DNA from: Rhodospirillaceae bacterium
GTDB lineage: Bacteria; Pseudomonadota; Alphaproteobacteria; CACIAM-22H2
Assembly: GCA_022843945.1 (NCBI GenBank)
Contig: JALHMR010000011.1
Location: forward strand, 1-64,000
Length of the DNA: 64,000 nucleotides
Direction of reading: 5' to 3'
The notes under the pieces: model-generated
What the model was told of the DNA's origin: nothing
Databases searched by the model: none
Seen by the model: the letters and a program-made list of their open reading frames with translations, nothing else
Made by a program: the position numbers and the translations under genes
Shown: positions 1 through 64,000 of the stretch, piece by piece
How positions within the stretch are numbered: the stretch's first letter is position 1
Layout of the letters: the number at the start of each line of letters is the position of its first letter

Positions 1-420
1 CGAGCGCTCGGCCAGCACGGCGCGGGCATGCGCCTTCAGCCAGTCGCGGACCCGGCGCGGCATGTGCTCCGTGTCGCCGCTGACCAGCAGCGCGTTGCCC
101 TCGCGGCGCGTCGGCCCACGCCCGCCGGTCTGCCGGATCACCAGCGCTTCGCCGAGGATCTCCAGGCTTGTCCCGTCCGCGAAGGGCACCGATGGCGGCA
201 GGGCTTTCAGGCGGCGCGCCACCCAGCCGGCCATGTCCCGGGCGAAGCGCAGGCCCTCGGACAGGCCGACGCCGCGCGGCAGGACGAGTTCAACGGGGTA
301 TTCGGCCGGGGCGGCCGGATCGACCCGCAGGTAAAGCCGGCGGGCTCGTCGCGAACGGCGGACGGCCAGCGCCACGGGCTGGCCCTCGATGTCGATGGTG
401 GGAGACTGCGACTCGGGCAT
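1..420 (-). CDS. YgjP-like (DUF45) metallopeptidase, N-terminal part
   Basis: The reverse strand from an ATG at 420 is open to the window edge (140 codons, no stop), so the 3' end is missing. The product starts MPESQSPTIDIEG, has the basic run RRSRRARRLYLRVDP, then a segment resembling the N-terminal beta-rich half of the M48-like YgjP/DUF45 family (VELVLPRGVGLSEGLRFA, then GWVARRLKALPPSVPFADG). In this family the zinc-binding HExxH lies in the C-terminal half, which is outside the window, so catalytic competence cannot be judged. An in-frame GTG three codons upstream is a possible alternative start. The gene is divergent from the Bug binding-protein gene at 564. Confidence 0.72.
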   Translation of the reverse strand, partial: MPESQSPTIDIEGQPVALAVRRSRRARRLYLRVDPAAPAEYPVELVLPRGVGLSEGLRFARDMAGWVARRLKALPPSVPFADGTSLEILGEALVIRQTGGRGPTRREGNALLVSGDTEHMPRRVRDWLKAHARAVLAERS

Positions 421-524
421 GCGTGTCACGACAGCAAGTATCGCTTGGTTGGACGGCGGAGCAAGAGTCGACCCGCGTCCAAAACCTGTTGCACCCGGCC
501 GGAGGCGGTGTTCTTATTGGGCAA

Positions 525-539
525 ATTGGTCAGGCCAAT
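525..539. promoter_or_regulatory. Palindromic operator candidate (ATTGG-TCAGG-CCAAT)
   Basis: This 15-bp site has perfect ATTGG/CCAAT arms and lies 24 bp before the binding-protein start at 564. Twelve of its bases (ATTGGTCAGGCC) recur in reverse orientation at 6951-6962, upstream of the tctC gene at 7058. TTGGTC-type palindromes are typical of FCD-class GntR regulators, and one is encoded at 5079-5798. The regulator assignment is inference. Confidence 0.5.
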
Positions 540-563
540 AATATGACAAGGGAGAAACGTAAA

Positions 564-1550
564 ATGCTCAATCGCCGTCTATTTCTTGCTTCCGCTGCCG
601 CTGCGACCGCCATCCCGTCCCTCGGGCTGCGCGAGGCCGGAGCGCAGGCTTTCCCCTCGCGACCCATCACCTTCGTCGTTCCCTGGGGTGCCGGCGGCGG
701 CACCGACGCGACCGCGCGTATCTACGGCACGCTGATGGAGAAGGAGCTCGGTCAGCCGGTGAACGTGGTCAACCGGACCGGCGGCAACGGCGTGGTCGGT
801 CACTCCGCCTTCTCCACCGGAGCGCAACCGGACGGCTACACGATCGGCATGATCACGGTCGAGATCGGCATGATGAAGTGGGCGGGTATTTCCGACCTGA
901 CCTACGAGAACTTCACGCCGCTGGCGCTGGTCAACGAGGACCCGCCGGGCGTCACGGTCGGCGAAGGCTCGCCGTACAAGAACATCAAGGAGCTGGTCGA
1001 CGCCATCAAGGCGAACCCCGGCAAGCTCAAGGCTTCGGGCACCAGCCAGGGCGGCATCTGGCACCTGGCGCTGGCGGGGTGGCTGCAGAAGATGGGCCTC
1101 AAGGCCGATGCGGTGCCGTGGGTGCCGTCGAACGGCGCGGCTCCTGCCATGCAGGACCTGGCGGCCGGCGGCATCGACATCGTCACCTGCTCGCTGCCCG
1201 AGGCGCGCGCCATGATCGACGCCAAGAAGGCCCGGCCGCTGGCGATCATGGCAACCAAGCGCGATGCCGCTTTCCCCAACGTGCCGACGCTGAAGGAAGG
1301 CGCTGGCGTGGAATGGACCATCGGCGCCTGGCGCGGCATCGGCGCGCCCAAGGGCCTGCCCAAGCCCGTGGCGGACCGCCTGGAAGCGGTGATCAAGAAG
1401 ATTCACGACAGCAAGGAATTCCGCGAATTCATGGCCTCGCGCGGCTTCGGCGTGGTATGGGCGGACAGCGCCGGTTTCCGCAAGCACATGCAGGAAGACC
1501 TGGCGAAGATGGGTGAGGTCATGAAGGCGGTCGGCATCGCCAAGACCTGA
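564..1550 (+). CDS. Bug/TctC-family tripartite tricarboxylate transporter binding protein
   Basis: Periplasmic solute-binding protein of 328 aa for a tripartite tricarboxylate transporter (TTT); the substrate is probably a carboxylate but cannot be read from sequence. The N-terminus MLNRRLFLASAAAATAIP has a twin-arginine-like or Sec leader with a hydrophobic core ending near AGAQA. The family signature RPITFVVPWGAGGGTDATAR follows immediately. The start at 564 is preferred because GGGAGAA lies 8 nt upstream; an in-frame ATG at 543 exists but lacks such a site. No permease genes follow, so this is an orphan binding protein. It shares long similar stretches with the TctC at 7058 (GGIWHLAL, PWVPS, SLPEARAMIDA), so the two are paralogues that may share the TctAB at 8158-10129. 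Confidence 0.93.
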   Translation: MLNRRLFLASAAAATAIPSLGLREAGAQAFPSRPITFVVPWGAGGGTDATARIYGTLMEKELGQPVNVVNRTGGNGVVGHSAFSTGAQPDGYTIGMITVEIGMMKWAGISDLTYENFTPLALVNEDPPGVTVGEGSPYKNIKELVDAIKANPGKLKASGTSQGGIWHLALAGWLQKMGLKADAVPWVPSNGAAPAMQDLAAGGIDIVTCSLPEARAMIDAKKARPLAIMATKRDAAFPNVPTLKEGAGVEWTIGAWRGIGAPKGLPKPVADRLEAVIKKIHDSKEFREFMASRGFGVVWADSAGFRKHMQEDLAKMGEVMKAVGIAKT

Positions 1551-1571
1551 CGCGGTTTTCAGCAGCTTCAG

Positions 1572-1608
1572 CCGCCGGCGTCAGTGATGGCGCCGGCGGT
1601 TCTGTTTT
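1572..1608 (+). terminator. Rho-independent terminator
   Basis: CCGCCGGCG at 1572-1580 pairs perfectly with CGCCGGCGG at 1591-1599 (9-bp stem, 10-nt loop) and is followed by TTCTGTTTT. It lies 21 bp after the binding-protein stop and should end that monocistronic transcript. Confidence 0.85.
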
Positions 1609-1647
1609 AAGCACATGACGTCATAAGTAACCCTCTCCCCTTGCGGG

Positions 1648-1671
1648 GGGAGTTATCACCTTGACTGCACA
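1648..1671. repeat. Left terminal inverted repeat of the IS
   Basis: Begins GGGAGTTATCACC and pairs with 3672-3695 with two mismatches over 24 bp. The preceding 8 bases (1640-1647) are the left copy of the target duplication. Confidence 0.9.
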
Positions 1672-1820
1672 TGACACAAGCCTTAAATCTGGCAAGACAG
1701 GCCGGCTACGCAAACCCGATAGCTTTGATTTGACTCCGAGTATCACACTCGGAACCGCTCCGTACGTTTTTGTGCTGCCCGACGGCTCGGTTCTAAGGGG
1801 AGGCAAAAGGGGCCCATCCA

Positions 1821-2492
1821 ATGGCAAGAGAAATAAGGTTCGCCGTAGGAACCCGAGATGATTTGCGCTCATCGGTGTGGAGGCTTTGGGGCAACAAGAA
1901 CGATTTGTTCTTAGCCGCCAGATCTTCGGTGGGCGTATCCAAGATTAGCTTTCATGCCTCCGGCATTTGCCGCCATGCGGTGGTATCGCAAACACCAAGA
2001 GCGCCGCTTGATCGATGGACGAGGGTCGCCAGAACGCGAGAGGGAATAACGCCAGTTATCGACCTAATTGTCCCGGCCTTTCAGGTGGAGAAAGGTTTTC
2101 GCGATAAGGCGCCGCCGATCAATAAGCAGATGGAGCTAATAGACATCCCCGAGGATGGAACGAAGCGGATTATCCGTATCTTTTTAACGGACCCAAACTT
2201 TGCAGAGGCAGATGTACTCAATATCCCGCGTACTGCCCCAATATCGTTTCATGGCCGCGTCGATTTATTGCGAGAGACGGCTTGGATCGTGTCTTACCGC
2301 GACCAGCTTAAACCTGAGGAGTGGCGATTTCTCGACGGATTGGTGAAAACAACAAAGATCAATCTAAAGCCGGGCAGCTCGCCTGACGGCATGCGTGCCT
2401 CGATGCATATTTTCGAGCAGACCACGCCGCGTATGATAATCGATGTCCAACTCGGACCGGGGAACATTCATGTCGAAGAAACCGCAAGATAG
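1821..2492 (+). CDS. IS passenger gene, unknown function
   Basis: A 223-aa soluble protein without a signal peptide or membrane segment. It starts MAREIRFAVGTRDD with an AGGGG motif about 8 nt upstream. I recognise no domain. The middle part (ITPVIDLIVPAFQVEKGF, then a segment with RIFLTDPNFAEADV) looks like an alternating alpha/beta fold. It lies wholly inside the IS ends and is therefore carried by the element; codon use and GC are milder than in the host genes around it. It overlaps the downstream small ORF by 23 bp, so the two are probably translated together. Confidence 0.7.
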   Translation: MAREIRFAVGTRDDLRSSVWRLWGNKNDLFLAARSSVGVSKISFHASGICRHAVVSQTPRAPLDRWTRVARTREGITPVIDLIVPAFQVEKGFRDKAPPINKQMELIDIPEDGTKRIIRIFLTDPNFAEADVLNIPRTAPISFHGRVDLLRETAWIVSYRDQLKPEEWRFLDGLVKTTKINLKPGSSPDGMRASMHIFEQTTPRMIIDVQLGPGNIHVEETAR

Positions 2493-2670
2493 GCCGATCC
2501 AGGACACCATTTTCTATGATGAGCAAGAAACGGCGCGGCGCCGCGACGAGGTGATTCGCCGGATGGCAGCCACCCCGCCTCAGCCGCGCGTGCCTAAGTC
2601 TTCTCGTCGTCCCAGAAAGGCAAAGAAAGCTGGCGCGGCACGGAAGGGCCGCGCCCCGGGAAAACCCTAG
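2470..2670 (+). CDS. IS passenger gene, small basic protein
   Basis: A 66-aa protein starting MSKKPQDRPIQDTIFYDEQE, with a very basic, Ala/Lys/Arg-rich C-terminus (SRRPRKAKKAGAARKGRAP). The start at 2470 has GGGGAA 6-8 nt upstream; an in-frame upstream ATG at 2443 has none. The basic tail suggests nucleic-acid contact, but no family is recognised. It overlaps the end of the previous passenger gene and sits between it and the convergent transposase gene inside the IS. Confidence 0.6.
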   Translation: MSKKPQDRPIQDTIFYDEQETARRRDEVIRRMAATPPQPRVPKSSRRPRKAKKAGAARKGRAPGKP

Positions 2671-2694
2671 TCGGCCACTTTGGCGCCGGCGCTG

Positions 2695-3630
2695 TCAGTG
2701 CCTTGAATACGTCACCCGCTTGCCGACGACGCCAGCAACCGCCCGAGTAGCCCGCGAAGCGTCCGCAACCCCAAGAGCCTGCCGTTCGTTGTAACGAAAA
2801 TCGAATTCCGCAAGGTACCGCTTTAGATGCTGCTGCGAGACATGGTGATACGTCCCGGCGATGCCGCGCTTCAGGATGCTGAAGTAGCCCTCAATCGTGT
2901 TCGTGTGCGCTTCGCCCCGGACGTATTCGCCGATGCTATGGTTGACAACTTCATGGCTGGCGAACATCGGACCGACGAGGCGGTACTGGCCCTCGCCATC
3001 CGTCATAAGAGCGGTCGCCTTGTGAAGCTGTTCCACAAGAATTGGCTTCAGCGTCTTGGCGGTCACTTCGGGAATGTGCTGCGACCGGACCTTGCCGCCG
3101 CGCTCAACGAGCGAAAAGACAATCTCTTTGCCTTGCCCGCCGATGTTGCCCTTCGTGCGCTTGCGGCGATGCTTGTTCTTTTCCTTCCCGCCCACATACG
3201 TCTCATCGGCCTCAACCGTCTTACCTTCCCCGCCCAGCGGGCCAGCCGGATTGAGGACGCGCATGCCCTCGCGGATGCGATGCGCCATGAACCACGCCGT
3301 CTTGTACGGCAGGCCAAGCATGCGATGAAGCTGATGGGCGCTGATGCCTTTCTTGCTGGCGCACATAAGGTGCGTTGCCAGAAGCCACTTGGTCAGCGGG
3401 ATATGCGACCGCTCGTAAATCGTCCCTACAGCCGCCGTGAACTTCTTCCGGCAGTCCTTGCAGTGGTACCAGCCCGGACCCATCGACTTGCCACCCAGCA
3501 CCGCTATGCGGTCAAAGCCGCCACAGAACGGGCAATAGGCACCCTTGGGCCAGCGGATGGCTTCGAAGTGGCTACGGGCCGCCTCAAGGTCCGTAAAGAT
3601 CGGGTTGGTCAGGTCTACGGTCGCGGTCAT
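2695..3630 (-). CDS. IS1595-family (ISXO2-like) transposase
   Basis: A 311-aa transposase that should cut and integrate the surrounding element. It has an N-terminal zinc ribbon (CPFCGG ... CKDCRKKFT), the catalytic-domain opening VEADETYVGG with the first Asp, a second Asp in ALMTDGEGQY, and the late motif NTIEGYFSILKRG typical of the IS1595 family. The start at 3630 is chosen because AAGGAG lies 6 nt upstream; the longer frame to 3663 adds only an atypical leader. The gene is full length and undamaged. Confidence 0.93.
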   Translation of the reverse strand: MTATVDLTNPIFTDLEAARSHFEAIRWPKGAYCPFCGGFDRIAVLGGKSMGPGWYHCKDCRKKFTAAVGTIYERSHIPLTKWLLATHLMCASKKGISAHQLHRMLGLPYKTAWFMAHRIREGMRVLNPAGPLGGEGKTVEADETYVGGKEKNKHRRKRTKGNIGGQGKEIVFSLVERGGKVRSQHIPEVTAKTLKPILVEQLHKATALMTDGEGQYRLVGPMFASHEVVNHSIGEYVRGEAHTNTIEGYFSILKRGIAGTYHHVSQQHLKRYLAEFDFRYNERQALGVADASRATRAVAGVVGKRVTYSRH

Positions 3631-3671
3631 GTCTAACTCCTTCAATGGCAGCGAATATGCCAAATCCAGAG

Positions 3672-3695
3672 TGTTCAGTCAAGGTGATAATTCCC
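3672..3695. repeat. Right terminal inverted repeat of the IS
   Basis: Reads TGTTCAGTCAAGG and ends AATTCCC; its reverse complement matches 1648-1671 except at two positions. The following 8 bases (3696-3703, CTTGCGGG) are the right copy of the target duplication. Confidence 0.9.
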
Positions 3696-3741
3696 CTTGC
3701 GGGAGAGGGTGCGAGCGAAGCGAGCGGGTGAGGGGTAGCGC
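3696..3741. repeat. Dispersed palindromic repeat, split by the IS
   Basis: CTTGCGGGAGAGGGT followed by GCGAGCGAAGCGAGC and GGTGAGGGG is one side of a palindromic repeat; its other side (CCCTCTCCC, 1631-1639) lies beyond the left end of the IS. Related C/G-rich palindromes occur at 17272-17365. Confidence 0.6.
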
Positions 3742-3783
3742 GCGGTAACATACATTCCAAGTCTGACGAGCGAGGGGGGCGCA

Positions 3784-4971
3784 ATGCCTGGCTGGGTTCG
3801 CCGGTTAAGCAAATGGCTGGCCGAAATGAGCATTAAAGGCATCGCCGCTTGGGTTTTTGGAGCGGCTGTCACAGCCGCCGGCCTTTCCGATGCTCTTTGG
3901 GACTGGTGGTATGACCCGCCGGCCTTCGTTTTGAGTGGTTTGTTTCGGCCCGTGCTCTCGCTGACTGGCCTACTGTTGATATGCGCCGGTTTTCTATGGA
4001 CGAAAACCAACTCATCAAGAAAGCCTTCATCGCCACGCAAACCGGTCGGGGGATCAACCAGGCCAGTCGAAACCAAGGAGATTGACGTTGCTCAATACGC
4101 CGAAGCGCTCGTTGCACATAAGCGGGAGGAATGGTCGATCGGTCAGAGCGAAGCGATTGCGCTGGGCTACGAAAGCCCCGTGCTTGAACTTCCACCCAAC
4201 ATCAGGGACGGGCCTCGGATGCAAACCTATATCGAATCCCTGCAGCGGTTGCCGCAAATGCAGGGTGTCAACTGCGAAGAGATATATGCGCGTTGGCATC
4301 GCGATTTGCCTAAGCGCTTCCGCAACGACCCGAACGTAATGATCGACGTACCTTTGGATTCATTGTCAGAATCGGTGAAAGCATATCCGTGCGACTTCGC
4401 GATCATCTGTGGCCTCGAAAGGGAATTGGGTTGGCGCCCCCTGGGTGTCACAGGAGATGTACTTGCCGTGACCGCTGACGGACAAACAATTCTGCTGCTC
4501 AACCGAGGCAAAAAGATTTCGAGAGACGCGCCTGATCATTTGCATGTTTTTGGTGGAGCGACTGATCCCTTCTATGACTTGGGATCGCTTGCACACTGCG
4601 CCGAGCGGGAATTCAGAGAAGAGTCCGGAAGGCAGTGCAGCGTTGCGAACTGCCCCGTTCTTTTGCATCGAGAGGACTCTTATAAAATGTCAATGATCAC
4701 GTACCTCGGGGTCTCTGTGCAGAATAGCGACTCATACGAAACAGAAGAGGGTGTGGTGTATGCGCTTAATCTTATGAACTGGGACGCGGTCGTGAACTGC
4801 TTTCTAAACAAAGAGTGGGTCGACAGTGGGCGGCAAGCGTTTTTGGTCTGGCTTGGTCTCGGGTGCCCGGTTCAAGGCCAAGTTTCACCTTCAATTGCAC
4901 CCGAATATGCGCGGCTCTTGTACGAGAAGAGCCTGAATATCTGTCGTAGCAAGGGACTGGTGAGAGTCTGA
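3784..4971 (+). CDS. Membrane-anchored Nudix-like protein
   Basis: A 395-aa protein with two predicted N-terminal membrane segments (about residues 18-40, AAWVFGAAVTAAGL, and 46-68, VLSLTGLLLICAGF), a basic/Ser-Pro linker (SSRKPSSPRKP), and a cytoplasmic region with a Nudix-like box at about 257-283. The metal-binding half REFREESG (275-282) is intact. The first half is irregular: the expected Glu before it is replaced by Gly, with a GG pair displaced upstream. This suggests a diverged pyrophosphohydrolase or a nucleotide-binding derivative. Base composition is lower in GC than the flanks, and it sits directly beside an IS, so horizontal origin is likely. Substrate unknown. Confidence 0.75.
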   Translation: MPGWVRRLSKWLAEMSIKGIAAWVFGAAVTAAGLSDALWDWWYDPPAFVLSGLFRPVLSLTGLLLICAGFLWTKTNSSRKPSSPRKPVGGSTRPVETKEIDVAQYAEALVAHKREEWSIGQSEAIALGYESPVLELPPNIRDGPRMQTYIESLQRLPQMQGVNCEEIYARWHRDLPKRFRNDPNVMIDVPLDSLSESVKAYPCDFAIICGLERELGWRPLGVTGDVLAVTADGQTILLLNRGKKISRDAPDHLHVFGGATDPFYDLGSLAHCAEREFREESGRQCSVANCPVLLHREDSYKMSMITYLGVSVQNSDSYETEEGVVYALNLMNWDAVVNCFLNKEWVDSGRQAFLVWLGLGCPVQGQVSPSIAPEYARLLYEKSLNICRSKGLVRV

Positions 4972-5078
4972 ATAGGGATGCCGTTTCGGGATGCCGCCTG
5001 TGATGAATGACGTTTGAGCGAGGTTGAGCGCTGCACCCAGGGCCGCAGAGGCATCAATCAATGATCTTGCAATGCCTG

Positions 5079-5798
5079 TCAGCCGGGGCGCTTGCCGGCG
5101 CTGGCTTCGTCGGCGCGCAGCAGGGTCATCTCGACATGAACGAGATGGGACAGCATGGCGGCATGCGCGCCGGATGCGTCGCGCCGCTCCAGGCAGGCGT
5201 AGATCGTGCGATGATCGTCGATGGTCATGCTCTGCTGATGCGTGAGTTGTGTGCGCTCGCTGAGCACGGCGAAGATCGGGCCGAACATGCCCTTCCACAG
5301 CCCTTCGACGATCTCGATGACCACGGTGTTGCGGGTGGCCCGCGCGATGCGCTCGTGAAACTGGCGGTCGGCGTCGAGCTTCTCCCAATGCGTGCCGTTG
5401 CGCCGGCGCTCGGAGAGCTCGATGGCCTCGAGCACGCCAGCGAGATCCCCGTTGGTGACGGTCTGGCAGGCCAGGGCGGCGACCGGCGGCTCCACCAGGC
5501 GACGCGCGCCGATCAGCTCGAACGGGCCGGGGCCCGTATCGGTGCCGCCCTCGGCGCCCTCGACCAGCCGCGGCCTGATAAAGGCGCCCGATCCCGTGCG
5601 CACCTCGATCAGGCCGGCGATCTCGAGCGCGATCAGGGCCTCGCGCACCGTCGGCCGGCTGATACCCAGCTGCTTGGCGAGGTCGCGCTCCGCCGGAAGC
5701 CGGCCACCCGCGGCGTATTCGCCCGAGCGGATCAGCTCGGCGATCTGGTCGGCCGCCTGCTGATAGAGCCGCTGGGTATTGATGGCCTGGATCGGCAT
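5079..5798 (-). CDS. GntR-family (FCD) transcriptional regulator
   Basis: A 239-aa regulator with an N-terminal winged helix (LYQQAADQIAELIRSGEY, then LPAERDLAKQLGISRPTVRE) and an all-helical FCD ligand domain (DRQFHERIARATRN and a late DDHRTIYACLERRD). The start MPIQAINTQRL at 5798 is used; the reading frame continues upstream but overlaps the preceding gene. Its ATG is 4 nt after the Ldh2-type gene's stop, so the two form an operon. Candidate operators upstream of the divergent tctC (6951-6994) and of the orphan binding protein (525-539) make it the likely local regulator of carboxylate uptake. Confidence 0.93.
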   Translation of the reverse strand: MPIQAINTQRLYQQAADQIAELIRSGEYAAGGRLPAERDLAKQLGISRPTVREALIALEIAGLIEVRTGSGAFIRPRLVEGAEGGTDTGPGPFELIGARRLVEPPVAALACQTVTNGDLAGVLEAIELSERRRNGTHWEKLDADRQFHERIARATRNTVVIEIVEGLWKGMFGPIFAVLSERTQLTHQQSMTIDDHRTIYACLERRDASGAHAAMLSHLVHVEMTLLRADEASAGKRPG

Positions 5799-5802
5799 CG
5801 CG

Positions 5803-6876
5803 TCACGATCCCGCGGGAGGCAAGGGGACGCCGAGCTTCTCGGCCCAAGGCTTGAGCAACGGCATGATATCGGGGTGCAGGGCGACGCCGCCGAGGATCT
5901 GGTCGGCGCGGCGCTTGAGGCCGCGCTCGCCGGGCAGCCGCACCGGCGGCTTGCCCGGCAGTGCCGGCACGCCACGACAGGCATCGGCGAACCAGCCCGT
6001 CTCGCGCTCGAAGGCATCGCGGCCGGCGAAGGCGCCCGGATCGATGACCTGCAGGAAGACCGAAGCGCCCCAGTTCTTCACGCCGTCGGCGCGACCGTGG
6101 CCGCCGAGCGCGGAGGTCAGCGCTTCGACCAGCAGGCCGAGGCCGAAACCCTTGTGGCCGAGATCGGCGCCGCCCAGAGGCAGGATGGCGCCTTTCGGTT
6201 CATTGAACAGGACCGAAGGATCATTGGTGGCATTGCCGGCGGCATCGATCAGCCACGGACCATCGAGCTTGCGGCCATGCTGGTGCTGCCGGATGGTCAT
6301 GCCGTTGGTCGTTGTCGAGGCGCTGATATCGACGATCACCGGATCGCCTTCGGTCGGCCAGCCGAAGGCCAGGGGGTTCGGCGTGTAGAGCGGCGTCGCG
6401 CCGCCGAACGGCGTCACCGATTTGACCGACGGATCGGAGCAGGTCAGCAGGGTCATCAGGCCGACATCGGTGGCGCGCTTCGGGTAGGCGGCGAGGCAGC
6501 CAATATGGCTGGAGCGGCGGATGACCACGGTGACGACCTTGTGGGTCAGCGCGCGCTCGATGGCCAGGTCGAGAGCGCGGCAGACCAGCCAGGGACCCGG
6601 CAGATAGCGCCCGTCCCAGGTCAGCACGTTGCCATGATCGGCGATGATCTCGGGCTCGCCGTCCTTGGCCATCGTGCCTTTCTCGATCTCGCCGAGATAG
6701 GGCGCCAGCAGCGCCAGGCCGTGCGTCGAATGCCCGAGGAGATCGCCCTCGAGCAGGATTTCCGCCACCGTCGCCGCCTTGTCGGGGGACAGCCCCGCCC
6801 GGCGCAACAGCTGGACCGCCATCGCGCCGAGCCTCTCGGCTGCATAGCGGGGCGTGGGGGAAGCGTCGGGCGGCAT
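5803..6876 (-). CDS. Ldh2-family malate/lactate dehydrogenase-like oxidoreductase
   Basis: A 357-aa NAD(P)-dependent oxidoreductase of the Ldh2/MDH2/YlbC family, acting on 2-hydroxy acids or imino acids. Family features are LLGHSTHGLALLAPYL near residue 50, SSHIGCLAAYPKRA near 127, a conserved segment with YTPNPLAFGWPT, and GHKGFGLGLLVEALTSAL near the end. Length is normal for the family. It is the first gene of an operon with the GntR regulator and divergent from tctCBA, which fits oxidation of a hydroxy acid imported by that transporter. The exact substrate is unknown. Confidence 0.92.
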   Translation of the reverse strand: MPPDASPTPRYAAERLGAMAVQLLRRAGLSPDKAATVAEILLEGDLLGHSTHGLALLAPYLGEIEKGTMAKDGEPEIIADHGNVLTWDGRYLPGPWLVCRALDLAIERALTHKVVTVVIRRSSHIGCLAAYPKRATDVGLMTLLTCSDPSVKSVTPFGGATPLYTPNPLAFGWPTEGDPVIVDISASTTTNGMTIRQHQHGRKLDGPWLIDAAGNATNDPSVLFNEPKGAILPLGGADLGHKGFGLGLLVEALTSALGGHGRADGVKNWGASVFLQVIDPGAFAGRDAFERETGWFADACRGVPALPGKPPVRLPGERGLKRRADQILGGVALHPDIMPLLKPWAEKLGVPLPPAGS

Positions 6877-6950
6877 GGGCTCTCCGGATCAAGTCGTTGG
6901 ACGATCAAACAATAGAGCGCGTGCCGCGGCACCCGCAAACCCCTACAACC

Positions 6951-6994
6951 GGCCTGACCAATAGACCTAAATTGGCTTGACAGCTTGTCCAATT
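6951..6994. promoter_or_regulatory. Two operator candidates in the ldh2/tctC divergent promoter region
   Basis: GGCCTGACCAAT (6951-6962) is the reverse complement of 12 bases of the palindrome at 525-539. Next to it AATTGG (6970-6975) and CCAATT (6989-6994) form an inverted repeat around a TTGACA (6977-6982), which could be the -35 element for tctC. A regulator bound here would occlude that promoter. The likely binder is the GntR protein encoded at 5079-5798. Confidence 0.5.
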
Positions 6995-7057
6995 CAATCG
7001 CAAAGTTTGGCAACTCAAAAGTCGCGGTTAGCGGCTCCGACACCCAGGGAGGGCGTG

Positions 7058-8032
7058 ATGCGCCAGCGTTTTCAGCAAGTGATGGCTCTGGGCCTGCTTG
7101 GCCTGGTGGGGCTCGCGAGCCCGACGCAAGCGGCGTGGCCGGACCGGCCGGTGACGATCATCGTTCCCTGGGGTGCCGGCGGTGCCGCCGATGCGCTCTC
7201 GCGCATTCTCGCCCCGATGCTGGAGCAGGAGTTCAAGCAGCCGTTCAACGTCGTGCTGCGGCCGGGCGGCAGCGGCGTGGTCGGCCACACGGCGATCGCC
7301 CAGGCGCGGCCGGATGGCTACACGATCGGCCTCGGCACGGTTGAGATCGTGATGCTGCAGCATCAGAATCTGGCGCCGATCAACCACAAGGACTTCACCC
7401 CCTTCGCCATCATCAACGCCGATGCCGGCGGGCTGATCGTCGGCACGGACTCGCCCTACAAGACGGCGAAGGAGCTGATCGAGGACATCAAACGCAAGCC
7501 GGCCGGCGCGCTCAAGGCGTCCGGAACCGGGCAGGGCGGCATCTGGCATCTCGGGCTGGTCGGCTGGCTGCTTGACGAGGGCGTCGAGCCGGCGCGTGTC
7601 CCGTGGGTGCCGAGCCAGGGTGCAGGTCCGGCGATGACCGACCTGGTGGCCGGCGGCGTCGCCTTCGTCACCGCCTCGCTGCCCGAAGGCCGCGCCATGA
7701 TCGACGCCGGCAAGGCGCGCGCGCTGGCCAACATGGATACCAAGCGCCTGGCGCTCTATCCCAACGTGCCGACGCTGACCGAGGCGACGGGCACCAAGTG
7801 GTCGGTGCTCACCTGGCGCGGCGTGTTCGGGCCCAAGGGCATCCCGCAGGAGGTCAGCGACCGCCTGGTGCCGGCGCTCCAGAAGGCCCATGCCAGCAAG
7901 GAGTTCCAGGACTTCATGCGTGACCGTGGCTTCGGCGTGGCCTGGATGGGTCCGGCCGACGCCAGCCGCTTCATGGACAAGTCCTACGATGACTTCGGCC
8001 GGGTGATGAAGGCTTCCGGCATGATCAAGTAG
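7058..8032 (+). CDS. tctC: TctC-type TTT binding protein
   Basis: A 324-aa periplasmic binding protein with signal peptide MRQRFQQVMALGLLGLVGLA ending near TQA|AW, followed by the Bug signature WPDRPVTIIVPWGAGGAADA. It delivers a carboxylate to the TctAB membrane complex encoded downstream. The start is set by GGGAGGG 5-9 nt upstream of the ATG at 7058. It is paralogous to the protein at 564-1550. A strong hairpin at 8041-8066 separates it from tctB, which fits the usual excess of binding protein over permease. Confidence 0.95.
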   Translation: MRQRFQQVMALGLLGLVGLASPTQAAWPDRPVTIIVPWGAGGAADALSRILAPMLEQEFKQPFNVVLRPGGSGVVGHTAIAQARPDGYTIGLGTVEIVMLQHQNLAPINHKDFTPFAIINADAGGLIVGTDSPYKTAKELIEDIKRKPAGALKASGTGQGGIWHLGLVGWLLDEGVEPARVPWVPSQGAGPAMTDLVAGGVAFVTASLPEGRAMIDAGKARALANMDTKRLALYPNVPTLTEATGTKWSVLTWRGVFGPKGIPQEVSDRLVPALQKAHASKEFQDFMRDRGFGVAWMGPADASRFMDKSYDDFGRVMKASGMIK

Positions 8033-8040
8033 TTGCCGTT

Positions 8041-8066
8041 CCGGCAGCGGCCTTGGCCGCTGCCGG
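8041..8066 (+). terminator. Intercistronic hairpin (partial terminator or mRNA stabiliser)
   Basis: CCGGCAGCGGCC, TT, GGCCGCTGCCGG: a perfect 12-bp stem with a 2-nt spacer 9 bp after the tctC stop. The following CTCTTGTCC is only weakly T-rich, so partial termination or 3' protection of the tctC message is likelier than a full stop. Confidence 0.6.
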
Positions 8067-8157
8067 CTCTTGTCCTTCACAACCCGCGTTCCCTCTGCTA
8101 CGCAAGACTAAGACGACAACACGGCCGCTTGAAGCCGTGCCGACGGGGAACGCGCCT

Positions 8158-8631
8158 ATGAGATTTCACGACAGTGTGTGCGGAGCCGTGCTTCTGGCGC
8201 TGGCGGTGTTCATCTTCACCTATGCGCTGACTATCCCGCCCATGCCCGGCCAGCAATACGGTGCGGACGTCTTCCCCCGAATGGTGGCGATCGGGCTCGG
8301 CGCTTTTAGCCTGATGCTGGTCTTCCGCGGCTGGAAGTACAGCGCGCCCGGCACGCCCTGGGTGGCCATCGCCCCCTGGATGCGCGATCCGCGCACCCGC
8401 GGCAACTTCATCCTCGCTTTCGTGCTGACCATCGCCTACGTGCTGCTCGACGACATCGTCGGCTTCATTCCGCTAGGCATCGCCATCCTGATGGTGCTGT
8501 TCGTGCGTCAGAAGGTCGAATGGCGCAAGGGTGCGGTCATCGCCGTTGCCATGGTGGTGATGACGCAGTTCCTGTTCGGCAATCTGCTGCGCGTGCCGCT
8601 GCCGCGCGGCATCCTGACCGGGTTCTGGTGA
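8158..8631 (+). CDS. tctB: TctB-type small membrane subunit
   Basis: A 157-aa integral membrane protein with about four hydrophobic segments (LLALAVFIFTYALTI near the start, MVAIGLGAFSLMLVF, FILAFVLTIAYVLLDDIVG, AVIAVAMVVMTQFLFGN). This matches the DUF1468/TctB small subunit of TTT transporters in length and topology. GGGGAA precedes the ATG by 8 nt. It is followed after 4 nt by tctA, so the two are co-translated. Confidence 0.92.
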   Translation: MRFHDSVCGAVLLALAVFIFTYALTIPPMPGQQYGADVFPRMVAIGLGAFSLMLVFRGWKYSAPGTPWVAIAPWMRDPRTRGNFILAFVLTIAYVLLDDIVGFIPLGIAILMVLFVRQKVEWRKGAVIAVAMVVMTQFLFGNLLRVPLPRGILTGFW

Positions 8632-8635
8632 CGCC

Positions 8636-10129
8636 ATGGACGCGATAATCCAGGCGCTGCTGCTGATCGCCGATCCCTACGTCATCCTGCTGATCTGCCT
8701 GTCCTCGGCCTTCGGGTTGTTCGTCGGCGCCATGCCCGGCCTGACCGCGACCATGGCCACGGCGCTGCTCGTTCCCATCACTTTCTTCATGCCGCCGCTG
8801 CCGGCCATGGCGGTGATCGTCACCACGAGCTGCATGGCGATCTTCGCCGGCGATATCCCGGGAGCGCTGCTGCGCATCCCCGGTACGCCGGCCTCGGCCG
8901 CCTACACCAACGAAGCCTATGCCATGACGGTGAAGGGTCAGGCGGAGACGGCGCTGGGGGCAGGCGTCGTCTTCTCGGCCATCGGCGGCATCTTCGGCAC
9001 CATCGTGCTGGCGACCTCGGCTCCGCTGCTCGCCGAGGTGGCGATCAAGTTCAGCTCCTTCGAGTACTTCTGGCTGGTCTGCCTCGGCCTGACCTGCGCC
9101 GTGTTCATCGCCCTCGACGATCCGGTCAAGGGCATGCTCGCGCTGTTCATTGGCCTGGCTGTGGCGTTGATCGGCCTCGAGAACCCGGCCGGCCTGCCGC
9201 GCTTCGTCTTCGGCGTCACCGACCTGATGAGCGGCATCGAGATGATCCCGGCGATGATCGGCATGTTCGCCATCGCCGAGGTGCTGCGTATCGTCGCCGC
9301 GGCCACGACGCGTCTGCCGCCGGCGCGGGCCATCAGCGGCTCGATCTTCAAGGGTCAATGGACGCTGACGAAGAAATATCCCAAGCAGATCCTGCGCGGC
9401 TCGACCATCGGCGTGCTGATCGGGGCGTTGCCGGGCGCGGGTGCCGACATCGCCTCGTGGATCACCTACGCCACAGCCAAGAAGTTCTCCAAGGAGCCGG
9501 AGAAGTTCGGCACCGGCCATGTCGAGGGCATCGTCGAGAGTGGTGCCGCCAACAACGCGGCGGTCAGCGGCGCCTGGATCCCGGCGCTGGTCTTCGGCAT
9601 TCCCGGCGATTCAATCACCGCCATCGTCATCGGCGTGCTCTATCTCAAGAACATCATTCCCGGACCGATGGTCTTCGTGAACCAGCCGGCGATCGTCACC
9701 GGCATCTTCGCCCTGTTCTTCCTCGCCAACCTGATCCTGATCCCCTTCGGCTGGCTGGCCATCAAGTCGGCCAAGCACATCCTTGCCGTGCCGCGCGAGA
9801 TCCTGATGCCGATCGTGCTGCTGTTCTGCATCGTCGGCGCCTTCGCCGTGACCAACAGCCCCTTCGCCATCGGCGTCATGCTGGCCTTCGGCCTGATCGG
9901 CTTCCTGATGGAGGAGCACGGCTTCCCGGTGGCGCCGGTGATCCTCGGCATCATCCTGGGGCCGATGCTCGAGCAGAACTTCGTTACCTCGATGATCAAG
10001 TCTGACGGCTCGTTCCTCGGCTTCTTCAACCGGCCGATCGCCGCCGGGCTGGGCGTGGTCACGCTGGCCGTGTGGGGCGTGATGCTGCTGCGCGGTCTCA
10101 AGGCCATCCGGGTGCCCCAGACGGCTTAA
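8636..10129 (+). CDS. tctA: TctA-type large membrane subunit
   Basis: A 497-aa polytopic permease of the TctA family, the translocating subunit of the TTT transporter. Recognisable family segments include GLFVGAMPGLTATMATALL (about 24-42), SSAFG, the second GALPGAGADIASWITYA repeat (about 263-279), NNAAVSGAWIPALVFGIPGD, and long hydrophobic helices throughout. The length is typical (about 500 aa). It lies 4 nt after tctB and completes the tctCBA operon. Confidence 0.95.
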   Translation: MDAIIQALLLIADPYVILLICLSSAFGLFVGAMPGLTATMATALLVPITFFMPPLPAMAVIVTTSCMAIFAGDIPGALLRIPGTPASAAYTNEAYAMTVKGQAETALGAGVVFSAIGGIFGTIVLATSAPLLAEVAIKFSSFEYFWLVCLGLTCAVFIALDDPVKGMLALFIGLAVALIGLENPAGLPRFVFGVTDLMSGIEMIPAMIGMFAIAEVLRIVAAATTRLPPARAISGSIFKGQWTLTKKYPKQILRGSTIGVLIGALPGAGADIASWITYATAKKFSKEPEKFGTGHVEGIVESGAANNAAVSGAWIPALVFGIPGDSITAIVIGVLYLKNIIPGPMVFVNQPAIVTGIFALFFLANLILIPFGWLAIKSAKHILAVPREILMPIVLLFCIVGAFAVTNSPFAIGVMLAFGLIGFLMEEHGFPVAPVILGIILGPMLEQNFVTSMIKSDGSFLGFFNRPIAAGLGVVTLAVWGVMLLRGLKAIRVPQTA

Positions 10130-10179
10130 AGACCGGGCCACCTGAGCCCGCCGATACCGCAAGCGGAGCGCGCCAGCCC

Positions 10180-10204
10180 GGAACCGGCGCCCGGCCGAGC
10201 CGTT
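10180..10204 (+). promoter_or_regulatory. EcfG-type stress promoter
   Basis: GGAAC (10180-10184), 16 nt, CGTT (10201-10204): an exact match to the alphaproteobacterial general-stress sigma consensus, 38 bp upstream of the ATG at 10243. The spacing gives a short leader containing the GGGAG ribosome-binding site. Confidence 0.7.
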
Positions 10205-10242
10205 GATCTCCCGTACCTCTTATTTGCGGGAGCAACACATCC

Positions 10243-10506
10243 ATGTCCGATAAGCAGCAGAACCCGAATCAGCAGCAGAATCCCAACCAGCAGAATCCAG
10301 GCCAGCAGCAGCAGCGCCCCGACCAGGCCCGCTCGCAGCCCGGCCAGAATCCGGGCATGCCGGGCAAGGGTCCCGAAGGCGACGACCGCGCCAATAACAG
10401 CCCGGACCAGCGCCAAGGCGGCCAGGGTCAGAAGCAGGGCCAGAAGCCGGGCGAGCGCGCCAGCCAGGGTAATCCCAGCAGTCCCGACCGGACTGGCAAC
10501 AAGTAA
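10243..10506 (+). CDS. Gln/Pro/Asn/Gly-rich disordered small protein
   Basis: An 87-aa very hydrophilic protein made of N-P-N-Q-Q and P-G-Q type stretches (MSDKQQNPNQQQNPNQQNPG) and no predicted secondary structure or membrane segment. GGGAG lies about 9 nt before the ATG. It is probably an intrinsically disordered stress or desiccation protein; the evidence for stress is the EcfG-type promoter at 10180. I know no named family for it. Confidence 0.8.
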   Translation: MSDKQQNPNQQQNPNQQNPGQQQQRPDQARSQPGQNPGMPGKGPEGDDRANNSPDQRQGGQGQKQGQKPGERASQGNPSSPDRTGNK

Positions 10507-10522
10507 CAGGGCAAAACGATCC

Positions 10523-10569
10523 GGTGGGCGTGTCAGCGCCGTCTATCGACGCGCCTGAACACGCCCACC
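10523..10569 (-). terminator. Inverted repeat at the 3' end of the methyltransferase gene
   Basis: GGTGGGCGTGT (10523-10533) and ACACGCCCACC (10559-10569) are perfect 11-bp complements around a 25-nt loop, overlapping the last codons of the minus-strand gene. Read on the minus strand it is followed by CGGATCGTTTTG, so it may terminate that transcript, and the convergent one too. Confidence 0.45.
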
Positions 10570-11828
10570 AATTCCAGATGGCTTGACCACAGGAACTGGT
10601 CGACTGGCGTCACCGCCTCCAGGCGGTAGCCGCCGGCGATCAGCGTTTGCGCGTCGCGCACGAAGGTCGCGGGATTGCACGATACCGCGAGCGCCAGTTT
10701 CACGTTTGATTGCGCCAGCGCGCGTGCCTGTTCGGCCGCCCCTTCGCGCGGCGGGTCGAAGATCACCGCGTCAAAGGCGTCGAGTTCCTCGCCGGTCAGC
10801 GGCCGCCGGTGGAGATCGCGCCGCTGGGCGCGCAGCTGCGGGCCGAGCCCCGAACGTCGCGCGGCTTGGTCGAGGGCCGCGATCGCCTCGGCGTTGCGGT
10901 CGGCGGCATAAATCTGACGGCCGCTGGCCAACGGCAGGGCGATGGCACCGGCGCCGGCGAACAGATCGGCGACACGCCTGGCCTTGCCGAGACCAGTCGT
11001 CACCGCCTCAAGGATCGCCTCCTCGCCCTCGCGGCTGGCCTGCAGGAAAGCGCCCGGCGGCAGGTCGACGGCGACACCGCCGAAGGAGACCCGCAACGGG
11101 CTGCGCTGCATCACGATCTCGGGCGTTGCGTGCGGACCGGGCCGCACGGCAACGCGCGCCAGTCCGGCCTCGGCGGCCCAACGCACCAGGGCATCGCGAC
11201 TCCGGGCGTCGAGCGCCGGGGCTCGGGTCAGCACGATCTCGCTGCCGGCCTCGCCCGCCGTGGCCAGAACATCGAAGGCCGCTTGCGGCCAGAGGCCGGC
11301 GAACCATCGGCGCAGCTCCGGCAGCAGCGCTTCGAGCGCCGGCACCAGCACCGGACAGGGGCCGATATCCACGGCCTCGTGGCTGGCGCGGACATGAAAG
11401 CCGACCAGCGCCTGCCGGTTGGCGACGCGCACCAGGAACTCGGCGCGGCGACGCGCCCCGGGCGGCGTGCGGGCGAGCGGCTGCATCGTGAAGCCGGAGA
11501 GATTGCCCCGCGCCAGCGTCGTTGCCAGCGCTTCGATCTTCCATGTCGCGTAGGCCCCGTCAGCCAGATGCTGCAGCGCGCAGCCGCCGCATTTCCCGGG
11601 CCCGAAATGCGGGCAGGGCGGGGCGGCGTGGGCGGGACCGCGGGCCAGCCATTCGACCGGCAGGGCGCGCTCGGCGTTCAGCCGTTTGGCGCGGACCCGG
11701 TCGCCGGGCGCGGTATGCGAGACGAAGAGCGGCACGCCGTCGATCGCGGCCCCTTCCGGCGCCACGCCGATGCCGTCGCCCTGGGCGCCCAGCGCCGTGA
11801 TCTCCAGCTCGATGAGGTCAGCATCCAT
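10533..11828 (-). CDS. RlmD/TrmA-family RNA uracil-5-methyltransferase
   Basis: A 431-aa class I RNA m5U methyltransferase. It has an N-terminal TRAM-like beta region (LIELEITALGAQGDGIG), a 4Fe-4S Cys cluster (C72, C80, C83 in CPHFGPGKCGGC, with a further Cys near 157 in GPCPV), a SAM domain with DLFAGAGAIALPLA, the motif FDPPREGA, and the catalytic Cys in SCNPATFVRDAQTL. These identify the RumA/RlmD branch, which methylates 23S rRNA uridines; which of RlmC or RlmD it corresponds to is not decided here. It is convergent with the small stress gene. Confidence 0.93.
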   Translation of the reverse strand: MDADLIELEITALGAQGDGIGVAPEGAAIDGVPLFVSHTAPGDRVRAKRLNAERALPVEWLARGPAHAAPPCPHFGPGKCGGCALQHLADGAYATWKIEALATTLARGNLSGFTMQPLARTPPGARRRAEFLVRVANRQALVGFHVRASHEAVDIGPCPVLVPALEALLPELRRWFAGLWPQAAFDVLATAGEAGSEIVLTRAPALDARSRDALVRWAAEAGLARVAVRPGPHATPEIVMQRSPLRVSFGGVAVDLPPGAFLQASREGEEAILEAVTTGLGKARRVADLFAGAGAIALPLASGRQIYAADRNAEAIAALDQAARRSGLGPQLRAQRRDLHRRPLTGEELDAFDAVIFDPPREGAAEQARALAQSNVKLALAVSCNPATFVRDAQTLIAGGYRLEAVTPVDQFLWSSHLELVGVFRRVDRRR

Positions 11829-11884
11829 CGCCCGCGCATCATAGGGCGCGGCGCAGCATCAACAACCGTTACGAAGGAAAGCGC

Positions 11885-12721
11885 CTAGCTCGCGCGCTCG
11901 AGGTCGCGCCACACGCGGTCGGCCATCTCCTGCAGGCGCGGCATGTCTATCGTGCCGGCGAAGGCGTAGGCATAGCCGTTGTTGCGCCAGTGCACGATGT
12001 TGACGTCGCCGCGCCGGTCGGTCATCCCGGGCTGGTAGGGCGCGTCGGTATGGGCGATGACCAGGCCGACGAGATCGCCGGTATTCGACGTATAGAGGAA
12101 CTGCGCCGCCGGCTTGCCGCCGATGATCAGCAGCCGCCCGCCCTGCGGGGCGAAGCCGCGGCCCGAGAGATCCGGCACCGCGAGCTTGCGGTTGAGCTTG
12201 TTGCCGAACCACTTCTCCAGCTCGGGCACGTCCTCGGCGTTGAAGTCGACCAGCAGCTTGTCCTGCTGGGACATCGAGCTGGCATAGACCTGGTAGAAGC
12301 CGGCGACATGGTCGAGCCAGCGGTCCTGCGAGGCGATGAGCTGCGGCATCTCGCCGCGCATCGTCGTCGGGAGGGAGACGGAGTACTGGCCGGCCCCGTA
12401 GCCGACGACCAGCGCCGCGAGGCTGGCGGCCATCGCCCAGCCGATCACCGTGCGCGACGCCGCGCCGGAACGCTGGGGCAGCGAGACGACGTTGCTGAGG
12501 GTGCCACCACCGGCCAGCGACGCCACCAGGCGATCGGGGACGGGCTCGTGCATCACGTCGGCGAAGGCGGCGCGCGTGATCGCGGCGCTTTCTCGCATCC
12601 GCTGGGCGCGCGCGGCCACCGACGGATCGGCGGCCATCGCCGCTTCGATCTCACGGGCCGTCGCGGCGTCCACTTCGCCGTCGACATAAGCCATCAGCAT
12701 GACATCATCCACTCGGTTCAT
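11885..12721 (-). CDS. Membrane anti-sigma factor
   Basis: A 278-aa protein with an N-terminal cytoplasmic anti-sigma-like helical segment (MNRVDDVMLMAYVDGEVDAA), one membrane helix at about 92-112 (VIGWAMAASLAALVVGYGAG) and a periplasmic domain ending RVWRDLERAS. The VDGEVD pattern is typical of RsiW/ChrR-like anti-sigma proteins, but no HxxxCxxC zinc motif is visible. It lies 70 bp downstream of the ECF sigma gene on the same strand and should sequester that sigma factor until an envelope signal arrives. Confidence 0.85.
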   Translation of the reverse strand: MNRVDDVMLMAYVDGEVDAATAREIEAAMAADPSVAARAQRMRESAAITRAAFADVMHEPVPDRLVASLAGGGTLSNVVSLPQRSGAASRTVIGWAMAASLAALVVGYGAGQYSVSLPTTMRGEMPQLIASQDRWLDHVAGFYQVYASSMSQQDKLLVDFNAEDVPELEKWFGNKLNRKLAVPDLSGRGFAPQGGRLLIIGGKPAAQFLYTSNTGDLVGLVIAHTDAPYQPGMTDRRGDVNIVHWRNNGYAYAFAGTIDMPRLQEMADRVWRDLERAS

Positions 12722-12791
12722 CCTCGCGACCTGCCCGACTTCAGTTCGCTCTGCTTACTCTACGTTTGGCGAGCGGCTTTTCATCCCGCCT

Positions 12792-13331
12792 TTATCCTAG
12801 GCGCACCACGTTGTTGCCGGCTGTGTCGCCGATCACACGGGAGAGGCCGAGACGCGCGCGCGCCAGCCGGCTCATCACCGTGCCGATGGGAATGCCCAGT
12901 GTCTCGGCGGCTTCCTTGTAGGTCTGTCCTTCGACGCACACCAACATCATCACCACGCGCTGTTCCTCGGGCAGCTTGGCAATGGCCCGGCGCACCGCGT
13001 CGTAGGTCAGGTGCGCTTCCATCCGCCGCACGCCGTCGACGGTGAGCTCCGGCTCCGCCGCCTCGGCCGCCTCGATGCGTCCCTCGCCGGTGCGGACCTT
13101 GGCGGCCCGCCGCTCGTCCAGCCAGATGGTCTGGACGATGCGAAACATCCAGCTGTCGAGCCGCGTGCCCGGCGTCCATTGCTCGATGCGGGTGATCGCC
13201 CGCTCGCAGGCCGCCTGCACGAGGTCGTCGGCCTGGTCGGCGACGCCGGTCAGGCCACGGGCAAAGCGCCGCAGACGGGGCAGCAGCGCCACCATCTCGG
13301 CCCGGACCCGCTCGTCGAGCTTGCCCGTCAT
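12792..13331 (-). CDS. ECF RNA polymerase sigma factor
   Basis: A 179-aa sigma-70 family ECF protein with region 2 (LLPRLRRFARGLTGVADQA, then DDLVQAACERA and LDSWMFRIVQTIWLDE) and region 4 (LPEEQRVVMMLVCVEGQTYK, EAAETLGIPIGTVMSRLARA). I place the start at 13331 (MTGKLDERV, GAAGGA about 10 nt upstream) rather than at the in-frame ATG at 13391, because an EcfG-like promoter motif lies between them at 13360-13384. It forms an operon with the membrane anti-sigma gene. No phyR or nepR is present nearby, so this may be an EcfG paralogue or a different ECF group. Confidence 0.93.
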   Translation of the reverse strand: MTGKLDERVRAEMVALLPRLRRFARGLTGVADQADDLVQAACERAITRIEQWTPGTRLDSWMFRIVQTIWLDERRAAKVRTGEGRIEAAEAAEPELTVDGVRRMEAHLTYDAVRRAIAKLPEEQRVVMMLVCVEGQTYKEAAETLGIPIGTVMSRLARARLGLSRVIGDTAGNNVVRLG

Positions 13332-13359
13332 GCCCCAACGGTCCTTCTGTCCACCCGAC

Positions 13360-13384
13360 AACGGACTGGCGGCGCCGTTATTCC
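13360..13384 (-). promoter_or_regulatory. ECF-type promoter of the sigma operon
   Basis: On the minus strand GGAAT, 16 nt, CGTT lies 29 bp upstream of the sigma ATG. It differs from the EcfG consensus only in the fifth base of the -35 element. Autoregulation by the ECF factor itself is the usual arrangement. Confidence 0.55.
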
Positions 13385-13527
13385 GCCGCAATTCATCAAA
13401 TTCACGTTCATTGGCAAAGGCTTGGCCCGAAGTTGCGGGCCCCTGTCGCGACAGCCCGGGCCATGAAAGCCCAAAGCACCGGGCCTGTCATCGCTTTCTT
13501 TGGGGGCGCCCCGGCGCGGTGCGGCGC

Positions 13528-13938
13528 TTATGAGGTTCCGCGCGGCGAAACCGACTCGAGGGCCGCCGCCAGGTCGGCGGCGCCGAACGGCTTGCGCAGG
13601 ATGACGGTCGAGCGCAGCAGGTCCGGCAGCCTGGCGGGGTCGTAGCCGGTGGCCACGACGAACGGCACGTTGATCTCGTTCAGCCGCTCCGCCACCCGGT
13701 AGGCCGGCACGCCCAGGAGATTGGTGTCGAGCACCGCGATATCAGGCCGGTGATAGCCCAGGATCAGGAGCGCACCGGCCACTGTTTCGGCATGCCAGAC
13801 CTCGGCATAGCCGATGGCCCGCAGCATGTCCTCGATCAGCGGCGCGACAATGGTGTCGTCCTCGATCACGAACGCCACGCGCCGCGCCGTCTGTTCGGGC
13901 GAAGCGTCGGGACGCGGACGTGTTCCGCTGAGCGGCAT
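13528..13938 (-). CDS. Single-domain response regulator
   Basis: A 136-aa CheY-like receiver without output domain. Acidic pocket E26-D27-D28 (FVIEDDTI), phospho-acceptor D71 (VLDTNLL), Thr in VVATGYD and conserved K116 (LRKPF) are all present. It probably acts in a phosphorelay; a candidate partner is the HisKA_2 kinase at 15149. It stands between the ECF sigma operon and the kinase cluster, on the minus strand. Confidence 0.92.
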   Translation of the reverse strand: MPLSGTRPRPDASPEQTARRVAFVIEDDTIVAPLIEDMLRAIGYAEVWHAETVAGALLILGYHRPDIAVLDTNLLGVPAYRVAERLNEINVPFVVATGYDPARLPDLLRSTVILRKPFGAADLAAALESVSPRGTS

Positions 13939-14242
13939 TGATGTCTCGTTTCTGGGTCCCGGCCATCTTCTGATGTCCGCGACCGTCTCCCGCTGACCGA
14001 CGGGATTAGTCCTAAATTCCGCTTATGACTCAGTGCTTTGTTCACACTCGAACAAAACTATGTCGGCGATGACATGAAAATATCAACTCGGGGATACCCT
14101 GAAGTTTGCCCGAGAAACCTCTTAGTCGGGTCGTGTGCTTTGTGTGGATATCTAGGCCATACCATCGTGAGTGGTTTGCTCATCGGGCTATCACTAAATG
14201 GTTAGGGAGGGGGTTGCCCGTCGATGAGTTCTAGTTGCTGCA
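13939..14242. other. Intergenic region without recognised gene
   Basis: About 300 bp, clearly richer in A+T than its neighbours, between two divergent genes. It should hold their promoters, but I see no exact EcfG-type site, no strong palindrome and no credible ORF in it. Confidence 0.5.
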
Positions 14243-14557
14243 ATGCACCCACCTCGACCACTCCCATCGCCCCATAGCCGGGACGCCGCCGCCGAACGGG
14301 CCGCGTTTCCCGAGCATCGGCGTGCCATCGGCTTCTATAGGACCACCACCGAGGACGTCGCTTACTTGTGGCGGGAGGCGAAGCACTACATGGATAAGGC
14401 GGAGCGCCAGGCGGATCCGAAAGCTGCCGAACGCTTCGCGCATCTGGGGTGCGAATTTGCCGTCATGGCGGTGGCCCTGCTGTCAGAGCTGTCCGAGGCC
14501 GCGGCCGAGCTCGAAGCCTACATGCAGCTGCGCCGGGCGGGCGGGTCGCCACTCTAG
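14243..14557 (+). CDS. Small helical protein, unknown function
   Basis: A 104-aa soluble protein with mostly helical character (YLWREAKHYMDKAERQ, then LGCEFAVMAVALLSELSEAA). No motif or family is recognised and no strong ribosome-binding site precedes the ATG. Reading-frame codon usage fits the genome. It lies between response-regulator genes, so a signalling-related role is possible but unsupported. Confidence 0.55.
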   Translation: MHPPRPLPSPHSRDAAAERAAFPEHRRAIGFYRTTTEDVAYLWREAKHYMDKAERQADPKAAERFAHLGCEFAVMAVALLSELSEAAAELEAYMQLRRAGGSPL

Positions 14558-14595
14558 GCGGCGTCCCCGTCTCCGGGGCGGCAAACCGGGGCGGG

Positions 14596-14620
14596 TGAAC
14601 TCGATGATGTCCCCGTCGTT
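14596..14620 (+). promoter_or_regulatory. Weak EcfG-like promoter candidate
   Basis: TGAAC, 16 nt, CGTT, one mismatch from GGAAC-N16-CGTT, about 92 bp before the response-regulator ATG at 14712. It is listed because exact sites precede the neighbouring kinase and other genes; on its own it is weak. Confidence 0.3.
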
Positions 14621-14711
14621 AATCAGTAGTTTCTTCGCCCGCCGGCTGCTCGCCTGCGGCTATGCTCGATGATGCGCACGACCGCGGGGGTTGCGCCGGA
14701 AAGCAGGGGTT

Positions 14712-15128
14712 ATGGCACGTATCCTGGTTCTTGAAGACGAAGCGGAAATTCGCAGCCTGATGCGCGAGGCGCTGGAGGCGGACGGCCATGCCGTCAAGGA
14801 AGCCGTCAACGGCATGCATATCGAGGAGTCGGTGGCCGACTATCGCCCCGACATCGTGATCACCGACCTGCTGATGCGCGGGCGTGACGGCTTCGAGGCG
14901 ATCACCGCGCTGCGCAGGCAGTATCCGGGCCTGCGCATCCTGGCGGTGTCCGGCGGCGGCGGGGCGGTCGGCGTCGACGATGCGCTCGGCACGGCGACCA
15001 AGCTTGGCGCCGATGCGACGCTGGCGAAGCCGTTCCGCATTCCCACCCTGATCGGCGCCATCGCGTATCTGATGGGCCGACCGGCATCGGCCCGAGAGCA
15101 GGCGCGGGCTAAGGCCCAGCCTCACTAA
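14712..15128 (+). CDS. Single-domain response regulator
   Basis: A 138-aa CheY-like receiver, MARILVLEDEAEIRSLM, with acidic residues E8-D9-E10, phospho-acceptor D52 (ITDLLM), S80 in AVSGGGG and K106 (LAKPF). No output domain. The ATG at 14712 follows AGGGG closely and is preferred over the upstream in-frame ATG at 14691. It is convergent with the HisKA_2 kinase gene 20 bp downstream, which makes that kinase a plausible partner. Confidence 0.92.
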   Translation: MARILVLEDEAEIRSLMREALEADGHAVKEAVNGMHIEESVADYRPDIVITDLLMRGRDGFEAITALRRQYPGLRILAVSGGGGAVGVDDALGTATKLGADATLAKPFRIPTLIGAIAYLMGRPASAREQARAKAQPH

Positions 15129-15148
15129 AGTCTGCGCCGAAATCGGGT

Positions 15149-16291
15149 CTACACGGAGAAGGTCAGTTCCAGGCGCGTGCCGCGCTCGGTCTTCCACACG
15201 ACCTCGGCATCGAGCTGGCGGCCGAGCATGGCAATGAGCCGCAGGCCGGTCCCGGTTTCCGGCTCCTTGGGCCGCGCGGCCTGACCCCTTCCGTCATCGG
15301 CGAAGGTCAGCCGGAGGCGGTGATCGCCCAGGGACGTGCCGCTGATCGAGATCGTGCCGCTGCCCTGCGGAAAGGCGTGTTTCAGGCTGTTGGTCAGGAA
15401 CTCATTGGCGATCAGGCCGAGCGACACGGCGCGGTCATGGTCGATCGTGACCGGCGCGATTTCGGTCGTCAGCTTGATCGGCCCGGCGGGTTCCAGCCCG
15501 TGCATCTGGAAACGCGTGGCGCTCAGCAGCCGCAGATACTCCGCGAGATTGACCCGGTCGACGGCCTGGCCGGCGAACATGCGCTCGTGCACCAGGCGTA
15601 GCGCGTCGACGCGGCCGAGTATGATGTTGAGGTGCTCTCGCGCTTCGTCGCCGGTGACGCGCCGCTGCTGCAGCTCGATCAGGATGAGGATGATCTGTAG
15701 GTCGTTCTTCACCCGGTGCTGCAGCTCGCTGAACAGGAGCTTCTGCGTCTCCAGCAGCGCCTCGATACGGCGCGCATTGCGCTGCTGCTGGATCGCCGCG
15801 CCCAGAACGTTGGCGTAGGTCTGCAGGAAGTTGACGTCGGCCTCGCTGTAGGGCCGCTCGTCGGTGCGGTCGGCCTCCAACGCGCCGTAGGGCACATCCT
15901 CGCAACAGATCGGCACGTTGACCGAGTAGGTGACGCCCATCTGTCTCACGATGTCGCCGGGGTCGAACCGCTCCTCGCTGGAGACATGGGAGAGGACCGG
16001 CTTGCGGGTCTTGATGCTGAAGCCCGCCGCGGACTTCGTATCGCCTTCGATGCGGGTCTTGCCCGGCTCGGCGATCTTCCGCGGGATGCCGTGGTCCGCG
16101 CACAACAACAGGCCGTCATCCGGCATCTGCTTGAGGACCTTGGCGATCGGTGAATCGAGGCCTTGGGCGACCAGCCGGCATGCTTCGGCGAGGAGACCGT
16201 CGATATTGGAAGAGGAAAGAGCCCCGGTGCCGAATTCGGCGAGGGCCTGCTGCCGCCGCAGCCAGATATGGTCGCTCACTCGCGTCTCCAC
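15149..16291 (-). CDS. GAF-HisKA_2 sensor histidine kinase
   Basis: A 380-aa soluble kinase without membrane segments. A GAF-type sensor domain occupies about 20-168. The HisKA_2 dimerisation domain follows, with phospho-acceptor H192 in SELQHRVKNDLQ. The ATPase domain has the N box at about 295 (NEFLTNSLKHAF) and GTGLRLIAMLGRQL near the end. HisKA_2/HWE kinases often act on stand-alone receivers and, in alphaproteobacteria, on the PhyR general-stress switch. An exact EcfG-type promoter at 16323-16347 supports a place in that pathway. Two stand-alone receivers are encoded nearby. Confidence 0.93.
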   Translation of the reverse strand: METRVSDHIWLRRQQALAEFGTGALSSSNIDGLLAEACRLVAQGLDSPIAKVLKQMPDDGLLLCADHGIPRKIAEPGKTRIEGDTKSAAGFSIKTRKPVLSHVSSEERFDPGDIVRQMGVTYSVNVPICCEDVPYGALEADRTDERPYSEADVNFLQTYANVLGAAIQQQRNARRIEALLETQKLLFSELQHRVKNDLQIILILIELQQRRVTGDEAREHLNIILGRVDALRLVHERMFAGQAVDRVNLAEYLRLLSATRFQMHGLEPAGPIKLTTEIAPVTIDHDRAVSLGLIANEFLTNSLKHAFPQGSGTISISGTSLGDHRLRLTFADDGRGQAARPKEPETGTGLRLIAMLGRQLDAEVVWKTERGTRLELTFSV

Positions 16292-16322
16292 GCTGAGGCT
16301 TTGTCCTGGCCTAAGGTGTGGG

Positions 16323-16347
16323 AACGGTCACGAAACGGGGCGGTTCC
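16323..16347 (-). promoter_or_regulatory. EcfG-type promoter of the HisKA_2 kinase
   Basis: On the minus strand: GGAAC (16347-16343), 16 nt, CGTT (16326-16323), 31 bp upstream of the kinase ATG at 16291. Exact match to the consensus and correctly oriented. Confidence 0.65.
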
Positions 16348-16391
16348 GCGCGGAAGTCAGTACCGTCGCGGTAGGCAGTTCACAACGGCTT

Positions 16392-16655
16392 TTACTCAGC
16401 CTGGCTCAGGAACGCGTCGTAGCGGTCCTTGATCTCGGCGGGTGCCTGACCGTAGACGCGCCGCACCTCGTCGCCTGCGGTCCGATCGACGATCCACATG
16501 GCGCGGATCTTTCGGTCGAACAGGAGTCCCGCCTGGCTGCCGCGATCGAAGGCCTCGTCCGCCGACAGGCCGAGCAGCCAGGCGCGGTCGACGCGCACCG
16601 CCTCCTCGGGCCGGTCCTCGAATACGATATGCAGGCGGCGTCGGGCATTCGGCAT
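16392..16655 (-). CDS. Small conserved-looking protein, unknown function
   Basis: An 87-aa soluble protein starting MPNARRRLHIVFEDRPEEAV. The sequence is regular (RAWLLGLSADEAFDRGSQAG, then AEIKDRYDAFLSQAE) and the codon pattern fits the genome, but no domain is recognised. It lies between the HisKA_2 kinase and a secreted protein gene, all on the minus strand with gaps of about 100 and 55 bp. Confidence 0.65.
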   Translation of the reverse strand: MPNARRRLHIVFEDRPEEAVRVDRAWLLGLSADEAFDRGSQAGLLFDRKIRAMWIVDRTAGDEVRRVYGQAPAEIKDRYDAFLSQAE

Positions 16656-16710
16656 GCCGCAGCCTAGTCACGGCGCCGGACGCTTGTCGAGATGACAGGC
16701 GTTAACGCGG

Positions 16711-17268
16711 CTACGGGCTCGCCGGCTCCTTGCGCAGGAAGGCCTCGGGCAGGTCTGGCCCCACATCGGGCTCGGTATCGCTGCGCCAGTGGACGACTTC
16801 CCAGCGCTCGCCGTCCGCGGCGGCGCGGCGCAGGTAGACCTGCACATCGTCCCAGGTCTCGTCGCAGATCGCCTGCGTGGCCGGGCAGGCCCGGTGGAGC
16901 ATTTCCACCAGCGCGTAGCCGGGCCTGTACCAGTCGAGATCGCGCATATCCTCGGTAACGTCTTCCGGCCGGATCAGGCTTTCGCGCTCGATGACGTACT
17001 CGACCTGCATCGGCTCGCCGCTGCGCGGCGGCGTGGCGGCGGCGACCGCGCGGCAGAGCGCCGGATCGGCGCGCGTCAGGCAGGCGACCAGGGTCTCGGC
17101 GCCGCAGCTGGGGCTGCGCGGCGTGCCCAGGCAGCGGCTGGTGGCGTCCGTCGGCGTGATGCGGCCGGGTGTTTCCTTGCTGGTCTGCGCTAAGGACTGC
17201 GCGGCGAAAAAGAGAATGAGAAGAATGGTCGCGCCGAGCGCGGCACGCTTGCGCAGATGACCCCCCAC
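16711..17268 (-). CDS. Small secreted Cys-containing protein
   Basis: The frame is open to an ATG at 17388, but the first 40 codons come from a G/C-rich dispersed repeat and read like its usual translation (PSPIKGEG, PSPLEGEG). A GTG at 17268 with GGGAGGGAAGG just before it gives a 185-aa protein whose N-terminus is a normal signal peptide (LRKRAALGATILLILFFAAQ, cleavage after SLAQ). The mature part has Cys residues in CLGTPRSPSCG, CLTRADPALC and CPATQAIC, suggesting disulphides. No family is recognised. The repeat has probably extended the reading frame without being part of the original protein. Confidence 0.65.
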   Translation of the reverse strand: MGGHLRKRAALGATILLILFFAAQSLAQTSKETPGRITPTDATSRCLGTPRSPSCGAETLVACLTRADPALCRAVAAATPPRSGEPMQVEYVIERESLIRPEDVTEDMRDLDWYRPGYALVEMLHRACPATQAICDETWDDVQVYLRRAAADGERWEVVHWRSDTEPDVGPDLPEAFLRKEPASP

Positions 17269-17271
17269 CCT

Positions 17272-17365
17272 TCCCTCCCCCTCAAGGGGGGAGGGTAAGA
17301 CAAGGAGAGCGCCTCTCCTTCCAGCCCCCTCCCCCTTGATGGGGGAGGGTTGGGGTGGGGGTGAT
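17272..17365. repeat. C/G-rich palindromic repeat, two units
   Basis: Two related units: CCTCCCCCTCAAGGGGGGAGG and CCTCCCCCTTGATGGGGGAGG-type palindromes, about 40 bp apart, between the TPR gene and the secreted-protein gene. They belong to the same broad class as the repeat interrupted by the IS at 1648-3695. Confidence 0.65.
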
Positions 17366-17384
17366 CCGACGGCCCGAATGCTGG

Positions 17385-18773
17385 TCACGCGAACCCCCGC
17401 TCGGTCGCCAGATCGGACAGGGCCGTCTTGGCGTCGCGGAACACGGAGTCCCAGTCACCGGGCTTGGGCTGGCGGAACAGGCGCATCGAGGGATACCAGG
17501 GCGTATCGTCGCGCTCGCGCAGGTACAGCCAGTAGGGCACATAGGCCAGCAGGTTCCAGATCGGCCGGCCGCGCGAGCCGGCAAGATGCGCGACCGACGA
17601 ATCGGTCATGATCACCAGGTCGAGCTCGTCGAGCGCGGCAGTCGTGTCGGCGAAATCGCCGAGATGCGGGGCCAGGTCGACGATGAAGGAGCGGGCGCGC
17701 AGCTGGTCGAGATCGGGCGCGCGCGGACCCTTCTGCAGGCTGAAGAGCTGGACGCCCGGCACCTCGGCGAAGCTGAGGAAGCGGTCGAGCGAGGCCGAGC
17801 GCGTGTGGTTGCTCTTGAAGGTGATGCTGCCCGACCAGACGATGCCGACCTTGAGCTTGTCGCCGTAGGGAGCGAAGACCGGGGCGAGGCGCGCCCGGCG
17901 CTCCTCCTCGACCAAAAATTCGGTGGGCGGCGGGATGGTCTCGAGATCGGTGTTGAACAGGCCCGGCAGGCTGAGCAGCGGGCAGTGGACGTCAAACTCC
18001 GGCAGTTTCTCGCCCACCGCCATGGCCTTGTCGACGCCGGGGATGGTTTCGAACAGCTTCTTGAGCTCGGGACGGCAGCCGAGAATCACCTGCCCGACGC
18101 GCTCCTTGACCAAGGGCGCGTAGCGCGCGCCGAGGATGGTGTCGCCGAAGCCCTGTTCCGGCCAGAGCAGGATCGTCGCCTCGGGCATGTCGGCGCCGGT
18201 CCAGCGCGGCTGGCGATAGGCGGGCGGCTTGAGCTCCGGCAGCTTCCAGCGCCATTCGAACTCCGCCCAGCCTTCGGCGAAGTCACCGAGCATGAGGTGG
18301 ATCTGGGCGCGGTCGGTATGCGCCGTGACGTGATCCGGCGCCAGGTTGAGGACATGCTGGAAGGCGGCCAGCGCATCCTTGAGATCGCCGCGCTCACGCA
18401 AGGCCACGCCGAGATTCTGCCAGGTCGTGGGGTTGCGGGCGTCGACCTGCACGGCCCGGTAATGCGCGGCGACCGCTTCGTCGAGACGGCCGAGATCCTT
18501 GAGCGCGTTGCCGAGATTGGACAGCACGCCGCCGGCCTCCGGCGACAGGGCGAGCGCCCGGCGATAGGCGGGCACGGCGGCCGCGGGATGCCCCGTGGCC
18601 CGTAGGGAGACTCCGAGCATCGTCCAGGCCCGGGCGTCGTCTGGCCGGGCGGCGACCAGGGCCTCGGCGAGCGGCGGGGTGCCGGCGACGTTGCCCGAGG
18701 CGAGCCGTTTCTCGAGCTGCGCGCGCAGCATCTCGGGCGTGGGGGGTGTTTGGGCGAGGGCTGTCGCGGACAT
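17385..18773 (-). CDS. TPR protein with glycosyltransferase-9/OGT-like C-terminal domain
   Basis: A 462-aa protein. The N-terminal half is built of tetratricopeptide repeats (AWTMLGVSLRATGHPAAAVP, LSNLGNALKDLGRLDEAVAA, TWQNLGVALRERGDLKDALA). The C-terminal half resembles the glycosyltransferase-like domain seen in bacterial TPR proteins: LLWPEQGFGDTILGARY, KVGIVWSGSITFKSNHTRS, LDELDLVIMTDSSVAHLAGS. It may glycosylate cell-surface or flagellar targets. The ATG at 18773 is used; a TTG seven codons upstream is unlikely. Confidence 0.85.
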   Translation of the reverse strand: MSATALAQTPPTPEMLRAQLEKRLASGNVAGTPPLAEALVAARPDDARAWTMLGVSLRATGHPAAAVPAYRRALALSPEAGGVLSNLGNALKDLGRLDEAVAAHYRAVQVDARNPTTWQNLGVALRERGDLKDALAAFQHVLNLAPDHVTAHTDRAQIHLMLGDFAEGWAEFEWRWKLPELKPPAYRQPRWTGADMPEATILLWPEQGFGDTILGARYAPLVKERVGQVILGCRPELKKLFETIPGVDKAMAVGEKLPEFDVHCPLLSLPGLFNTDLETIPPPTEFLVEEERRARLAPVFAPYGDKLKVGIVWSGSITFKSNHTRSASLDRFLSFAEVPGVQLFSLQKGPRAPDLDQLRARSFIVDLAPHLGDFADTTAALDELDLVIMTDSSVAHLAGSRGRPIWNLLAYVPYWLYLRERDDTPWYPSMRLFRQPKPGDWDSVFRDAKTALSDLATERGFA

Positions 18774-19041
18774 CGAGGGGCTACCGGGCGGCAACGTAAG
18801 GTGGCGAGCCTATCCTACCCCGCGATTTGCCGGATTTTTAGTTAAAACCGGAGGACGCCACCGGGCTGGCCGATGCGGCTGGAACCTGCGCCGTTCATGC
18901 GGCGGTCCGGGTTCCGCGCACCGTCAGCGCGTCGAAGGCCTATTGATTCTGGTGTTCCGAGAAAATTTGGCGAGCATCGGGTAGGCAGGCGAAGGAAAGG
19001 AAGGGATTCAAATCAATAGAGCCGGCGTCGTATGATGATGC

Positions 19042-19923
19042 ATGTTGCGAACTGTGCGGCCCAACGAAGCTCTGACACCAGACGAGCAAAAGGAAGCTCT
19101 AGCTCTCATCAGGGGTGGACTGGGGAAGGCTGAGCTCGAAACAATCGGCTCAATGGTAACTCCCATTTTTTGGGTGATGCGTGACGGCCGCGGCAACGAA
19201 AAGGTGAAAAACGGCTCTTTGTTTTTCTTGGATGCGGGTGAAGGCGCGTTTGGTGTCACGGCGGCTCATGTCGTAACCGAGTGTCTGAGGGACAGCCAAT
19301 CTCCAGAGTTTGTCCAATGCATGATCGGCAGGGATGGGGAGGTCGCCTATCCCATCGTTATTCGTGACCGCATTATTGCAGTACATGAAGCACTGGATAT
19401 TGCGACACTGCGTTTCAATGCCGATGAGGTGCAGCATATAGGCCGGACCGTGTTGACGGGATTTCAGAAGGCATGGCCGCCTCAATTGGCGCAAGTGGGC
19501 AGTTTTGTCACGTATTCCGGCTGGCCGGGAAAGGGAAGGCAGTGGCTTTCGCGCCGTGACATAAAGTTCGGGCTTGTGGCAATGGCAGGCCAGATCGCGA
19601 ATGCACACGAAACTTGTATTTCAATACAGATAGAACGCGAAAAACTAGAGCAAGCCCTTGGTGATCAGGAAATGCCAGAAAATTATGACTTCGGCGGCAT
19701 GAGCGGTGGACCGATGCTCGCTATCGTCCAAGGGGTAGTCCTCAGAGGATGGAAGCTGGCTGGCGTCATCTTCCAAGGGCCGAATGCTAGCGGTGATCCC
19801 AACGAGTCTATTTTGGGCCTCGAAATCATCCAGGCCAGGCCTGCGCACTTCATTAAAGCAAACGGAACGCTCGATACTGATCGGTGGGGGCATAGTGGGC
19901 CGCCGGCCGCTGCGGATGGCTAG
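19042..19923 (+). CDS. Trypsin-like serine protease domain protein
   Basis: A 293-aa protein with a chymotrypsin-like protease pattern: H76 in GVTAAHVV, D119 in EALDIATLRF and S221 in FGGMSGGPML, so the full catalytic triad can be placed. There is no signal peptide, so it probably acts in the cytoplasm, unlike DegP-type proteases; no PDZ domain follows. The N-terminal 40 residues are a short extension. Lower GC than the flanking genes and its neighbour, a DUF2971 protein, suggest an accessory module. Target unknown. Confidence 0.8.
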   Translation: MLRTVRPNEALTPDEQKEALALIRGGLGKAELETIGSMVTPIFWVMRDGRGNEKVKNGSLFFLDAGEGAFGVTAAHVVTECLRDSQSPEFVQCMIGRDGEVAYPIVIRDRIIAVHEALDIATLRFNADEVQHIGRTVLTGFQKAWPPQLAQVGSFVTYSGWPGKGRQWLSRRDIKFGLVAMAGQIANAHETCISIQIEREKLEQALGDQEMPENYDFGGMSGGPMLAIVQGVVLRGWKLAGVIFQGPNASGDPNESILGLEIIQARPAHFIKANGTLDTDRWGHSGPPAAADG

Positions 19924-20060
19924 CTGTCCTGAGGACGTTGACTCATCGAGGTGGAGTGGCTGGCGCGACGAGGCCCAATATGCGTCAAAATAGAAGCACA
20001 CGGTACGCGCGTAAATCGCTGGGCGTGGCCAACCAGCGGGCGACCGGCTAGAATTGGCGG

Positions 20061-21017
20061 ATGGCGAATCCGGGTGGAATTTATCTCGATGATGAGGACC
20101 GGAAAGCCGTAAACCAGTTCTTGCTGAAACTGGTCGGCCGTATCACGAAGCAGATTCCTCCAACGCTTTGGCACTACACGACCGCCGATGGTCTGATCGG
20201 GATTCTTAAAGACAAAAAGCTACGTGCTGGCCACATCGCGGGCATGAATGACGCCTATGAGTTTCGGTACAGCGTCGGGTCATTGGCACAACAGACCAAC
20301 CATCGTCTGGTTAAAGCGCCGGGTCTTCCAGATGACATCCGGGCGATGCTTGAGCACCTCAGGGATGGGTTAAAGATTCCGCTCAGCGACATTCCACCCG
20401 TTTTCGTTTCCTGCTTTTCCTCCACGGTAGATCAGACAAACCATTGGGGTGAGTACGGTGATCGTGGCAAGGGATACGCGCTAGCCTTTCGGGCGCACGA
20501 TATCTTCCAGATCGCTGCCGAGCAGAACATTTTTGCTACCCGCTGCGTCTACGATGACGAAGAGATTGCTACGATCATGGCGGCTATTGTTCTAACTGCC
20601 GAGCAAGTGTTTGCCGTCGTTCGGGAGAAGCGACCGGACATCGAGCTATCTGTCCTGATCAAGGACTTCCTTCAGTTCTATGTTTGGAACCTCGCCTTCC
20701 TGGCGCCGATCTTTAAGAGCCGAAGCTTCGCCCAGGAAACCGAGTGGCGCTACACCCTGCGTCTACCCGACCAGAGCTATTCGAAGATGACGTTCGCGGC
20801 GAAGCGGTCTGAAATTCGCCCCTATATTGAGTTCGACTTCGTCCGAAAGACGCCGCCCACGACCGGGCACATTCCGCTGGCCGAAGTCGTCATCGGTCCC
20901 GCTCGATCGGAGATCGATATGGAGTTGGCAGTCATGGCCGTGAAGGGGTTGCTCGCTCAGCACGGCTTCAACGAGACACCGGTCGGTCCCTCACGCTCGG
21001 GCTACCGGGGCAGCTAA
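20061..21017 (+). CDS. DUF2971 family protein
   Basis: A 318-aa soluble protein with the DUF2971 pattern: LWHYTTADGLIGILKDKKLR near residue 37, GMNDAYEF near 61, VFVSCFSSTVDQTNHWGEYG near 114-133, GYALAF near 138, and a late ETEWRYTLR segment. The biochemical function of the family is not established to my knowledge; such genes are often found in variable chromosomal regions. It follows the protease gene after 137 bp on the same strand, and shares its composition, so they may have arrived together. Confidence 0.8.
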   Translation: MANPGGIYLDDEDRKAVNQFLLKLVGRITKQIPPTLWHYTTADGLIGILKDKKLRAGHIAGMNDAYEFRYSVGSLAQQTNHRLVKAPGLPDDIRAMLEHLRDGLKIPLSDIPPVFVSCFSSTVDQTNHWGEYGDRGKGYALAFRAHDIFQIAAEQNIFATRCVYDDEEIATIMAAIVLTAEQVFAVVREKRPDIELSVLIKDFLQFYVWNLAFLAPIFKSRSFAQETEWRYTLRLPDQSYSKMTFAAKRSEIRPYIEFDFVRKTPPTTGHIPLAEVVIGPARSEIDMELAVMAVKGLLAQHGFNETPVGPSRSGYRGS

Positions 21018-21118
21018 TCCGTCGCGTGCTTGGCTCTATCCAAATCGTTCACGAGGATATGTGACCCTCGTTTTCAGAAAGGCAGAGGCGGGTCGGCTTA
21101 TATAGGGGGGACTGTCCG

Positions 21119-21706
21119 ATGTATCGCACCATGCTCGTAGCGGCGGCACTTTTTTTCTCCACGGGCGCCAACGCCCAACAGGAATGGACGAGCGCTAGCA
21201 AGCCGGGTGACGGGTCCGTTTTCACGTTCCGTGGCTACAAGATGGGTGACCCGCTGCCGCCGAAACTCGCTAGCGATTGCTTAACAAGCAATGACCTGCC
21301 TGGGATGCAAAGCTGTCAGGATAGGTCGCTTCCACGCCTCAGCGGCGGAATGGTCGATCTCCAGGGCTTGCCAGTTAGGTACTTGTCCTATCAGTTCTTC
21401 GACGGTCGTTTCGCTGGTTTCCTGATCAACCTACCCGCCGACAAGTTTAGCGAGATGAGGCGGCTGCTCGTCGCTCGGTACGGCGATCCGCATGCCGAAA
21501 CGCCGTCGAGCATTCAGAATCAGGCCGGGGCCACGTTCGATCAAGTTGTCACTATCTGGAATACGCCGCACGGTGCCATGCGGCTTACGAAGCGCAGTGG
21601 GAAAGTGACTGACAGCCTACTTGCCATGTGGGCAGAGGATGCCTTCAAGGAAGCTCAGCAGCGCAAACAGAACGCCGTTCCAGACCGGGCACGCCGTGCC
21701 TTCTAG
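21119..21706 (+). CDS. Small secreted protein, unknown function
   Basis: A 195-aa protein with signal peptide MYRTMLVAAALFFSTGANAQ. The mature part contains two Cys in a spacing that could form a disulphide (SDCLTSNDLPGMQSCQD) and a mixed alpha/beta region (LSYQFFDGRFAGFLINLPAD). It is probably periplasmic. The TATAGGG-type sequence shortly upstream (about 21098) could be part of a promoter. It is the last gene of the less GC-rich patch 19.0-21.7 kb. Confidence 0.75.
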   Translation: MYRTMLVAAALFFSTGANAQQEWTSASKPGDGSVFTFRGYKMGDPLPPKLASDCLTSNDLPGMQSCQDRSLPRLSGGMVDLQGLPVRYLSYQFFDGRFAGFLINLPADKFSEMRRLLVARYGDPHAETPSSIQNQAGATFDQVVTIWNTPHGAMRLTKRSGKVTDSLLAMWAEDAFKEAQQRKQNAVPDRARRAF

Positions 21707-21727
21707 TGATTGATCCTGCTAGCGCGG

Positions 21728-23251
21728 CTACTTGCGCAAAATCGACCCCAGCACGCCGCGGATGATCTGCCGGCCGATCTCGCGGCCGATGGTGCCGGCG
21801 ATGTTGCGGGTCACGGATTTCACCACGGCATCGGTCAGGGTCTGGCCGCCGCGCGCGGTCTTGGCGCGGGCCGGCGGCTTCGTTCCCGTGGTCTTCTCGC
21901 TACCGCCGAAGATGGTGCCCAGCGTGTCGACCAGGCCGCCACTTTCGCCGGGTTTGCCGTCGCCGGCGGCGAGCTGCTCGTAGGCGGAGTCGCGGTCGAT
22001 GGCGGTGTCGTACTTGCCGGCGATCGGGCTCGCCGCCATCAGCTTCTGCCGCGCCTCGGGCGTCAGCGTGCCCAGGCGCGAGCGCGGCGGGGCGATCAGC
22101 GCGCGCTCCACGGGGGCGGGCACGCCGCTTTCATCGAGCAGCGAGACCAGGGCCTCGCCGACGCCGAGCTCGGTGATCGCCTTGGCGGTGTCGAGGCCGG
22201 GCCGGGCGCGGAAGGTCTCGGCCGCCGCGCGCACCGCCTTCTGGTCGCGCGGGCTGAAGGCGCGCAGCGCGTGCTGCACGCGGTTGCCGAGCTGGCCGAG
22301 GATGCGGTCGGGGATGTCGATCGGGTTCTGGGTGACGAAGTAGATGCCCACCCCCTTGGAGCGGATCAGGCGCACGACCTGCTCGACCTTGTCGACCAGG
22401 GCGTCGGGCGCGTCGGTGAAGAGCAGGTGCGCCTCGTCGAAGAAGAAGACGAGCTTGGGCCGCTCGAGGTCGCCGACCTCGGGCAGGTTCTCGTAGAGTT
22501 CGGCCAGCAGCCAGAGGAGGAAAGTGGCGTAGAGCCGCGGCTTGAGCATCAGCCGGTCGGCGGCCAGCACCGAGACGAGGCCGCGGCCCCGGCCGTCCCG
22601 GCGCATCAGGTCGGCGATCTCCAGCATCGGCTCGCCGAAGAACCTGTCGCCGCCCTGGATCTCGAGGGCGAGGGCCGCGCGCTGGATGGCGCCGAGTGTG
22701 GCGGGCGCTAGGTTGCCGTACTGCGCGCCGAGCTCGCCGGCGTTCTCGCTCATATGCTGGAGCAGCGCCTTCAAGTCCTTGAGGTCGATGAGCAGCAGCT
22801 GGCGGTCGTCGGCGATCTTGAAACAGAGCTGCAGCACCTGGGCCTGGATCTCGTTGAGCTCCAGCAGGCGGGCGAGCAGCAGCGGCCCGAGATCGGAGAC
22901 CGTGGCGCGCACGGGATGGCCCTGCTCGCCGAACAGGTCGAAGAGCAGGGTGGGCAGGCCTTCGGCGAGTAGCGAGACGGCGAGCAGCTTGGCGCGCTCG
23001 ACCACCTTGGCGTCGGTGGCCCCGGGTTCGGCGATGCTGGCCAGGTCGCCCTTCACGTCGGCGAGGAAGACGGGCACGCCGGCACTGGCGAAGCCCTCGG
23101 CCAGCAGGCGCAGGGTGACCGACTTGCCGGTTCCCGTGGCGCCGGCGATCAGGCCGTGGCGGTTGGCCACGGAGAGCGGCAGTTCGAGGCTGCTACGCTT
23201 GCTGCCGCGCGCAGCCTTCGAGGATTTGGCGATCAGAAGTCGTTCACTCAT
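21728..23251 (-). CDS. HerA-like ATPase (DUF853 family)
   Basis: A 507-aa P-loop ATPase of the HerA/FtsK superfamily, YjgR/DUF853 branch. Walker A is GATGTGKS at about 37-44 and Walker [13 protein letters not shown] in the middle; [19 protein letters not shown] and [20 protein letters not shown] follow. The C-terminal tail ([15 protein letters not shown]) is short and basic. Its role in the cell is not established; DNA translocation is inferred from the superfamily. The ATG at 23251 is used (the longer frame runs into the gcrA terminator). That terminator lies only 10 bp upstream, so transcription must read through it or begin very close to the start. Confidence 0.92.
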
Positions 23252-23260
23252 GGTCTTCGC

Positions 23261-23294
23261 AAAAAAGAAACCGCGCCCGGCCAAGCCGGGCGCG
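23261..23294 (-). terminator. Rho-independent terminator of gcrA
   Basis: On the minus strand CGCGCCCGGC, 3-nt TTG loop, GCCGGGCGCG: a perfect 10-bp stem (23272-23294), followed by GTTTCTTTTTT. It is a textbook terminator 24 bp after the gcrA stop. Confidence 0.9.
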
Positions 23295-23317
23295 TCTCAA
23301 AGAGCGGGAGCGACGGC

Positions 23318-23767
23318 TTAAGCGGCTTCGCCAGCTCTCGGCTTTACCTTCACAAAGGCCAGAGCGCAATGCTCGGCGCAATAGGGTTTGTTGACCAGCG
23401 CGCGGTCGGTGCAGAAGTGGAAGTCGGCGTCGCCGGGATGGCCGATCGGCCACTTGCAGATGTTGTTGGAGAGCTCGCCCGTCCAGCGCGCGGGCTGGGC
23501 GGCGGCGCGCGGTGCGGGCGCTTCGCCGGGCTGGCGGGGCGGGCGGGCGATGCGCGGTGCGCCAGGCAGCTTGACCGTGGTGCGGAACACCGCCGGCCGC
23601 GGCCCCGTCCTTTTGATCGGGCTCGGCCGCGCCGCCAAATGGAGGCGATGGGCTTTGCCGACCACGGCGTTCTTGCTGATGCCCAGGCGTTTGCCGATTT
23701 CGGAGGTGGTGAGGCCCTCCCCCCACAGCCGGGTCAACTCAGCGATCTGTTCCGGACTCCAGTCCAT
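23318..23767 (-). CDS. gcrA: GcrA cell-cycle regulator
   Basis: A 149-aa GcrA-family protein, the alphaproteobacterial regulator that works with sigma-70 at CcrM-methylated GANTC promoters. The N-terminal helix-turn-helix is diagnostic (MDWSPEQIAELTRLWGEGLT, then IGKRLGISKNAVVGKAHRL). A Pro/Arg-rich linker follows, and the C-terminal domain has CKWPIGHPGDADFHFC and PYCAEHCALAF. GGGAG precedes the ATG. An inverted pair of DnaA boxes sits 22-42 bp upstream (23789-23809) and a strong terminator follows, so it is monocistronic. Confidence 0.95.
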   Translation of the reverse strand: MDWSPEQIAELTRLWGEGLTTSEIGKRLGISKNAVVGKAHRLHLAARPSPIKRTGPRPAVFRTTVKLPGAPRIARPPRQPGEAPAPRAAAQPARWTGELSNNICKWPIGHPGDADFHFCTDRALVNKPYCAEHCALAFVKVKPRAGEAA

Positions 23768-23788
23768 CGCCCCGCTCCCTCTTAAGGG

Positions 23789-23809
23789 TTATCAACAACT
23801 TGTGGATAA
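23789..23809. promoter_or_regulatory. Inverted DnaA-box pair upstream of gcrA
   Basis: TTATCAACA at 23789-23797 and TGTGGATAA at 23801-23809; the second is the exact reverse complement of the consensus DnaA box TTATCCACA and the first differs from it at one base. They are separated by 3 bp and lie directly upstream of the gcrA start at 23767. In Caulobacter DnaA activates gcrA, so these are probably functional. GANTC sites occur at 23755-23759, 23854-23858 and 23879-23883. Confidence 0.7.
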
Positions 23810-24020
23810 GTACCCCTGACCCACACAATCTATAGTGTGCACACCCCCCACCGGAGTCAAGGGACAAGCGCGGCCGTGGAGTCCGACCCTGCCCACAGGC
23901 TGTTGAAAAGACTCGCGCAAGACGAGTCCGGGGTCTGCGCTTCGCGCATTGCCGGTGGCCGCCCAATGGTTTATGCCCTGCGCCAGCTTCTTCTTTCTCG
24001 CTGGCGACGGACGACCCCCG

Positions 24021-25022
24021 ATGATCCACGCGTATGTGCCGCGCACCGGATCCGTCGAGCGCGTCGATATCGCGACCGACACGCCGATCCCCGCCAACGC
24101 CATGTGGCTTGACGTCTTCGAGCCCACGCCCGAGGAGCGCGGCCGGCTCGAGGCGGCGCTCAATGTGCAGCTGCCGACGCGCGAGGAGATGCAGGAGATC
24201 GAGCCCTCGAGCCGTCTCTACAGCGAAGGCGACGTCTACTACATGACGGCGACCATCATGGCGCATACCGACACGCCGTTCCCGATGGCCGAGCCGATCA
24301 CCTTCGTGCTGACGCGCCGCGCGCTGATCACCCTGCGCTATCACGAGCCGCGCCCGATCCGCACCTACAGCCAGCGCCTGATGAAGAATCCGGGCAGCTG
24401 CAACACCGGCCAGGAGGTGCTGGTCGGCCTGCTTGAGGCCCTGGTCGACCGCATCGCCGACGTGCTGGAGCGCGTCGCCCTCGACCTCGACGCCCAGGCG
24501 CGGATCATCTTCGAATCCGGCCCGGCCCAACCGACCGGCAGCCAGCGCGACATGCAGGCCGTGATCCGCGCCCTGGGTCACGACGAGGACCTGGCGACCA
24601 GCGCGCGGGAATCGCTGCTCGGCCTCAACCGCGTCATCCGCTTCCTCACCCAGGCGATCGAGGCGGCCTCGCCCGAGATCCAGTCCAAGAAAGAGGTCAA
24701 GGAGCAGAAGCAGCGCATCAAGACGCTGCTCGGCGACATGGCCTCGATCGGCGAGCACGCGGCCTTCGAGCTGCACAAGGTGAACTTCCTGCTCGACGCC
24801 ACGCTGGGCACGATCAACATCGAGCAGAACCGGATCATCAAGCTGTTCTCGGTCGCCGCCGTCGTCTTCCTGCCGCCCACCCTGGTGGCCAGCATCTACG
24901 GCATGAACTTCAGGGTCATGCCCGAGCTTGAATGGGTGTTCGGCTATCCCTTCGCGCTCGTGATCATGGTCCTCTCCGCCGTCCTTCCTTATCTCTTCTT
25001 CAAGCGCAAGGGCTGGTTCTGA
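24021..25022 (+). CDS. corA: CorA-family magnesium/divalent cation transporter
   Basis: A 333-aa CorA-type channel. The N-terminal cytoplasmic domain begins MIHAYVPRTGSVERVDI; a long helical stalk follows (SARESLLGLNRVIRFLTQAI, KEVKEQKQRIKTLLGDMAS). Two C-terminal membrane helices flank the signature YGMNF: IKLFSVAAVVFLPPTLVASI before it and PFALVIMVLSAVLPYLFF after it. The ATG at 24021 gives the family's normal length. The last 21 bases including the stop (25004-25024) are repeated exactly at 29557-29577. Confidence 0.95.
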   Translation: MIHAYVPRTGSVERVDIATDTPIPANAMWLDVFEPTPEERGRLEAALNVQLPTREEMQEIEPSSRLYSEGDVYYMTATIMAHTDTPFPMAEPITFVLTRRALITLRYHEPRPIRTYSQRLMKNPGSCNTGQEVLVGLLEALVDRIADVLERVALDLDAQARIIFESGPAQPTGSQRDMQAVIRALGHDEDLATSARESLLGLNRVIRFLTQAIEAASPEIQSKKEVKEQKQRIKTLLGDMASIGEHAAFELHKVNFLLDATLGTINIEQNRIIKLFSVAAVVFLPPTLVASIYGMNFRVMPELEWVFGYPFALVIMVLSAVLPYLFFKRKGWF

Positions 25023-25225
25023 GCAGCCATCGACACGGCGGTCGGGCGTTCGGGCCAAATGGCTGCGGTAACCCCTTGATCAGCCTTGATTCTGGATGTG
25101 CGTTTTCTCACATCCGGCCGTGACAGAAATCATTCTACTTTAACGGGCGTGCGGTAAGATGATCCGGGAGGCCAGAACGGTCGACTCGCGCTACGGGCGC
25201 GGCGCTGGGCAGGGGGGCAGAAGGC

Positions 25226-28200
25226 ATGGCGATCAAAAAGAACCCGTTCGGGGTGACGTCGGGCGACGACGTTGCAACCGGAACGGGCGGCGATGATGTG
25301 ATCCGCGCCGGTGCCGGCGACGACATCATCCACGGGGGTGACGGCAACGATCAACTTTTTGGCGACGAGGGCAACGACGCGCTTTATGGCGGCGTCGGCG
25401 ACGACCGCCTGACCGGGGGTATAGGCGACGACACCTTGGATGGCGGCGACGGCAACGACACCCTGTCCGCCGGTGATGGCAACGACCAGCTCGACGGAGG
25501 CGAGGGGAACGACCGCCTCCTCGGCGGCGCGGGTGACGACCTGCTGCGCGGCGGTGCCGGTGATGACACCCTGGACGGCGGCGATGGTGACGACGTCCTG
25601 GACGGGGGTGACGGCAACGACACCATCCATGCGGGCGCAGGCCGTGACATCGTGCATGGCGGCGCAGGGAACGACCGAATCTATGGCGGCGCCGACGAGG
25701 ATGAGCTCCACGGCGGTGAGGGCAACGATGTAATCAGCACGGGGACCGGTGGTGGGGTCGCCTTTGGTGACGCCGGAAATGACACGATCTCCGGCAACAC
25801 CGGCAACGACACGCTGCTGGGCGGCGAGGGTGACGACACGATCAGCGCCGGCGCCGGCAACGACTATATCGACGGCGGCGCCGGCAACGACCGGCTCAGC
25901 GGCGGCGCGGACGAAGACGAGATCCACGGCGGTGACGGCAATGACGTGATCAGCGCCGGCGCCGGCGGCGGCATGGCCTTCGGCGACGCTGGCAACGACA
26001 CCATCAGCGGCGGCGCCGGCAACGACGTCCTGCTGGGCGGCGAGGGCGACGACACGATCAACGCCGGTGCAGGTCTCAACTATGTCGAGGGCGGCGACGG
26101 AAACGATCGGCTGACCGGCGGCGCCGAGGCCGACGAGATCCATGGCGGAGCCGGGCACGACGTGATCAGCACCGGCGCTGGCGGCGGGACGGCTTATGGC
26201 GACGCCGGTAACGACACGATCACCGGTGGCACGGGCGATGATCTTCTGCTCGGCGGCGAGGGTGACGACACGATCAACGCCGGTGCCGGCGTTGACTTCG
26301 TCGATGGCGGCGCGGGCAACGACCGCATCAACGGCGGCGCCGATGCCGATGAGCTGCATGGCGGCGAGGGCGACGATGTGATCGTCGCCGGAGCGGGGGG
26401 CGGCAGCGCGCTGGGCGGAGCGGGCAACGACACGCTCACCGGTGGTGCGGGTAGTGACGAGCTCGACGGCGGGGCGGGCAGCGACACGCTCAACGCCGGG
26501 GCCGGCGACGACGTGGTGGTCTTTACGGCGAGCGAGAATCTCGGCGAGCGCGACGTCTATCGCGGCGGCAAGGGTGCCGACCGCCTGGAAGTCGTGGTCG
26601 AGGATACGATTGCCGAGACGGCCGAGTTCCAGAGCGAATGGGCCGCCTTCGAGACCTTTCTGGCTCAGAAAGGCAACGTCACACGCGACGCCAATGCGCC
26701 CACCTTCCATTTCGAGACCATCGGTCTCGACGCCGCGGGATTCGAGTCGGCGAACCTCACGGTGATCGAGACCAACGTCGATCCGACCGCCCTGGCCGAT
26801 GAAGCCGGCGCTAGCGAGGACGACGGCGAGCTGACCGGCAGCGTGCTCGACAATGACGAGGACGGCGATGGCGACGCGCTGGAGGTGACCAATGCCGGCG
26901 AGTACCAGGGCGCCTACGGCATCCTGACGCTCAACAGCGACGGCAGCTACAGCTACGCGATCGACCCCGAGTTGACGCAGCACCTGGGGACGGGCGAGAG
27001 CGTCAGCGAGAGCTTTGACTATCAGATCGCGGACGGCGAGGGTGGCTCCGCCGCCTCAACTCTGACCATCCGCATCGACGGCAGCAATGACGGTCCGGTC
27101 GCCGTCGCCGACGACGCCGAGATCGACGAGGACGCGGCGTCGATCACCATCGACGTGCTGGCCAATGACAGCGACGTCGATGCCAACGATACGCGCGAGC
27201 TGGTCGCGGTCAGCGTCTCCGAGGCGGGGGCCACCGTCAGCATCGTCGACGGTCAGGCCGTCTACGAGCCGGGCTCGCTGTTCAATTATCTCGCCGATGG
27301 CGAGACGGCCACCGATACCTTCACCTACACGGTGCGCGACGCCTCGGGCGCCGAGAGCACCGAAACCGTCACCGTCACAATCACCGGCAGCGACGACGGC
27401 GCGCCGATTATCGGCGTCGCGGTCGACGGCTACATCAGCGGCGGTACCGTCTTCGCCGACACCAACGAGAACGGCGTACTCGATGCCGGCGAAGCCAGCG
27501 ACATCACCGACGCCAATGGCGGCTTCACGCTGACCGGCGGCAGCGGACCGCTGGCGCTCACCGGCGGCACCGACACTGGCACCGGCCTCGCCGTGCTGGG
27601 CACCATGCGTGCTCCCGACGGGGCGACGGTGATCTCACCGCTGACCACGATCCTGGCCGCGATGGTCGATGCCGGCGCCACGCTGGTGCAGGCGCAGGGT
27701 GCGCTGAGTGACGCGCTTGGCCTGGACGCGATCGATTTCATCACCTTCGATCCGCTGGCGGCGACATTGTCGAGCGATCCTGCGACCGCCGAGGACGGTC
27801 GGGATGCGCTGGCGGCCCTGACCATGATCCAGAGCACGCTGATCCAGGCGAGCGCCCTACTCTCCGGCGCGGGCGGCCTCGACGCGGCCACCGGTATCGA
27901 TGCCGTGGTCCAGGAGCTGGCCGGCCAGTTCGTGGCCGGCTCGCCGGTCGACCTCACGGATGCAAGCGTCATTGAAACCGTGATCAGCGGCGCGGCGGAC
28001 GTGCTTGGCCTGGGGGCGGCCGTCGCCGACACGGCCGCTGGTGCCGCCGGGATCGTCGCCGCGCTCAACAGCGCCGCCGAGGACGCCGTCAACTCCGGCG
28101 GCAGCGCCTCGTCGATCGTCGAGGCGCTGGAGCAGGTGGTCTACGTGGCGCAGCACGACGCTGCCCCGGCCATCGAAGATGCCGGGCAGACGGGCACCGC

Positions 28201-29473
28201 TGCGGCGATCGACGACGTCACCGATGATTTCACGGGAGCTGCTTTGGAGCAGGCGCTCGAGGATGCGCCGGTCACCGGTGCCCTGGCGGGCATCGCGCTC
28301 GACGGATACATCAGCGGCGGCACGATCTTCGCCGACACGAACGAGAATGGCGTCCTCGATGCCGGGGAAGCCAGCGACACGACCGACGCCAACGGCACGT
28401 TCACGCTCAGCAACAGCAGTGGGCCGCTGGTGCTGACGGGCGGCACGGATACCGGGACCAACCTGCCGCTGTTGGGCACCTTGCGCGCGCCTCAAGGCGC
28501 CACGGTAGTTTCGCCGCTGACTACGGTCCTGGCGGCGATGATGGACCAGGGCGCGACGCTCGCCGAGGCCCTGTCCGATTTGAGTGGGTGGCTCGTCCCG
28601 GTCGACTATCTCAACTTCGACCCGATTGCCGAAACGTTGGCAAGCTCTACGGGTACGGAAGAATTCGAGATCGCGTCAAACGTTCTGTTCGCGCAGACTC
28701 TCGTCTACAACACCGTCATCCAGGCTGGTAGTTTGCTTCACGGCGTTTCGGGCGTTGATCAGGCCGCGGCAATGAACGCAGTTTTTGATCAGATTGCGGC
28801 GCAGGCAAGTGACGCAGTGACGAATTACCTCGACTTTTATTTGGGCGACGCGGTCCACGCCGAGAGCGTGATTCGCGGGGCCGCAGACCGGCTTGCGATC
28901 AGCATCTCCGACGATTTCGCATCTGGCGGAGCACAAGTCATTGCCTCGGTGAACGAGATGGCAGACTTGGCGCTGACCAACCTCGGAAATCCCGGATCGA
29001 TCGTCGCGGGCATGCAGCACTCGACTTACTACGCTCAGAACTATGCCGCGCCGGAACTTGGAGCGGCGGCCCAGATCGGAACTGGAGAGGCAATTGCCGA
29101 GGTCGTTAATCACTTCACGCAGCAGTGGGTTGAAGGCGACGAAACGGACAACACCCTGGCCGGATTCTATATGAACGACGAACTCACCGGGCTGGCAGGT
29201 GCGGATGTCCTGACGGGTGGGGAGGGCGACGACCTGTTCATCTTCGCTGCAGGAGATGGGAACGACGCCATCACGGACTTCCAGACCGGTGAGCTTTCTG
29301 ACGACAGGATCGCCATCTACGGTAGCGCAACGGTGACAGGCATGGATGAGCTGATCGCGGCTTCGACCCAGGTGGGGGTGGACACGGTGATCGATCTCGG
29401 CGGCGGTGACAGCATCACGCTACTGGGGGTCAATGTCGCTGATCTGAGCTACGACGATTTCCTTATAAACTGA
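25226..29473 (+). CDS. Large RTX/VCBS-type secreted protein
   Basis: A 1415-aa calcium-binding protein, very probably exported by the type I system encoded just downstream. After a 10-residue start, residues about 11-430 are almost wholly GGxGxDxLx nonapeptides, the calcium beta-roll motif. Between about 515 and 730 are VCBS/cadherin-like modules (GILTLNSDGSYSYAIDPE; a second ending in VTVTITGSDD). From about 730 and again from 1022 runs a roughly 290-aa repeat beginning DGYISGGTVFADTNENGVLD. A short RTX patch near 1325 (LTGGEGDDLFIF) precedes the C-terminus SYDDFLIN, a typical uncleaved type I signal. Adhesin or S-layer-like roles are possible. Placement of the main RTX block at the N-terminus is unusual. 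Confidence 0.92.
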   Translation: MAIKKNPFGVTSGDDVATGTGGDDVIRAGAGDDIIHGGDGNDQLFGDEGNDALYGGVGDDRLTGGIGDDTLDGGDGNDTLSAGDGNDQLDGGEGNDRLLGGAGDDLLRGGAGDDTLDGGDGDDVLDGGDGNDTIHAGAGRDIVHGGAGNDRIYGGADEDELHGGEGNDVISTGTGGGVAFGDAGNDTISGNTGNDTLLGGEGDDTISAGAGNDYIDGGAGNDRLSGGADEDEIHGGDGNDVISAGAGGGMAFGDAGNDTISGGAGNDVLLGGEGDDTINAGAGLNYVEGGDGNDRLTGGAEADEIHGGAGHDVISTGAGGGTAYGDAGNDTITGGTGDDLLLGGEGDDTINAGAGVDFVDGGAGNDRINGGADADELHGGEGDDVIVAGAGGGSALGGAGNDTLTGGAGSDELDGGAGSDTLNAGAGDDVVVFTASENLGERDVYRGGKGADRLEVVVEDTIAETAEFQSEWAAFETFLAQKGNVTRDANAPTFHFETIGLDAAGFESANLTVIETNVDPTALADEAGASEDDGELTGSVLDNDEDGDGDALEVTNAGEYQGAYGILTLNSDGSYSYAIDPELTQHLGTGESVSESFDYQIADGEGGSAASTLTIRIDGSNDGPVAVADDAEIDEDAASITIDVLANDSDVDANDTRELVAVSVSEAGATVSIVDGQAVYEPGSLFNYLADGETATDTFTYTVRDASGAESTETVTVTITGSDDGAPIIGVAVDGYISGGTVFADTNENGVLDAGEASDITDANGGFTLTGGSGPLALTGGTDTGTGLAVLGTMRAPDGATVISPLTTILAAMVDAGATLVQAQGALSDALGLDAIDFITFDPLAATLSSDPATAEDGRDALAALTMIQSTLIQASALLSGAGGLDAATGIDAVVQELAGQFVAGSPVDLTDASVIETVISGAADVLGLGAAVADTAAGAAGIVAALNSAAEDAVNSGGSASSIVEALEQVVYVAQHDAAPAIEDAGQTGTAAAIDDVTDDFTGAALEQALEDAPVTGALAGIALDGYISGGTIFADTNENGVLDAGEASDTTDANGTFTLSNSSGPLVLTGGTDTGTNLPLLGTLRAPQGATVVSPLTTVLAAMMDQGATLAEALSDLSGWLVPVDYLNFDPIAETLASSTGTEEFEIASNVLFAQTLVYNTVIQAGSLLHGVSGVDQAAAMNAVFDQIAAQASDAVTNYLDFYLGDAVHAESVIRGAADRLAISISDDFASGGAQVIASVNEMADLALTNLGNPGSIVAGMQHSTYYAQNYAAPELGAAAQIGTGEAIAEVVNHFTQQWVEGDETDNTLAGFYMNDELTGLAGADVLTGGEGDDLFIFAAGDGNDAITDFQTGELSDDRIAIYGSATVTGMDELIAASTQVGVDTVIDLGGGDSITLLGVNVADLSYDDFLIN
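25685..26520 (+). repeat. Four 216-bp super-repeats within the RTX block
   Basis: Units start at 25685, 25901, 26117 and 26333, exactly 216 bp (72 aa, eight nonapeptides) apart. Each opens GGADEDEL/I or a variant, followed by HGGxGxDVI, a GGG-x-A-x-G block that lacks the usual Asp, and LLGGEGDDTI. The fourth unit decays at its end. The constant period points to unequal crossing-over. Confidence 0.85.
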
Positions 29474-29490
29474 GCGGGCCATCGGCGGGC

Positions 29491-29577
29491 GCGCGAACGA
29501 CGACACGATCCTGGGCCGGGCCCGGGTCGGCTGCTGGCGGGCCTATGTCGGAGGGGGCGCAAGGGCTGGTTCTGAGC
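29491..29577 (+). pseudogene. Relic: exporter gene 5' end joined to corA 3' end
   Basis: Bases 29491-29560 align without gaps to 29715-29784 (start of the ABC exporter gene) with 54 of 70 identical and encode a similar peptide (NDDTILGRARVGCWRAYVG versus ENSILGRARAACRRAYIG). From 29557 to 29577, 21 bases repeat the corA 3' end (25004-25024) exactly, including its stop. There is no start codon in frame. The arrangement is the expected junction of a tandem duplication. Confidence 0.8.
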
Positions 29578-29710
29578 GGCTGGATGGCTAACCGGCTGAT
29601 CGGCCAGACTAAAAAAATAGTGACGGTCATCACCGACCGTGCCTGAAGATGCGCTAGCATGGCTCCGGCAACCAGAACGGGTGCCGTGTCCGCGGGCGGG
29701 GGCGATAGCG

Positions 29711-31441
29711 GTGAGCGCAAGCGAAAACAGCATCCTCGGACGGGCCCGGGCCGCCTGCCGGCGGGCCTATATCGGGGTCGGCGTGTTCAGCGGCGGCATC
29801 AACCTGCTGATGCTGACCAGCCCGCTGTTCATGATGCAGGTCTACGACCGGGTGCTGGCCACCCGGCATCTCAATACCCTCGTGCTGCTCGCTCTCGTCG
29901 TCGTCCTGGCGCTGCTGACCAGCGCGGTTCTCGAACTGGCGCGCAGCGCCATCCTCTCACGGGTCGGATTGTGGCTCGACCGCGAGCTGTCCGGCCCGGC
30001 GCTGAGCGCCACCGTCGAGCGCGCGCTGCGCGCCGGCGGTACGCGCTCCGCCCAGGTGCTGCGCGACCTTGCCGCGCTCCGCGGCTTCGTCGCCGGTCAC
30101 GGATTGTTCCCGCTCTTCGATCTCCCCTGGACGCCGCTCTTCCTCGCCGTCGCCTTTCTCATGCATCCGTGGTTCGGCTGGCTCACCCTGGTGGGCGGCG
30201 CCCTGCTCTTCGCCCTCGCCATGGCGAGCGAGATGACCACGCGCGAGCCGACCCAGCAGGCCGGCGTGGCGATGGCCGCGGCGCTCAACGAGGCGGACGC
30301 GGCGCTGCGCAACGCCGATGCCATCGGCGCTATGGGCATGCTGCCGGGGCTGGTGCGACGGTGGCGCGAGCGCCAGGACGCCGCCCTGGTGCCGCTCGCC
30401 CTCGCCAGCGACCGCACCGCTCTCTATTCCACGCTGGCCAGAACGGTCCGCATGGTGCTGCAGAATCTGATTCTGGCCGTCGGCGCCGTGCTGGTGATCA
30501 ACGATCAGGTGACGGGCGGCGCCATGATGGCGGCCTCGATCATCATGGGGCGGGCGGTGGCGCCTTTCGAGCAGGCCATCTCGGCCTGGAAGGCGCTGGT
30601 TTCCGCCCGCCAGTCCTACCAGCGCCTCGAGACGATCCTCGGTGTTTCCGCTCCCGCGGCCGAAGCCATGCGCCTGCCGCGGCCGGAAGGCCGGCTGACG
30701 GTCGATCAGCTGCGCTGGCTGCCGGCGCCTGGCGCGGAAGCGGTGATCCGCCAGGTGAGCTTCAGCCTCCTGCCGGGTGAGGCTCTGGGCATCATCGGCC
30801 CGTCGGCCGCCGGCAAGACCACGCTGGCGCGCCTTCTGGTCGGCAGCCAGGCGCCGTCTTCGGGAGCGGTGCGTCTCGATGGCGCCTCGCTCAGCCTGCT
30901 GCATATGGCGGACCGCAATGCCTATATCGGCTACCTGCCGCAGGACGTCGAGCTGTTCAGCGGCACGGTGCGCGACAATATCGCGCGGCTTGGCGAGGCC
31001 GATGATCCGGCGGTGATCAAGGCCGCCACGGCCGCCGGCGCCCATGAGATGATCCTGGCCCTGCCCAAGGGGTATGACACGCCGATCGGCGAGAACGGCC
31101 TCGTACTGTCGGGTGGCCAGCGCCAGCGCATCGGCCTGGCGCGCGCCCTGTTCGGCGATCCGCGCCTGGTCGTGCTCGATGAGCCCAACTCGCATCTCGA
31201 CGCAGTGGGCGAGCAGGCCCTGATCGCCGCCATCCGGTCCCTGCGCGCGGCCGGCGTCACGCTCGTGATGATCGCCCAGCGCATGGGCGCGGTGGCGCAG
31301 ATGGACAAGATCCTGGTGCTGCGCCAGGGCGCGGTCGAGAATTTCGGGCCGCGTGAGGAAGTTCTTGGCCGGCTCGGGCTGGTCGCCAAGCCGCCGGCCG
31401 AGCGTGCAGTCCCCACGGCTGCGACGGAGGCTCGCCCATGA
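29711..31441 (+). CDS. Type I secretion ABC transporter (PrtD-like)
   Basis: A 576-aa inner-membrane ABC exporter for RTX-type substrates. The membrane domain covers about 20-300 (FSGGINLLMLTSPLFMMQVY, LVLLALVVVLALLTSAVLEL, then two later helix pairs). The ATPase domain has Walker A GPSAAGKTTLARLL, Q loop YLPQDVELFSGTVRDNIARL, signature LSGGQRQRIGLARALFG and Walker B LVVLDEPNSHLD. There is no C39 peptidase domain. I use the GTG at 29711 with an upstream G-rich ribosome-binding site; the frame is open to a GTG at 29639 but that start has no such site. It overlaps the next gene by 4 bp. Confidence 0.93.
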   Translation: MSASENSILGRARAACRRAYIGVGVFSGGINLLMLTSPLFMMQVYDRVLATRHLNTLVLLALVVVLALLTSAVLELARSAILSRVGLWLDRELSGPALSATVERALRAGGTRSAQVLRDLAALRGFVAGHGLFPLFDLPWTPLFLAVAFLMHPWFGWLTLVGGALLFALAMASEMTTREPTQQAGVAMAAALNEADAALRNADAIGAMGMLPGLVRRWRERQDAALVPLALASDRTALYSTLARTVRMVLQNLILAVGAVLVINDQVTGGAMMAASIIMGRAVAPFEQAISAWKALVSARQSYQRLETILGVSAPAAEAMRLPRPEGRLTVDQLRWLPAPGAEAVIRQVSFSLLPGEALGIIGPSAAGKTTLARLLVGSQAPSSGAVRLDGASLSLLHMADRNAYIGYLPQDVELFSGTVRDNIARLGEADDPAVIKAATAAGAHEMILALPKGYDTPIGENGLVLSGGQRQRIGLARALFGDPRLVVLDEPNSHLDAVGEQALIAAIRSLRAAGVTLVMIAQRMGAVAQMDKILVLRQGAVENFGPREEVLGRLGLVAKPPAERAVPTAATEARP

Positions 31442-32790
31442 CAGATCCTGTGACCGGAGCGGGGTCAGGACCGGGAGCCTCGTCGTGGCGGCGCCTCGTC
31501 GATCCGCATGGCATGGGGATTGGCGTTCCGGCCGTTCTGGGCGCCGCTGCCTTTGGACTTTTCTTCATCGGCCTCGGCGGCTGGGCGGCGCTGGCCGAGA
31601 TCGAGCGCGGCATCATCGCCACCGGCACCATCATCGTCGAATCCAACCGCAAGACTGTGCAGCACCTGGAAGGCGGCATCCTGGCGGATATCCTGGTGCG
31701 CGATGGCGACACGGTGACCGCCGGCGACGTGCTGATCCGGCTCGACGACACCCAGGCCCAGGCCAATGCACTGTTGCTCAATGGCCAGTTCTGGGCGGCG
31801 CAGGCGCTGGAGGCGCGGCTGATCGCCGAGCGCGACGGCACCGGGGAGCCGCGCTTTCCCGAGTCTCTGCTGCGGCTGCGGGGCAATCCCGCGGTGACGG
31901 AGATCGTCGATGGCCAGATGTCGGTCTTTCGCTCGCGGCGCGAAGGGATCGAGAGCCAGACGCGCATCCTGGGCCAGAGCATCGCCCAGCTGCGCGAGCA
32001 GATTGCCGGCCTGCGAGCCCAGATCGAAGCCCAGAACCGGCAGCACTCGCTGATCCGGCGCGAGGCGGCGAATGTCGAATTCCTGCTGGAAAAGGGGCTG
32101 GAGCGCATGCCGCGCCTGCTGTCCCTGCAGCGCCAGGAGGCCGAGATCGAGGGCCTGCGCGCCCAGAACGTGGCGGCGATTGCCCGCGCGCAGCAGGCGA
32201 TGGGCGAGACGGAGTTGCGCATCGTCGATCTGCGCACGCAATTCGTCAGCGATGCCGCCCAGAAGCTGCAGGAGGTCCAGGGCAAGCTGCAGGATCTCGA
32301 GCAGCGGCTGGCCGTGGCGCGCGACACCCTGGGACGCACGCTGGTGCGGGCACCGGTCAGCGGCAAGGTGGTCAAGCTCGCCGTCTTCACCACCGGTGGC
32401 GTCATCGGCGCACGCGAACCCCTGCTGGATATTGTGCCCGAGAACGATATTCTGGTGGTCGAGGTGCAGGTCTCGCCGCTCGATGTCGATAGCGTGCAGG
32501 CCGGCCGCCCGGTGCAGTTGCGCTTTCCCGGACTCAACCAGCGCACCACGCCGCGTGTCGACGGGCAAGTGATCAAGGTCTCAGCTGATCGCCTGAGCGA
32601 TCAGCGCTCGGGTGCCGCCTACTACACGGCACAGATCGCCATCGACACCACCCGCCCGGCTTCCGGTGCCATCGACCTGAGACCCGGGATGCCGGTCGAG
32701 GCGATGATCGTGGCCGGCAGCCGCACCCCGCTCGAATATGTGATGGAGCCGATTTTCGCCAATCTGCGGACAGCGGCGCGCGAGGACTGA
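31438..32790 (+). CDS. Type I secretion membrane fusion protein (HlyD/PrtE-like)
   Basis: A 450-aa periplasmic adaptor linking the ABC exporter to an outer-membrane TolC-type channel (none is encoded in this window). It has a cytoplasmic N-terminus, one membrane helix (VPAVLGAAAFGLFFIGLGGW, about 30-49), the lipoyl half-motif TVQHLEGGILADILVRDGD, a long coiled-coil hairpin (about 130-300) and the returning lipoyl/beta-barrel part VRAPVSGKVVKLAVF and LDIVPENDILVVEVQV. The ATG overlaps the exporter stop, so translation is coupled. Confidence 0.94.
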   Translation: MTDPVTGAGSGPGASSWRRLVDPHGMGIGVPAVLGAAAFGLFFIGLGGWAALAEIERGIIATGTIIVESNRKTVQHLEGGILADILVRDGDTVTAGDVLIRLDDTQAQANALLLNGQFWAAQALEARLIAERDGTGEPRFPESLLRLRGNPAVTEIVDGQMSVFRSRREGIESQTRILGQSIAQLREQIAGLRAQIEAQNRQHSLIRREAANVEFLLEKGLERMPRLLSLQRQEAEIEGLRAQNVAAIARAQQAMGETELRIVDLRTQFVSDAAQKLQEVQGKLQDLEQRLAVARDTLGRTLVRAPVSGKVVKLAVFTTGGVIGAREPLLDIVPENDILVVEVQVSPLDVDSVQAGRPVQLRFPGLNQRTTPRVDGQVIKVSADRLSDQRSGAAYYTAQIAIDTTRPASGAIDLRPGMPVEAMIVAGSRTPLEYVMEPIFANLRTAARED

Positions 32791-32801
32791 CGATGCCGGC
32801 T

Positions 32802-32826
32802 CCCGCCTTGCGGCGGGATGGTTTTG
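32802..32826 (+). terminator. Possible terminator after the secretion operon
   Basis: CCCGCC (32802-32807), TTGC, GGCGGG (32812-32817), then ATGGTTTTG. Short stem and weak T run, 11 bp after the HlyD-type stop. Confidence 0.45.
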
Positions 32827-32881
32827 AACCGGCGCGCGGTTCGGCGTATAGAGAAGCCCTCCACATTCATTCGAGGACGGT

Positions 32882-33556
32882 ATGATCGGCTTCCGCATTC
32901 TCAAACGCCGCCGCAAGGTTGCCGAGGCGCTGGTCGCCCGCACCAAGGGTCTGCCCGTGGCCAATATCAGCGATTCCATGTCGCGCCTGTTCGCCGGCGG
33001 CTCCACCCTGCGGCCGATGCACTCGGGCGGCGGCGTGGCCGGCCCCGCCTTTACGGTGCGCACGCGGCCCAACGACAACCTGATGATCCACAAGGCCTTC
33101 GACATCGCCGAGCCCGGCGACGTGGTGGTCGTCGATGCCGGCGGGGAGCTGACGCACGCGCTGGTCGGCGAGCTGATGCTGAGCCATGCCCGTAAGCGCG
33201 GCATCGCCGGCGTGGTGATCAACGGTGCGGTGCGCGATTCCGGCTGGATCGCGGCGCAGGACTACCCGGTCTACGCCGCTGGCGTCACCCATCGCGGTCC
33301 CTACAAGGACGGCCCGGGTGAGATCAACGTGCCGCTGGCCATCGGCGGCATGGTCATCGAGCCGGGCGATCTCATCGTCGGCGACGAGGACGGTTTCGTC
33401 GCGCTGCCCTATGACCACGCCGAGGCGATCCTGGCCGCGGCCTGGAAGAAGAACGAGGCCGAGAACAAACAGATGACGGCGATCCTGGCGGGCAACAGCG
33501 ACCGCGCCTGGGTCGATGCCAGCCTCGCCAAGCTCGGCTGCGAGATCGAGAAGTAG
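32882..33556 (+). CDS. RraA-like / HMG aldolase family protein
   Basis: A 224-aa member of the RraA/4-hydroxy-4-methyl-2-oxoglutarate aldolase family. Typical stretches are VANISDSMSRLFAGGSTLRP, GPAFTVRTRPNDNLMIHKAF, EPGDVVVVDAGGE, AGVVINGAVRDSGWI and GDLIVGDEDGFVALPY. The family includes both aldolases in protocatechuate/gallate or galacturonate breakdown and the RNase E regulator RraA; the D-x-GAVRD pattern and context (transport and CoA-transferase genes) favour an aldolase or decarboxylase of small oxo acids. Stand-alone transcription is likely. Confidence 0.9.
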   Translation: MIGFRILKRRRKVAEALVARTKGLPVANISDSMSRLFAGGSTLRPMHSGGGVAGPAFTVRTRPNDNLMIHKAFDIAEPGDVVVVDAGGELTHALVGELMLSHARKRGIAGVVINGAVRDSGWIAAQDYPVYAAGVTHRGPYKDGPGEINVPLAIGGMVIEPGDLIVGDEDGFVALPYDHAEAILAAAWKKNEAENKQMTAILAGNSDRAWVDASLAKLGCEIEK

Positions 33557-33573
33557 GATTCCGGCCGGGTGTG

Positions 33574-34293
33574 ATGCCCTTCTCCCCCGCCGATCTGCGC
33601 GCGCTGCGCAAGAACCCGGTGTTCCGGCACCTGCCGGAGCGGCTGATGAGCACGCTGCTGCGCCGGGCGAATATGCAGGAATTCCAACCCGGCGAGATGC
33701 TTTTCCGGCGCAAGGATCCGCCGCGCTTCGTCCATGCGATCCTCGCTGGCCGCATCGGTATTTTCGACGACGCCGACGGCCAGGATCGGCTGGTCGAAGT
33801 GGTCCGCCCGGGGGAAACCATCGCCGGACCGTCCGCCCTCCTCAAGGAACCACACGCTTTGACGGCGAAGGCGGTTGATCTGGCGCGCGTCGTCCGGATT
33901 CCGGCGGCCGATATCCGGCGCGAGTTTCATCGCCAGCCGGCGCTGGCCAGCGGACTCGCCCTCAACCTGATCGCGCATCTCCGCCGGAGCCTGGTGCAGG
34001 TGGTCAATCTGAAGCACCGGAACAGCACCCAACGCATCGGCCACTATCTTCTTGGGCTGGCTGACAAGCGGCGGGGCGCCATCACCCTGGTTCTGCCGGA
34101 TGACCAGGAATTCATCGCCAGCCTTCTCGGCATCACGCGCGAGAGCCTGTCACGCAGCTTTCGCCAGCTGGGCTCCGTGGGTGTTCAGAAAAAGGGCCGT
34201 CGGGTATCCGTGGCCGACGTGGAACGGCTGCGGCACTACGCCCAGTCGAGCAAAAGCGAGGTCCGGGCGGCGACGGGCAGCGGCTCGGTCTAG
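33574..34293 (+). CDS. Crp/Fnr-family transcriptional regulator
   Basis: A 239-aa regulator with an N-terminal cyclic-nucleotide-binding-like domain (FRHLPERLMSTLLRRANMQE, EFQPGEMLFRRKDPPRFVHA, a region with GRIGIFDDADGQDRLVEVV) and a C-terminal winged helix (EFIASLLGITRESLSRSFRQ LG). No Fe-S cysteines of the Fnr type are present. A GTG one codon upstream is possible; ATG at 33574 is used. A Crp-like palindrome at 34369-34384 lies downstream, before the next small gene. Confidence 0.92.
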   Translation: MPFSPADLRALRKNPVFRHLPERLMSTLLRRANMQEFQPGEMLFRRKDPPRFVHAILAGRIGIFDDADGQDRLVEVVRPGETIAGPSALLKEPHALTAKAVDLARVVRIPAADIRREFHRQPALASGLALNLIAHLRRSLVQVVNLKHRNSTQRIGHYLLGLADKRRGAITLVLPDDQEFIASLLGITRESLSRSFRQLGSVGVQKKGRRVSVADVERLRHYAQSSKSEVRAATGSGSV

Positions 34294-34352
34294 CGTTTCA
34301 CCGGCTGTGACCGGCGACACAGGCAGCCCGGCCTCGTGTTCAAGTCCTTGAA

Positions 34353-34384
34353 GAAAGATGTCTTTCCAAGTGACCGGGGTCACT
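34353..34384. promoter_or_regulatory. Two palindromes, one Crp-like
   Basis: GAAAGA-TG-TCTTTC (34353-34366) is followed by AGTGACC-GG-GGTCACT (34369-34384). The second has the Crp/Fnr core GTGA-N6-TCAC with perfect arms. Both lie 53-84 bp before the small ORF at 34437 and just after the Crp/Fnr regulator gene, which is its probable binder. Confidence 0.55.
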
Positions 34385-34436
34385 GTGAGCCGGTCCGCCG
34401 CGTGCGACGATCCCGGTCATGGTGAGGAGGTTTCCC

Positions 34437-34646
34437 ATGGCTACTATGATCCGCGTCGGCGCCGGTGCTCTTGTCGATCGCTTCCAGCCGGATGTGCTGG
34501 AAGAGATCCGCATCATGGCCGAGGCCGCCCAGGCGCCGCTTCTGCACACCACGATTCATGCGCCGCGGCCGGGCTCCGCGTTCGCGCGCATGCTCGGCGC
34601 CGTGCTGGCGCCGGCCTGGTCCCACACCGCCAGTCTCTGGGCGTAG
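34437..34646 (+). CDS. 69-aa protein, unknown function
   Basis: Starts MATMIRVGAGALVDRF after a strong GAGGAGG 7 nt upstream. The C-terminal half is Ala/Pro-rich with a hydrophobic run (FARMLGAVLAPAWSHTAS). No family is recognised. The well-formed ribosome-binding site, codon usage and the Crp-like site upstream support a real gene controlled by the regulator at 33574. Confidence 0.6.
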   Translation: MATMIRVGAGALVDRFQPDVLEEIRIMAEAAQAPLLHTTIHAPRPGSAFARMLGAVLAPAWSHTASLWA

Positions 34647-34699
34647 AGCGGCGGATCGTCGAGGGCCTCCAGGGCCGGCTTTAGCTGCATGACCGCGCC

Positions 34700-35392
34700 T
34701 CAGGCGCGGTTTTGCCGACGCCGGAGCAACGTCACGTTGTCGTCGCCCGCCTCGTCGGCGTTTTCGGCCAGGCCGGCTTCCTCGACCTGTCGCCGCTTGA
34801 CCCGCAGATGGCTGCGCAGGATCAGGGCCAGGCCCTGGCCGTCGCGCCGCTCCAGCGCATTGAGGATGCCCTCATGCTCCTTGATGGCAATCACCCAGTG
34901 ATCCGACGGCATCGGCGCCAGGTAGCGCACGCTGCGGATGCGTGCCGCGACCGTTTCGTACAGGCCGCTCAAGACGGCGTTATCGGCGGCGCGCACGATG
35001 GCGTCATGGATCAGCCGATTGCAGCGGAAATACTGGGCGAGATCGTCCGCCTTGTAGTGCCCCACCATCTCTGCATGCAGCGCCGCGATGGCGCGCAGCT
35101 CGGCATCCGTGATGCGCCGGCAGGCGAGCTCGCCAGCCAGCGCCTCCAGCCCCTCGCAGACCTCGAACAGGTCCTGCAGGCTGCGGCTGGTGGGCTTGGC
35201 GGCGCGCGCCCCGCGATTGGGCAGCAGCACGACTAGCCCCTCGGCCGCCAGGACCTTGAGCGCTTCGCGCAGCGGCGTGCGCGAGACGCCGAAGCGCTCG
35301 CACAACTCACGCTCGGCGATGCGCGTTCCCGGCGGGATGGCGCCTTCGAGCAGCAGCTCGCGAACCCGGGCGACGATTTCCGCGTGCAGCAT
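34700..35392 (-). CDS. GntR-family (FCD) transcriptional regulator
   Basis: A 230-aa regulator: winged helix (ARVRELLLEGAIPPGTRIAE, ELCERFGVSRTPLREALKVL) and FCD domain (LFEVCEGLEALAGELACRRI, FHDAIV-like NRLIHDAIVRAADN, KEHEGILNALERRDGQGLAL). The start at 35392 (MLHAEIVARV) has GGAGCG 4-9 nt upstream and is preferred over MHAN at 35428, which would place a palindrome inside the coding sequence. It is divergent from the CoA-transferase/TRAP operon and most likely controls it through the palindromes at 35418-35494. Confidence 0.93.
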   Translation of the reverse strand: MLHAEIVARVRELLLEGAIPPGTRIAERELCERFGVSRTPLREALKVLAAEGLVVLLPNRGARAAKPTSRSLQDLFEVCEGLEALAGELACRRITDAELRAIAALHAEMVGHYKADDLAQYFRCNRLIHDAIVRAADNAVLSGLYETVAARIRSVRYLAPMPSDHWVIAIKEHEGILNALERRDGQGLALILRSHLRVKRRQVEEAGLAENADEAGDDNVTLLRRRQNRA

Positions 35393-35417
35393 GAACGCTC
35401 CGGCACTCCAGTCGTGG

Positions 35418-35494
35418 TTTGCATGCAAATCTACCGCAAAACTGCCGAGAACACACGATTGGGGTTGCGTTCAACCTAATTTTGAATTCAAAAT
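35418..35494. promoter_or_regulatory. Two operators in the GntR/CoA-transferase promoter region
   Basis: TTTGCATGCAAA (35418-35429) and ATTTTGAATTCAAAAT (35479-35494) are perfect palindromes. Their centres are 63 bp apart, about six helical turns, so dimers would sit on the same face of the DNA. The TTTG-N4-CAAA form is common to both and resembles known FCD-GntR operators. Confidence 0.65.
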
Positions 35495-35580
35495 GCCCGC
35501 AATCGGCCGATGGCGGGTCAACGCCCGGCGCGACGGCGGAGCGTTTGCCCGTATCCGCCGTCAGTTCCCAGGGAGACGCG

Positions 35581-36804
35581 ATGGGCCCGCTCGCCGGATT
35601 GAAGGTTCTCGACCTCACGCACGTCATGGCCGGGCCGACCTGTACGCTTATGCTCGCCGACATGGGGGCCGACGTCATCAAGGTGGAGAAGAAGCCGGCA
35701 GGCGACGATACCCGCCACATGGTCCCGCCGCGGATCGGCGACGAGGCCGCCTCCTTCCTGATGATGAACCGCAACAAGCGCGGCATCGTGGTCGATGTGA
35801 AGACCGCGGGCGGCGCCCGGGTGCTGCGCAAGCTTGCCGAAACCGCCGACGTGCTGGTCGAGAATTTCGCGCCCGGCGTGGCCGAGCGCCTCGGCCTCGG
35901 CTACGCCGAGCTGCGCCAGGTCAACCCGGGCCTGATCTACTGCTCGATCTCCGGCTTCGGGCGCACCGGTCCCTACAAGAACCGCCGCGGCTTCGACCTC
36001 GTCGCCCAGGCGATGAGCGGCATCATGAGCTTCACCGGCAACGGCGCGGACGGCGCCCCGGTGAAATGCGGGGCCCCGCTTTCCGACATCACCGCCGGCA
36101 TCCTCGCGGCGATGGGTATCCTTGCCGCCTATACCAACCGCCTGAAGACCGGCGAAGGCCAGTATGTCGAGACCTCGTTGTTCGAGGCGGCGCTGGTGCA
36201 GACCTACTGGCAGTCGGCGATCGCGCTCGCTACCGGGGTGGCGCCGAAGGCCATGGGCTCGGCCCATCCGCTCAACGCGCCGTACCAGGCCTTCGAGACG
36301 GCGGATGGCTGGATCGTGGTCGGCGGCGCCAATGCCAAGAACTGGACCCGCATGCTCGAAGCCATCGGCGCGCCACAACTCGCCGAGGATCCTCGTTTCA
36401 AGGACAACGCCGGGCGCATGGCCAATCTCGACGCCCTGGTGGCGGCGCTGACGGCGCGCTTCAAGACGAAGCCGGCGGCGCACTGGCTCACGGCGCTCGA
36501 CGAGGCCGGCGTGCCCTGCGGCCCGGTCAACGACATGCTGCAGGCGCTGAGCGATCCGCAGACCCGGGCGCGCGAGATGGTGACCACCGTCGAGCACGCC
36601 ACGCTCGGTGCGGTGGAGACCATCGGCCTGCCGGTCAAGTTCTCGCGCACGCCGGGCAAGGTGCGCACCGGCGCGCCGCTCTACGGCCAGCACACCGGCG
36701 AGGTGCTGCGCGAATATGGATTCAAGGACGAGGAGATCGCGGCGTTGGAGAAGGAGGGGGCTGTCCAGACGGCGCCCTCTGCCGCCGTGGGTAAAGTCGC
36801 GTAG
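35581..36804 (+). CDS. CaiB/Frc family III CoA-transferase
   Basis: A 407-aa family III CoA-transferase that moves CoA between carboxylic acids. Family marks are MGPLAGLKVLDLTHVMAGP, LADMGADVIKVEKKPAGDDT, NRNKRGIVVDVKTAGG, a conserved GAPLSDITAGILAAMGILAA (containing the catalytic-region Asp), and VETSLFEAALVQTY. GGGAGA lies 6 nt before the ATG at 35581. As first gene of an operon with a TRAP transporter it probably activates the imported acid. Acid identity unknown. Confidence 0.94.
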   Translation: MGPLAGLKVLDLTHVMAGPTCTLMLADMGADVIKVEKKPAGDDTRHMVPPRIGDEAASFLMMNRNKRGIVVDVKTAGGARVLRKLAETADVLVENFAPGVAERLGLGYAELRQVNPGLIYCSISGFGRTGPYKNRRGFDLVAQAMSGIMSFTGNGADGAPVKCGAPLSDITAGILAAMGILAAYTNRLKTGEGQYVETSLFEAALVQTYWQSAIALATGVAPKAMGSAHPLNAPYQAFETADGWIVVGGANAKNWTRMLEAIGAPQLAEDPRFKDNAGRMANLDALVAALTARFKTKPAAHWLTALDEAGVPCGPVNDMLQALSDPQTRAREMVTTVEHATLGAVETIGLPVKFSRTPGKVRTGAPLYGQHTGEVLREYGFKDEEIAALEKEGAVQTAPSAAVGKVA

Positions 36805-36836
36805 GATTGGATAAACGCCAAGGAGGAGGAAACGAC

Positions 36837-37823
36837 ATGATGGGCTTTCGCTTTGGACTGGCGGCGTTCGCCGCCCTGCTTGCCGCACCGGCTGCGGCAC
36901 AGACCCTCGAGCTGAAATTCGGCTCGACCTCCACGCCCGGCAGCGTGCAGGTCCTGTCAGCCGAGGAATTCGCCCGCCGCTTCAACCAGAAGATGGGCGG
37001 CAAGGCGCGCATCGACGTCTACCATTCGAGCCAGCTCGGCGGCGACCGCGAGATGCTGCAGAAGCTCAAGCTCGGCACGCTCGACATGTCGCAGCCCTCG
37101 ACCGCGACCTCCAGCGTGGTCCCGGATTTCGGCCTGTTCGACATGCCGTACCTGGTCAAGGACCGCAAGCACATGACCTGCGCGGCCAAGGAGGTCGTGT
37201 GGCCCAAGATGGCGCCCAAGCTGGAGCCGCAGGGCTACAAGCTGATCGGCATCTGGGAAAACGGCGTGCGCCAGATCTCCAACAACCAGCGGCCGATCGT
37301 CAAGCCGGAGGACCTCAAGGGCATCAAGCTGCGGGTGCCCGAAGGCGTGTGGCGCGTACGCATGTTCCAGGCCTACGGCGCCAATCCCACGCCCATGGCT
37401 TTCGGCGAGGTCTTTGTGGCGCTCAAGACCGGCGTCATGGACGGCCAGGAGAACCCCTACACCAACATCCTCGGCGGCAAGTTCCAGGAAGTGCAGAAGT
37501 ACCTGACCGAGTCCAACCACGTTTATACGCCGAGTTTCCCGGTGGCCAGCATGCGCCGCTGGCAGGCCTGGCCGGAAGACGTGCGCAAGGCGATCCTGGA
37601 GGCGGGCGCCGAGGTGCAGCCCTGGACCTACGAGGTCGCGGCCAAGGAGGAAAAGGAAACCAAGGATGCCCTGCTCAAGGGCGGCATGCAGTTCAATACC
37701 GTCGACCGCGAGGCCTTCGTGAATGCCAGTAAGTCGGTCTATGAATTGTTCTCGAAGGAAGTCCCGGCCGGCAAGAGCCTGATCGACGAGACCCTGGCTC
37801 TCGCCAAGAAGGCCGGCTGCTGA
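36837..37823 (+). CDS. TRAP transporter substrate-binding protein (DctP type)
   Basis: A 328-aa periplasmic binding protein of a TRAP transporter. Signal peptide MMGFRFGLAAFAALLAAPAAA, then LELKFGSTSTPGSVQVLSAE. Typical DctP segments follow: MLQKLKLGTLDMSQPSTAT, FDMPYLVKDRKHM, and GQENPYTNILGGKFQEVQKY. The strong AAGGAGGAGG 8-16 nt upstream fixes the start at 36837. It transfers its ligand to the membrane subunits encoded next. Confidence 0.95.
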   Translation: MMGFRFGLAAFAALLAAPAAAQTLELKFGSTSTPGSVQVLSAEEFARRFNQKMGGKARIDVYHSSQLGGDREMLQKLKLGTLDMSQPSTATSSVVPDFGLFDMPYLVKDRKHMTCAAKEVVWPKMAPKLEPQGYKLIGIWENGVRQISNNQRPIVKPEDLKGIKLRVPEGVWRVRMFQAYGANPTPMAFGEVFVALKTGVMDGQENPYTNILGGKFQEVQKYLTESNHVYTPSFPVASMRRWQAWPEDVRKAILEAGAEVQPWTYEVAAKEEKETKDALLKGGMQFNTVDREAFVNASKSVYELFSKEVPAGKSLIDETLALAKKAGC

Positions 37824-37878
37824 CGGATCCGCGGCGCGCCCCGTCCGGGGCGTGCCGCTCCTCGGCTGTCTTTCCGTC

Positions 37879-38385
37879 ATGAGCGTACTTTCCACCCTCA
37901 AGCGTGGGCTCGAGCTCGCGCTGGCCGTCTTCTCCGTGACCTTGATGGTCTCGCTCGTCGTGCTCGTCCTGTTCGCAGTCACGCTCCGTGAAATGGGCGC
38001 TGCGCTGACCTGGTACGACGAGGTGGCCACGGTCATGCTGGCCTGGATCACCTATTACGGTTCGGCGCTGGCGGCGCTGCGGCGCGGCCACCTGGCCTCG
38101 CCCGAGGTCCTGCGCAAGCTGCCTGAGAATATCCGGCTGCCGCTTTTCCTGTTCGGCGAGCTCCTGGTCGTCACCTTCTTTGTCGTGCTGGCCTGGGCGG
38201 GTCTGCAGGTCGTCATCCTGCTGGAAGGCGACACGCTGATCAGCCTGACCTGGGTGCCGGTGCAGCTGACGCAGTCGGTGATCCCGGTCGGCGCGACACT
38301 GTTCATCGTGGCGCACCTGCTGTCGCTGCCTGATGAGTGGGAGAACCTGCGGAACCGGCAACGCCTGCCGACCGAGCAGATCTGA
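37879..38385 (+). CDS. TRAP transporter small permease (DctQ type)
   Basis: A 168-aa membrane protein with four helices (LALAVFSVTLMVSLVVLVLF, VMLAWITYYGSALAALRRGH, LFLFGELLVVTFFVVLAWAG, SVIPVGATLFIVAHLLSLP) and the family pattern WYDEVATVMLAWITYYGSA. The ATG at 37879 is used; a GTG at 37852 is in frame. It partners the DctM subunit. Confidence 0.92.
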   Translation: MSVLSTLKRGLELALAVFSVTLMVSLVVLVLFAVTLREMGAALTWYDEVATVMLAWITYYGSALAALRRGHLASPEVLRKLPENIRLPLFLFGELLVVTFFVVLAWAGLQVVILLEGDTLISLTWVPVQLTQSVIPVGATLFIVAHLLSLPDEWENLRNRQRLPTEQI

Positions 38386-38392
38386 GGGCGCC

Positions 38393-39679
38393 ATGGATAC
38401 CCTCATCATGCTCGTTTCCCTGGTCGCCCTGGTGCTGATCAACGTGCCGATTGCCGCGGCCATCGGCGTCGTGGCGATGACGGCGATGTTCATCCTGCAC
38501 GGCATCCAGCAGGACCTGCTCAACGTGGCGCTGGTGATGTACGAGGGTACGCGCAGCTTCCCGCTGCTCTCCATCCCGATGTTCATCCTCGCCGGCTCGA
38601 TCATGAATGCCGGCGGCATCTCCAAGCGCCTGATCGATTTCTGTTCGGCCCTGCTCGGCTCGATCCGCGGCGGCCTGGCCATGGTCGACATCGGCGTGTC
38701 GATCTTCTTCGCCGAGATCTCCGGCTCGGCAGTCGCCGACGTCGCCGCCACCGGCTCGATCATCATCCCGGCCATGAAGCGCAAGGGCTACCCGGCCGAA
38801 TTCGCCGCCGCGACGACCTCGGCCTCGGCATCGCTGGCCATCATCATCCCGCCGTCGATCCCGATGATCCTCTACGGCACGATAGCCAACGCCTCGATCG
38901 TGCAGCTGTTCGTCTCGGGCATCGTGCCGGGTTTGCTCGGCGGGCTCGGGCTGATGGGCGTCGCCTACTGGTATGCGCGCCGCTACAACTTCCCCGTCGA
39001 GCAGGTGTTCAATCTGTGCAACCTCTGGGTCGCCTTCAAGGCGGCGTCCTGGGCGTTCCTGCTGCCGATCATCATCCTGGGCACCATCTTCGGCGGCTGG
39101 GTCACGGCGACCGAGGGCGCGGCGGTGGCGGTGCTCGCGGCCGTGTTCATCAGCGGCGCGATCTACCGCGAGATCGACCTGAAATTCCTCTGGGAGACCA
39201 CGCTCGACGGCGTGGTCCAGACGGCGGTGGTGATGCTGCTGATCGCCGCCTCGGCGCTGCTCGGCCTCTACCTCACCGAGACGCGCGTGCCGCAGAAGGT
39301 GGCGGAGTGGCTGACCGCGCTGACCAACGACCGGCACGCGGTTCTGGGCATCCTGAACCTGCTGTTCTTCATCCTGGGATTCTTCCTGCACAGCGCCGCG
39401 GCGATCATCCTGGTCGTGCCGATCGTCATGCCGCTGATCAACCTGGTCGGCATCGATCCGGTGCATTTCGGCATCATCGTCACGCTCAACCTGGCCATCG
39501 GCCAGCAGACGCCGCCGGTGGCCAGCGTGCTGATCGCTTCCTGCTCGATCGCCAAGACCGACATCTGGGCGACGTCGCGCTGGAACATCCCCTATATCGG
39601 GGTGCTGGTCGCCGTCCTGCTGCTGGTGACCTACGTGCCGATCGTGCCGATGTTCCTGGTCGACTACTTCTACCGCTGA
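38393..39679 (+). CDS. TRAP transporter large permease (DctM type)
   Basis: A 428-aa, roughly 12-helix permease that carries out sodium-coupled uptake. Family stretches: FPLLSIPMFILAGSIMNAGG, FFAEISGSAVADVAATGSI, ASASLAIIIPPSIPMILYG, and FFLHSAAAIILVVPIVMPLI near the end. It begins 7 nt after dctQ. A complete Frc-DctP-DctQ-DctM operon results. Confidence 0.95.
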   Translation: MDTLIMLVSLVALVLINVPIAAAIGVVAMTAMFILHGIQQDLLNVALVMYEGTRSFPLLSIPMFILAGSIMNAGGISKRLIDFCSALLGSIRGGLAMVDIGVSIFFAEISGSAVADVAATGSIIIPAMKRKGYPAEFAAATTSASASLAIIIPPSIPMILYGTIANASIVQLFVSGIVPGLLGGLGLMGVAYWYARRYNFPVEQVFNLCNLWVAFKAASWAFLLPIIILGTIFGGWVTATEGAAVAVLAAVFISGAIYREIDLKFLWETTLDGVVQTAVVMLLIAASALLGLYLTETRVPQKVAEWLTALTNDRHAVLGILNLLFFILGFFLHSAAAIILVVPIVMPLINLVGIDPVHFGIIVTLNLAIGQQTPPVASVLIASCSIAKTDIWATSRWNIPYIGVLVAVLLLVTYVPIVPMFLVDYFYR

Positions 39680-39727
39680 GGCGCGCCCGGTCGGTGTCGC
39701 AGCCGTCGGCGAGGCTCGGTCAGCGCG

Positions 39728-40342
39728 TTACGGGGCTCTGGCCCGATTGAGCTCGCCGCCGTCGAAGCGCAGGCGGCCTATCAAGTCCACCATGCTTTCT
39801 TCGAGATTCAGCTTGCCCGCCTCGGTGGGCGTTGCGCAGCGCAAGGCACGAAGGTAGGCGGCGGATCCCGGGCCTCCGTGAACCGCACGTGGCGGACCCA
39901 GCATTTGCGCTCCAACGAAGCAGACTTGCTTGTCAGATAGCATTGTCACATGGCGCAGCGCGCCATTCGCGTTCAGTGCGGTCTTGATATCGCCCCGGCG
40001 AAGCTGCAGGCCGTTGTCGACGAAGAACTTGGTCCGGGCGGTTCTCTCGATGATCTCCAGCGTATCGTCACCAAAGCCGGCGCCGTAGCTGCGTTCGTGA
40101 AAAATGTTCCCCGCGACGAAATAGAGCGTCTCCTGATAGCGCCCGGTCGATTGGCGCCGCGTCCGCCGCGTGATGGGCACGGTCGAGCCGTCGATCGAAA
40201 TAGCGCTCAGCGCCTCGGAGATCGTTTCGACGGCCTCTGTCGCCAGCACGGTGCCGCCAGCCGATACGGCCGCGCCGGATGGCGCCTCGCAAGCCCCAAG
40301 GAGCGCGAGGGTGGTGAGCAAAATTAACCCCCGGGCAGTCAT
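39728..40342 (-). CDS. Putative lipoprotein, unknown function
   Basis: A 204-aa protein with a lipoprotein signal (MTARGLILLTTLALLGAC, lipobox LGAC at 15-18). The mature part has a Thr/Arg-rich segment (VPITRRTRRQSTGRYQETLY) and two further Cys (KQVCFVG, ALRCATP). GGGGG precedes the ATG at 40342. The family is not recognised; it is convergent with the TRAP operon. Confidence 0.75.
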   Translation of the reverse strand: MTARGLILLTTLALLGACEAPSGAAVSAGGTVLATEAVETISEALSAISIDGSTVPITRRTRRQSTGRYQETLYFVAGNIFHERSYGAGFGDDTLEIIERTARTKFFVDNGLQLRRGDIKTALNANGALRHVTMLSDKQVCFVGAQMLGPPRAVHGGPGSAAYLRALRCATPTEAGKLNLEESMVDLIGRLRFDGGELNRARAP

Positions 40343-40422
40343 GACATCCCCCGCCAGTGGTGCGGTCGAGGGTTGCACAATCTCGATTCTGGGACAACCG
40401 CCCGTTGAGCGGGTGCTATCGG

Positions 40423-41268
40423 TCAGTCCGCGTCGGCCTTCTCGGCTACCTTCGGCACGAAGGGCTTCGAGGTGAAGTGCTCGTTGTCGCGGCCATCGGC
40501 CAGCTTGAGCCCCGCCGCCTTGATCGCCGAATCCGGCACTTTCTCCAGCTTCACATAGTAGCGGTCGTCATCCTTGATCACCGTGTCGTTGTCGACGCGG
40601 TTGTAGCAGAAGAGGAAGGTCCAGCGCCGGTGCTCGGAGCGATTCTGCGCCGAGCGGTGCAGGGTGTTGCAGTGGAAGATCACCACGTCGCCGGCCTCGA
40701 GCTCGGCCGGGATGACCTCGTTCCTGGCCGTGATGTGCTTCATGCGCGCCGGGTCGGCGACGACCTGGGCCTCGCCGGGCACCGGCACGTGGTCGATGCG
40801 GCCGAGATGGTGCGAACCCTTGACCAGCTCGAGACAGCCATTCTCGAGAAACGACTTATCGAGGGCGAGCTGGAAGCTGAGCATGTCCGGGCGCAGGCAG
40901 CCGTTATGATACCAGTAGCCGTAATCCTGGTGCCATTCCCAGGCGCCGCCGACCCGCGGCTCCTTGGCGGTGAGCTTCGACTGGTAGTGATAGACGGGGC
41001 CGCCGAGCAACTGCTCGGCCGTGTCGACCACCCGCTCGCAGCGCGCCGCCAAGCCGTAGACGCTGTCGCCGGCCCGGTTCCACAGGGCGATCTTGGTCGC
41101 CGCCCCTTGCGCATCCAGCCGGTCGATGATGTGGCCGCGGATGGCCGGGTCGACCTCCATGGCGCGGCGCAGCAGGGCCGTCTCCTCAGCGTCGAACAGG
41201 CCGCGCACGACGACCAGCCCGTCACGATGGAATTGGTCGACCTGGTCCGGAGTCAGGACAGAAGGCAT
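40423..41268 (-). CDS. Phytanoyl-CoA dioxygenase (PhyH) family protein
   Basis: A 281-aa Fe(II)/2-oxoglutarate-dependent oxygenase. The iron triad is visible: H113 and D115 in WEWHQDYGYW and the distal H204 in FHCNTLHRSAQNRS, followed by the Arg region (RRWTFLFCYN) that binds 2-oxoglutarate. N-terminal VLTPDQVDQFHRDGLVVVRG is typical of PhyH proteins. Length is normal. Substrate unknown. It is divergent from the BON-domain gene. Confidence 0.9.
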   Translation of the reverse strand: MPSVLTPDQVDQFHRDGLVVVRGLFDAEETALLRRAMEVDPAIRGHIIDRLDAQGAATKIALWNRAGDSVYGLAARCERVVDTAEQLLGGPVYHYQSKLTAKEPRVGGAWEWHQDYGYWYHNGCLRPDMLSFQLALDKSFLENGCLELVKGSHHLGRIDHVPVPGEAQVVADPARMKHITARNEVIPAELEAGDVVIFHCNTLHRSAQNRSEHRRWTFLFCYNRVDNDTVIKDDDRYYVKLEKVPDSAIKAAGLKLADGRDNEHFTSKPFVPKVAEKADAD

Positions 41269-41403
41269 CGGCGTTACTCCCCGGGGACGAGGCGTCTCCC
41301 TCTAAAGTCTTTTCCCGGCCATTTTACCCGACCCCCTGGCTTGGCGGTAGTCGTCCCACGGCCTAGATTGGGCCCCGGATTGTCTCTGTTCGGAGGTAAA
41401 CAT

Positions 41404-41988
41404 ATGAACCGGCGTCATTTCATACTGGCGGGCAGCGGCTTGGTGGCAACGGCAACGCCGGCGATGGCGCAGTTCTTCCCCAAGACGCTGATCGACCGGG
41501 CCATCGAGGCCCGCAGCATGGGCGATATCGCCAAGGACAACGAGATCGTCCTCAAGGTGAACAAGGTCATGGCCGAGGCGAAGACGGCCAGCGCCTCGAC
41601 CGAGATCTACGAGCAGCGCCTGCTGATCACCGGCATCATCGACGACAAGGCGACCTACGACAAGTTCGAGAAGGGCGTGCGCGCCGTGCCGGACGTCAAG
41701 AAGCTCTACTGGCACGTGGCCATGCTCACCAAGGAGGAGCAGGAGAAGCGCAAAGCCGAGCTCGCCGGCTGGTCGGATGTTCTGGTCATGGCGACCAAGG
41801 GTCAGGCCCGCCTGGTCGGCACCGCGGGTGTCGCCGACGTGAACTACCGCGTCGCCGGCGATGCCTTCCGCACGCTCTACATCATCGGCCGCGCCCGCTC
41901 GAAGGAAGAGCACGACAAGGCCCTGGCCCGCCTCAAGGACGGCGAGGGCGTGAAGAAGGTGGTCAACTACATCGACGTGAAGGCGTAA
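41404..41988 (+). CDS. Exported BON-domain protein
   Basis: A 194-aa protein with a twin-arginine-like leader (MNRRHFILAGSGLVATATPA) and a BON domain (ASASTEIYEQRLLITGIIDD, then NYRVAGDAFRTLYIIGRARS). BON proteins such as OsmY/DolP bind phospholipid and support the envelope under stress. GGAGG lies about 7 nt before the ATG. I find no EcfG-type promoter upstream. Confidence 0.85.
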   Translation: MNRRHFILAGSGLVATATPAMAQFFPKTLIDRAIEARSMGDIAKDNEIVLKVNKVMAEAKTASASTEIYEQRLLITGIIDDKATYDKFEKGVRAVPDVKKLYWHVAMLTKEEQEKRKAELAGWSDVLVMATKGQARLVGTAGVADVNYRVAGDAFRTLYIIGRARSKEEHDKALARLKDGEGVKKVVNYIDVKA

Positions 41989-41998
41989 CCGCCCGGGT

Positions 41999-42634
41999 TC
42001 AGGCCGGCGGCGGCGTCACACCCTGCTGGGCGAGCGCCTTGCGCACGGCAGGCCGCGCCGCGACGCGGTTCCGGTGTTCGCGGATGACCGGCAGGGTCGC
42101 CATGTCGATGCCATCGCCCTCCAGCCACGTCGCCATGGTGAAGAGATAGGGATCGGCGATGCTGTAGCGCTCGCCCAGCACCCACGGCCCCTTGAACATC
42201 TTCTGCTCGATCAGCCGGAAGGCCTCGCCGACGGTCTGCGGCACCTTGCGCTTCATCGCGGCCAGCGCCGCCTCGTCGTCGACCCAGCGATAGCCGCGCA
42301 TGCGGTGCGCGTGGGCCACGTGCACCGTCGAGCAGAGGTACGAGTTGAAGGATTGCAGCTGGGCGAAGGCAAAGGGGTCGTCGAGCGGCGCCAGTCCGGC
42401 CTGGGGGAAGCACTGGGCGATGTAGACCAGGATAGCCGGCGACTCGGTCAGGATGCCGTGCTCGGTGATCAGCGCCGGCACGCGACCCTTGGGATTGACC
42501 GCCAAGTATTCGGGTTGCCGCTGCTCGTTCCTGGCGAAATCGAGCCGCACCGTCTCGTATGGCGCGCCGGCTTCCGCCAGGGCGATATGCGAGGCGAGCG
42601 CGCAGCTATTGGGTGAATAGAACAGCTTCAACAT
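41999..42634 (-). CDS. Glutathione S-transferase family protein
   Basis: A 211-aa GST. The thioredoxin-fold N-terminal domain reads MLKLFYSPNSCALASHIALA with the Ser/Cys pair of the beta class (S7, C11), then NPKGRVPALITEHGILTESP, the cis-Pro and ESPAI glutathione site. The helical C-terminal domain contains LGERYSIADPYLFTMATWLE. It is convergent with the BON gene with 10 bp between stops. Confidence 0.93.
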   Translation of the reverse strand: MLKLFYSPNSCALASHIALAEAGAPYETVRLDFARNEQRQPEYLAVNPKGRVPALITEHGILTESPAILVYIAQCFPQAGLAPLDDPFAFAQLQSFNSYLCSTVHVAHAHRMRGYRWVDDEAALAAMKRKVPQTVGEAFRLIEQKMFKGPWVLGERYSIADPYLFTMATWLEGDGIDMATLPVIREHRNRVAARPAVRKALAQQGVTPPPA

Positions 42635-42760
42635 GGCTCTTTAACTAGCACTGCCTCCGGCGCGCCGTCCAACAGCTGGACTCGCTGCGGCCAAAAGTAA
42701 ATAATCAAGCGATCAAGAACGGCGCACCGATCAACGGGGTGCCCTGCCAGGGAGGATACG

Positions 42761-43798
42761 ATGTCGGCGTTCATCCGCGCGGCGGCCATCCTGCTCGCCG
42801 CCCTTTTCCTTGCCGCGCAACCCGCGGCTGCCCAGAAATGGTCGAAGGCCGCCGCCTTCCCCGATGCCTCGGAGGAGCTCTACGGCATCGCCGCCGGCGG
42901 CAAGCTCTACGTCTTCGGCGGCCTGGCGCCGGGCTGGACGCCCAAGGCCCTGGTCTTCGAATACGACCCGGCCACCGACAAGTGGGCCAAGAAGAACCCG
43001 ATGCCGCTGCCCTCGCATCACGTGGCGCTGGCCACGATCAACGGCAAGATCTACGTCATCGGCGGCTTCACCAAGCCGGCCAGCGGGCCGACGGCCTGGG
43101 TGCCGATCGACAATACCTGGGAGTACGATCCCGCCAACGACACGTGGAAGCCGCTCGCGCCCCTGCCGACCAAGCGCGGCTCGCCGGTGGCCGCGGTGGT
43201 GAACGGCAAGATCTACGTGTTGGGCGGCGCCACCACGCATCCCGGCTCGCACGAGACCTCGATCCATCCGGCGCGCCCGCACCGCTCCTCGGACGCCAAC
43301 GAGGCCTACGATCCGGCGACCAACAGCTGGAGCAAGCACAGCCCGATGCCCACGCCGCGCAATCACGCGGCAGTCGGCGTGGTGAACAACAAGATCTACG
43401 TGCTGGGCGGCCGGCTCGGCGCGGGCTTCATCACACGGGCCAGCAATACCGACATCACCGAGATGTTCGACCCGGCGACCGGCCAGTGGGGGCCGCTGCT
43501 GGCCCCGATGCCGACGCCGCGTAGCGCTGTCGCCTGGGGCACCTATAACGGCAAGATCTATGTTGCCGGCGGCGAGGTGCGTAACGCCACGATGTCGGCG
43601 ACCTACCGCACGGTCGAGGCCTACGATGCGGCCGCCAATCGCTGGTCCTCGCTGCCGCCGATGGAGATCGCGCGCCACGGCCTGGCCGGCGACATCATCG
43701 GCAACAAGCTTTACCTGGTCAGCGGTGACGTGCAGTCCGGCGGCGCGCCCGGCGCGCATATCGAGACCGACGTGCACGAGGTGCTGACGATCGACTGA
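42761..43798 (+). CDS. Exported Kelch-repeat beta-propeller protein
   Basis: A 345-aa protein with signal peptide MSAFIRAAAILLAALFLAAQ (cleavage after AAAQ) and about six Kelch blades, each with GKIYVxGG and YDPATDxW (GGKLYVFGGLAPGW, NGKIYVIGGFTKPA, NGKIYVLGGATTHP, NKIYVLGGRLGAGF, NGKIYVAGGEVRNA, NKLYLVSGDVQ). It is probably periplasmic; function (binding or sialic-acid-mutarotase-like) is not indicated. Confidence 0.9.
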   Translation: MSAFIRAAAILLAALFLAAQPAAAQKWSKAAAFPDASEELYGIAAGGKLYVFGGLAPGWTPKALVFEYDPATDKWAKKNPMPLPSHHVALATINGKIYVIGGFTKPASGPTAWVPIDNTWEYDPANDTWKPLAPLPTKRGSPVAAVVNGKIYVLGGATTHPGSHETSIHPARPHRSSDANEAYDPATNSWSKHSPMPTPRNHAAVGVVNNKIYVLGGRLGAGFITRASNTDITEMFDPATGQWGPLLAPMPTPRSAVAWGTYNGKIYVAGGEVRNATMSATYRTVEAYDAAANRWSSLPPMEIARHGLAGDIIGNKLYLVSGDVQSGGAPGAHIETDVHEVLTID

Positions 43799-43815
43799 CG
43801 CGGTACCCGGCCGCC

Positions 43816-43840
43816 GGAACTTCGCCGCAGGGCAGCCGTT
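43816..43840 (+). promoter_or_regulatory. EcfG-type stress promoter
   Basis: GGAAC (43816-43820), 16 nt, CGTT (43837-43840): exact consensus, 30 bp before the ATG of the 27-aa peptide gene. Confidence 0.7.
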
Positions 43841-43870
43841 TTCTTCGCACGACACAACCCGGAGGGTGCG

Positions 43871-43954
43871 ATGGGACGCGGTCTGATATTGTGGCTGATC
43901 GGCATTCCGCTGCCGATCATTTTGCTAGTCTGGGCGCTCGGCGGACTCAGCTAG
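43871..43954 (+). CDS. 27-aa single-helix membrane peptide
   Basis: MGRGLILWLIGIPLPIILLV plus seven residues ending GGLS; essentially one membrane helix with a short N-terminal Arg. An excellent GGAGGG lies 4-9 nt before the ATG, and an exact EcfG-type promoter lies upstream. GGCCCGG-CCG-CCGGGCC starts at the stop codon and may end the transcript. Similar very small membrane peptides are common but unnamed in proteobacteria (from memory). Likely a stress-induced envelope peptide. Confidence 0.75.
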   Translation: MGRGLILWLIGIPLPIILLVWALGGLS

Positions 43955-44003
43955 GCCCGGCCGCCGGGCCGGCGCGACCGCTTGCCTGCGAGGGGCGGCC
44001 GGC

Positions 44004-44189
44004 TCAGCCGGGCTTGCGCTGCTGACGCAGGTAGTTTCGGCCGTTGGCGTTGGCCACCGCCATTTCGCCGGCGTCATCGGCGAAGCCGAGCTTGATCAGC
44101 TTCTGCTTGTGCGGCAGTGGAATCTTGGCCTTCATCGCGGCAATGGCGCGCAGTGAAGCGAGTTCTTCGGCGGTCAGTTCATTGGCCAT
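44004..44189 (-). CDS. 61-aa protein, unknown function
   Basis: Starts MANELTAEELASLRAIAAMK after GGGGGATT, with a basic middle (IPLPHKQKLIKLGFADDAGE) and an end NGRNYLRQQRKPG. It resembles a small helical DNA- or protein-binding domain, but no family is recognised. It is convergent with the 27-aa peptide gene. Confidence 0.65.
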   Translation of the reverse strand: MANELTAEELASLRAIAAMKAKIPLPHKQKLIKLGFADDAGEMAVANANGRNYLRQQRKPG

Positions 44190-44301
44190 GGTTAATCCCC
44201 CAGCGAGTCCCGTAGCTTAGACCGGCCGGCGGCGATTCGCCAAGTTCCGGCTTCAGCGCCAGTCTGATTTTGCCCAGGGGCCGATTTAGCGACAGTCCGG
44301 T

Positions 44302-44850
44302 TTAACGCAGGGGGAGGGTGCCGCCCGGCACCGGCGCCTCGAACACATTCAGAGTCATGCTGATCAGGGTGTAGTAGCCGAGGGTCCCCACCAAGTCGAC
44401 CACGGCCCGTTCACCCAGGACGCGCATCGCTTCGCCGTAGGTCGCGTCGTCGACCTTGTGCTGCTCGTGCAGCATGCGCGCGAAGGTATAGACCGTGCGC
44501 TCGTCCTCCTGCATCAGGCTCGTGGGATCGCGCTTCTCGGCGATGGCGGCGATGATCTTGGGGTCGAGCCCGCCTTTCTCCGCCAGGATCGCGTGCGCGT
44601 ACCATTCGTATTGTGCCGTCCAGAACCGCGCCGTCACCAGGATGGCCAGCTCCGACAGGCGCGGCGGCAGGGCGGACTCGTAGCGTACGAACTCACCCAG
44701 CAACTGGGCGCGCGTGCACAGCGTCGGGCTGGGCAGCAGCGCCTGAAAGGGCGGGGGTACGCGCCCGCGCTTGCCGGCGACCAGCTGGGCGCAGGCGTCC
44801 CGCTGCGCCTCGGTCATCTGCTCCGGCGCGATCTCCTTGAATCTTGGCAT
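44302..44850 (-). CDS. Carboxymuconolactone decarboxylase family protein
   Basis: A 182-aa AhpD/CMD-like helical protein: ESALPPRLSELAILVTARFW, QYEWYAHAILAEKGGLDPKI, and VVDLVGTLGYYTLISMTLN. The peroxidase CxxC pair of AhpD is absent, so it is of the CMD-type rather than a peroxidase. Its ATG lies 2 nt after the Bug gene's stop; the pair forms an operon, which suggests a role in catabolism of the acid that the binding protein captures. Confidence 0.9.
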   Translation of the reverse strand: MPRFKEIAPEQMTEAQRDACAQLVAGKRGRVPPPFQALLPSPTLCTRAQLLGEFVRYESALPPRLSELAILVTARFWTAQYEWYAHAILAEKGGLDPKIIAAIAEKRDPTSLMQEDERTVYTFARMLHEQHKVDDATYGEAMRVLGERAVVDLVGTLGYYTLISMTLNVFEAPVPGGTLPLR

Positions 44851-44852
44851 GG

Positions 44853-45821
44853 TCAATCCGCCTTGGCGCCGGAGGTCTTGATCACCTGCGACCATTTCGC
44901 GGCCTCGCGCCGCGCATAGGCGACGAACTCGGTCGAGGGTTGGCCCACCAGCACGGCGCCCTGGGCACCGAGCTGGTCGATGACCTCTTTCTGGCGCATC
45001 GCCTTGGTGAATTCGGCGAAGAGTTTCGCCGCCACGGCTGCGGGCAGGTTGGCGGGGCCGACCAGCCCGTACCAGTTGTCGGCTTCGACGCTGGCGAAGC
45101 CGGCTTCGGTGGTGGTCGGCACGTCGGGCGTCGCCGGGGCGCGCTGCTTGCTGCCCACCGCCAGGGCGCGCAGCTTGCCGGCCTGGACATGCGGCAGCAG
45201 CACCGGGATGTCGGCGAACATCAGCTGCACCTGGCCGCCGACGATGTCGGTCACCGCCGGGGCGGCGCCGCGATAGGGGATGTGCACGATGTCGATGCCG
45301 GCGCTGAACTTCAGCAGCTCGGCGGCGAGATGCGGCATGCCGCCATTGCCGGTCGAGGCGAAGTTGAGCTTGCCCGGCTGGCTCTTGGCCAGCGCCACCA
45401 GCTCGGCGAGGGTCTTCGCCGGCACCGAGGGATGCACGACCAGCAGCTCCGGCACGGCCGCGACCTGGGTGATCAGGCTCAGATCCTTGAAGGTGTCGTA
45501 GGGCATCGGCTGCAGGCTCGGGCTGATGACCAGTGCGCCGGCACTGGTAATGGCCAGCGTGTAGCCGTCGGAAGGCGACTTGGCGACGAAGTCGGTGCCG
45601 ACCACGCCGCCCGCCCCGGCGCGGTTGTCGATGACCACCGGCTGGCCGACCGACTCCGAGACTGCCTTGGTGACCACGCGGGCGATGACGTCGTTGGGGC
45701 CGCCGGCGGGGAAGGGGACGATCACCCGGATCGCGCGGCTGGGGAATTCCTGGGCTGCCGCCTGGCACGCCACAGAAGCGACCACGCCAACCGCCAGCAG
45801 GCTCAAGAACCGGGCACGCAT
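44853..45821 (-). CDS. Bug/TctC-family binding protein (orphan)
   Basis: A 322-aa periplasmic binding protein: leader MRARFLSLLAVGVVASVACQ, then FPSRAIRVIVPFPAGGPNDV, GQPVVIDNRAGAGGVVGTDF, YDTFKDLSLITQVAAVPEL, and NFASTGNGGMPHLAAELL. The ATG at 45821 is 6 nt from AGGGAGG; an ATG two codons upstream overlaps that site. It is less like the two other Bug proteins than they are like one another. It is co-transcribed with a carboxymuconolactone decarboxylase-like gene and has no permease beside it. Confidence 0.94.
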   Translation of the reverse strand: MRARFLSLLAVGVVASVACQAAAQEFPSRAIRVIVPFPAGGPNDVIARVVTKAVSESVGQPVVIDNRAGAGGVVGTDFVAKSPSDGYTLAITSAGALVISPSLQPMPYDTFKDLSLITQVAAVPELLVVHPSVPAKTLAELVALAKSQPGKLNFASTGNGGMPHLAAELLKFSAGIDIVHIPYRGAAPAVTDIVGGQVQLMFADIPVLLPHVQAGKLRALAVGSKQRAPATPDVPTTTEAGFASVEADNWYGLVGPANLPAAVAAKLFAEFTKAMRQKEVIDQLGAQGAVLVGQPSTEFVAYARREAAKWSQVIKTSGAKAD

Positions 45822-45941
45822 TTGCATCCTCCCTTTGTTGGGTGCACGGTACCGGGCCGAGGCGCCGGCGGCAATCAGGGCGCTGGAAATGCACTGTTTT
45901 CGCTCTAACGGCCGGTCCCCTCGGACATTTTGGGGATGGGC

Positions 45942-45967
45942 GGAACCGGCCGCCCTACGGCCGCGTT
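45942..45967 (+). promoter_or_regulatory. EcfG-type stress promoter (17-bp spacer)
   Basis: GGAAC (45942-45946), 17 nt, CGTT (45964-45967), 34 bp upstream of the ATG at 46002. Both known spacer lengths for the consensus are 16 and 17. Confidence 0.65.
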
Positions 45968-46001
45968 TCCCGACGTCCTATCGCATTGGAGGCGTAAAGC
46001 C

Positions 46002-46265
46002 ATGGCAATCATCGGCATCCTGATCATCGGTCTGTTGGCCGGCATCGTTGCCAAGCTGCTCATGCCCGGCCGCGACCCCGGCGGCTTCATCATCACCACG
46101 GTGCTCGGCGTGATCGGCGCCTTCGTCGCCACCTGGCTCGGTCAGGCCTCCGGCTGGTACCAGCCCGGCGAGGCGGCCGGTTTCATCGGCGCGGTGGTCG
46201 GCGCGGTGATCATCCTCGCGGTCTACCGCCTGGTCCGCGGCTCGCGCACCGGCATCCCTAGCTGA
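46002..46265 (+). CDS. GlsB/YeaQ/YmgE family stress membrane protein
   Basis: An 87-aa three-helix membrane protein: MAIIGILIIGLLAGIVAKLL, PGGFIITTVLGVIGAFVATW, and IGAVVGAVIILAVYRLV, with the family pattern G-x-x-A-K-L-L-M-P-G-x-D-P-G-G. Members are commonly induced by general stress, agreeing with the EcfG-type promoter at 45942-45967. GGAGG lies about 8 nt before the ATG. Confidence 0.92.
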   Translation: MAIIGILIIGLLAGIVAKLLMPGRDPGGFIITTVLGVIGAFVATWLGQASGWYQPGEAAGFIGAVVGAVIILAVYRLVRGSRTGIPS

Positions 46266-46279
46266 CGGCGGCCGCCCAC

Positions 46280-46894
46280 GTGGCGCGGCTGACCCTTGCG
46301 GCACCCCGGCGCCTGCGGGCGCCGTCGGTGCCGGATGTCCTGGCCCAGGCGCTGGACATCCTGCCGCAGCGGCGGTCCTTCAAACGTCCCCATACCCTGG
46401 CGCGCGATGCCACGGTGGGTGCCATCGCCGGCGTGGTCGCGACCTACGCCATGACCCTCGCCGCGCAACGCATGTACGCGCGCCTGCCGGCGCGCGAACG
46501 CTATCCCCTGCCGCCGCGCCAGATCACCGAATCGCTTCTGCCGCGCCGGGTTGCCGAATCCAATGTCGAAGCCGCGACCCTGGCCAGTCACGCGCTGTTC
46601 GGCGCCGCCGCCGGGGCGGTGTTCTGGCCGCTGTTCCGCGACAGCCGCCATCCGATCGGCAACGGCATCGTCTATGCGCTGGGCGTCTGGACGGCGAGCT
46701 ACTTCGGCTGGGTGCCGCTCACCGGCCGGTTGAAGCCCGCCCACCTTCATCCGCCGCGGCGCAATGCGCTGATGATCGCCGCCCATGTCGTGTGGGGCGC
46801 CACGCTCGGCCGGGCGGCGCGCGCGCTGTCGGTGTCGCTGACGCCGATGGGACGCGGCCCCTTGAGGGATCGGCCGCGCCTCACCCGCCGCTGA
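46280..46894 (+). CDS. Membrane protein, unknown function
   Basis: A 204-aa protein with four hydrophobic segments (ATVGAIAGVVATYAMTLAAQ, LFGAAAGAVFWPLF, GIVYALGVWTASYFGWVPL, LMIAAHVVWGATLGRAARAL) and the motif RYPLPPRQITESLLPR between the first two. It resembles small DUF1440-like membrane proteins, but I would not insist. The GTG at 46280 is the furthest start; a GTG at 46328 is also possible. It follows glsB by 14 bp and is probably in the same stress-controlled transcript. Confidence 0.7.
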   Translation: MARLTLAAPRRLRAPSVPDVLAQALDILPQRRSFKRPHTLARDATVGAIAGVVATYAMTLAAQRMYARLPARERYPLPPRQITESLLPRRVAESNVEAATLASHALFGAAAGAVFWPLFRDSRHPIGNGIVYALGVWTASYFGWVPLTGRLKPAHLHPPRRNALMIAAHVVWGATLGRAARALSVSLTPMGRGPLRDRPRLTRR

Positions 46895-46936
46895 GTGCTA
46901 GACTGCCTCCCGAAATAAGAATGTCGGGAGGAACTC

Positions 46937-47935
46937 ATGAACATCCGGTCGTCATGCGCCGCGGCACTCGCCTTTGCCTGCCTGGTTGTTTCACCCGCCG
47001 CCGCATCATCTGAAACTGACGAGGCGCTCGCCAAGGTGCGAGCCATCGGCAAGGTGTGGAACGGCGAGGTCAACGCCAAGACCCGCGACATTTACCTGCC
47101 GCTGCTGCGCACCGCACCCAAGGACGGGGTGACCCTGACCAAGGACGTCGCCTACGGCCCCGATGCGCGGCACCGGCTTGACGTCTTCGAGCCGGCGGCC
47201 AGGCCGGCGCGGCCGATGCCGGTTGCGATCTACGTGCATGGCGGCGGCCTGACCGGCGGCAACAAGGATTCACCCGGCACGCCGGGCGAGGGGCTGATCT
47301 ACGCCAATGTCGGCCAGTATTTCGCGCGCCACGGCATGCTCGGCATCAACGCGACGTATCGGCTGGTACCCGGCATCAAGTTCCCCGAGGGCGCGCAGGA
47401 CATTGCGGCGGCGGTGCGCTGGGCCAGGGCCAACGCCGCCCGCCATGGCGGCGACCCGAACGCCATCTTCCTGATCGGTCACTCGGCCGGCGGCACGCAT
47501 GTCGCGGGCTATCTCTACAGCGCCGCGGCGCAAGGGGCGGAAGGACCGCAGGTCGCCGGTGCCGTTCTGCTCTCGCCTGCGGTCGGGGCGGAGACAACCG
47601 GCCCACGCGAAGCGACGGCGCGCGCCTACTACGGCGACGATCCGGCGAACTGGATCAGCCACTCGCCGATCGGCCTCTATGAGTCCTACAGCGGGCGCAA
47701 GGTGCCGACCTCGGTGATCGTCGCCGAGTTCGACCCGACGATGATCGAGGCGCCGGCCGCCGAGCTGATGGCCAAGATCTGTCTCAAGGACAAGGCCTGC
47801 CCACATTTCGTCAACGTGCGCGGCCACAATCACATCTCCAGCGCCCTCAGCCTCAATACCGGCGACCAGACATTCGGACCCATCCTGCTGGACTTCATCC
47901 GCGGCACGCTGGCCACACGCGGCGCCAGCCAGTGA
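46937..47935 (+). CDS. Exported alpha/beta-hydrolase (carboxylesterase type)
   Basis: A 332-aa hydrolase with signal peptide MNIRSSCAAALAFACLVVSP and mature part starting near SSETDEAL. Oxyanion motif YVHGGGLTGG, nucleophile elbow GHSAGGTH, acid in VAEFDPTMIE and His in VRGHNHISS. The order fits the hormone-sensitive-lipase/arylformamidase group of esterases. GGGAGGA precedes the ATG. Upstream of two dienelactone-hydrolase-like genes on the same strand. Confidence 0.9.
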   Translation: MNIRSSCAAALAFACLVVSPAAASSETDEALAKVRAIGKVWNGEVNAKTRDIYLPLLRTAPKDGVTLTKDVAYGPDARHRLDVFEPAARPARPMPVAIYVHGGGLTGGNKDSPGTPGEGLIYANVGQYFARHGMLGINATYRLVPGIKFPEGAQDIAAAVRWARANAARHGGDPNAIFLIGHSAGGTHVAGYLYSAAAQGAEGPQVAGAVLLSPAVGAETTGPREATARAYYGDDPANWISHSPIGLYESYSGRKVPTSVIVAEFDPTMIEAPAAELMAKICLKDKACPHFVNVRGHNHISSALSLNTGDQTFGPILLDFIRGTLATRGASQ

Positions 47936-47983
47936 TTGCCGTCACTCGCTAGAGGGGCGGCCGCTGAGGTATCGTCGGCGCGC

Positions 47984-48901
47984 ATGAGGATGACGCGTAT
48001 CGCAGGGGCGGCGCTTGCTGGCCTGCTGGTTTCGGCCGCCGCGCAGGCCGAGGAGCTCACCCTCACCGTCACGCCGGTGGGCGGCGGGCCGCTTCTGCCC
48101 GCGACCCTGCTCAAGCCCGACGGTGCCGGCCCGTTCCCGGCCATCGCCATGATGCACGACTGCAGCGGCCTCGGACCCCGCTCGAGCGGCGCGCCCCGGC
48201 GCTGGGCCAACGAGCTGGTGCCGCAGGGCTACGTCGTGCTGATCCCTGACAGCTTCTCGCCACGCGGTTTTCCCAACGGCACCTGCACCGGCGGGCGCGA
48301 GACCCAGGTCGCCAACGGCTATGTGCGCGCCGCCGATGCCTACGGCGCGCTCGCCGCCTTGCGGGCGCTGCCTTATGTCGACGGCAGGCGCGTCGGCGTG
48401 ATGGGCGGCTCGCATGGCGGCTTCACCACCCTGGCGACGCTCGTGGCGCCGATCCAGGACGGGCCGCTGGTCGAGGCCAAACGCAACGGCTTCGCCGCCG
48501 GCCTCGCCCTTTATCCGCGCTGCGACATCCGCTACGGCGAATGGGAGGTCACGCGCCAGCAGGGCAATCGCGGTCCGATGATCGCCCATAGCGGCACCTA
48601 CAAGGCGGTGGCGCCGCTGTTGATCCTGACGGGCGAACTCGACGACTGGACGCCGGCCGGGCCCTGCCGCGCCATGGTCGACAAGAGCCGTGCCGCCGGC
48701 TATCCGCTGGAGATCAAGATCTATCCCGGCGCGCATCACTCTTTCGACAGCAACAGCCAGGTGCGTTACGTGGCCGAGCGCGGCAACCCGAATTCCCTGA
48801 CCGGCAAGGGCGCGACCACTGGCGGCAACGCCGAGGCCTGGGCCGATGCGAAGCTCCAGGTGCGCGACTTCTTCGCCAGGCACTTGAAGCCTGCGCCGTG
48901 A
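47984..48901 (+). CDS. Dienelactone hydrolase-family protein, copy 1
   Basis: A 305-aa exported alpha/beta-hydrolase: signal peptide MRMTRIAGAALAGLLVSAAA; conserved PFPAIAMMHDCSGLGPRSSG; nucleophile elbow GGSHGG (Ser rather than the Cys of classic dienelactone hydrolase); acid in [11 protein letters not shown]; His in YPGAHHSFD. The ATG at 47984 is used. Copy 2 follows at 48898, overlapping by 4 bp. The body of the two proteins is similar throughout, so they arose by duplication. Confidence 0.88.
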   Translation: MRMTRIAGAALAGLLVSAAAQAEELTLTVTPVGGGPLLPATLLKPDGAGPFPAIAMMHDCSGLGPRSSGAPRRWANELVPQGYVVLIPDSFSPRGFPNGTCTGGRETQVANGYVRAADAYGALAALRALPYVDGRRVGVMGGSHGGFTTLATLVAPIQDGPLVEAKRNGFAAGLALYPRCDIRYGEWEVTRQQGNRGPMIAHSGTYKAVAPLLILTGELDDWTPAGPCRAMVDKSRAAGYPLEIKIYPGAHHSFDSNSQVRYVAERGNPNSLTGKGATTGGNAEAWADAKLQVRDFFARHLKPAP

Positions 48902-49872
48902 ACCACGACCAGCTCGTCGCCTCGCTGCAGCAGGCCGGCATCTTCGCCCGGCACGCGATCGCCGTCCTGCTGGGCGCCGCCCTTCATCTGTCCACCGCGA
49001 TGGCGGAGGAGATCGCGCTGACCGTGACACCGCCCGGCCAAACGCTGACGCTGCCGGCGGTGCTGATCAAGCCCGAGGGAAACGGCCCGTTTCCGGCCAT
49101 CGTGATGATGCACGGTTGCAGCGGGCCGGGCCCGCGCAGCAGCGGCGCGCTGTGGCGCTGGGCGAAGGAGCTCGTGCCACAGGGCTACGTCGTGCTGATC
49201 CCCGACAGCTTTACACCGCGCGGCCTGCCCAAAGGCATCTGCACGGGGGGCGCCGAGGGGCGGGTCGCCAGCGGCGATGTCCGCGCCGCCGATGCCTATG
49301 GCGCGCTCGCCGCCTTGCGGGGGCTGCCCTTTGTCGATGGCAAACGCGTCGGCCTCATGGGGAGTTCGCATGGCGGCCGGACGACCCTGGCCGCACTCGT
49401 AGCCTCCGCCGAGGACAGAGCGCTGGTCGCCGCCAGGCGCGAGGGCTTCGCCGCCGGCCTCGCCCTCTATCCGCGTTGCGACACCCGTTACGGAACGTGG
49501 ACGGTCACGCATCGCGACGGCGAACGCGGACCGGTCACCGGCTATCGCGGCATCTACGTCCAGCTGGCCCCGCTGCTTATCCTGGCCGGCGAGCTCGACG
49601 ACTGGACGCCGGCCGAGCCCTGCCGCATGTTGGTCGAGACCGGCCGCGCCGCGGGTCATCCGTTGGAGATCAAGATCTATCCTGGCACGCATCATGCCTT
49701 CGACAGCAGTTCGCCGGTGCGTTTCGTCGCCGAGCGCGGCAATCCCGGCTCGCCGACCGGCAAGGGCGCCACCACCGGCGGCAATCCCGAGGCCTGGGCC
49801 GATGCGAAAATCCAGGTGCGCGACTTTTTGGCCCAACATCTTAAGCAGGGGCATCTAAAGTCGGCCCCATGA
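48898..49872 (+). CDS. Dienelactone hydrolase-family protein, copy 2, chimeric N-terminus
   Basis: A 324-aa paralogue of the preceding protein ([46 protein letters not shown]). It starts at a GTG overlapping the stop of copy 1. Its first 20 residues, [20 protein letters not shown], are not hydrolase sequence: they equal the start of the downstream acetyltransferase and come from a 60-bp exact repeat (48899-48958 and 49870-49929). They are followed by a hydrophobic stretch ([18 protein letters not shown]) that could still serve as a signal peptide. The chimera is best explained by tandem duplication. Confidence 0.85.
48899..48958 (+). repeat. 60-bp exact direct repeat (first copy)
   Basis: Identical over all 60 bases to 49870-49929. 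It starts at the TGA/GTGA overlap and covers the first 20 codons of the second hydrolase gene. The hydrolase bodies to either side have diverged markedly, so the exact identity stands out. Confidence 0.95.
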
Positions 49873-50546
49873 ACCACGACCAGCTCGTCGCCTCGCTGCA
49901 GCAGGCCGGCATCTTCGCCCGGCACGCGACCTTCTTCGCCACGCCGATCCTCGCCGAGCCGCCGACCTCGATCACCGGCGCGGTCTACACCTGCCAGATC
50001 GGCCAGTACTGCAACCTCAACGGCAATCTGATCGGCGACCGCACGACCATCGGCCGCTACTCGCAGACGGCGCTGGGCAGCCAGGTCGGCGTCGGCGGCC
50101 ACCCGACCGACTGGCTGAGCACGCATTTCTTCCAGTACCGGGATCACTTCGAGCCCTTTCCCGCCGACCATCCCGACGGGCTGAAGGGCCGCCACGAGGA
50201 GAACCAGCCGACCCTGATCGGCAACGACGTGTGGATCGGCAGCCTGGCCTTCGTCAAATCGGGGGTGACCATCGGCGACGGCGCCATCGTCGCCGCCGGC
50301 GCGGTGGTGGTGAAGGACGTGCCGCCCTATGCCATCGTCGGCGGCGTGCCGGCCAGGACCATCCGCCTGCGCTTCCCCGAGGCGATCGTCGAGCGCCTGC
50401 TGAAGATACGCTGGTGGGAGTTCGATCATCAGGGCATCAAGCGCCTGCCCTTCAACGACATCGCCCGCTGCCTCGATCTCCTGGAGGAGAAGGCGGCCAG
50501 CGGCGCGCTGGTGCGCCGCCCGCCGGACTACATCCGGATCGACTAA
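49869..50546 (+). CDS. CatB-type hexapeptide-repeat O-acetyltransferase
   Basis: A 225-aa left-handed beta-helix acetyltransferase of the xenobiotic (CatB/Vat) group. Hexapeptide runs are [40 protein letters not shown] and [20 protein letters not shown], ending [18 protein letters not shown], the classic C-terminal loop. Its ATG overlaps the stop of the second hydrolase (ATGA). The acceptor is unknown; sugar or antibiotic acetylation are both usual in the family. Confidence 0.92.
49870..49929 (+). repeat. 60-bp exact direct repeat (second copy)
   Basis: The presumed original, being the 5' end of the intact acetyltransferase gene. Matches 48899-48958 at all 60 positions; the sequences part at the next base. 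Confidence 0.95.
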
Positions 50547-50555
50547 TTATAGGCA

Positions 50556-50630
50556 CCTCACCCTGAGGTGCTCGCCTTCTCAGGCGAGCCTCGAAGGGTG
50601 ATGGCAACGCCTTGGCTCCTCAGGATGAGG
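50556..50630. repeat. REP-like palindrome plus half unit
   Basis: CCTCACCCTGAGG...CCTCGAAGGGTGA: outer stem CACCCT/AGGGTG, inner stem GCTCGCC/GGCGAGC. A half unit CTCCTCAGGATGAGG follows at 50616-50630. It belongs to the same family as those at 55350-55947 and lies between convergent genes. Confidence 0.8.
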
Positions 50631-50635
50631 ACTGT

Positions 50636-51682
50636 TCAGGTCGGCATCACGATGCAGCGGTTGATGTAGGCGCTGCGCGCATCGCCGGGCAGGCGATTGC
50701 CGACCAGCCGGCGCGGCACGGCCTCGGTGCCGTCGGCATGGGTGGCGTGGTTGCGGTAGAGCCCGTAACGCGCCCAGAACATCAGCCGCGGACCGGCGGT
50801 GGCCGGGATGCCCTTGTGCAGGCCCGTGGTGTCGGCGATGAAGGCGGTTCCCGCCGGGCCGGTGATCGTGTCGATCAGCCCCTCGAAGAGCAGCGTGTAG
50901 ATCTCGTCGAGCCCGTAACCCTGATCGTCCTTATAGAAGTCGGCGGTGGTGAAGCGGTAGCCGGCCTGCGTCAGCCGCGCCGCCGCCTCGCGGATGATGG
51001 CGTCGACCAGCTCCGGCCGGTGGCTGCGCCGGACATACGCATGCGGCCCGGTCTGCGCGCCGACCTCCGTCAGGTAGACGAACATCGTGCAGAACCGGTA
51101 GTCGTCGAGATCGCGGTGGAAGTCCTGCGAGTACTGCGCCTTGCCGTGCCCCGGGAAGGTCCACCAGGCATGGATCGAATAGAGCGTGGGCACGCAGCCC
51201 AGGTAGTCCTCGGCCGCCGCCAGGATGTCCGGCCGGTTGGCGAGCTCGAGCAGGTGCGGGGCGGCGACCAGGTCGGCCAGCCGGTAGCTGCCGTAGTGGA
51301 AAGCCTCGGCACCCTCGCCGAGCCGCCGTCCCGTGCCGTCGGCCAGCGCCGTGACATGCGCGTTGTAGCAGGGCAGCGACTTGAAATGCCCGACCACCTC
51401 TTGCGTCTGCGCCGCATCGAGAACCGAACCGAGCCGCGCATAGCCTTCGTCCCGCAAGCGGCCGGCCATGGCGGTGGCGGCCGCATCGGGGGCGGCGTTC
51501 GCAATACCGGAATGCCGGGTCACCTCGGCGATCACCTGGGCGAGGATCGCGCCGATCCGCGCCCGGTGCGCGACGCCCGTGTGCTTCTGCAGGACATGGA
51601 CGATGGCCAGGGTCAGCAGCCGGTCGGCGGCATCGGCAGCAGCGCCCGGCGGCAGCGCGTTGTCGTTCTGGAAGCCGGTCAC
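50636..51682 (-). CDS. Phytanoyl-CoA dioxygenase-like protein
   Basis: A 348-aa protein with a PhyH-like core: SQDFHRDLDDYRFCTMFVYL (H and D of the iron site), GPHAYVRRSHRPELVDAI, and the distal His in FIADTTGLHKGIPATAGPRL with the Arg for 2-oxoglutarate. The N-terminal 100 residues are an extra helical extension. It is adjacent to the GT2 gene (4-bp gap, transcribed after it), which suggests a joint role in modifying a glycolipid or polysaccharide, but nothing shows this directly. Confidence 0.85.
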   Translation of the reverse strand: MTGFQNDNALPPGAAADAADRLLTLAIVHVLQKHTGVAHRARIGAILAQVIAEVTRHSGIANAAPDAAATAMAGRLRDEGYARLGSVLDAAQTQEVVGHFKSLPCYNAHVTALADGTGRRLGEGAEAFHYGSYRLADLVAAPHLLELANRPDILAAAEDYLGCVPTLYSIHAWWTFPGHGKAQYSQDFHRDLDDYRFCTMFVYLTEVGAQTGPHAYVRRSHRPELVDAIIREAAARLTQAGYRFTTADFYKDDQGYGLDEIYTLLFEGLIDTITGPAGTAFIADTTGLHKGIPATAGPRLMFWARYGLYRNHATHADGTEAVPRRLVGNRLPGDARSAYINRCIVMPT

Positions 51683-51686
51683 GCCC

Positions 51687-52427
51687 TCACTCCCTGCCGG
51701 CGCGCTCGTTGACCTTGAAGCGCACCATGCGCGACTTGAGCCAACGCACGCCCAGCATGTCGAGCACCGCCGCCTTGCGGGCGAGCAGGCCGAGGCCGTA
51801 ATGGCTCTGCCCGTAGGTGCGGCCGCGATGGTTGATCGGGATCTCGACCACGCGCGCCCCGCGGAAGCTCATGAGGATCGGCAGGAAGCGGTGCACGCCC
51901 TTGAAGAAGGGGATGCCGATGATCGCCTCGCGGCGAAAGACCCGGTAGCTGCAGCCGGCGTCGCTCACCGTGTCGCCGAGCACCGCGGCGCGGATGGCGT
52001 TGGCCAGGGTCGAGGTGACGGCCTTGCCCCAGGAATCGCCGCCCTGGCGCTTGGCCTGGCGCGTGCCGCAGACACAGTCGGCGTTCTCGAGAGCGGCGAA
52101 GAATTTCGGCAGGTCGGCCGGATCGTTCTGCAGGTCGGTGTCCATGGTGACGATGATCGCACCGCGCGCCGCGTAGAGGGCGGCGAACATCGCCGCACTC
52201 TGCCCGGCGTTGCGCTCCAGGCGCAGGGCGCGCAGGCGCGGATGCGTCGCTGCCAGCCCCGTGAGCACCGACCAGGTGTCGTCGGTCGAGCGGTCGTCGG
52301 TGACGATGATCTCATAGCTGCGGCCGAGCGGCGCCATGGCCGCCTCGATCTGCTCGACCAGGGCGGGAAGGTTGCCCGCCTCGTTATGGGCCGGCAGGGC
52401 GAAGCTGATGTCGGGCGGGGTTTGCAT
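51687..52427 (-). CDS. Family 2 glycosyltransferase (DPM1/DPG synthase-like)
   Basis: A 246-aa GT-A glycosyltransferase: ISFALPAHNEAGNLPALVEQ, IIVTDDRSTDDTWSVL, IIVTMDTDLQNDPADLPKFF (DxD region) and AGCSYRVFRREAI. It ends without the two C-terminal membrane helices of ArnC/GtrB, so it is nearer the soluble dolichyl-phosphate-mannose-synthase-like group. It probably transfers a sugar to a polyprenyl phosphate. First gene of a two-gene operon with the PhyH-like gene. Confidence 0.9.
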   Translation of the reverse strand: MQTPPDISFALPAHNEAGNLPALVEQIEAAMAPLGRSYEIIVTDDRSTDDTWSVLTGLAATHPRLRALRLERNAGQSAAMFAALYAARGAIIVTMDTDLQNDPADLPKFFAALENADCVCGTRQAKRQGGDSWGKAVTSTLANAIRAAVLGDTVSDAGCSYRVFRREAIIGIPFFKGVHRFLPILMSFRGARVVEIPINHRGRTYGQSHYGLGLLARKAAVLDMLGVRWLKSRMVRFKVNERAGRE

Positions 52428-52596
52428 GGCGCGAACGAGGCGGTTGGTTAGCCCATCACCGCCCCGGATACCAGCGCCGCTTGGCCGGCCGCGTCGCGCC
52501 GCCGGCTGGCCAGCCCGCCGCGATTCGGCCCTAACCGGTTGACAGGAAAGGGACTTATCTACACCACGTTTTTCGGAACGCGGCTATCATGGACTC

Positions 52597-52905
52597 ATGA
52601 AGCGCGTGATCCTCAGCCTGCTTGCCGCCACCGGCCTGCTGCTTTCCGCAGCCCCGGCGATGGCCCAGTATTCCTATCCCGGCTCGATCAGCAATTACCG
52701 CACGGCCCCGCCGCAGGCCCGCGACAAGGCCGCCGCCACGGCGCGGCCGAACCCGGCGGCCAAGCCGGTCGCCCCCAACATGCCCAACCGCACCGGCGCT
52801 GCCGCCGCCAACACCGACGGCAAGCCGACGGCGAAACCCACGCTGTCGCGCACGCCGATGGCCACCCCGCCCGGCCAGGCCCGCCGGATTCCCGGCGCGC
52901 GCTGA
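52597..52905 (+). CDS. Small exported Pro/Ala-rich protein
   Basis: A 102-aa protein with signal peptide MKRVILSLLAATGLLLSAAP (cleavage after AMAQ) and a short mature part, YSYPGSISNYRTAPPQARDK, then a Pro/Ala/Thr-rich disordered tail. No family known. A degenerate copy of the SGSISNYRxAPP segment occurs at 57549-57598. Confidence 0.7.
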   Translation: MKRVILSLLAATGLLLSAAPAMAQYSYPGSISNYRTAPPQARDKAAATARPNPAAKPVAPNMPNRTGAAAANTDGKPTAKPTLSRTPMATPPGQARRIPGAR

Positions 52906-53012
52906 AGCAGCGACCTTCCTAGGTCGTCGCGCTGCAAAGATTTGCGATCAGCGCGCCATCGTCATGTCCGGTTATTGTTGCCCGCCCCGCCTCGCTCTGT
53001 AATCTGTCGCGC

Positions 53013-54710
53013 GTGCGCGCGCTCCTCACACGGCCCTCTCTCGGCCCCCAGCCGGTCCCGGATCTGCTGATCGCCGGGCCGGGCCGCCGGGTGCTGGGCA
53101 TCGCCCTCTATCTGGCGCTCTACGTGGCGCTCGACTGGCTCAGCCTGATCGAGCCGTTCGGCGCGCTGGGCATCGCCCCGTGGAATCCGGCGGCCGGGCT
53201 GAGCTTCGCCCTGTTCCTGCTCTACGGTTTGCGCTTCGTGCCGCTGGCGCTGGTGGCGGTGCTGCTCACCGACATCCTGTTCCGCGACCTGATCCAGGCG
53301 CCGCTGGCCATGCTGGCCTCGGCGCTGGTCATCGCCGCCGGCTACGGCCTGGCCGCCGCCTTCCTGCGCGACAGGCTGCGCCTCGCGCCGGGCCTGCGCA
53401 GCCATGGCGACCTCTGGCGGCTGCTGGCCGTGGCCACGGCGGCCACGGCGGTGGTCGCCGCGCTGGTGGTGGCGCTGTTCGCCGGCAGCGGGCTGCTGGC
53501 GCTCCCCGATGCCTTCGAATCGGCGATGCATTTCTGGGTCGGCGACCTGATCGGCATCGCCGTGCTGACGCCGTTCGTGCTGCTGCTCCTCGACCGCGAG
53601 CGGGCGCTGCCCGTCGGCGGCGGCCGGATGCTCGAATACGGGCTGCAGCTCCTGGCCATCGCCGGCGGCCTGTGGATCATCTTCGGCCTCGAATCGGCCA
53701 ACCACTTCGAATTCTCCTACGTGCTCTTCCTGCCGCTGATCTGGATCGCCCTGCGCGACGGGCTGCCGGGCGCGGTGTGCGGCGTGGTGGCGACCCAGGC
53801 CGGGCTGATCGTCGCCGTGCAGCTCAAGGGCTTCGATACCGATATCGTCACCCAGTTCCAGCTCCTGATGCTGGCGGTCACGGTCACCGGCCTGTTCCTC
53901 GGCTCGGTGGTCGACGAGCGCCAGCGCGCCGAGACGGCGCGGCGCGAGAGCGAGACGCGGCTCAAGGATCACGAGGCGGAGCTGGCCCAGGCGGCGCGCG
54001 TCACCGCCACCGGCGAGATGGCCGGGGCCCTGGCGCACGAGCTCAACCAGCCGCTCACCGCGCTCATCGGCTTCGCCCGCGCCTCCCAGGCGGTGATGGA
54101 GACGCCGGCGCAGGGTGCCCAGGCCGGTCTCGCCGCCAAGGAGCTGATCGACCAGGCCGTGCACCAGGCGCTGCGCATCGGCGAGATCATCCGCAGCACG
54201 CGCGAGTTCCTGCGCCAGGGCGACACCCAGCTGGTCAAGGATCACCTTCCGCGCCTGTTCGCCGCCGCGATGGAGCTGATGCGCGAGCGCGCCGAGCGGC
54301 ACCGCGTCACGCTGGTGATCGAGGCTGATGACAAGCTGCCGCCGGTCTTCGTCGACCCGATCCAGATCGAGCAGGTTATCGTCAACCTGGTGCGCAACAG
54401 CATCGACGCGCTGGTGCAGTCGAATGCCGAGACCCGCCGCGTCACCCTGACCGCCATGCCGTCCGGCGAAGCGGGCTTCGCCGAGGTGCGGGTCCGCGAC
54501 ACCGGTCCCGGCTTCGCGCCGGAGGTCATGGACCGGCTGTTCACGCCCGTCGCCAGCACCAAGGAGTCGGGCATGGGGCTGGGCCTGTCGATCAGCCGCT
54601 CGCTGATCGAGGCGCATGGCGGGCGCATCTGGGTCGAGCCGGTCGCCTCGGGCGCCGAGATCCGCTTCCTCGTGCCGATCGAGGGCGACGCGGCCGGTGC
54701 CGATGACTGA
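53013..54710 (+). CDS. MASE1-domain sensor histidine kinase
   Basis: A 565-aa membrane kinase. The MASE1-like sensor domain has about eight helices over residues 25-300 (IALYLALYVALDWLSLIEPF, then GIAPWNPAAGLSFALFLLYG). A linker coiled coil follows, then HisKA with H342 in GALAHELNQPLTALIGFARA, and the ATPase domain (IVNLVRNSIDAL, VRDTGPGFAP, GMGLGLSISRSLIEAHGG). This is the FixL/DctB-like class. Start is GTG at 53013; it overlaps nothing upstream. It is paired with the FixJ-type regulator 9 bp downstream. Confidence 0.93.
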   Translation: MRALLTRPSLGPQPVPDLLIAGPGRRVLGIALYLALYVALDWLSLIEPFGALGIAPWNPAAGLSFALFLLYGLRFVPLALVAVLLTDILFRDLIQAPLAMLASALVIAAGYGLAAAFLRDRLRLAPGLRSHGDLWRLLAVATAATAVVAALVVALFAGSGLLALPDAFESAMHFWVGDLIGIAVLTPFVLLLLDRERALPVGGGRMLEYGLQLLAIAGGLWIIFGLESANHFEFSYVLFLPLIWIALRDGLPGAVCGVVATQAGLIVAVQLKGFDTDIVTQFQLLMLAVTVTGLFLGSVVDERQRAETARRESETRLKDHEAELAQAARVTATGEMAGALAHELNQPLTALIGFARASQAVMETPAQGAQAGLAAKELIDQAVHQALRIGEIIRSTREFLRQGDTQLVKDHLPRLFAAAMELMRERAERHRVTLVIEADDKLPPVFVDPIQIEQVIVNLVRNSIDALVQSNAETRRVTLTAMPSGEAGFAEVRVRDTGPGFAPEVMDRLFTPVASTKESGMGLGLSISRSLIEAHGGRIWVEPVASGAEIRFLVPIEGDAAGADD

Positions 54711-54719
54711 GAATCGCCG

Positions 54720-55331
54720 ATGACCGGGCCTACGATCTACATCGTCGACGACGACGAGGCGGTGCGCCGCGGCCTAACGGCGCTGCTGCTCGCCAAGGGC
54801 CACGCGGTCGAGAGCTTCGCCTCGGCCGATGCCTTCCTGTCCGCGGTGCCGGCGCAGCCCGCCGGCTGCGCGCTGGTCGACATCCGCTTGCCCAGGACCA
54901 GCGGCCTGGAGCTGCAGCGCGAGATGAAGCGGCGCGGCCTGCCGCTGCCGGTGATCATCATCACCGGCCACGGCGACGTGCCGGTGGCGGTGGCCGCGCT
55001 CAAGGCCGGGGCCATCGATTTCCTGGAGAAGCCGTTCGACAGCGCCGCGCTGCTCGCCGCCATCGACGAGGCGCTGCGCCAGGCGCCGATCGCCGGCGGG
55101 GCGGCCGCGCTCGACCGCGAGACATTGGCCGAGCGGGTGGGGCGCCTGACGGCGCGCGAGCGCGAGGTCATGGCGCTGGTGGTCGAGGGCCAGCCGAACA
55201 AGGCCATCGCCCACCGGCTGAAGATCGCCCTGCGCACGGTGGAGATCCACCGCGCCCGGGTGATGGAGAAGACCGAGGCGCGCAACCTCTCGGAGCTCGT
55301 GCGCATGGCGCTGCGCCTCAACGGCGCTTAA
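54720..55331 (+). CDS. FixJ-family two-component response regulator
   Basis: A 203-aa regulator: receiver domain with D10-D11-D12 pocket, phospho-acceptor D54 (ALVDIRLP), T82 region (IITGHGD) and K104 (FLEKPF), then a LuxR-type helix-turn-helix (LTAREREVMALVVEGQPNKA, IAHRLKIALRTVEIHRARVM). It should be activated by the MASE1 kinase encoded directly upstream. Target genes are unknown. REP-like palindromes follow the stop. Confidence 0.95.
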   Translation: MTGPTIYIVDDDEAVRRGLTALLLAKGHAVESFASADAFLSAVPAQPAGCALVDIRLPRTSGLELQREMKRRGLPLPVIIITGHGDVPVAVAALKAGAIDFLEKPFDSAALLAAIDEALRQAPIAGGAAALDRETLAERVGRLTAREREVMALVVEGQPNKAIAHRLKIALRTVEIHRARVMEKTEARNLSELVRMALRLNGA

Positions 55332-55349
55332 GCGGGCGAAAAAAAGAAT

Positions 55350-55451
55350 CCTCACCCTGAGGTGCGAGCGCAGCGAGCCTCGAAGGGTGACAAAAAGGAG
55401 CCCTCATCCTGAGGAGGCCGCCTTCCGAGGCGGTCGTCTCGAAGGATGAGG
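55350..55451. repeat. Two REP-like palindromes left of the GIY-YIG gene
   Basis: Unit a (55350-55390): CCTCACCCTGAGG...CCTCGAAGGGTGA with inner GCGAGC/GCTCGC-type stem. Unit b (55402-55451): CCTCATCCTGAGG...CTCGAAGGATGAGG with inner CCGCC/GGCGG stem. Both are in the same orientation and together can act as a terminator region for the upstream regulator gene. Confidence 0.85.
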
Positions 55452-55453
55452 TC
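55438..55453. repeat. Left 16-bp inverted repeat flanking the GIY-YIG gene
   Basis: CTCGAAGGATGAGGTC is the exact inverse of GACCTCATCCTTCGAG at 55763-55778. The open reading frame of the nuclease lies between the two copies and its stop codon touches the right copy. Confidence 0.85.
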
Positions 55454-55469
55454 CACTATATTCGGCAGT

Positions 55470-55763
55470 ATGGGCGCCTTCGTTTACATCCTGCGATGCA
55501 GTGACGGCAGTTATTACGTCGGCACGACGCGCGACACGCTCGACCGAAGGGTCGCCGAGCACAATGCCGGTGGGTATGGCGGGTACACCGCCAAGCGGCG
55601 TCCGGTGACGCTCGCCTACGCCCAGGAGTTTGCCAACATTACCGACGCCATAGCGGCGGAGCGGCAGGTGAAGGGCTGGCGTCGCGAAAAGAAAGAGGCA
55701 CTCATTCGCGGCGATCTCTCTGCCTTGCCTAGTCTGGCCAGCCGAGCTCAGCGGCCCAAGTAG
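55470..55763 (+). CDS. GIY-YIG nuclease (YhbQ/UPF0213-like)
   Basis: A 97-aa single-domain GIY-YIG endonuclease: VYILRCSDGSYYVGTTRDTL (the GIY and YIG strands), catalytic-region Arg in DRRVAEHN, and the late Glu in AIAAERQVKGWRREKKEALI. It has no additional DNA-binding domain. The ATG at 55470 is used; the frame is open to an ATG at 55446, which lies inside the left inverted repeat. The stop TAG overlaps the right repeat. Being enclosed by inverted palindromic repeats suggests a cassette-like arrangement; whether the nuclease acts on the repeats is unknown. Confidence 0.9.
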   Translation: MGAFVYILRCSDGSYYVGTTRDTLDRRVAEHNAGGYGGYTAKRRPVTLAYAQEFANITDAIAAERQVKGWRREKKEALIRGDLSALPSLASRAQRPK

Positions 55764-55814
55764 ACCTCATCCTTCGAGGCTCGCTACGCTCGCACCTCAG
55801 GATGAGGGCTTTTT
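55763..55814 (+). terminator. REP-like palindrome serving as terminator
   Basis: CCTCATCC (55765-55772) pairs with GGATGAGG (55800-55807), with an inner GAGCGTAGCGAGC-type hairpin, and is followed by GCTTTTTATTT. It is a repeat unit in inverted orientation to 55350-55451, and also a good Rho-independent terminator. Confidence 0.75.
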
Positions 55815-55842
55815 ATTTAGGATCGGGAACAAAGAAAACGCA

Positions 55843-55947
55843 CCTCACCCTGAGGCGCGAGCCGTCTGCGGTGAGCCTCGAAGGGTGAGGTTCCGTTTGT
55901 TGCCCCTCATCCTTCGAGGCTCGCTGCGCTCGCACCTCAGGATGAGG
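55843..55947. repeat. Inverted pair of REP-like palindromes
   Basis: A forward unit (55843-55890, CCTCACCCTGAGG...AAGGGTGAGG) and a reverse unit (55905-55947, CCTCATCCTTCGAGG...GGATGAGG) with only 14 bp between them. The same inverted arrangement brackets the GIY-YIG gene, so this could be an empty counterpart. It lies between that gene and the TerC gene, which are 350 bp apart; no gene is seen there. Confidence 0.8.
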
Positions 55948-56113
55948 ACTTGTTCCGAAAAGCGACGCGTATAGCGGTAAACCACTATTTCGCGGCCGCA
56001 TCGCGACCCATAGGTTTTTCCCGACAGAACGAGTGCCGCGCGGCGTCGGTCCCGAGGACAGGGAACGGCGAAGGCGCGGTCTTGTCCGCAATAAGGGAAG
56101 CCGCCGCGCCGCC

Positions 56114-56929
56114 ATGCTCGATCCCGAAATCATCATCAGCCTGCTGACGCTCACCGCCCTCGAGATCGTTCTCGGCATCGACAACATCGTGGTCATCGCC
56201 ATCATCGCGGCCACGCTCCCCGTCCATCAGCGCGACAAGGCGCGCATCTTCGGCCTGGCGCTGGCCATGATCACGCGCCTGCTGCTGCTGCTCTCCATCG
56301 CCTGGATCGCCGGCCTGACCCAGCCGATGGTCGAGTTCGGCGAGGTCTCGTTCTCCGGCCGCGACCTGCTGATGCTGGGCGGCGGCCTGTTCCTCATCGT
56401 CAAGGCGGTGCGCGAGATGCACGACGCGGTCGAGGAGGCGAGCGCCTCGCCCGGCGAGCGGCGGGCGACGAGCTTCTCCAGCGCCATCGCCCAGATCGTG
56501 GTGCTCGATATCGTCTTCTCGTTCGATTCCGTGATCACCGCCGTCGGCATGGCGCAGCAGCTCTGGGTGATGGCCGCGGCCGTGATCATCGCCGTGCTGG
56601 TCATGCTCGTCGCCTCGGGCCCGATCATGCGTTTCATCCACGCGCATCCGACGGTGAAGGTCCTGGCCCTGGCCTTCGTGCTGCTCATCGGCATGGCGCT
56701 GGTGGCCGACGGCATGGGCTTCCACATCCCCAAGGGCTACCTCTACTTCGCCATGCTCTTCTCGGTCTTCGTCGAGGGCGTGAACGTGACCATCGCGCGC
56801 CGCCGCCGGGCCCACCAGGCGCCGCGCGCCGCATCGCGCCGCGAGGTCGAGGGGCACGACATCTCCCCCGAGCACGGCCTGCAGCCGGTGCCGGCCCATT
56901 CCGGCGGCCAGCGCCGCGGCGACGACTGA
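56114..56929 (+). CDS. TerC-family membrane protein
   Basis: A 271-aa TerC/Alx-like membrane protein with about seven helices: LLTLTALEIVLGIDNIVVIA (the conserved E-x-x-L-G-x-D-N metal motif), SSAIAQIVVLDIVFSFDSVI (the second Asp-rich motif), and YLYFAMLFSVFVEGVNV. TerC/Alx proteins are linked to manganese homeostasis and tellurite resistance. The ATG at 56114 gives the normal length; an open upstream frame (from 56033) is not typical. No yybP-ykoY-type riboswitch is obvious upstream. Confidence 0.93.
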   Translation: MLDPEIIISLLTLTALEIVLGIDNIVVIAIIAATLPVHQRDKARIFGLALAMITRLLLLLSIAWIAGLTQPMVEFGEVSFSGRDLLMLGGGLFLIVKAVREMHDAVEEASASPGERRATSFSSAIAQIVVLDIVFSFDSVITAVGMAQQLWVMAAAVIIAVLVMLVASGPIMRFIHAHPTVKVLALAFVLLIGMALVADGMGFHIPKGYLYFAMLFSVFVEGVNVTIARRRRAHQAPRAASRREVEGHDISPEHGLQPVPAHSGGQRRGDD

Positions 56930-56941
56930 GAGGCAAGCGCC

Positions 56942-57421
56942 ATGCGACGTATCCTCATCCCGGTCGACTCCACGACCCCGGTCGAGACCATGCTGCGCGC
57001 CGTGGTCGCCCGCCGGCGCGACGGCGCGACGGAGAGCGTGCACCTGCTCAACGTCCAGGCGCCGCTCACCGCCTATGTCACGCAGTTCGTCGGCCGCCAG
57101 TCCGTGGCCGGCTTCCAGCGCGAGCTGGGCGAGAAGGCGATGGCCGCGATCCGCCGTCGCTTCGACGCGGCCGGCATCCCCTACACCGCGCATTTCTGCG
57201 TCGGCGACGTGGCCGCCACGATCGGCGAGGCGGCGCGGGACCTGCGGGCCAGCGAGATCCTCATGGGCCTCGACCAGGAAGGCTGGTGGGACAGCCTGAC
57301 GACCTGGCTGCAGATCAACCGCCTCCGCCGCTACGCCACCGTGCCCGTCGTCGTCGTGGTGGCGCCGCCGGCCGACCTCGTGCCGGCCTTCGGCGGCATC
57401 GGCACCAGCGTTCCGCGCTGA
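56942..57421 (+). CDS. Universal stress protein (UspA family)
   Basis: A 159-aa UspA domain: MRRILIPVDSTTPVETMLRA, SVHLLNVQAPLTAYV, FCVGDVAATIGEAARDLRAS, then EILMGLDQEGWWDSLTTWLQ in place of the usual GxxGxxxxxxG ATP site, so nucleotide binding is doubtful. PVVVVVAPP closes the domain. It follows TerC after 12 bp, on the same strand, so they form an operon. Confidence 0.9.
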   Translation: MRRILIPVDSTTPVETMLRAVVARRRDGATESVHLLNVQAPLTAYVTQFVGRQSVAGFQRELGEKAMAAIRRRFDAAGIPYTAHFCVGDVAATIGEAARDLRASEILMGLDQEGWWDSLTTWLQINRLRRYATVPVVVVVAPPADLVPAFGGIGTSVPR

Positions 57422-57548
57422 ACAGCGCGATCGTCCACGATCGCGCGAGCTCACCGCCGGTCGCACCCCCTGAGTACCGGCGGCGGGAGGCGCGCCCGGG
57501 GAAACCGCGAACCGACCCGCCAGGGGTTCGCCCCCGGGCGCGGCTAGT

Positions 57549-57598
57549 CCGGCTCGGTCAGCAATTACCGCGCTGCGCCGCCGGGCACGCCCTGACCT
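57549..57598 (+). pseudogene. Relic of the small exported-protein gene
   Basis: Encodes SGSVSNYRAAPPGTP then a stop. GGCTCGGTCAGCAATTACCGC differs at one base from 52681-52701 in the gene at 52597. A TAG precedes the segment in frame and no start is available. Confidence 0.6.
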
Positions 57599-57609
57599 GA
57601 GAAATGTCA

Positions 57610-57694
57610 CCCCCGCGAAAGCGGGGGTCCATGGTGCCGCTCGATAGATGGATCCCGGATCGCACGGCTCTCGGAAGAGCCGCTTGTCCGGGAT
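57610..57694. repeat. REP-like element with GAAA-loop hairpin
   Basis: CCCCCGC-GAAA-GCGGGGG (57610-57627) followed by ATCCCGG (57652-57658) ... CGGCTCT-CGGA-AGAGCCG ... CCGGGAT (57688-57694). Elements of this composite type are common between genes in alphaproteobacteria. Confidence 0.75.
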
Positions 57695-57725
57695 GACGGA
57701 CAAAGGGGCGCCGTATTCGCGCCCC

Positions 57726-58568
57726 TCAGGCGCCTTTCTTCTCGAACCGCGCCAGCTCGCGCTTCAGCTCCAGCACCTCCAGCGGACAGTCCTTCCAGTC
57801 GTCCTCCCAGCAGACGATCAGGTCGCATTTCCGTGCGTCGTGCTTGTGGGTCAGGAAATTGCGGCTGCGGAATTCGAACTCGATGCGCACGCGCTCCCAG
57901 GGCTCGCCCGCGCCGCGCAGCCGGCGCTTGGCCTGGCAGTCCGGGAAGGCGATGCCCAGGCTCTCCACCAGGTAGCCGAGCGAGGGGGCCAGCGCCCCGA
58001 ACAGGAAGACGACCCCCATCTCGTTGGTCGGCGCGTGCTGCATCCAGGCGAGGTTGAGCGGCGCGCCGAGCCGCGCCCCGCCGCAGCCGTCCCAGCGCGC
58101 CGGGCCGCCCTCGCGCCCGGCATTCTCCCGGCAGCGCACCGAGAGCTCGCCCAGATGCGGGAAGGCGGGGTGATGCAGCAGCAGCCAGGCGCGATAGGCG
58201 CGTAAAGCGCCGGTCCAGGTGCCCCAGCGCGCCTTGTAGACCTGGTGGCGATGGCGGCAGGTGCGGTCGAACTTGTGCTTGTCGACGAGGCCGTCGGCCT
58301 GGCTGAACACGTCGTGCATGGCCTGCAGCAGGGCCTCGTCCGGGACGCTGGGGTTCTTGCGGCTCGGCTGCAGGCCGCAGGCGGCCAGCATCTCGTTGTG
58401 CGAATCGAAATGCCGGATCATCTGGTGGTAGCCGATGCCGGTGGCATGCTCCAGGTCGCGCCGCGACAGGCTGCGCTTGCCGCGCGCGCGGGCCAGCGCC
58501 TTGACCCGGACGATCATCCCGGCACGCGACAGCGGCCTGCCGCGCCCGGCAGGGGGCGGTGTCTTCAT
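57726..58568 (-). CDS. HNHR-repeat protein with PD-(D/E)XK-like C-terminal domain
   Basis: A 280-aa protein. The N-terminal half has two copies of the ~50-aa homing-endonuclease-associated repeat (HNHR): about 18-70 (KALARARGKRSLSRRDLEHA, IGYHQMIRHFDSHNEMLAAC) and about 76-130 (DEALLQAMHDVFSQADGLVD, QVYKARWGTWTGALRAYRAW). The C-terminal part has a nuclease-like core: EFEFRSRNF, KCDLIVCWEDDW and LEVLELKRE, fitting the D-(x)n-E-x-K pattern of restriction-enzyme folds. A DNA-cutting role in defence or repair is plausible but inferred. Confidence 0.75.
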   Translation of the reverse strand: MKTPPPAGRGRPLSRAGMIVRVKALARARGKRSLSRRDLEHATGIGYHQMIRHFDSHNEMLAACGLQPSRKNPSVPDEALLQAMHDVFSQADGLVDKHKFDRTCRHRHQVYKARWGTWTGALRAYRAWLLLHHPAFPHLGELSVRCRENAGREGGPARWDGCGGARLGAPLNLAWMQHAPTNEMGVVFLFGALAPSLGYLVESLGIAFPDCQAKRRLRGAGEPWERVRIEFEFRSRNFLTHKHDARKCDLIVCWEDDWKDCPLEVLELKRELARFEKKGA

Positions 58569-58681
58569 GCCGGGGGATATGGGAGGCCCTAGACGGAATG
58601 GCTAGGTGTCAAAATGTCTATAGACATTTGTAAACAGCGTGATCGCTCTGCGATCACGCGAACCCGCGCAGCGGCGAATAG

Positions 58682-59830
58682 TCACCCGTTGGAGCGGTTC
58701 TTTGCCGGGGACGTTGCAAGACCGCGCAGCATGGACAGTCGAAAGATCGTGAGCCAACGCGCAACCGCAGAACGGAGCGCGGCTGTGGCGCCGTCGAAAT
58801 AACCGCTGACACGCTCTTCGCCCGGAACGTTGTAGTCCTTCAGCGCCAGGGCGTTCTTCTCAACGACATGCCAGGACAGCGCCGCCAGACCGATGACGAT
58901 CACCGTGGCCCACATTGCCACTTCGAACCAGCCAGTAGCGACGGCGTAATGAATGAGAAGCTGCTTTACGGGCCAACCGTAGATGTAGATGCCGTACGAC
59001 AGATCGCCGTAGCGCGCCATGTCGGGAAGCTTGATCGGCCCCAGCGCCACATAGATCACGAGATAGGCAAAGCAGGTCGGCAGGGCGAGCCAGAAGCCGC
59101 CATAGAGCAACGTGAGAAGGGACAGTGCCGCACACGCCACCGCGCGGACCGCTGTCAATCCCAGCCGCCAGTGATAGATCGCGGCGCCGCCAAAGAAGGT
59201 CGTGACCAGGTTGACGCGATGGTTCCAGTCTCTGAACTCGTCGATCGTATACGGCCCGTCGATGCTCAAGAAGGTCAGACCGGCGGCCAGGATTGCCAAC
59301 GTGACGTACCGGTTCAGCAGGCCGAGGATCCCCAGGGTGAAGACGAGGCCATAGCATTCCACCTCGTAGGGAAGCGTCCAGAGCGGCGAATTGACACTGT
59401 TACTCGGGTTGTCGAGAAACACCCCGGGAAGGTCTCCCTGGTAACCCGTCATTGATCCGTTCACGACCACGTAACGATACAGCTCCCATGAGGAGAAATA
59501 CTCTTCGAGCGGTACGGCGGTGACGATCGGGCCCATGACGAATGCCGACAGCAGCACGACAATGATGAGGGCCGGCACCAGGCGCACAACGCGGGCTTTG
59601 GCAAAGCGCCAGACGCTCGGTGTCTGCTCGAAGCTGCGCGTGATCAGGTAGCCGCTGATCACGAAAAAGGCCGCAACCCCCACGGTTCCTAACGTGGTCT
59701 GGTTCTCGCTGAGTGCCACGAGAGGCTGGGAAAGCCCCATTCCGGTCGTCGCCGAAAAGGCATGCGACCATAGGACGGCAAGGGCGGCAAAGAATCGGAT
59801 CGTGTCGAAATTGTTTGATCGGCTGGTCAT
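58682..59830 (-). CDS. Acyltransferase-3 family membrane protein (OafA-like)
   Basis: A 382-aa, roughly ten-helix acyltransferase: MTSRSNNFDTIRFFAALAVL, LWSHAFS (catalytic His region), GVAAFFVISGYLITRSFEQT, RVVRLVPALIIVVLLSAF, and LSYGIYIYGWPVKQLLIHYA near the end. Such proteins O-acetylate surface polysaccharides or other extracytoplasmic sugars. Base composition is slightly lower in GC than its neighbours, as is common for surface-modification genes. Confidence 0.93.
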   Translation of the reverse strand: MTSRSNNFDTIRFFAALAVLWSHAFSATTGMGLSQPLVALSENQTTLGTVGVAAFFVISGYLITRSFEQTPSVWRFAKARVVRLVPALIIVVLLSAFVMGPIVTAVPLEEYFSSWELYRYVVVNGSMTGYQGDLPGVFLDNPSNSVNSPLWTLPYEVECYGLVFTLGILGLLNRYVTLAILAAGLTFLSIDGPYTIDEFRDWNHRVNLVTTFFGGAAIYHWRLGLTAVRAVACAALSLLTLLYGGFWLALPTCFAYLVIYVALGPIKLPDMARYGDLSYGIYIYGWPVKQLLIHYAVATGWFEVAMWATVIVIGLAALSWHVVEKNALALKDYNVPGEERVSGYFDGATAALRSAVARWLTIFRLSMLRGLATSPAKNRSNG

Positions 59831-60300
59831 GCGGACACCTCATCGCTGACCCGAAGGCCAAGGAGCACGCTGGCACCGCTGCGAACCGATGCCGACGTCA
59901 GGAGGCGCTGATGCGTCCGTGTTTTGGAGAGATACGCCTGTTACGAGCGGGTGGCCCCGCGTCGCTACGGCATGCTGCCGTGAAACTAGCGGCGTGTCAG
60001 CGCCTGGGCGCGACGATCAAATCGGAGTCTCGGGACTGAAACTCACCCGCCGGGCACCAATCCGTCGCCTCACGGAGCCGCGGCGAACGCCGGAAACGCC
60101 GGCTCGCAGAATATGGCGAGCCATTCTCTTGGTCGGACGCGGCAGGGTGTGCGCCATGTTCCCTGATGAAGGGAGCGCCTTCCGCGCCGTCAAGCTGAGC
60201 ATCCGCAATACCTCGTTCGCGCATCCGGGAACGGGACCCTACGGGGTATGGCGCTACTGAAAACCGCCCCTGTCGAAGCTCGTACGCGTGGCGCCGCACC
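59831..60300. other. Intergenic region without recognised gene
   Basis: About 470 bp between two minus-strand genes. Several open frames cross it, but none has a plausible start, codon pattern or recognisable product. It may contain the acyltransferase promoter near 59831-59880. Confidence 0.5.
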
Positions 60301-61758
60301 TCAACGGCTTGGCCTGAGCGACAGGGACGACGCGAGCGCGCCGCTGCCGAGCGCGAGGACGATGGCGACGACGATCAGGCTGGCGGCAATCGCGAAGGTG
60401 ACCTGCATTCCGGCGGCAACCGCTTCGGGCGGGGCCGTCGCCACGCCGGCCGTGCCCGAGGCGAGCGCGAACACCGCACCCATCACCGAGGCGCCGGTGA
60501 CCAGCCCGAGATTGCGCGACAGGTTGAGCAGGCCGGAGATCACGCCGCGCCGATCCGGGCGGATCCCGGCCATGACGGCGGTGTTGTTGGCCGTCTGGAA
60601 CAGCGCGTAGCCGGCGGTGATGACGACGAGCGGCGCGATGTAGCCGGGAACGCCGAGCCTCGCCGGCAGCAGGGACAGGACCAGGGAGCCGGCGGCGATC
60701 GCGATGAGCCCGACGACGCTCATGCGCGGCGCGCCGAACCGGTCGGCCAGGCGGCCCGCCGGCATCCCGGTCAGCGCCACGACGACGGGACCAACCGAGA
60801 CCACGAGTCCCACGGATGCGGCATCGAGACCGAGCGCGCCCGCCAGATAGAACGGCCCGACCACCAGCGTCGCCATCATCACCGTCGAGACGAGCGCGCT
60901 CGTGGCCAGGCTGGCGCTCAGCCCCGGATCGCGGAACGCCGCCAGCGGGATCAGCGGCGAGGCGGCGCGCGCTTCGAAGAGGATGAAGAGCCCGGCCCCG
61001 GCCCCGGCGGCCGAGAGCAGCGCCAGGTTGAGCGGGCCGAAGTTGCCGCGCCCGAGGGTCATGGCCAGCGCATAGGCCGCCAAGGTCAGGGCCAGCAGGA
61101 ACGTGCCTGGCATGTCGAAGACGGGGCGTTCCGGCTTCGGCTGCGGGCGATCGGCGGGCAGGGTGCGACGGATCAGGAGCAGGGCGAGGACGCCCAGCGG
61201 CAGGTTGACCAGGAAGATCGCCGGCCAGCCGGGCCCGGCGATCAGCACGCCGCCGAGCGTCGGGCCGAGCGCCGTACCGATTGCGGACATCGTCCCGAGC
61301 AGGCCCATGGCGCGGCCGGTCTTCTCCTTCGGCACCGTCTCGCCGACGAAGGCCATGGTGAGGGCCATCATGACGGCCGCTCCCAGCCCCTGCGCCGCGC
61401 GGGCGGCGATCAGCAGCCCGAGCGTCGGGGCGAGGCCGCCGAGGACCGAGGCCGCCGTGAACAGCAGGAGCCCGGCCAGCAGCAGCCGTCGCCGGCCGAT
61501 GAGGTCGCCGAGCCGGCCGACGCTGACGATCAGGGCGGTGATGGAGATCAGGTAGGCGAGAACGACCCACTGCACGTCCTGGAAAGAGGCGTCGAAGGCC
61601 TGGGCCAGGGTCGGCAGGGCTATGTTGGCGATGCTGATGCCCAGCGAGGACAACAGCATGGAGAGCGAAAGCCCGGCGAGCGCCCAGCGGGCCGAAGGGC
61701 GCCGTTCCGCCTTCCCGGTGGGGGTTTCTTCTCGTGCTGCAATGTCTGGCTTCACCAT
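60301..61758 (-). CDS. MFS transporter, DHA2 (EmrB/QacA) type
   Basis: A 485-aa, 14-helix drug:H+ antiporter-type transporter. Motif A in SVGRLGDLIGRRRLLLAG, motif C-like GPTLGGVLI (GTALGPTLGGVLIAGPGW), and the DHA2 N-terminal pattern ALAGLSLSMLLSSLGISIAN. It probably exports a toxic compound. It is divergent from a LysR regulator with a strong palindrome in between, which suggests ligand-responsive control. Confidence 0.94.
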   Translation of the reverse strand: MVKPDIAAREETPTGKAERRPSARWALAGLSLSMLLSSLGISIANIALPTLAQAFDASFQDVQWVVLAYLISITALIVSVGRLGDLIGRRRLLLAGLLLFTAASVLGGLAPTLGLLIAARAAQGLGAAVMMALTMAFVGETVPKEKTGRAMGLLGTMSAIGTALGPTLGGVLIAGPGWPAIFLVNLPLGVLALLLIRRTLPADRPQPKPERPVFDMPGTFLLALTLAAYALAMTLGRGNFGPLNLALLSAAGAGAGLFILFEARAASPLIPLAAFRDPGLSASLATSALVSTVMMATLVVGPFYLAGALGLDAASVGLVVSVGPVVVALTGMPAGRLADRFGAPRMSVVGLIAIAAGSLVLSLLPARLGVPGYIAPLVVITAGYALFQTANNTAVMAGIRPDRRGVISGLLNLSRNLGLVTGASVMGAVFALASGTAGVATAPPEAVAAGMQVTFAIAASLIVVAIVLALGSGALASSLSLRPSR

Positions 61759-61829
61759 GAACTCCGTTTTCTGAAGACGCCCGAAGCGGGCTTTCCAGAA
61801 AACTAGGCTCCGGAGTGATAGGGCGGAAG

Positions 61830-61857
61830 ACGCACGGATTACAGTTTATCCGTGCGT
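61830..61857. promoter_or_regulatory. LysR operator candidate
   Basis: ACGCACGGAT (61830-61839), 8 nt, ATCCGTGCGT (61848-61857): perfect 10-bp arms in the region between the divergent MFS and LysR genes. LysR operators typically contain T-N11-A palindromes in exactly such positions. Confidence 0.7.
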
Positions 61858-61887
61858 TTAACGCCATATCAGACTACGCTCGCCCGC

Positions 61888-62796
<909 letters not shown>

Positions 62797-62810
62797 GGAG
62801 CGCGCCGTCG

Positions 62811-62889
62811 GATCTCGACCTTGCGCCGCTCGATCACGCCGGCCGCGTATTGCAGGCCGATCGGGCCGCTCTTGAGCTTCGCTTCCCCG
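62811..62889 (-). pseudogene. Relic of a DUF1080-type gene 3' end
   Basis: On the minus strand this encodes SGEAKLKSGPIGLQYAAGVI then ERRKVEIR. It resembles the C-terminal strand pair of 3-keto-disaccharide hydrolase (DUF1080) domains (G-x-I-x-L-Q-x-x-x-G-x-x-x-x-R-x-V-x-I). It has no start and is followed by a REP-like sequence (ACCCTGAGG, 62789-62797). Only about 27 codons remain. Confidence 0.45.
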
Positions 62890-62890
62890 C

Positions 62891-63643
62891 TCAGCCGCCG
62901 CGCAGGGGGATGCGGGCCAGGACGCAGCTGTCGAGGGCCAGGCTGTCGTGATTGGCCATCAGCCGGATTTCCCGCACCACGGTGTCGAGCAGGATCCGGT
63001 CGCGCCAGTCACGCAGGATAAGACGCAAGGCCGTGGCCTCGGTGGCGTCGAGGTGGTCGCGGAAATGGACCAGGCCGACGGTGTAGAGCCCGGTGGGCCG
63101 GCCGCCGGTCAGCGCCTGCAGGTGGCTGACGGGATCGCGCCCATGCCGCGCCTCGGGGACCAGCGGCAGGTAGAGCCGCCCGTGATTCTTGTCGCCCATC
63201 CACGGGCCGGTGAGCCGGGCGCGGAATCGCCGCAGCCTGCGCAGGCGCAAGGTGAGATGTCGGATGGCGGCGTCGCTGTGCTGGCGCTGCAGGTGGCTGC
63301 GGATGGTGGCATGCAGCACGGGGCGGCGGCGTTCCTGCAGGTCCCAGGCGATCTTGGGCGCGAAGGGGGCGGCGCGCAGCCGGGTCATCAGTCGCCGATA
63401 GGCCGGGCTGGCGTCGAGTGCTTCGGCGTCGACCGGCACGACCAGGGCGCGGCTGGGCGGGGTGAACCAGCCCATGTCGTAAGGCTCCCCCGGCTTGCTG
63501 CTGATGACGTCGGGGTGTTCGGGCGCGATGAGCGGCAGGTGGCAGAGCCGGTAGGAGTCATCGAGCGGCAGGGCGGCGCCGGGCGCGAACCTGTAGGCGA
63601 GGGCGCGGTAGCGGAGCTGATGCGGACGGATGAATTCGGTCAT
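62891..63643 (-). CDS. Protein of unknown function
   Basis: A 250-aa soluble protein starting MTEFIRPHQLRYRALAYRFA. Regular alpha/beta pattern: RALVVPVDAEALDASPAYRR, WDLQERRRPVLHATIRSHLQ, HGRLYLPLVPEARHGRDP, GRPTGLYTVGLVHFRDHLDA. The HAT and GLVHF spots recall the HxT-type motifs of 2H phosphoesterases, but the match is too weak to name a function. Its stop is 2 bp from the DUF1080-like relic. Confidence 0.75.
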   Translation of the reverse strand: MTEFIRPHQLRYRALAYRFAPGAALPLDDSYRLCHLPLIAPEHPDVISSKPGEPYDMGWFTPPSRALVVPVDAEALDASPAYRRLMTRLRAAPFAPKIAWDLQERRRPVLHATIRSHLQRQHSDAAIRHLTLRLRRLRRFRARLTGPWMGDKNHGRLYLPLVPEARHGRDPVSHLQALTGGRPTGLYTVGLVHFRDHLDATEATALRLILRDWRDRILLDTVVREIRLMANHDSLALDSCVLARIPLRGG

Positions 63644-63715
63644 GGGACGTGGGCATGTAGCGTCTTTCCCGGAGACGGAAAAGCGCTAAAATGCCCGGGA
63701 CCTCAGGAGGAAACC

Positions 63716-64000
63716 ATGCCGCTCGAAAAACTGGAGCACTACACCGTCCGCAGTCTCGATATGGAGAAGACGCGCGACTTCTACCGCGACGTCTGCGGCC
63801 TCAAGGTCGGCCCCCGCCCGCCTTTGGATTTCGCGGGCTGGTGGCTTTATTGCGGGAAGACACCGGTCGTGCATCTGGTGCCGCTCGACAACCCGATCGC
63901 CATCCGCGGCGAGGTCAATGTGCCCGACGTCAATAACGGCGCGGCGCCGGGCAGCGGGGCGGTCGATCACCTGGCCTTCAGCGCCAGCGACGTTCAGGGC
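63716..64000 (+). CDS. VOC/glyoxalase-family protein, N-terminal part
   Basis: Open from ATG 63716 to the window edge (95 codons), preceded by AGGAGG 5 nt upstream. MPLEKLEHYTVRSLDMEKTR, DFYRDVCGLKVGPRPPLDF, WWLYCGKTPVVHLVP and GAVDHLAFSASDVQG show the paired beta-alpha-beta-beta-beta modules of the vicinal-oxygen-chelate superfamily; H8 and the later H in VDHLAF are the usual metal ligands. The 3' end is outside the window. Confidence 0.88.
   Translation, partial: MPLEKLEHYTVRSLDMEKTRDFYRDVCGLKVGPRPPLDFAGWWLYCGKTPVVHLVPLDNPIAIRGEVNVPDVNNGAAPGSGAVDHLAFSASDVQG

What the first reader, a model, noticed from the sequence alone, without database searches (positions are those of the whole stretch)
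19042..21017. Cytoplasmic trypsin-like protease next to a DUF2971 protein in a less GC-rich patch
The protease has a complete His76-Asp119-Ser221 triad but no signal peptide, which is unusual for a trypsin-type protease in bacteria. It is followed on the same strand by a DUF2971 protein of unknown activity; both differ in composition from their surroundings. Proteases paired with accessory proteins of unknown function occur in several bacterial immune systems, so a defence role is a fair hypothesis.
Basis: inference. Interest (0 to 1): 0.55.

Follow-up and report, generated by a model that had tools for sequence, protein, structure and literature searches.

The report
Unpaired protease beside ADP-ribosyltransferase-like protein
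Two unrelated mobile genes sit side by side in a bacterial chromosome: a protein-cutting enzyme that usually travels alone, and a member of an uncharacterised family that looks like an ADP-ribosyltransferase and also turns up in phages and their satellites.

Summary
The protease (19042-19923) has an H76-D119-S221 triad, conserved in 12 of 12 aligned relatives, no signal-peptide-like stretch, and an HtrA/Deg-like model without PDZ (best Z 15.7). Its family is rare (0 of 22 order-mates, 8 of 384 class genomes). In 16 homologous loci from 15 genomes no DUF2971 gene is adjacent; only 3 of the 15 genomes carry one anywhere. It is often a lone gene, or inside mobile elements. The three genes at 19.0-21.7 kb fill a 2.9-kb insertion between genes that lie together in related genomes. 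The better lead is DUF2971. Its confident model (pLDDT 89) matches the DNA ADP-ribosyltransferase DarT first (Z 7.4), with ADP-ribosyltransferases in nearly all of the top 20 rows. An H-Y...W-Y...E-x-E-x-R signature is conserved in 10 of 10 members of an alignment not filtered on it. Relatives sit in phage, satellite and plasmid cargo spots, some beside anti-phage genes. I found no paper giving the family a function. I propose an orphan ADP-ribosyltransferase conflict effector; activity is untested.

The parts
19042..19923 (+). stand-alone cytosolic trypsin/HtrA-fold serine protease, 293 aa, triad H76-D119-S221, two N-terminal helices, no PDZ or fused sensor
20061..21017 (+). DUF2971 protein, 318 aa, proposed DarT/KptA-like ADP-ribosyltransferase; conserved H38 Y39 D64 E67 W129 Y132 K219 E226 E228 R230
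21119..21706 (+). third cargo gene, 195 aa, signal-peptide-like N-terminus, function unknown, absent from 40 other genomes searched
18795..21727 (.). 2.9-kb low-GC insertion between the TPR gene and the HerA-like gene, which lie together in four genomes of a sister genus
17388..18794 (-). left flank: TPR-repeat protein, high GC
21728..23284 (-). right flank: HerA_C ATPase, followed by gcrA and corA, order conserved in relatives

Best explanation
The stretch is a small cargo island of three genes that have no shared history, placed between two conserved chromosomal genes. The protease is a stand-alone cytosolic HtrA-fold serine protease from a sparse family linked to mobile elements. It probably cuts a specific protein and is held in check by its N-terminal helices or by oligomer state (inferred). 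The DUF2971 protein is most likely an ADP-ribosyltransferase of the DarT/KptA-like H-Y-E type: it binds NAD+ in the cleft around H38, Y132 and E226/E228 and transfers ADP-ribose to a nucleic acid or protein during phage infection or competition between elements. Shown here: gene structure, insertion, triad, folds of the models, conserved signature, lack of co-occurrence, mobile contexts. Inferred: enzymatic activity, target, trigger and defence role.
For: Pair absent in 16 loci. TPR and HerA genes lie together without insert in L006, L007, L008 and L016. DUF2971 model pLDDT 89.3; Foldseek's top four PDB rows are Thermus DarT, E 0.026-0.13, prob 0.63-0.90; VIA-align ranks DarT first (7omy, Z 7.4, 143 residues, 3.6 A), then Tpt1/KptA, with ADP-ribosyltransferases in nearly all of the top 20 rows. 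Pfam Tox-ART-HYD1 touches 6 of 21 members, best E 0.0039. ExExR in 27 of 27 unfiltered viral-contig relatives and H-Y in 26 of 27. Relatives next to qatCD, next to an abortive-infection gene in three plasmids, and after int-AlpA in a satellite-like plasmid and three viral contigs.
Against: Z 7.4 is under the tool's own caution level of 8, and Foldseek E-values are above 0.02. Profile-profile comparison aligns only the first motif, with low probability (DarT 1.3%, KptA 14.9%), though DarT against KptA itself also fails (0.35%). Overlay of catalytic residues could not be checked. Two DUF2971 proteins lack the histidine: L099 has Gln, L061 has Arg (left out of the alignments). The window protein's own PADLOC PDC-S31 match is weak (E 2.5e-4). 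Context counts have no control set. Nothing shows activity or defence.
Confidence: 0.65

Rival explanations
1. A true two-gene defence module: the protease cleaves and so activates the DUF2971 protein, as trypsin-like proteases activate gated nucleases in Hachiman and AVAST.
For: Same strand, 137-bp gap, shared low GC. Protease members match LmuA (4 of 11, best 1.8e-8) and RT-Protease_XI (4 of 11, best 5.7e-7) in PADLOC. Protease-activated proenzymes are established in phage defence (PMC12799240; abstract and sections 4 and 9 read).
Against: No co-occurrence in 16 loci. None of the DUF2971 neighbourhoods read lists this protease. A promoter-like site lies before each gene, though no more often than chance.
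Confidence: 0.07
2. DUF2971 keeps the ART fold but is not a transferase: it acts as a NADase, binds nucleotides, or serves as an inhibitor or antitoxin.
For: Motif-1 His is replaced in L099 and L061. Similarity to known ARTs is at fold level only.
Against: Polar residues conserved across distant members (H, Y, W, Y, K, E, E, R) are typical of an enzyme.
Confidence: 0.2
3. The protease is a housekeeping quality-control enzyme (cytosolic HtrA-like) with no role in conflict.
For: HtrA/Deg is the best structural match; it is lone among metabolic genes in L063 and L049.
Against: Very sparse distribution, low GC here, and presence in prophage L054, conjugative-type L064 and recombinase-linked L056 and L048.
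Confidence: 0.25
4. Recent local assembly: the three cargo genes of this genome now work as one unit, though relatives do not.
For: Same strand, contiguous, one low-GC block.
Against: No relative shows the arrangement; same-genus G022 lacks the protease, DUF2971 and third gene; G000 has two other DUF2971 genes and only one copy of this protease.
Confidence: 0.08

Closest known systems
DarT, DNA ADP-ribosyltransferase toxin of DarTG (PF14487)
   Same: first structural match; shared N-terminal H-motif strand-helix and a late conserved glutamate; linked to phage conflict
   Different: no Pfam DarT match; no macro-domain or NADAR partner in the window; larger, with a long helical insert between motifs 2 and 3; invariant W-x-x-Y and E-x-E-x-R
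Tpt1/KptA RNA 2'-phosphotransferase (PF01885)
   Same: second structural match (Z about 5 to 6.4); motif 1 aligns (LWHYT with LFHGT)
   Different: sequence similarity limited to motif 1; mobile, sparse distribution
Tox-ART-HYD1 (PF15633)
   Same: weak Pfam match over motif 1 (6 of 21 members)
   Different: no polymorphic-toxin architecture or immunity gene seen
PADLOC PDC-S31 candidate
   Same: members of the DUF2971 set match it (PDLC04994 12 of 21, best 3.7e-8; PDLC04990 7 of 21, best 2.6e-12)
   Different: window protein matches only at 2.5e-4
Trypsin-like proteases of Hachiman, AVAST, Lamassu and DRT nuclease-protease pairs
   Same: cytosolic trypsin-like domain; weak LmuA and RT-Protease matches
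   Different: not fused to a sensor; no MBL nuclease gene seen beside it
HtrA/Deg proteases
   Same: chymotrypsin-type fold, best Z 15.7
   Different: no PDZ domain, no signal-peptide-like stretch

Membership tests
Protease-nuclease defence pairs (Hachiman/AVAST/Lamassu/DRT type) | MBL-fold nuclease gene immediately upstream of the protease | tested here: not met
   window: upstream neighbour is a TPR protein on the other strand; in relatives the Pfam-scanned neighbours show no metallo-beta-lactamase match, though not every neighbour was scanned
Protease-nuclease defence pairs (Hachiman/AVAST/Lamassu/DRT type) | protease fused to a defence enzyme (HamA, Avs, LmuA) | tested here: not met
   293-aa stand-alone protein, one domain
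Trypsin-like serine peptidase (S1-type fold) | chymotrypsin fold with His-Asp-Ser triad | tested here: met
HtrA/Deg | PDZ domain after the protease domain | tested here: not met
   protein ends after the barrel; no PDZ in Pfam scan
DUF2971 (PF11185) | Pfam score above curated cut-off | tested here: met
   35.8 against 22 bits
ADP-ribosyltransferase superfamily | ART fold | tested here: inconclusive
   DarT ranks first and ARTs fill nearly all of the top 20 rows, but best Z is 7.4 and Foldseek E 0.026
ADP-ribosyltransferase superfamily, H-Y-E clade | conserved H, Y and E in the three motifs | tested here: inconclusive
   H38, Y132 and E226/E228 conserved in order; spatial equivalence not checked; two members lack H
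ADP-ribosyltransferase superfamily | transfer of ADP-ribose from NAD+ | not testable with these tools
   needs biochemistry
DarTG toxin-antitoxin | DarT Pfam match | tested here: not met
   no PF14487 match at E up to 1; no match in G000
DarTG toxin-antitoxin | adjacent macro-domain (DarG) or NADAR antitoxin | tested here: not met
   neighbours are the protease and a 195-aa secreted-type protein without Pfam match
PADLOC PDC-S31 | match to the candidate model | tested here: inconclusive
   E 2.5e-4, 18.9 bits, no curated cut-off given

The most novel reading that the evidence does not exclude
DUF2971 is a widespread, so far unrecognised family of ADP-ribosyltransferases carried by phages, satellites, plasmids and chromosomal cargo spots, mostly as single genes without a dedicated antitoxin, that blocks competing phages by ADP-ribosylating a nucleic acid or protein.
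Probability: 0.45. Interest if true: 0.7.

Novelty: new variant of a known kind. Interest (0 to 1): 0.5.

Why it matters
DUF2971 has a Pfam entry with no assigned function; in the open-access library I searched, its name occurs in one genome-annotation list and nowhere else. If it is an ADP-ribosyltransferase it joins DarTG and CmdTAC as NAD+-dependent anti-phage chemistry, in a single-gene form carried by phages and satellites. The candidate catalytic residues are named, so it can be tested directly. The protease result warns against reading function into one-off neighbours.

Tried and rejected
Pairing of protease and DUF2971: rejected (and gene lists). Protease in phage, plasmid or IMG/VR collections: no match. 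Window DUF2971 as single query in IMG/VR: nothing. Sequence search of the solved structures gave nothing useful for either family; GABA-receptor hits to the DUF2971 profile are chance-level. hhalign against DarT and KptA was too weak to decide. BFVD fold search gave only phage proteins without an assigned function, best E 0.0048. No direct repeat of 10 or more bases is shared by 18700-19041 and 21018-21760. Promoter and terminator scans did not exceed chance. No model coordinates were at hand, so the active-site overlay was not done.

Rows dropped before counts: L053 (divergent, 403 aa) is among the 16 protease loci but was left out of A2 and A6. L071-L073 are partial genes at contig edges: L071 is in A6, none is in the neighbourhood count. 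L061 (Arg in motif 1) was left out of A4. L099 failed my motif filter; L082, L084, L085, L088, L092 and L105 were also left out of A7 (near-duplicates or overlong). A7 was built after a filter asking for HY and ExExR, so its 21 of 21 conservation at those sites is partly selection; the unfiltered counts are 10 of 10 in A4 and 26 of 27 and 27 of 27. The IMG/VR loci were found with patterns holding W129, Y132, K219 and F223, so those sites are biased there too. Plasmid contexts: 15 records read, hand-picked for variety from 132 and 534. In one search, 14 of 27 viral loci were listed and two of these (L087, L093) showed no usable neighbours.

Full report
Observation. The window is part of a 5.38-Mb draft genome in 82 contigs. 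A third, secreted-type gene of 195 aa (21119-21706) lies in the same dip.

The island. In four genomes of a sister genus the HerA-like gene and the TPR gene lie together (L006, L007, L008, L016). In the window 2.9 kb separate them. In other relatives the HerA gene is followed by a homologue of the window gene at 16711-17388 instead. In the same-genus genome G022 different genes follow HerA. So this is a variable spot holding an insertion. The protease is missing from 22 of 22 other genomes of the order; DUF2971 is in 2 and the third gene in 0 of the 40 other genomes of the relatives set.

The protease. Relatives are rare: 3 of 397 other genomes in a phylum sample, 8 of 384 in a class sample, and 12 loci in GTDB contigs, some of them the same loci again; the closest are in Bauldia (46%), Roseovarius (42%) and Caulobacteraceae (41%). 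The triad is invariant in 12 aligned proteins. The model (pLDDT 79) is an HtrA/Deg-like barrel with two N-terminal helices and no PDZ. PADLOC shows weak likeness to LmuA and RT-Protease proteins, whose trypsin-like domains are described as working with a gated MBL nuclease (PMC12799240; abstract and sections 4 and 9 read). Here there is neither fusion nor nuclease neighbour. Contexts vary: lone between glutamine synthetase and aldolase genes (L063), beside dehydratase and SDR genes (L049), prophage with GTA-type holin (L022/L054), ArdC-bearing element (L064), AbiE pair (L062), SIR2-like plus DUF695 beside an IS3-type transposase read by eye (L023/L055), integrase plus PIN-TPR-GreABC protein (L056), serine recombinase (L048). 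None of 16 loci has DUF2971 next to it; of 15 genomes 3 have DUF2971, on other contigs.

DUF2971. This genome has three diverged copies; one is followed by a tyrosine-recombinase-like gene in a GC drop (L058). The family is common on plasmids (132 records by the window protein, 534 by the Agrobacterium homologue) and in viral contigs (27 loci). Of 15 plasmid regions read, 8 have an annotated toxin-antitoxin, restriction, Abi or qat gene within about 6 kb (L075, L076, L077, L116, L120, L121, L122, L125) and 2 more lie beside AlpA genes with an integrase nearby (L078, L117); 5 have neither (L074, L118, L119, L123, L124). There is no control, and plasmids are rich in such genes. Three enterobacterial plasmids share the order DNA-binding protein, hypothetical, DUF2971, abortive-infection protein. 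In viral contigs three of the twelve readable loci show int-AlpA-DUF2971 (L080, L086, L089), and L090 lies between genes I read as P2-like tail genes S and V (these gene names are from my own reading of the sequences, not a database call). [quoted passage not shown]

Fold. The model (pLDDT 89.3, 21 sequences) finds DarT first in both PDB comparisons. Tpt1/KptA and other ARTs fill nearly all of the next rows, then chance-level folds follow. The Z of 7.4 is modest, so the fold call rests on agreement: DarT first by two programs (the second re-aligns the first one's candidates, so they are not fully independent), several separate ART families near the top, the weak Tox-ART-HYD1 match, the motif-1 register shared with DarT and KptA, and an ordered H38...Y132...E226-x-E228 pattern that fits the H-Y-E clade (the clade is defined in PMC3482391 section 32, read; DarT2 Y71 and E160 in PMC11543638 passages). 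Against it stand two members without the histidine and the low hhalign scores.

Verdict. The protease is a sparse orphan, most likely mobile cargo. The DUF2971 protein is the stronger lead: probably an ADP-ribosyltransferase used in conflict between phages, plasmids and hosts. I found no statement of this in print under the searches DUF2971, DUF2971 with ADP-ribosyl, PDC-S31 and PF11185; the library lacks most subscription papers and preprints, and supplements were not searched.

Noticed in passing
21119-21706: Third cargo gene, 195 aa with signal-peptide-like start, no family match at E up to 1 and no relative in 40 genomes.
   Followed up: partly
25226-29473: 1415-aa ORF rich in GGxGxDxL (RTX-like) repeats; the antisense ORF 25130-26983 is probably an artefact of high GC (by eye).
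   Followed up: no
850-5776: Second low-GC stretch of the window (2-kb windows at or below 0.60 GC).
   Followed up: no
L058:8898-10597: Another DUF2971 of the same genome, followed by a tyrosine-recombinase-like ORF at a GC drop.
   Followed up: partly
L061:1240-1980; L099:6001-6825: DUF2971 variants with Arg or Gln in place of the motif-1 His, perhaps separate catalytic classes.
   Followed up: no
L075, L116, L125: Shared enterobacterial plasmid order: DNA-binding protein, hypothetical, DUF2971, abortive-infection protein; a candidate multi-gene system.
   Followed up: no
L062:7584-8963: 459-aa ORF without Pfam match, ending 16 bp before the Bauldia protease on the same strand.
   Followed up: partly
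L056:4836-8702: 1288-aa protein with Mrr-like, TPR and PIN-TPR-GreABC matches beside an integrase and a protease relative.
   Followed up: no
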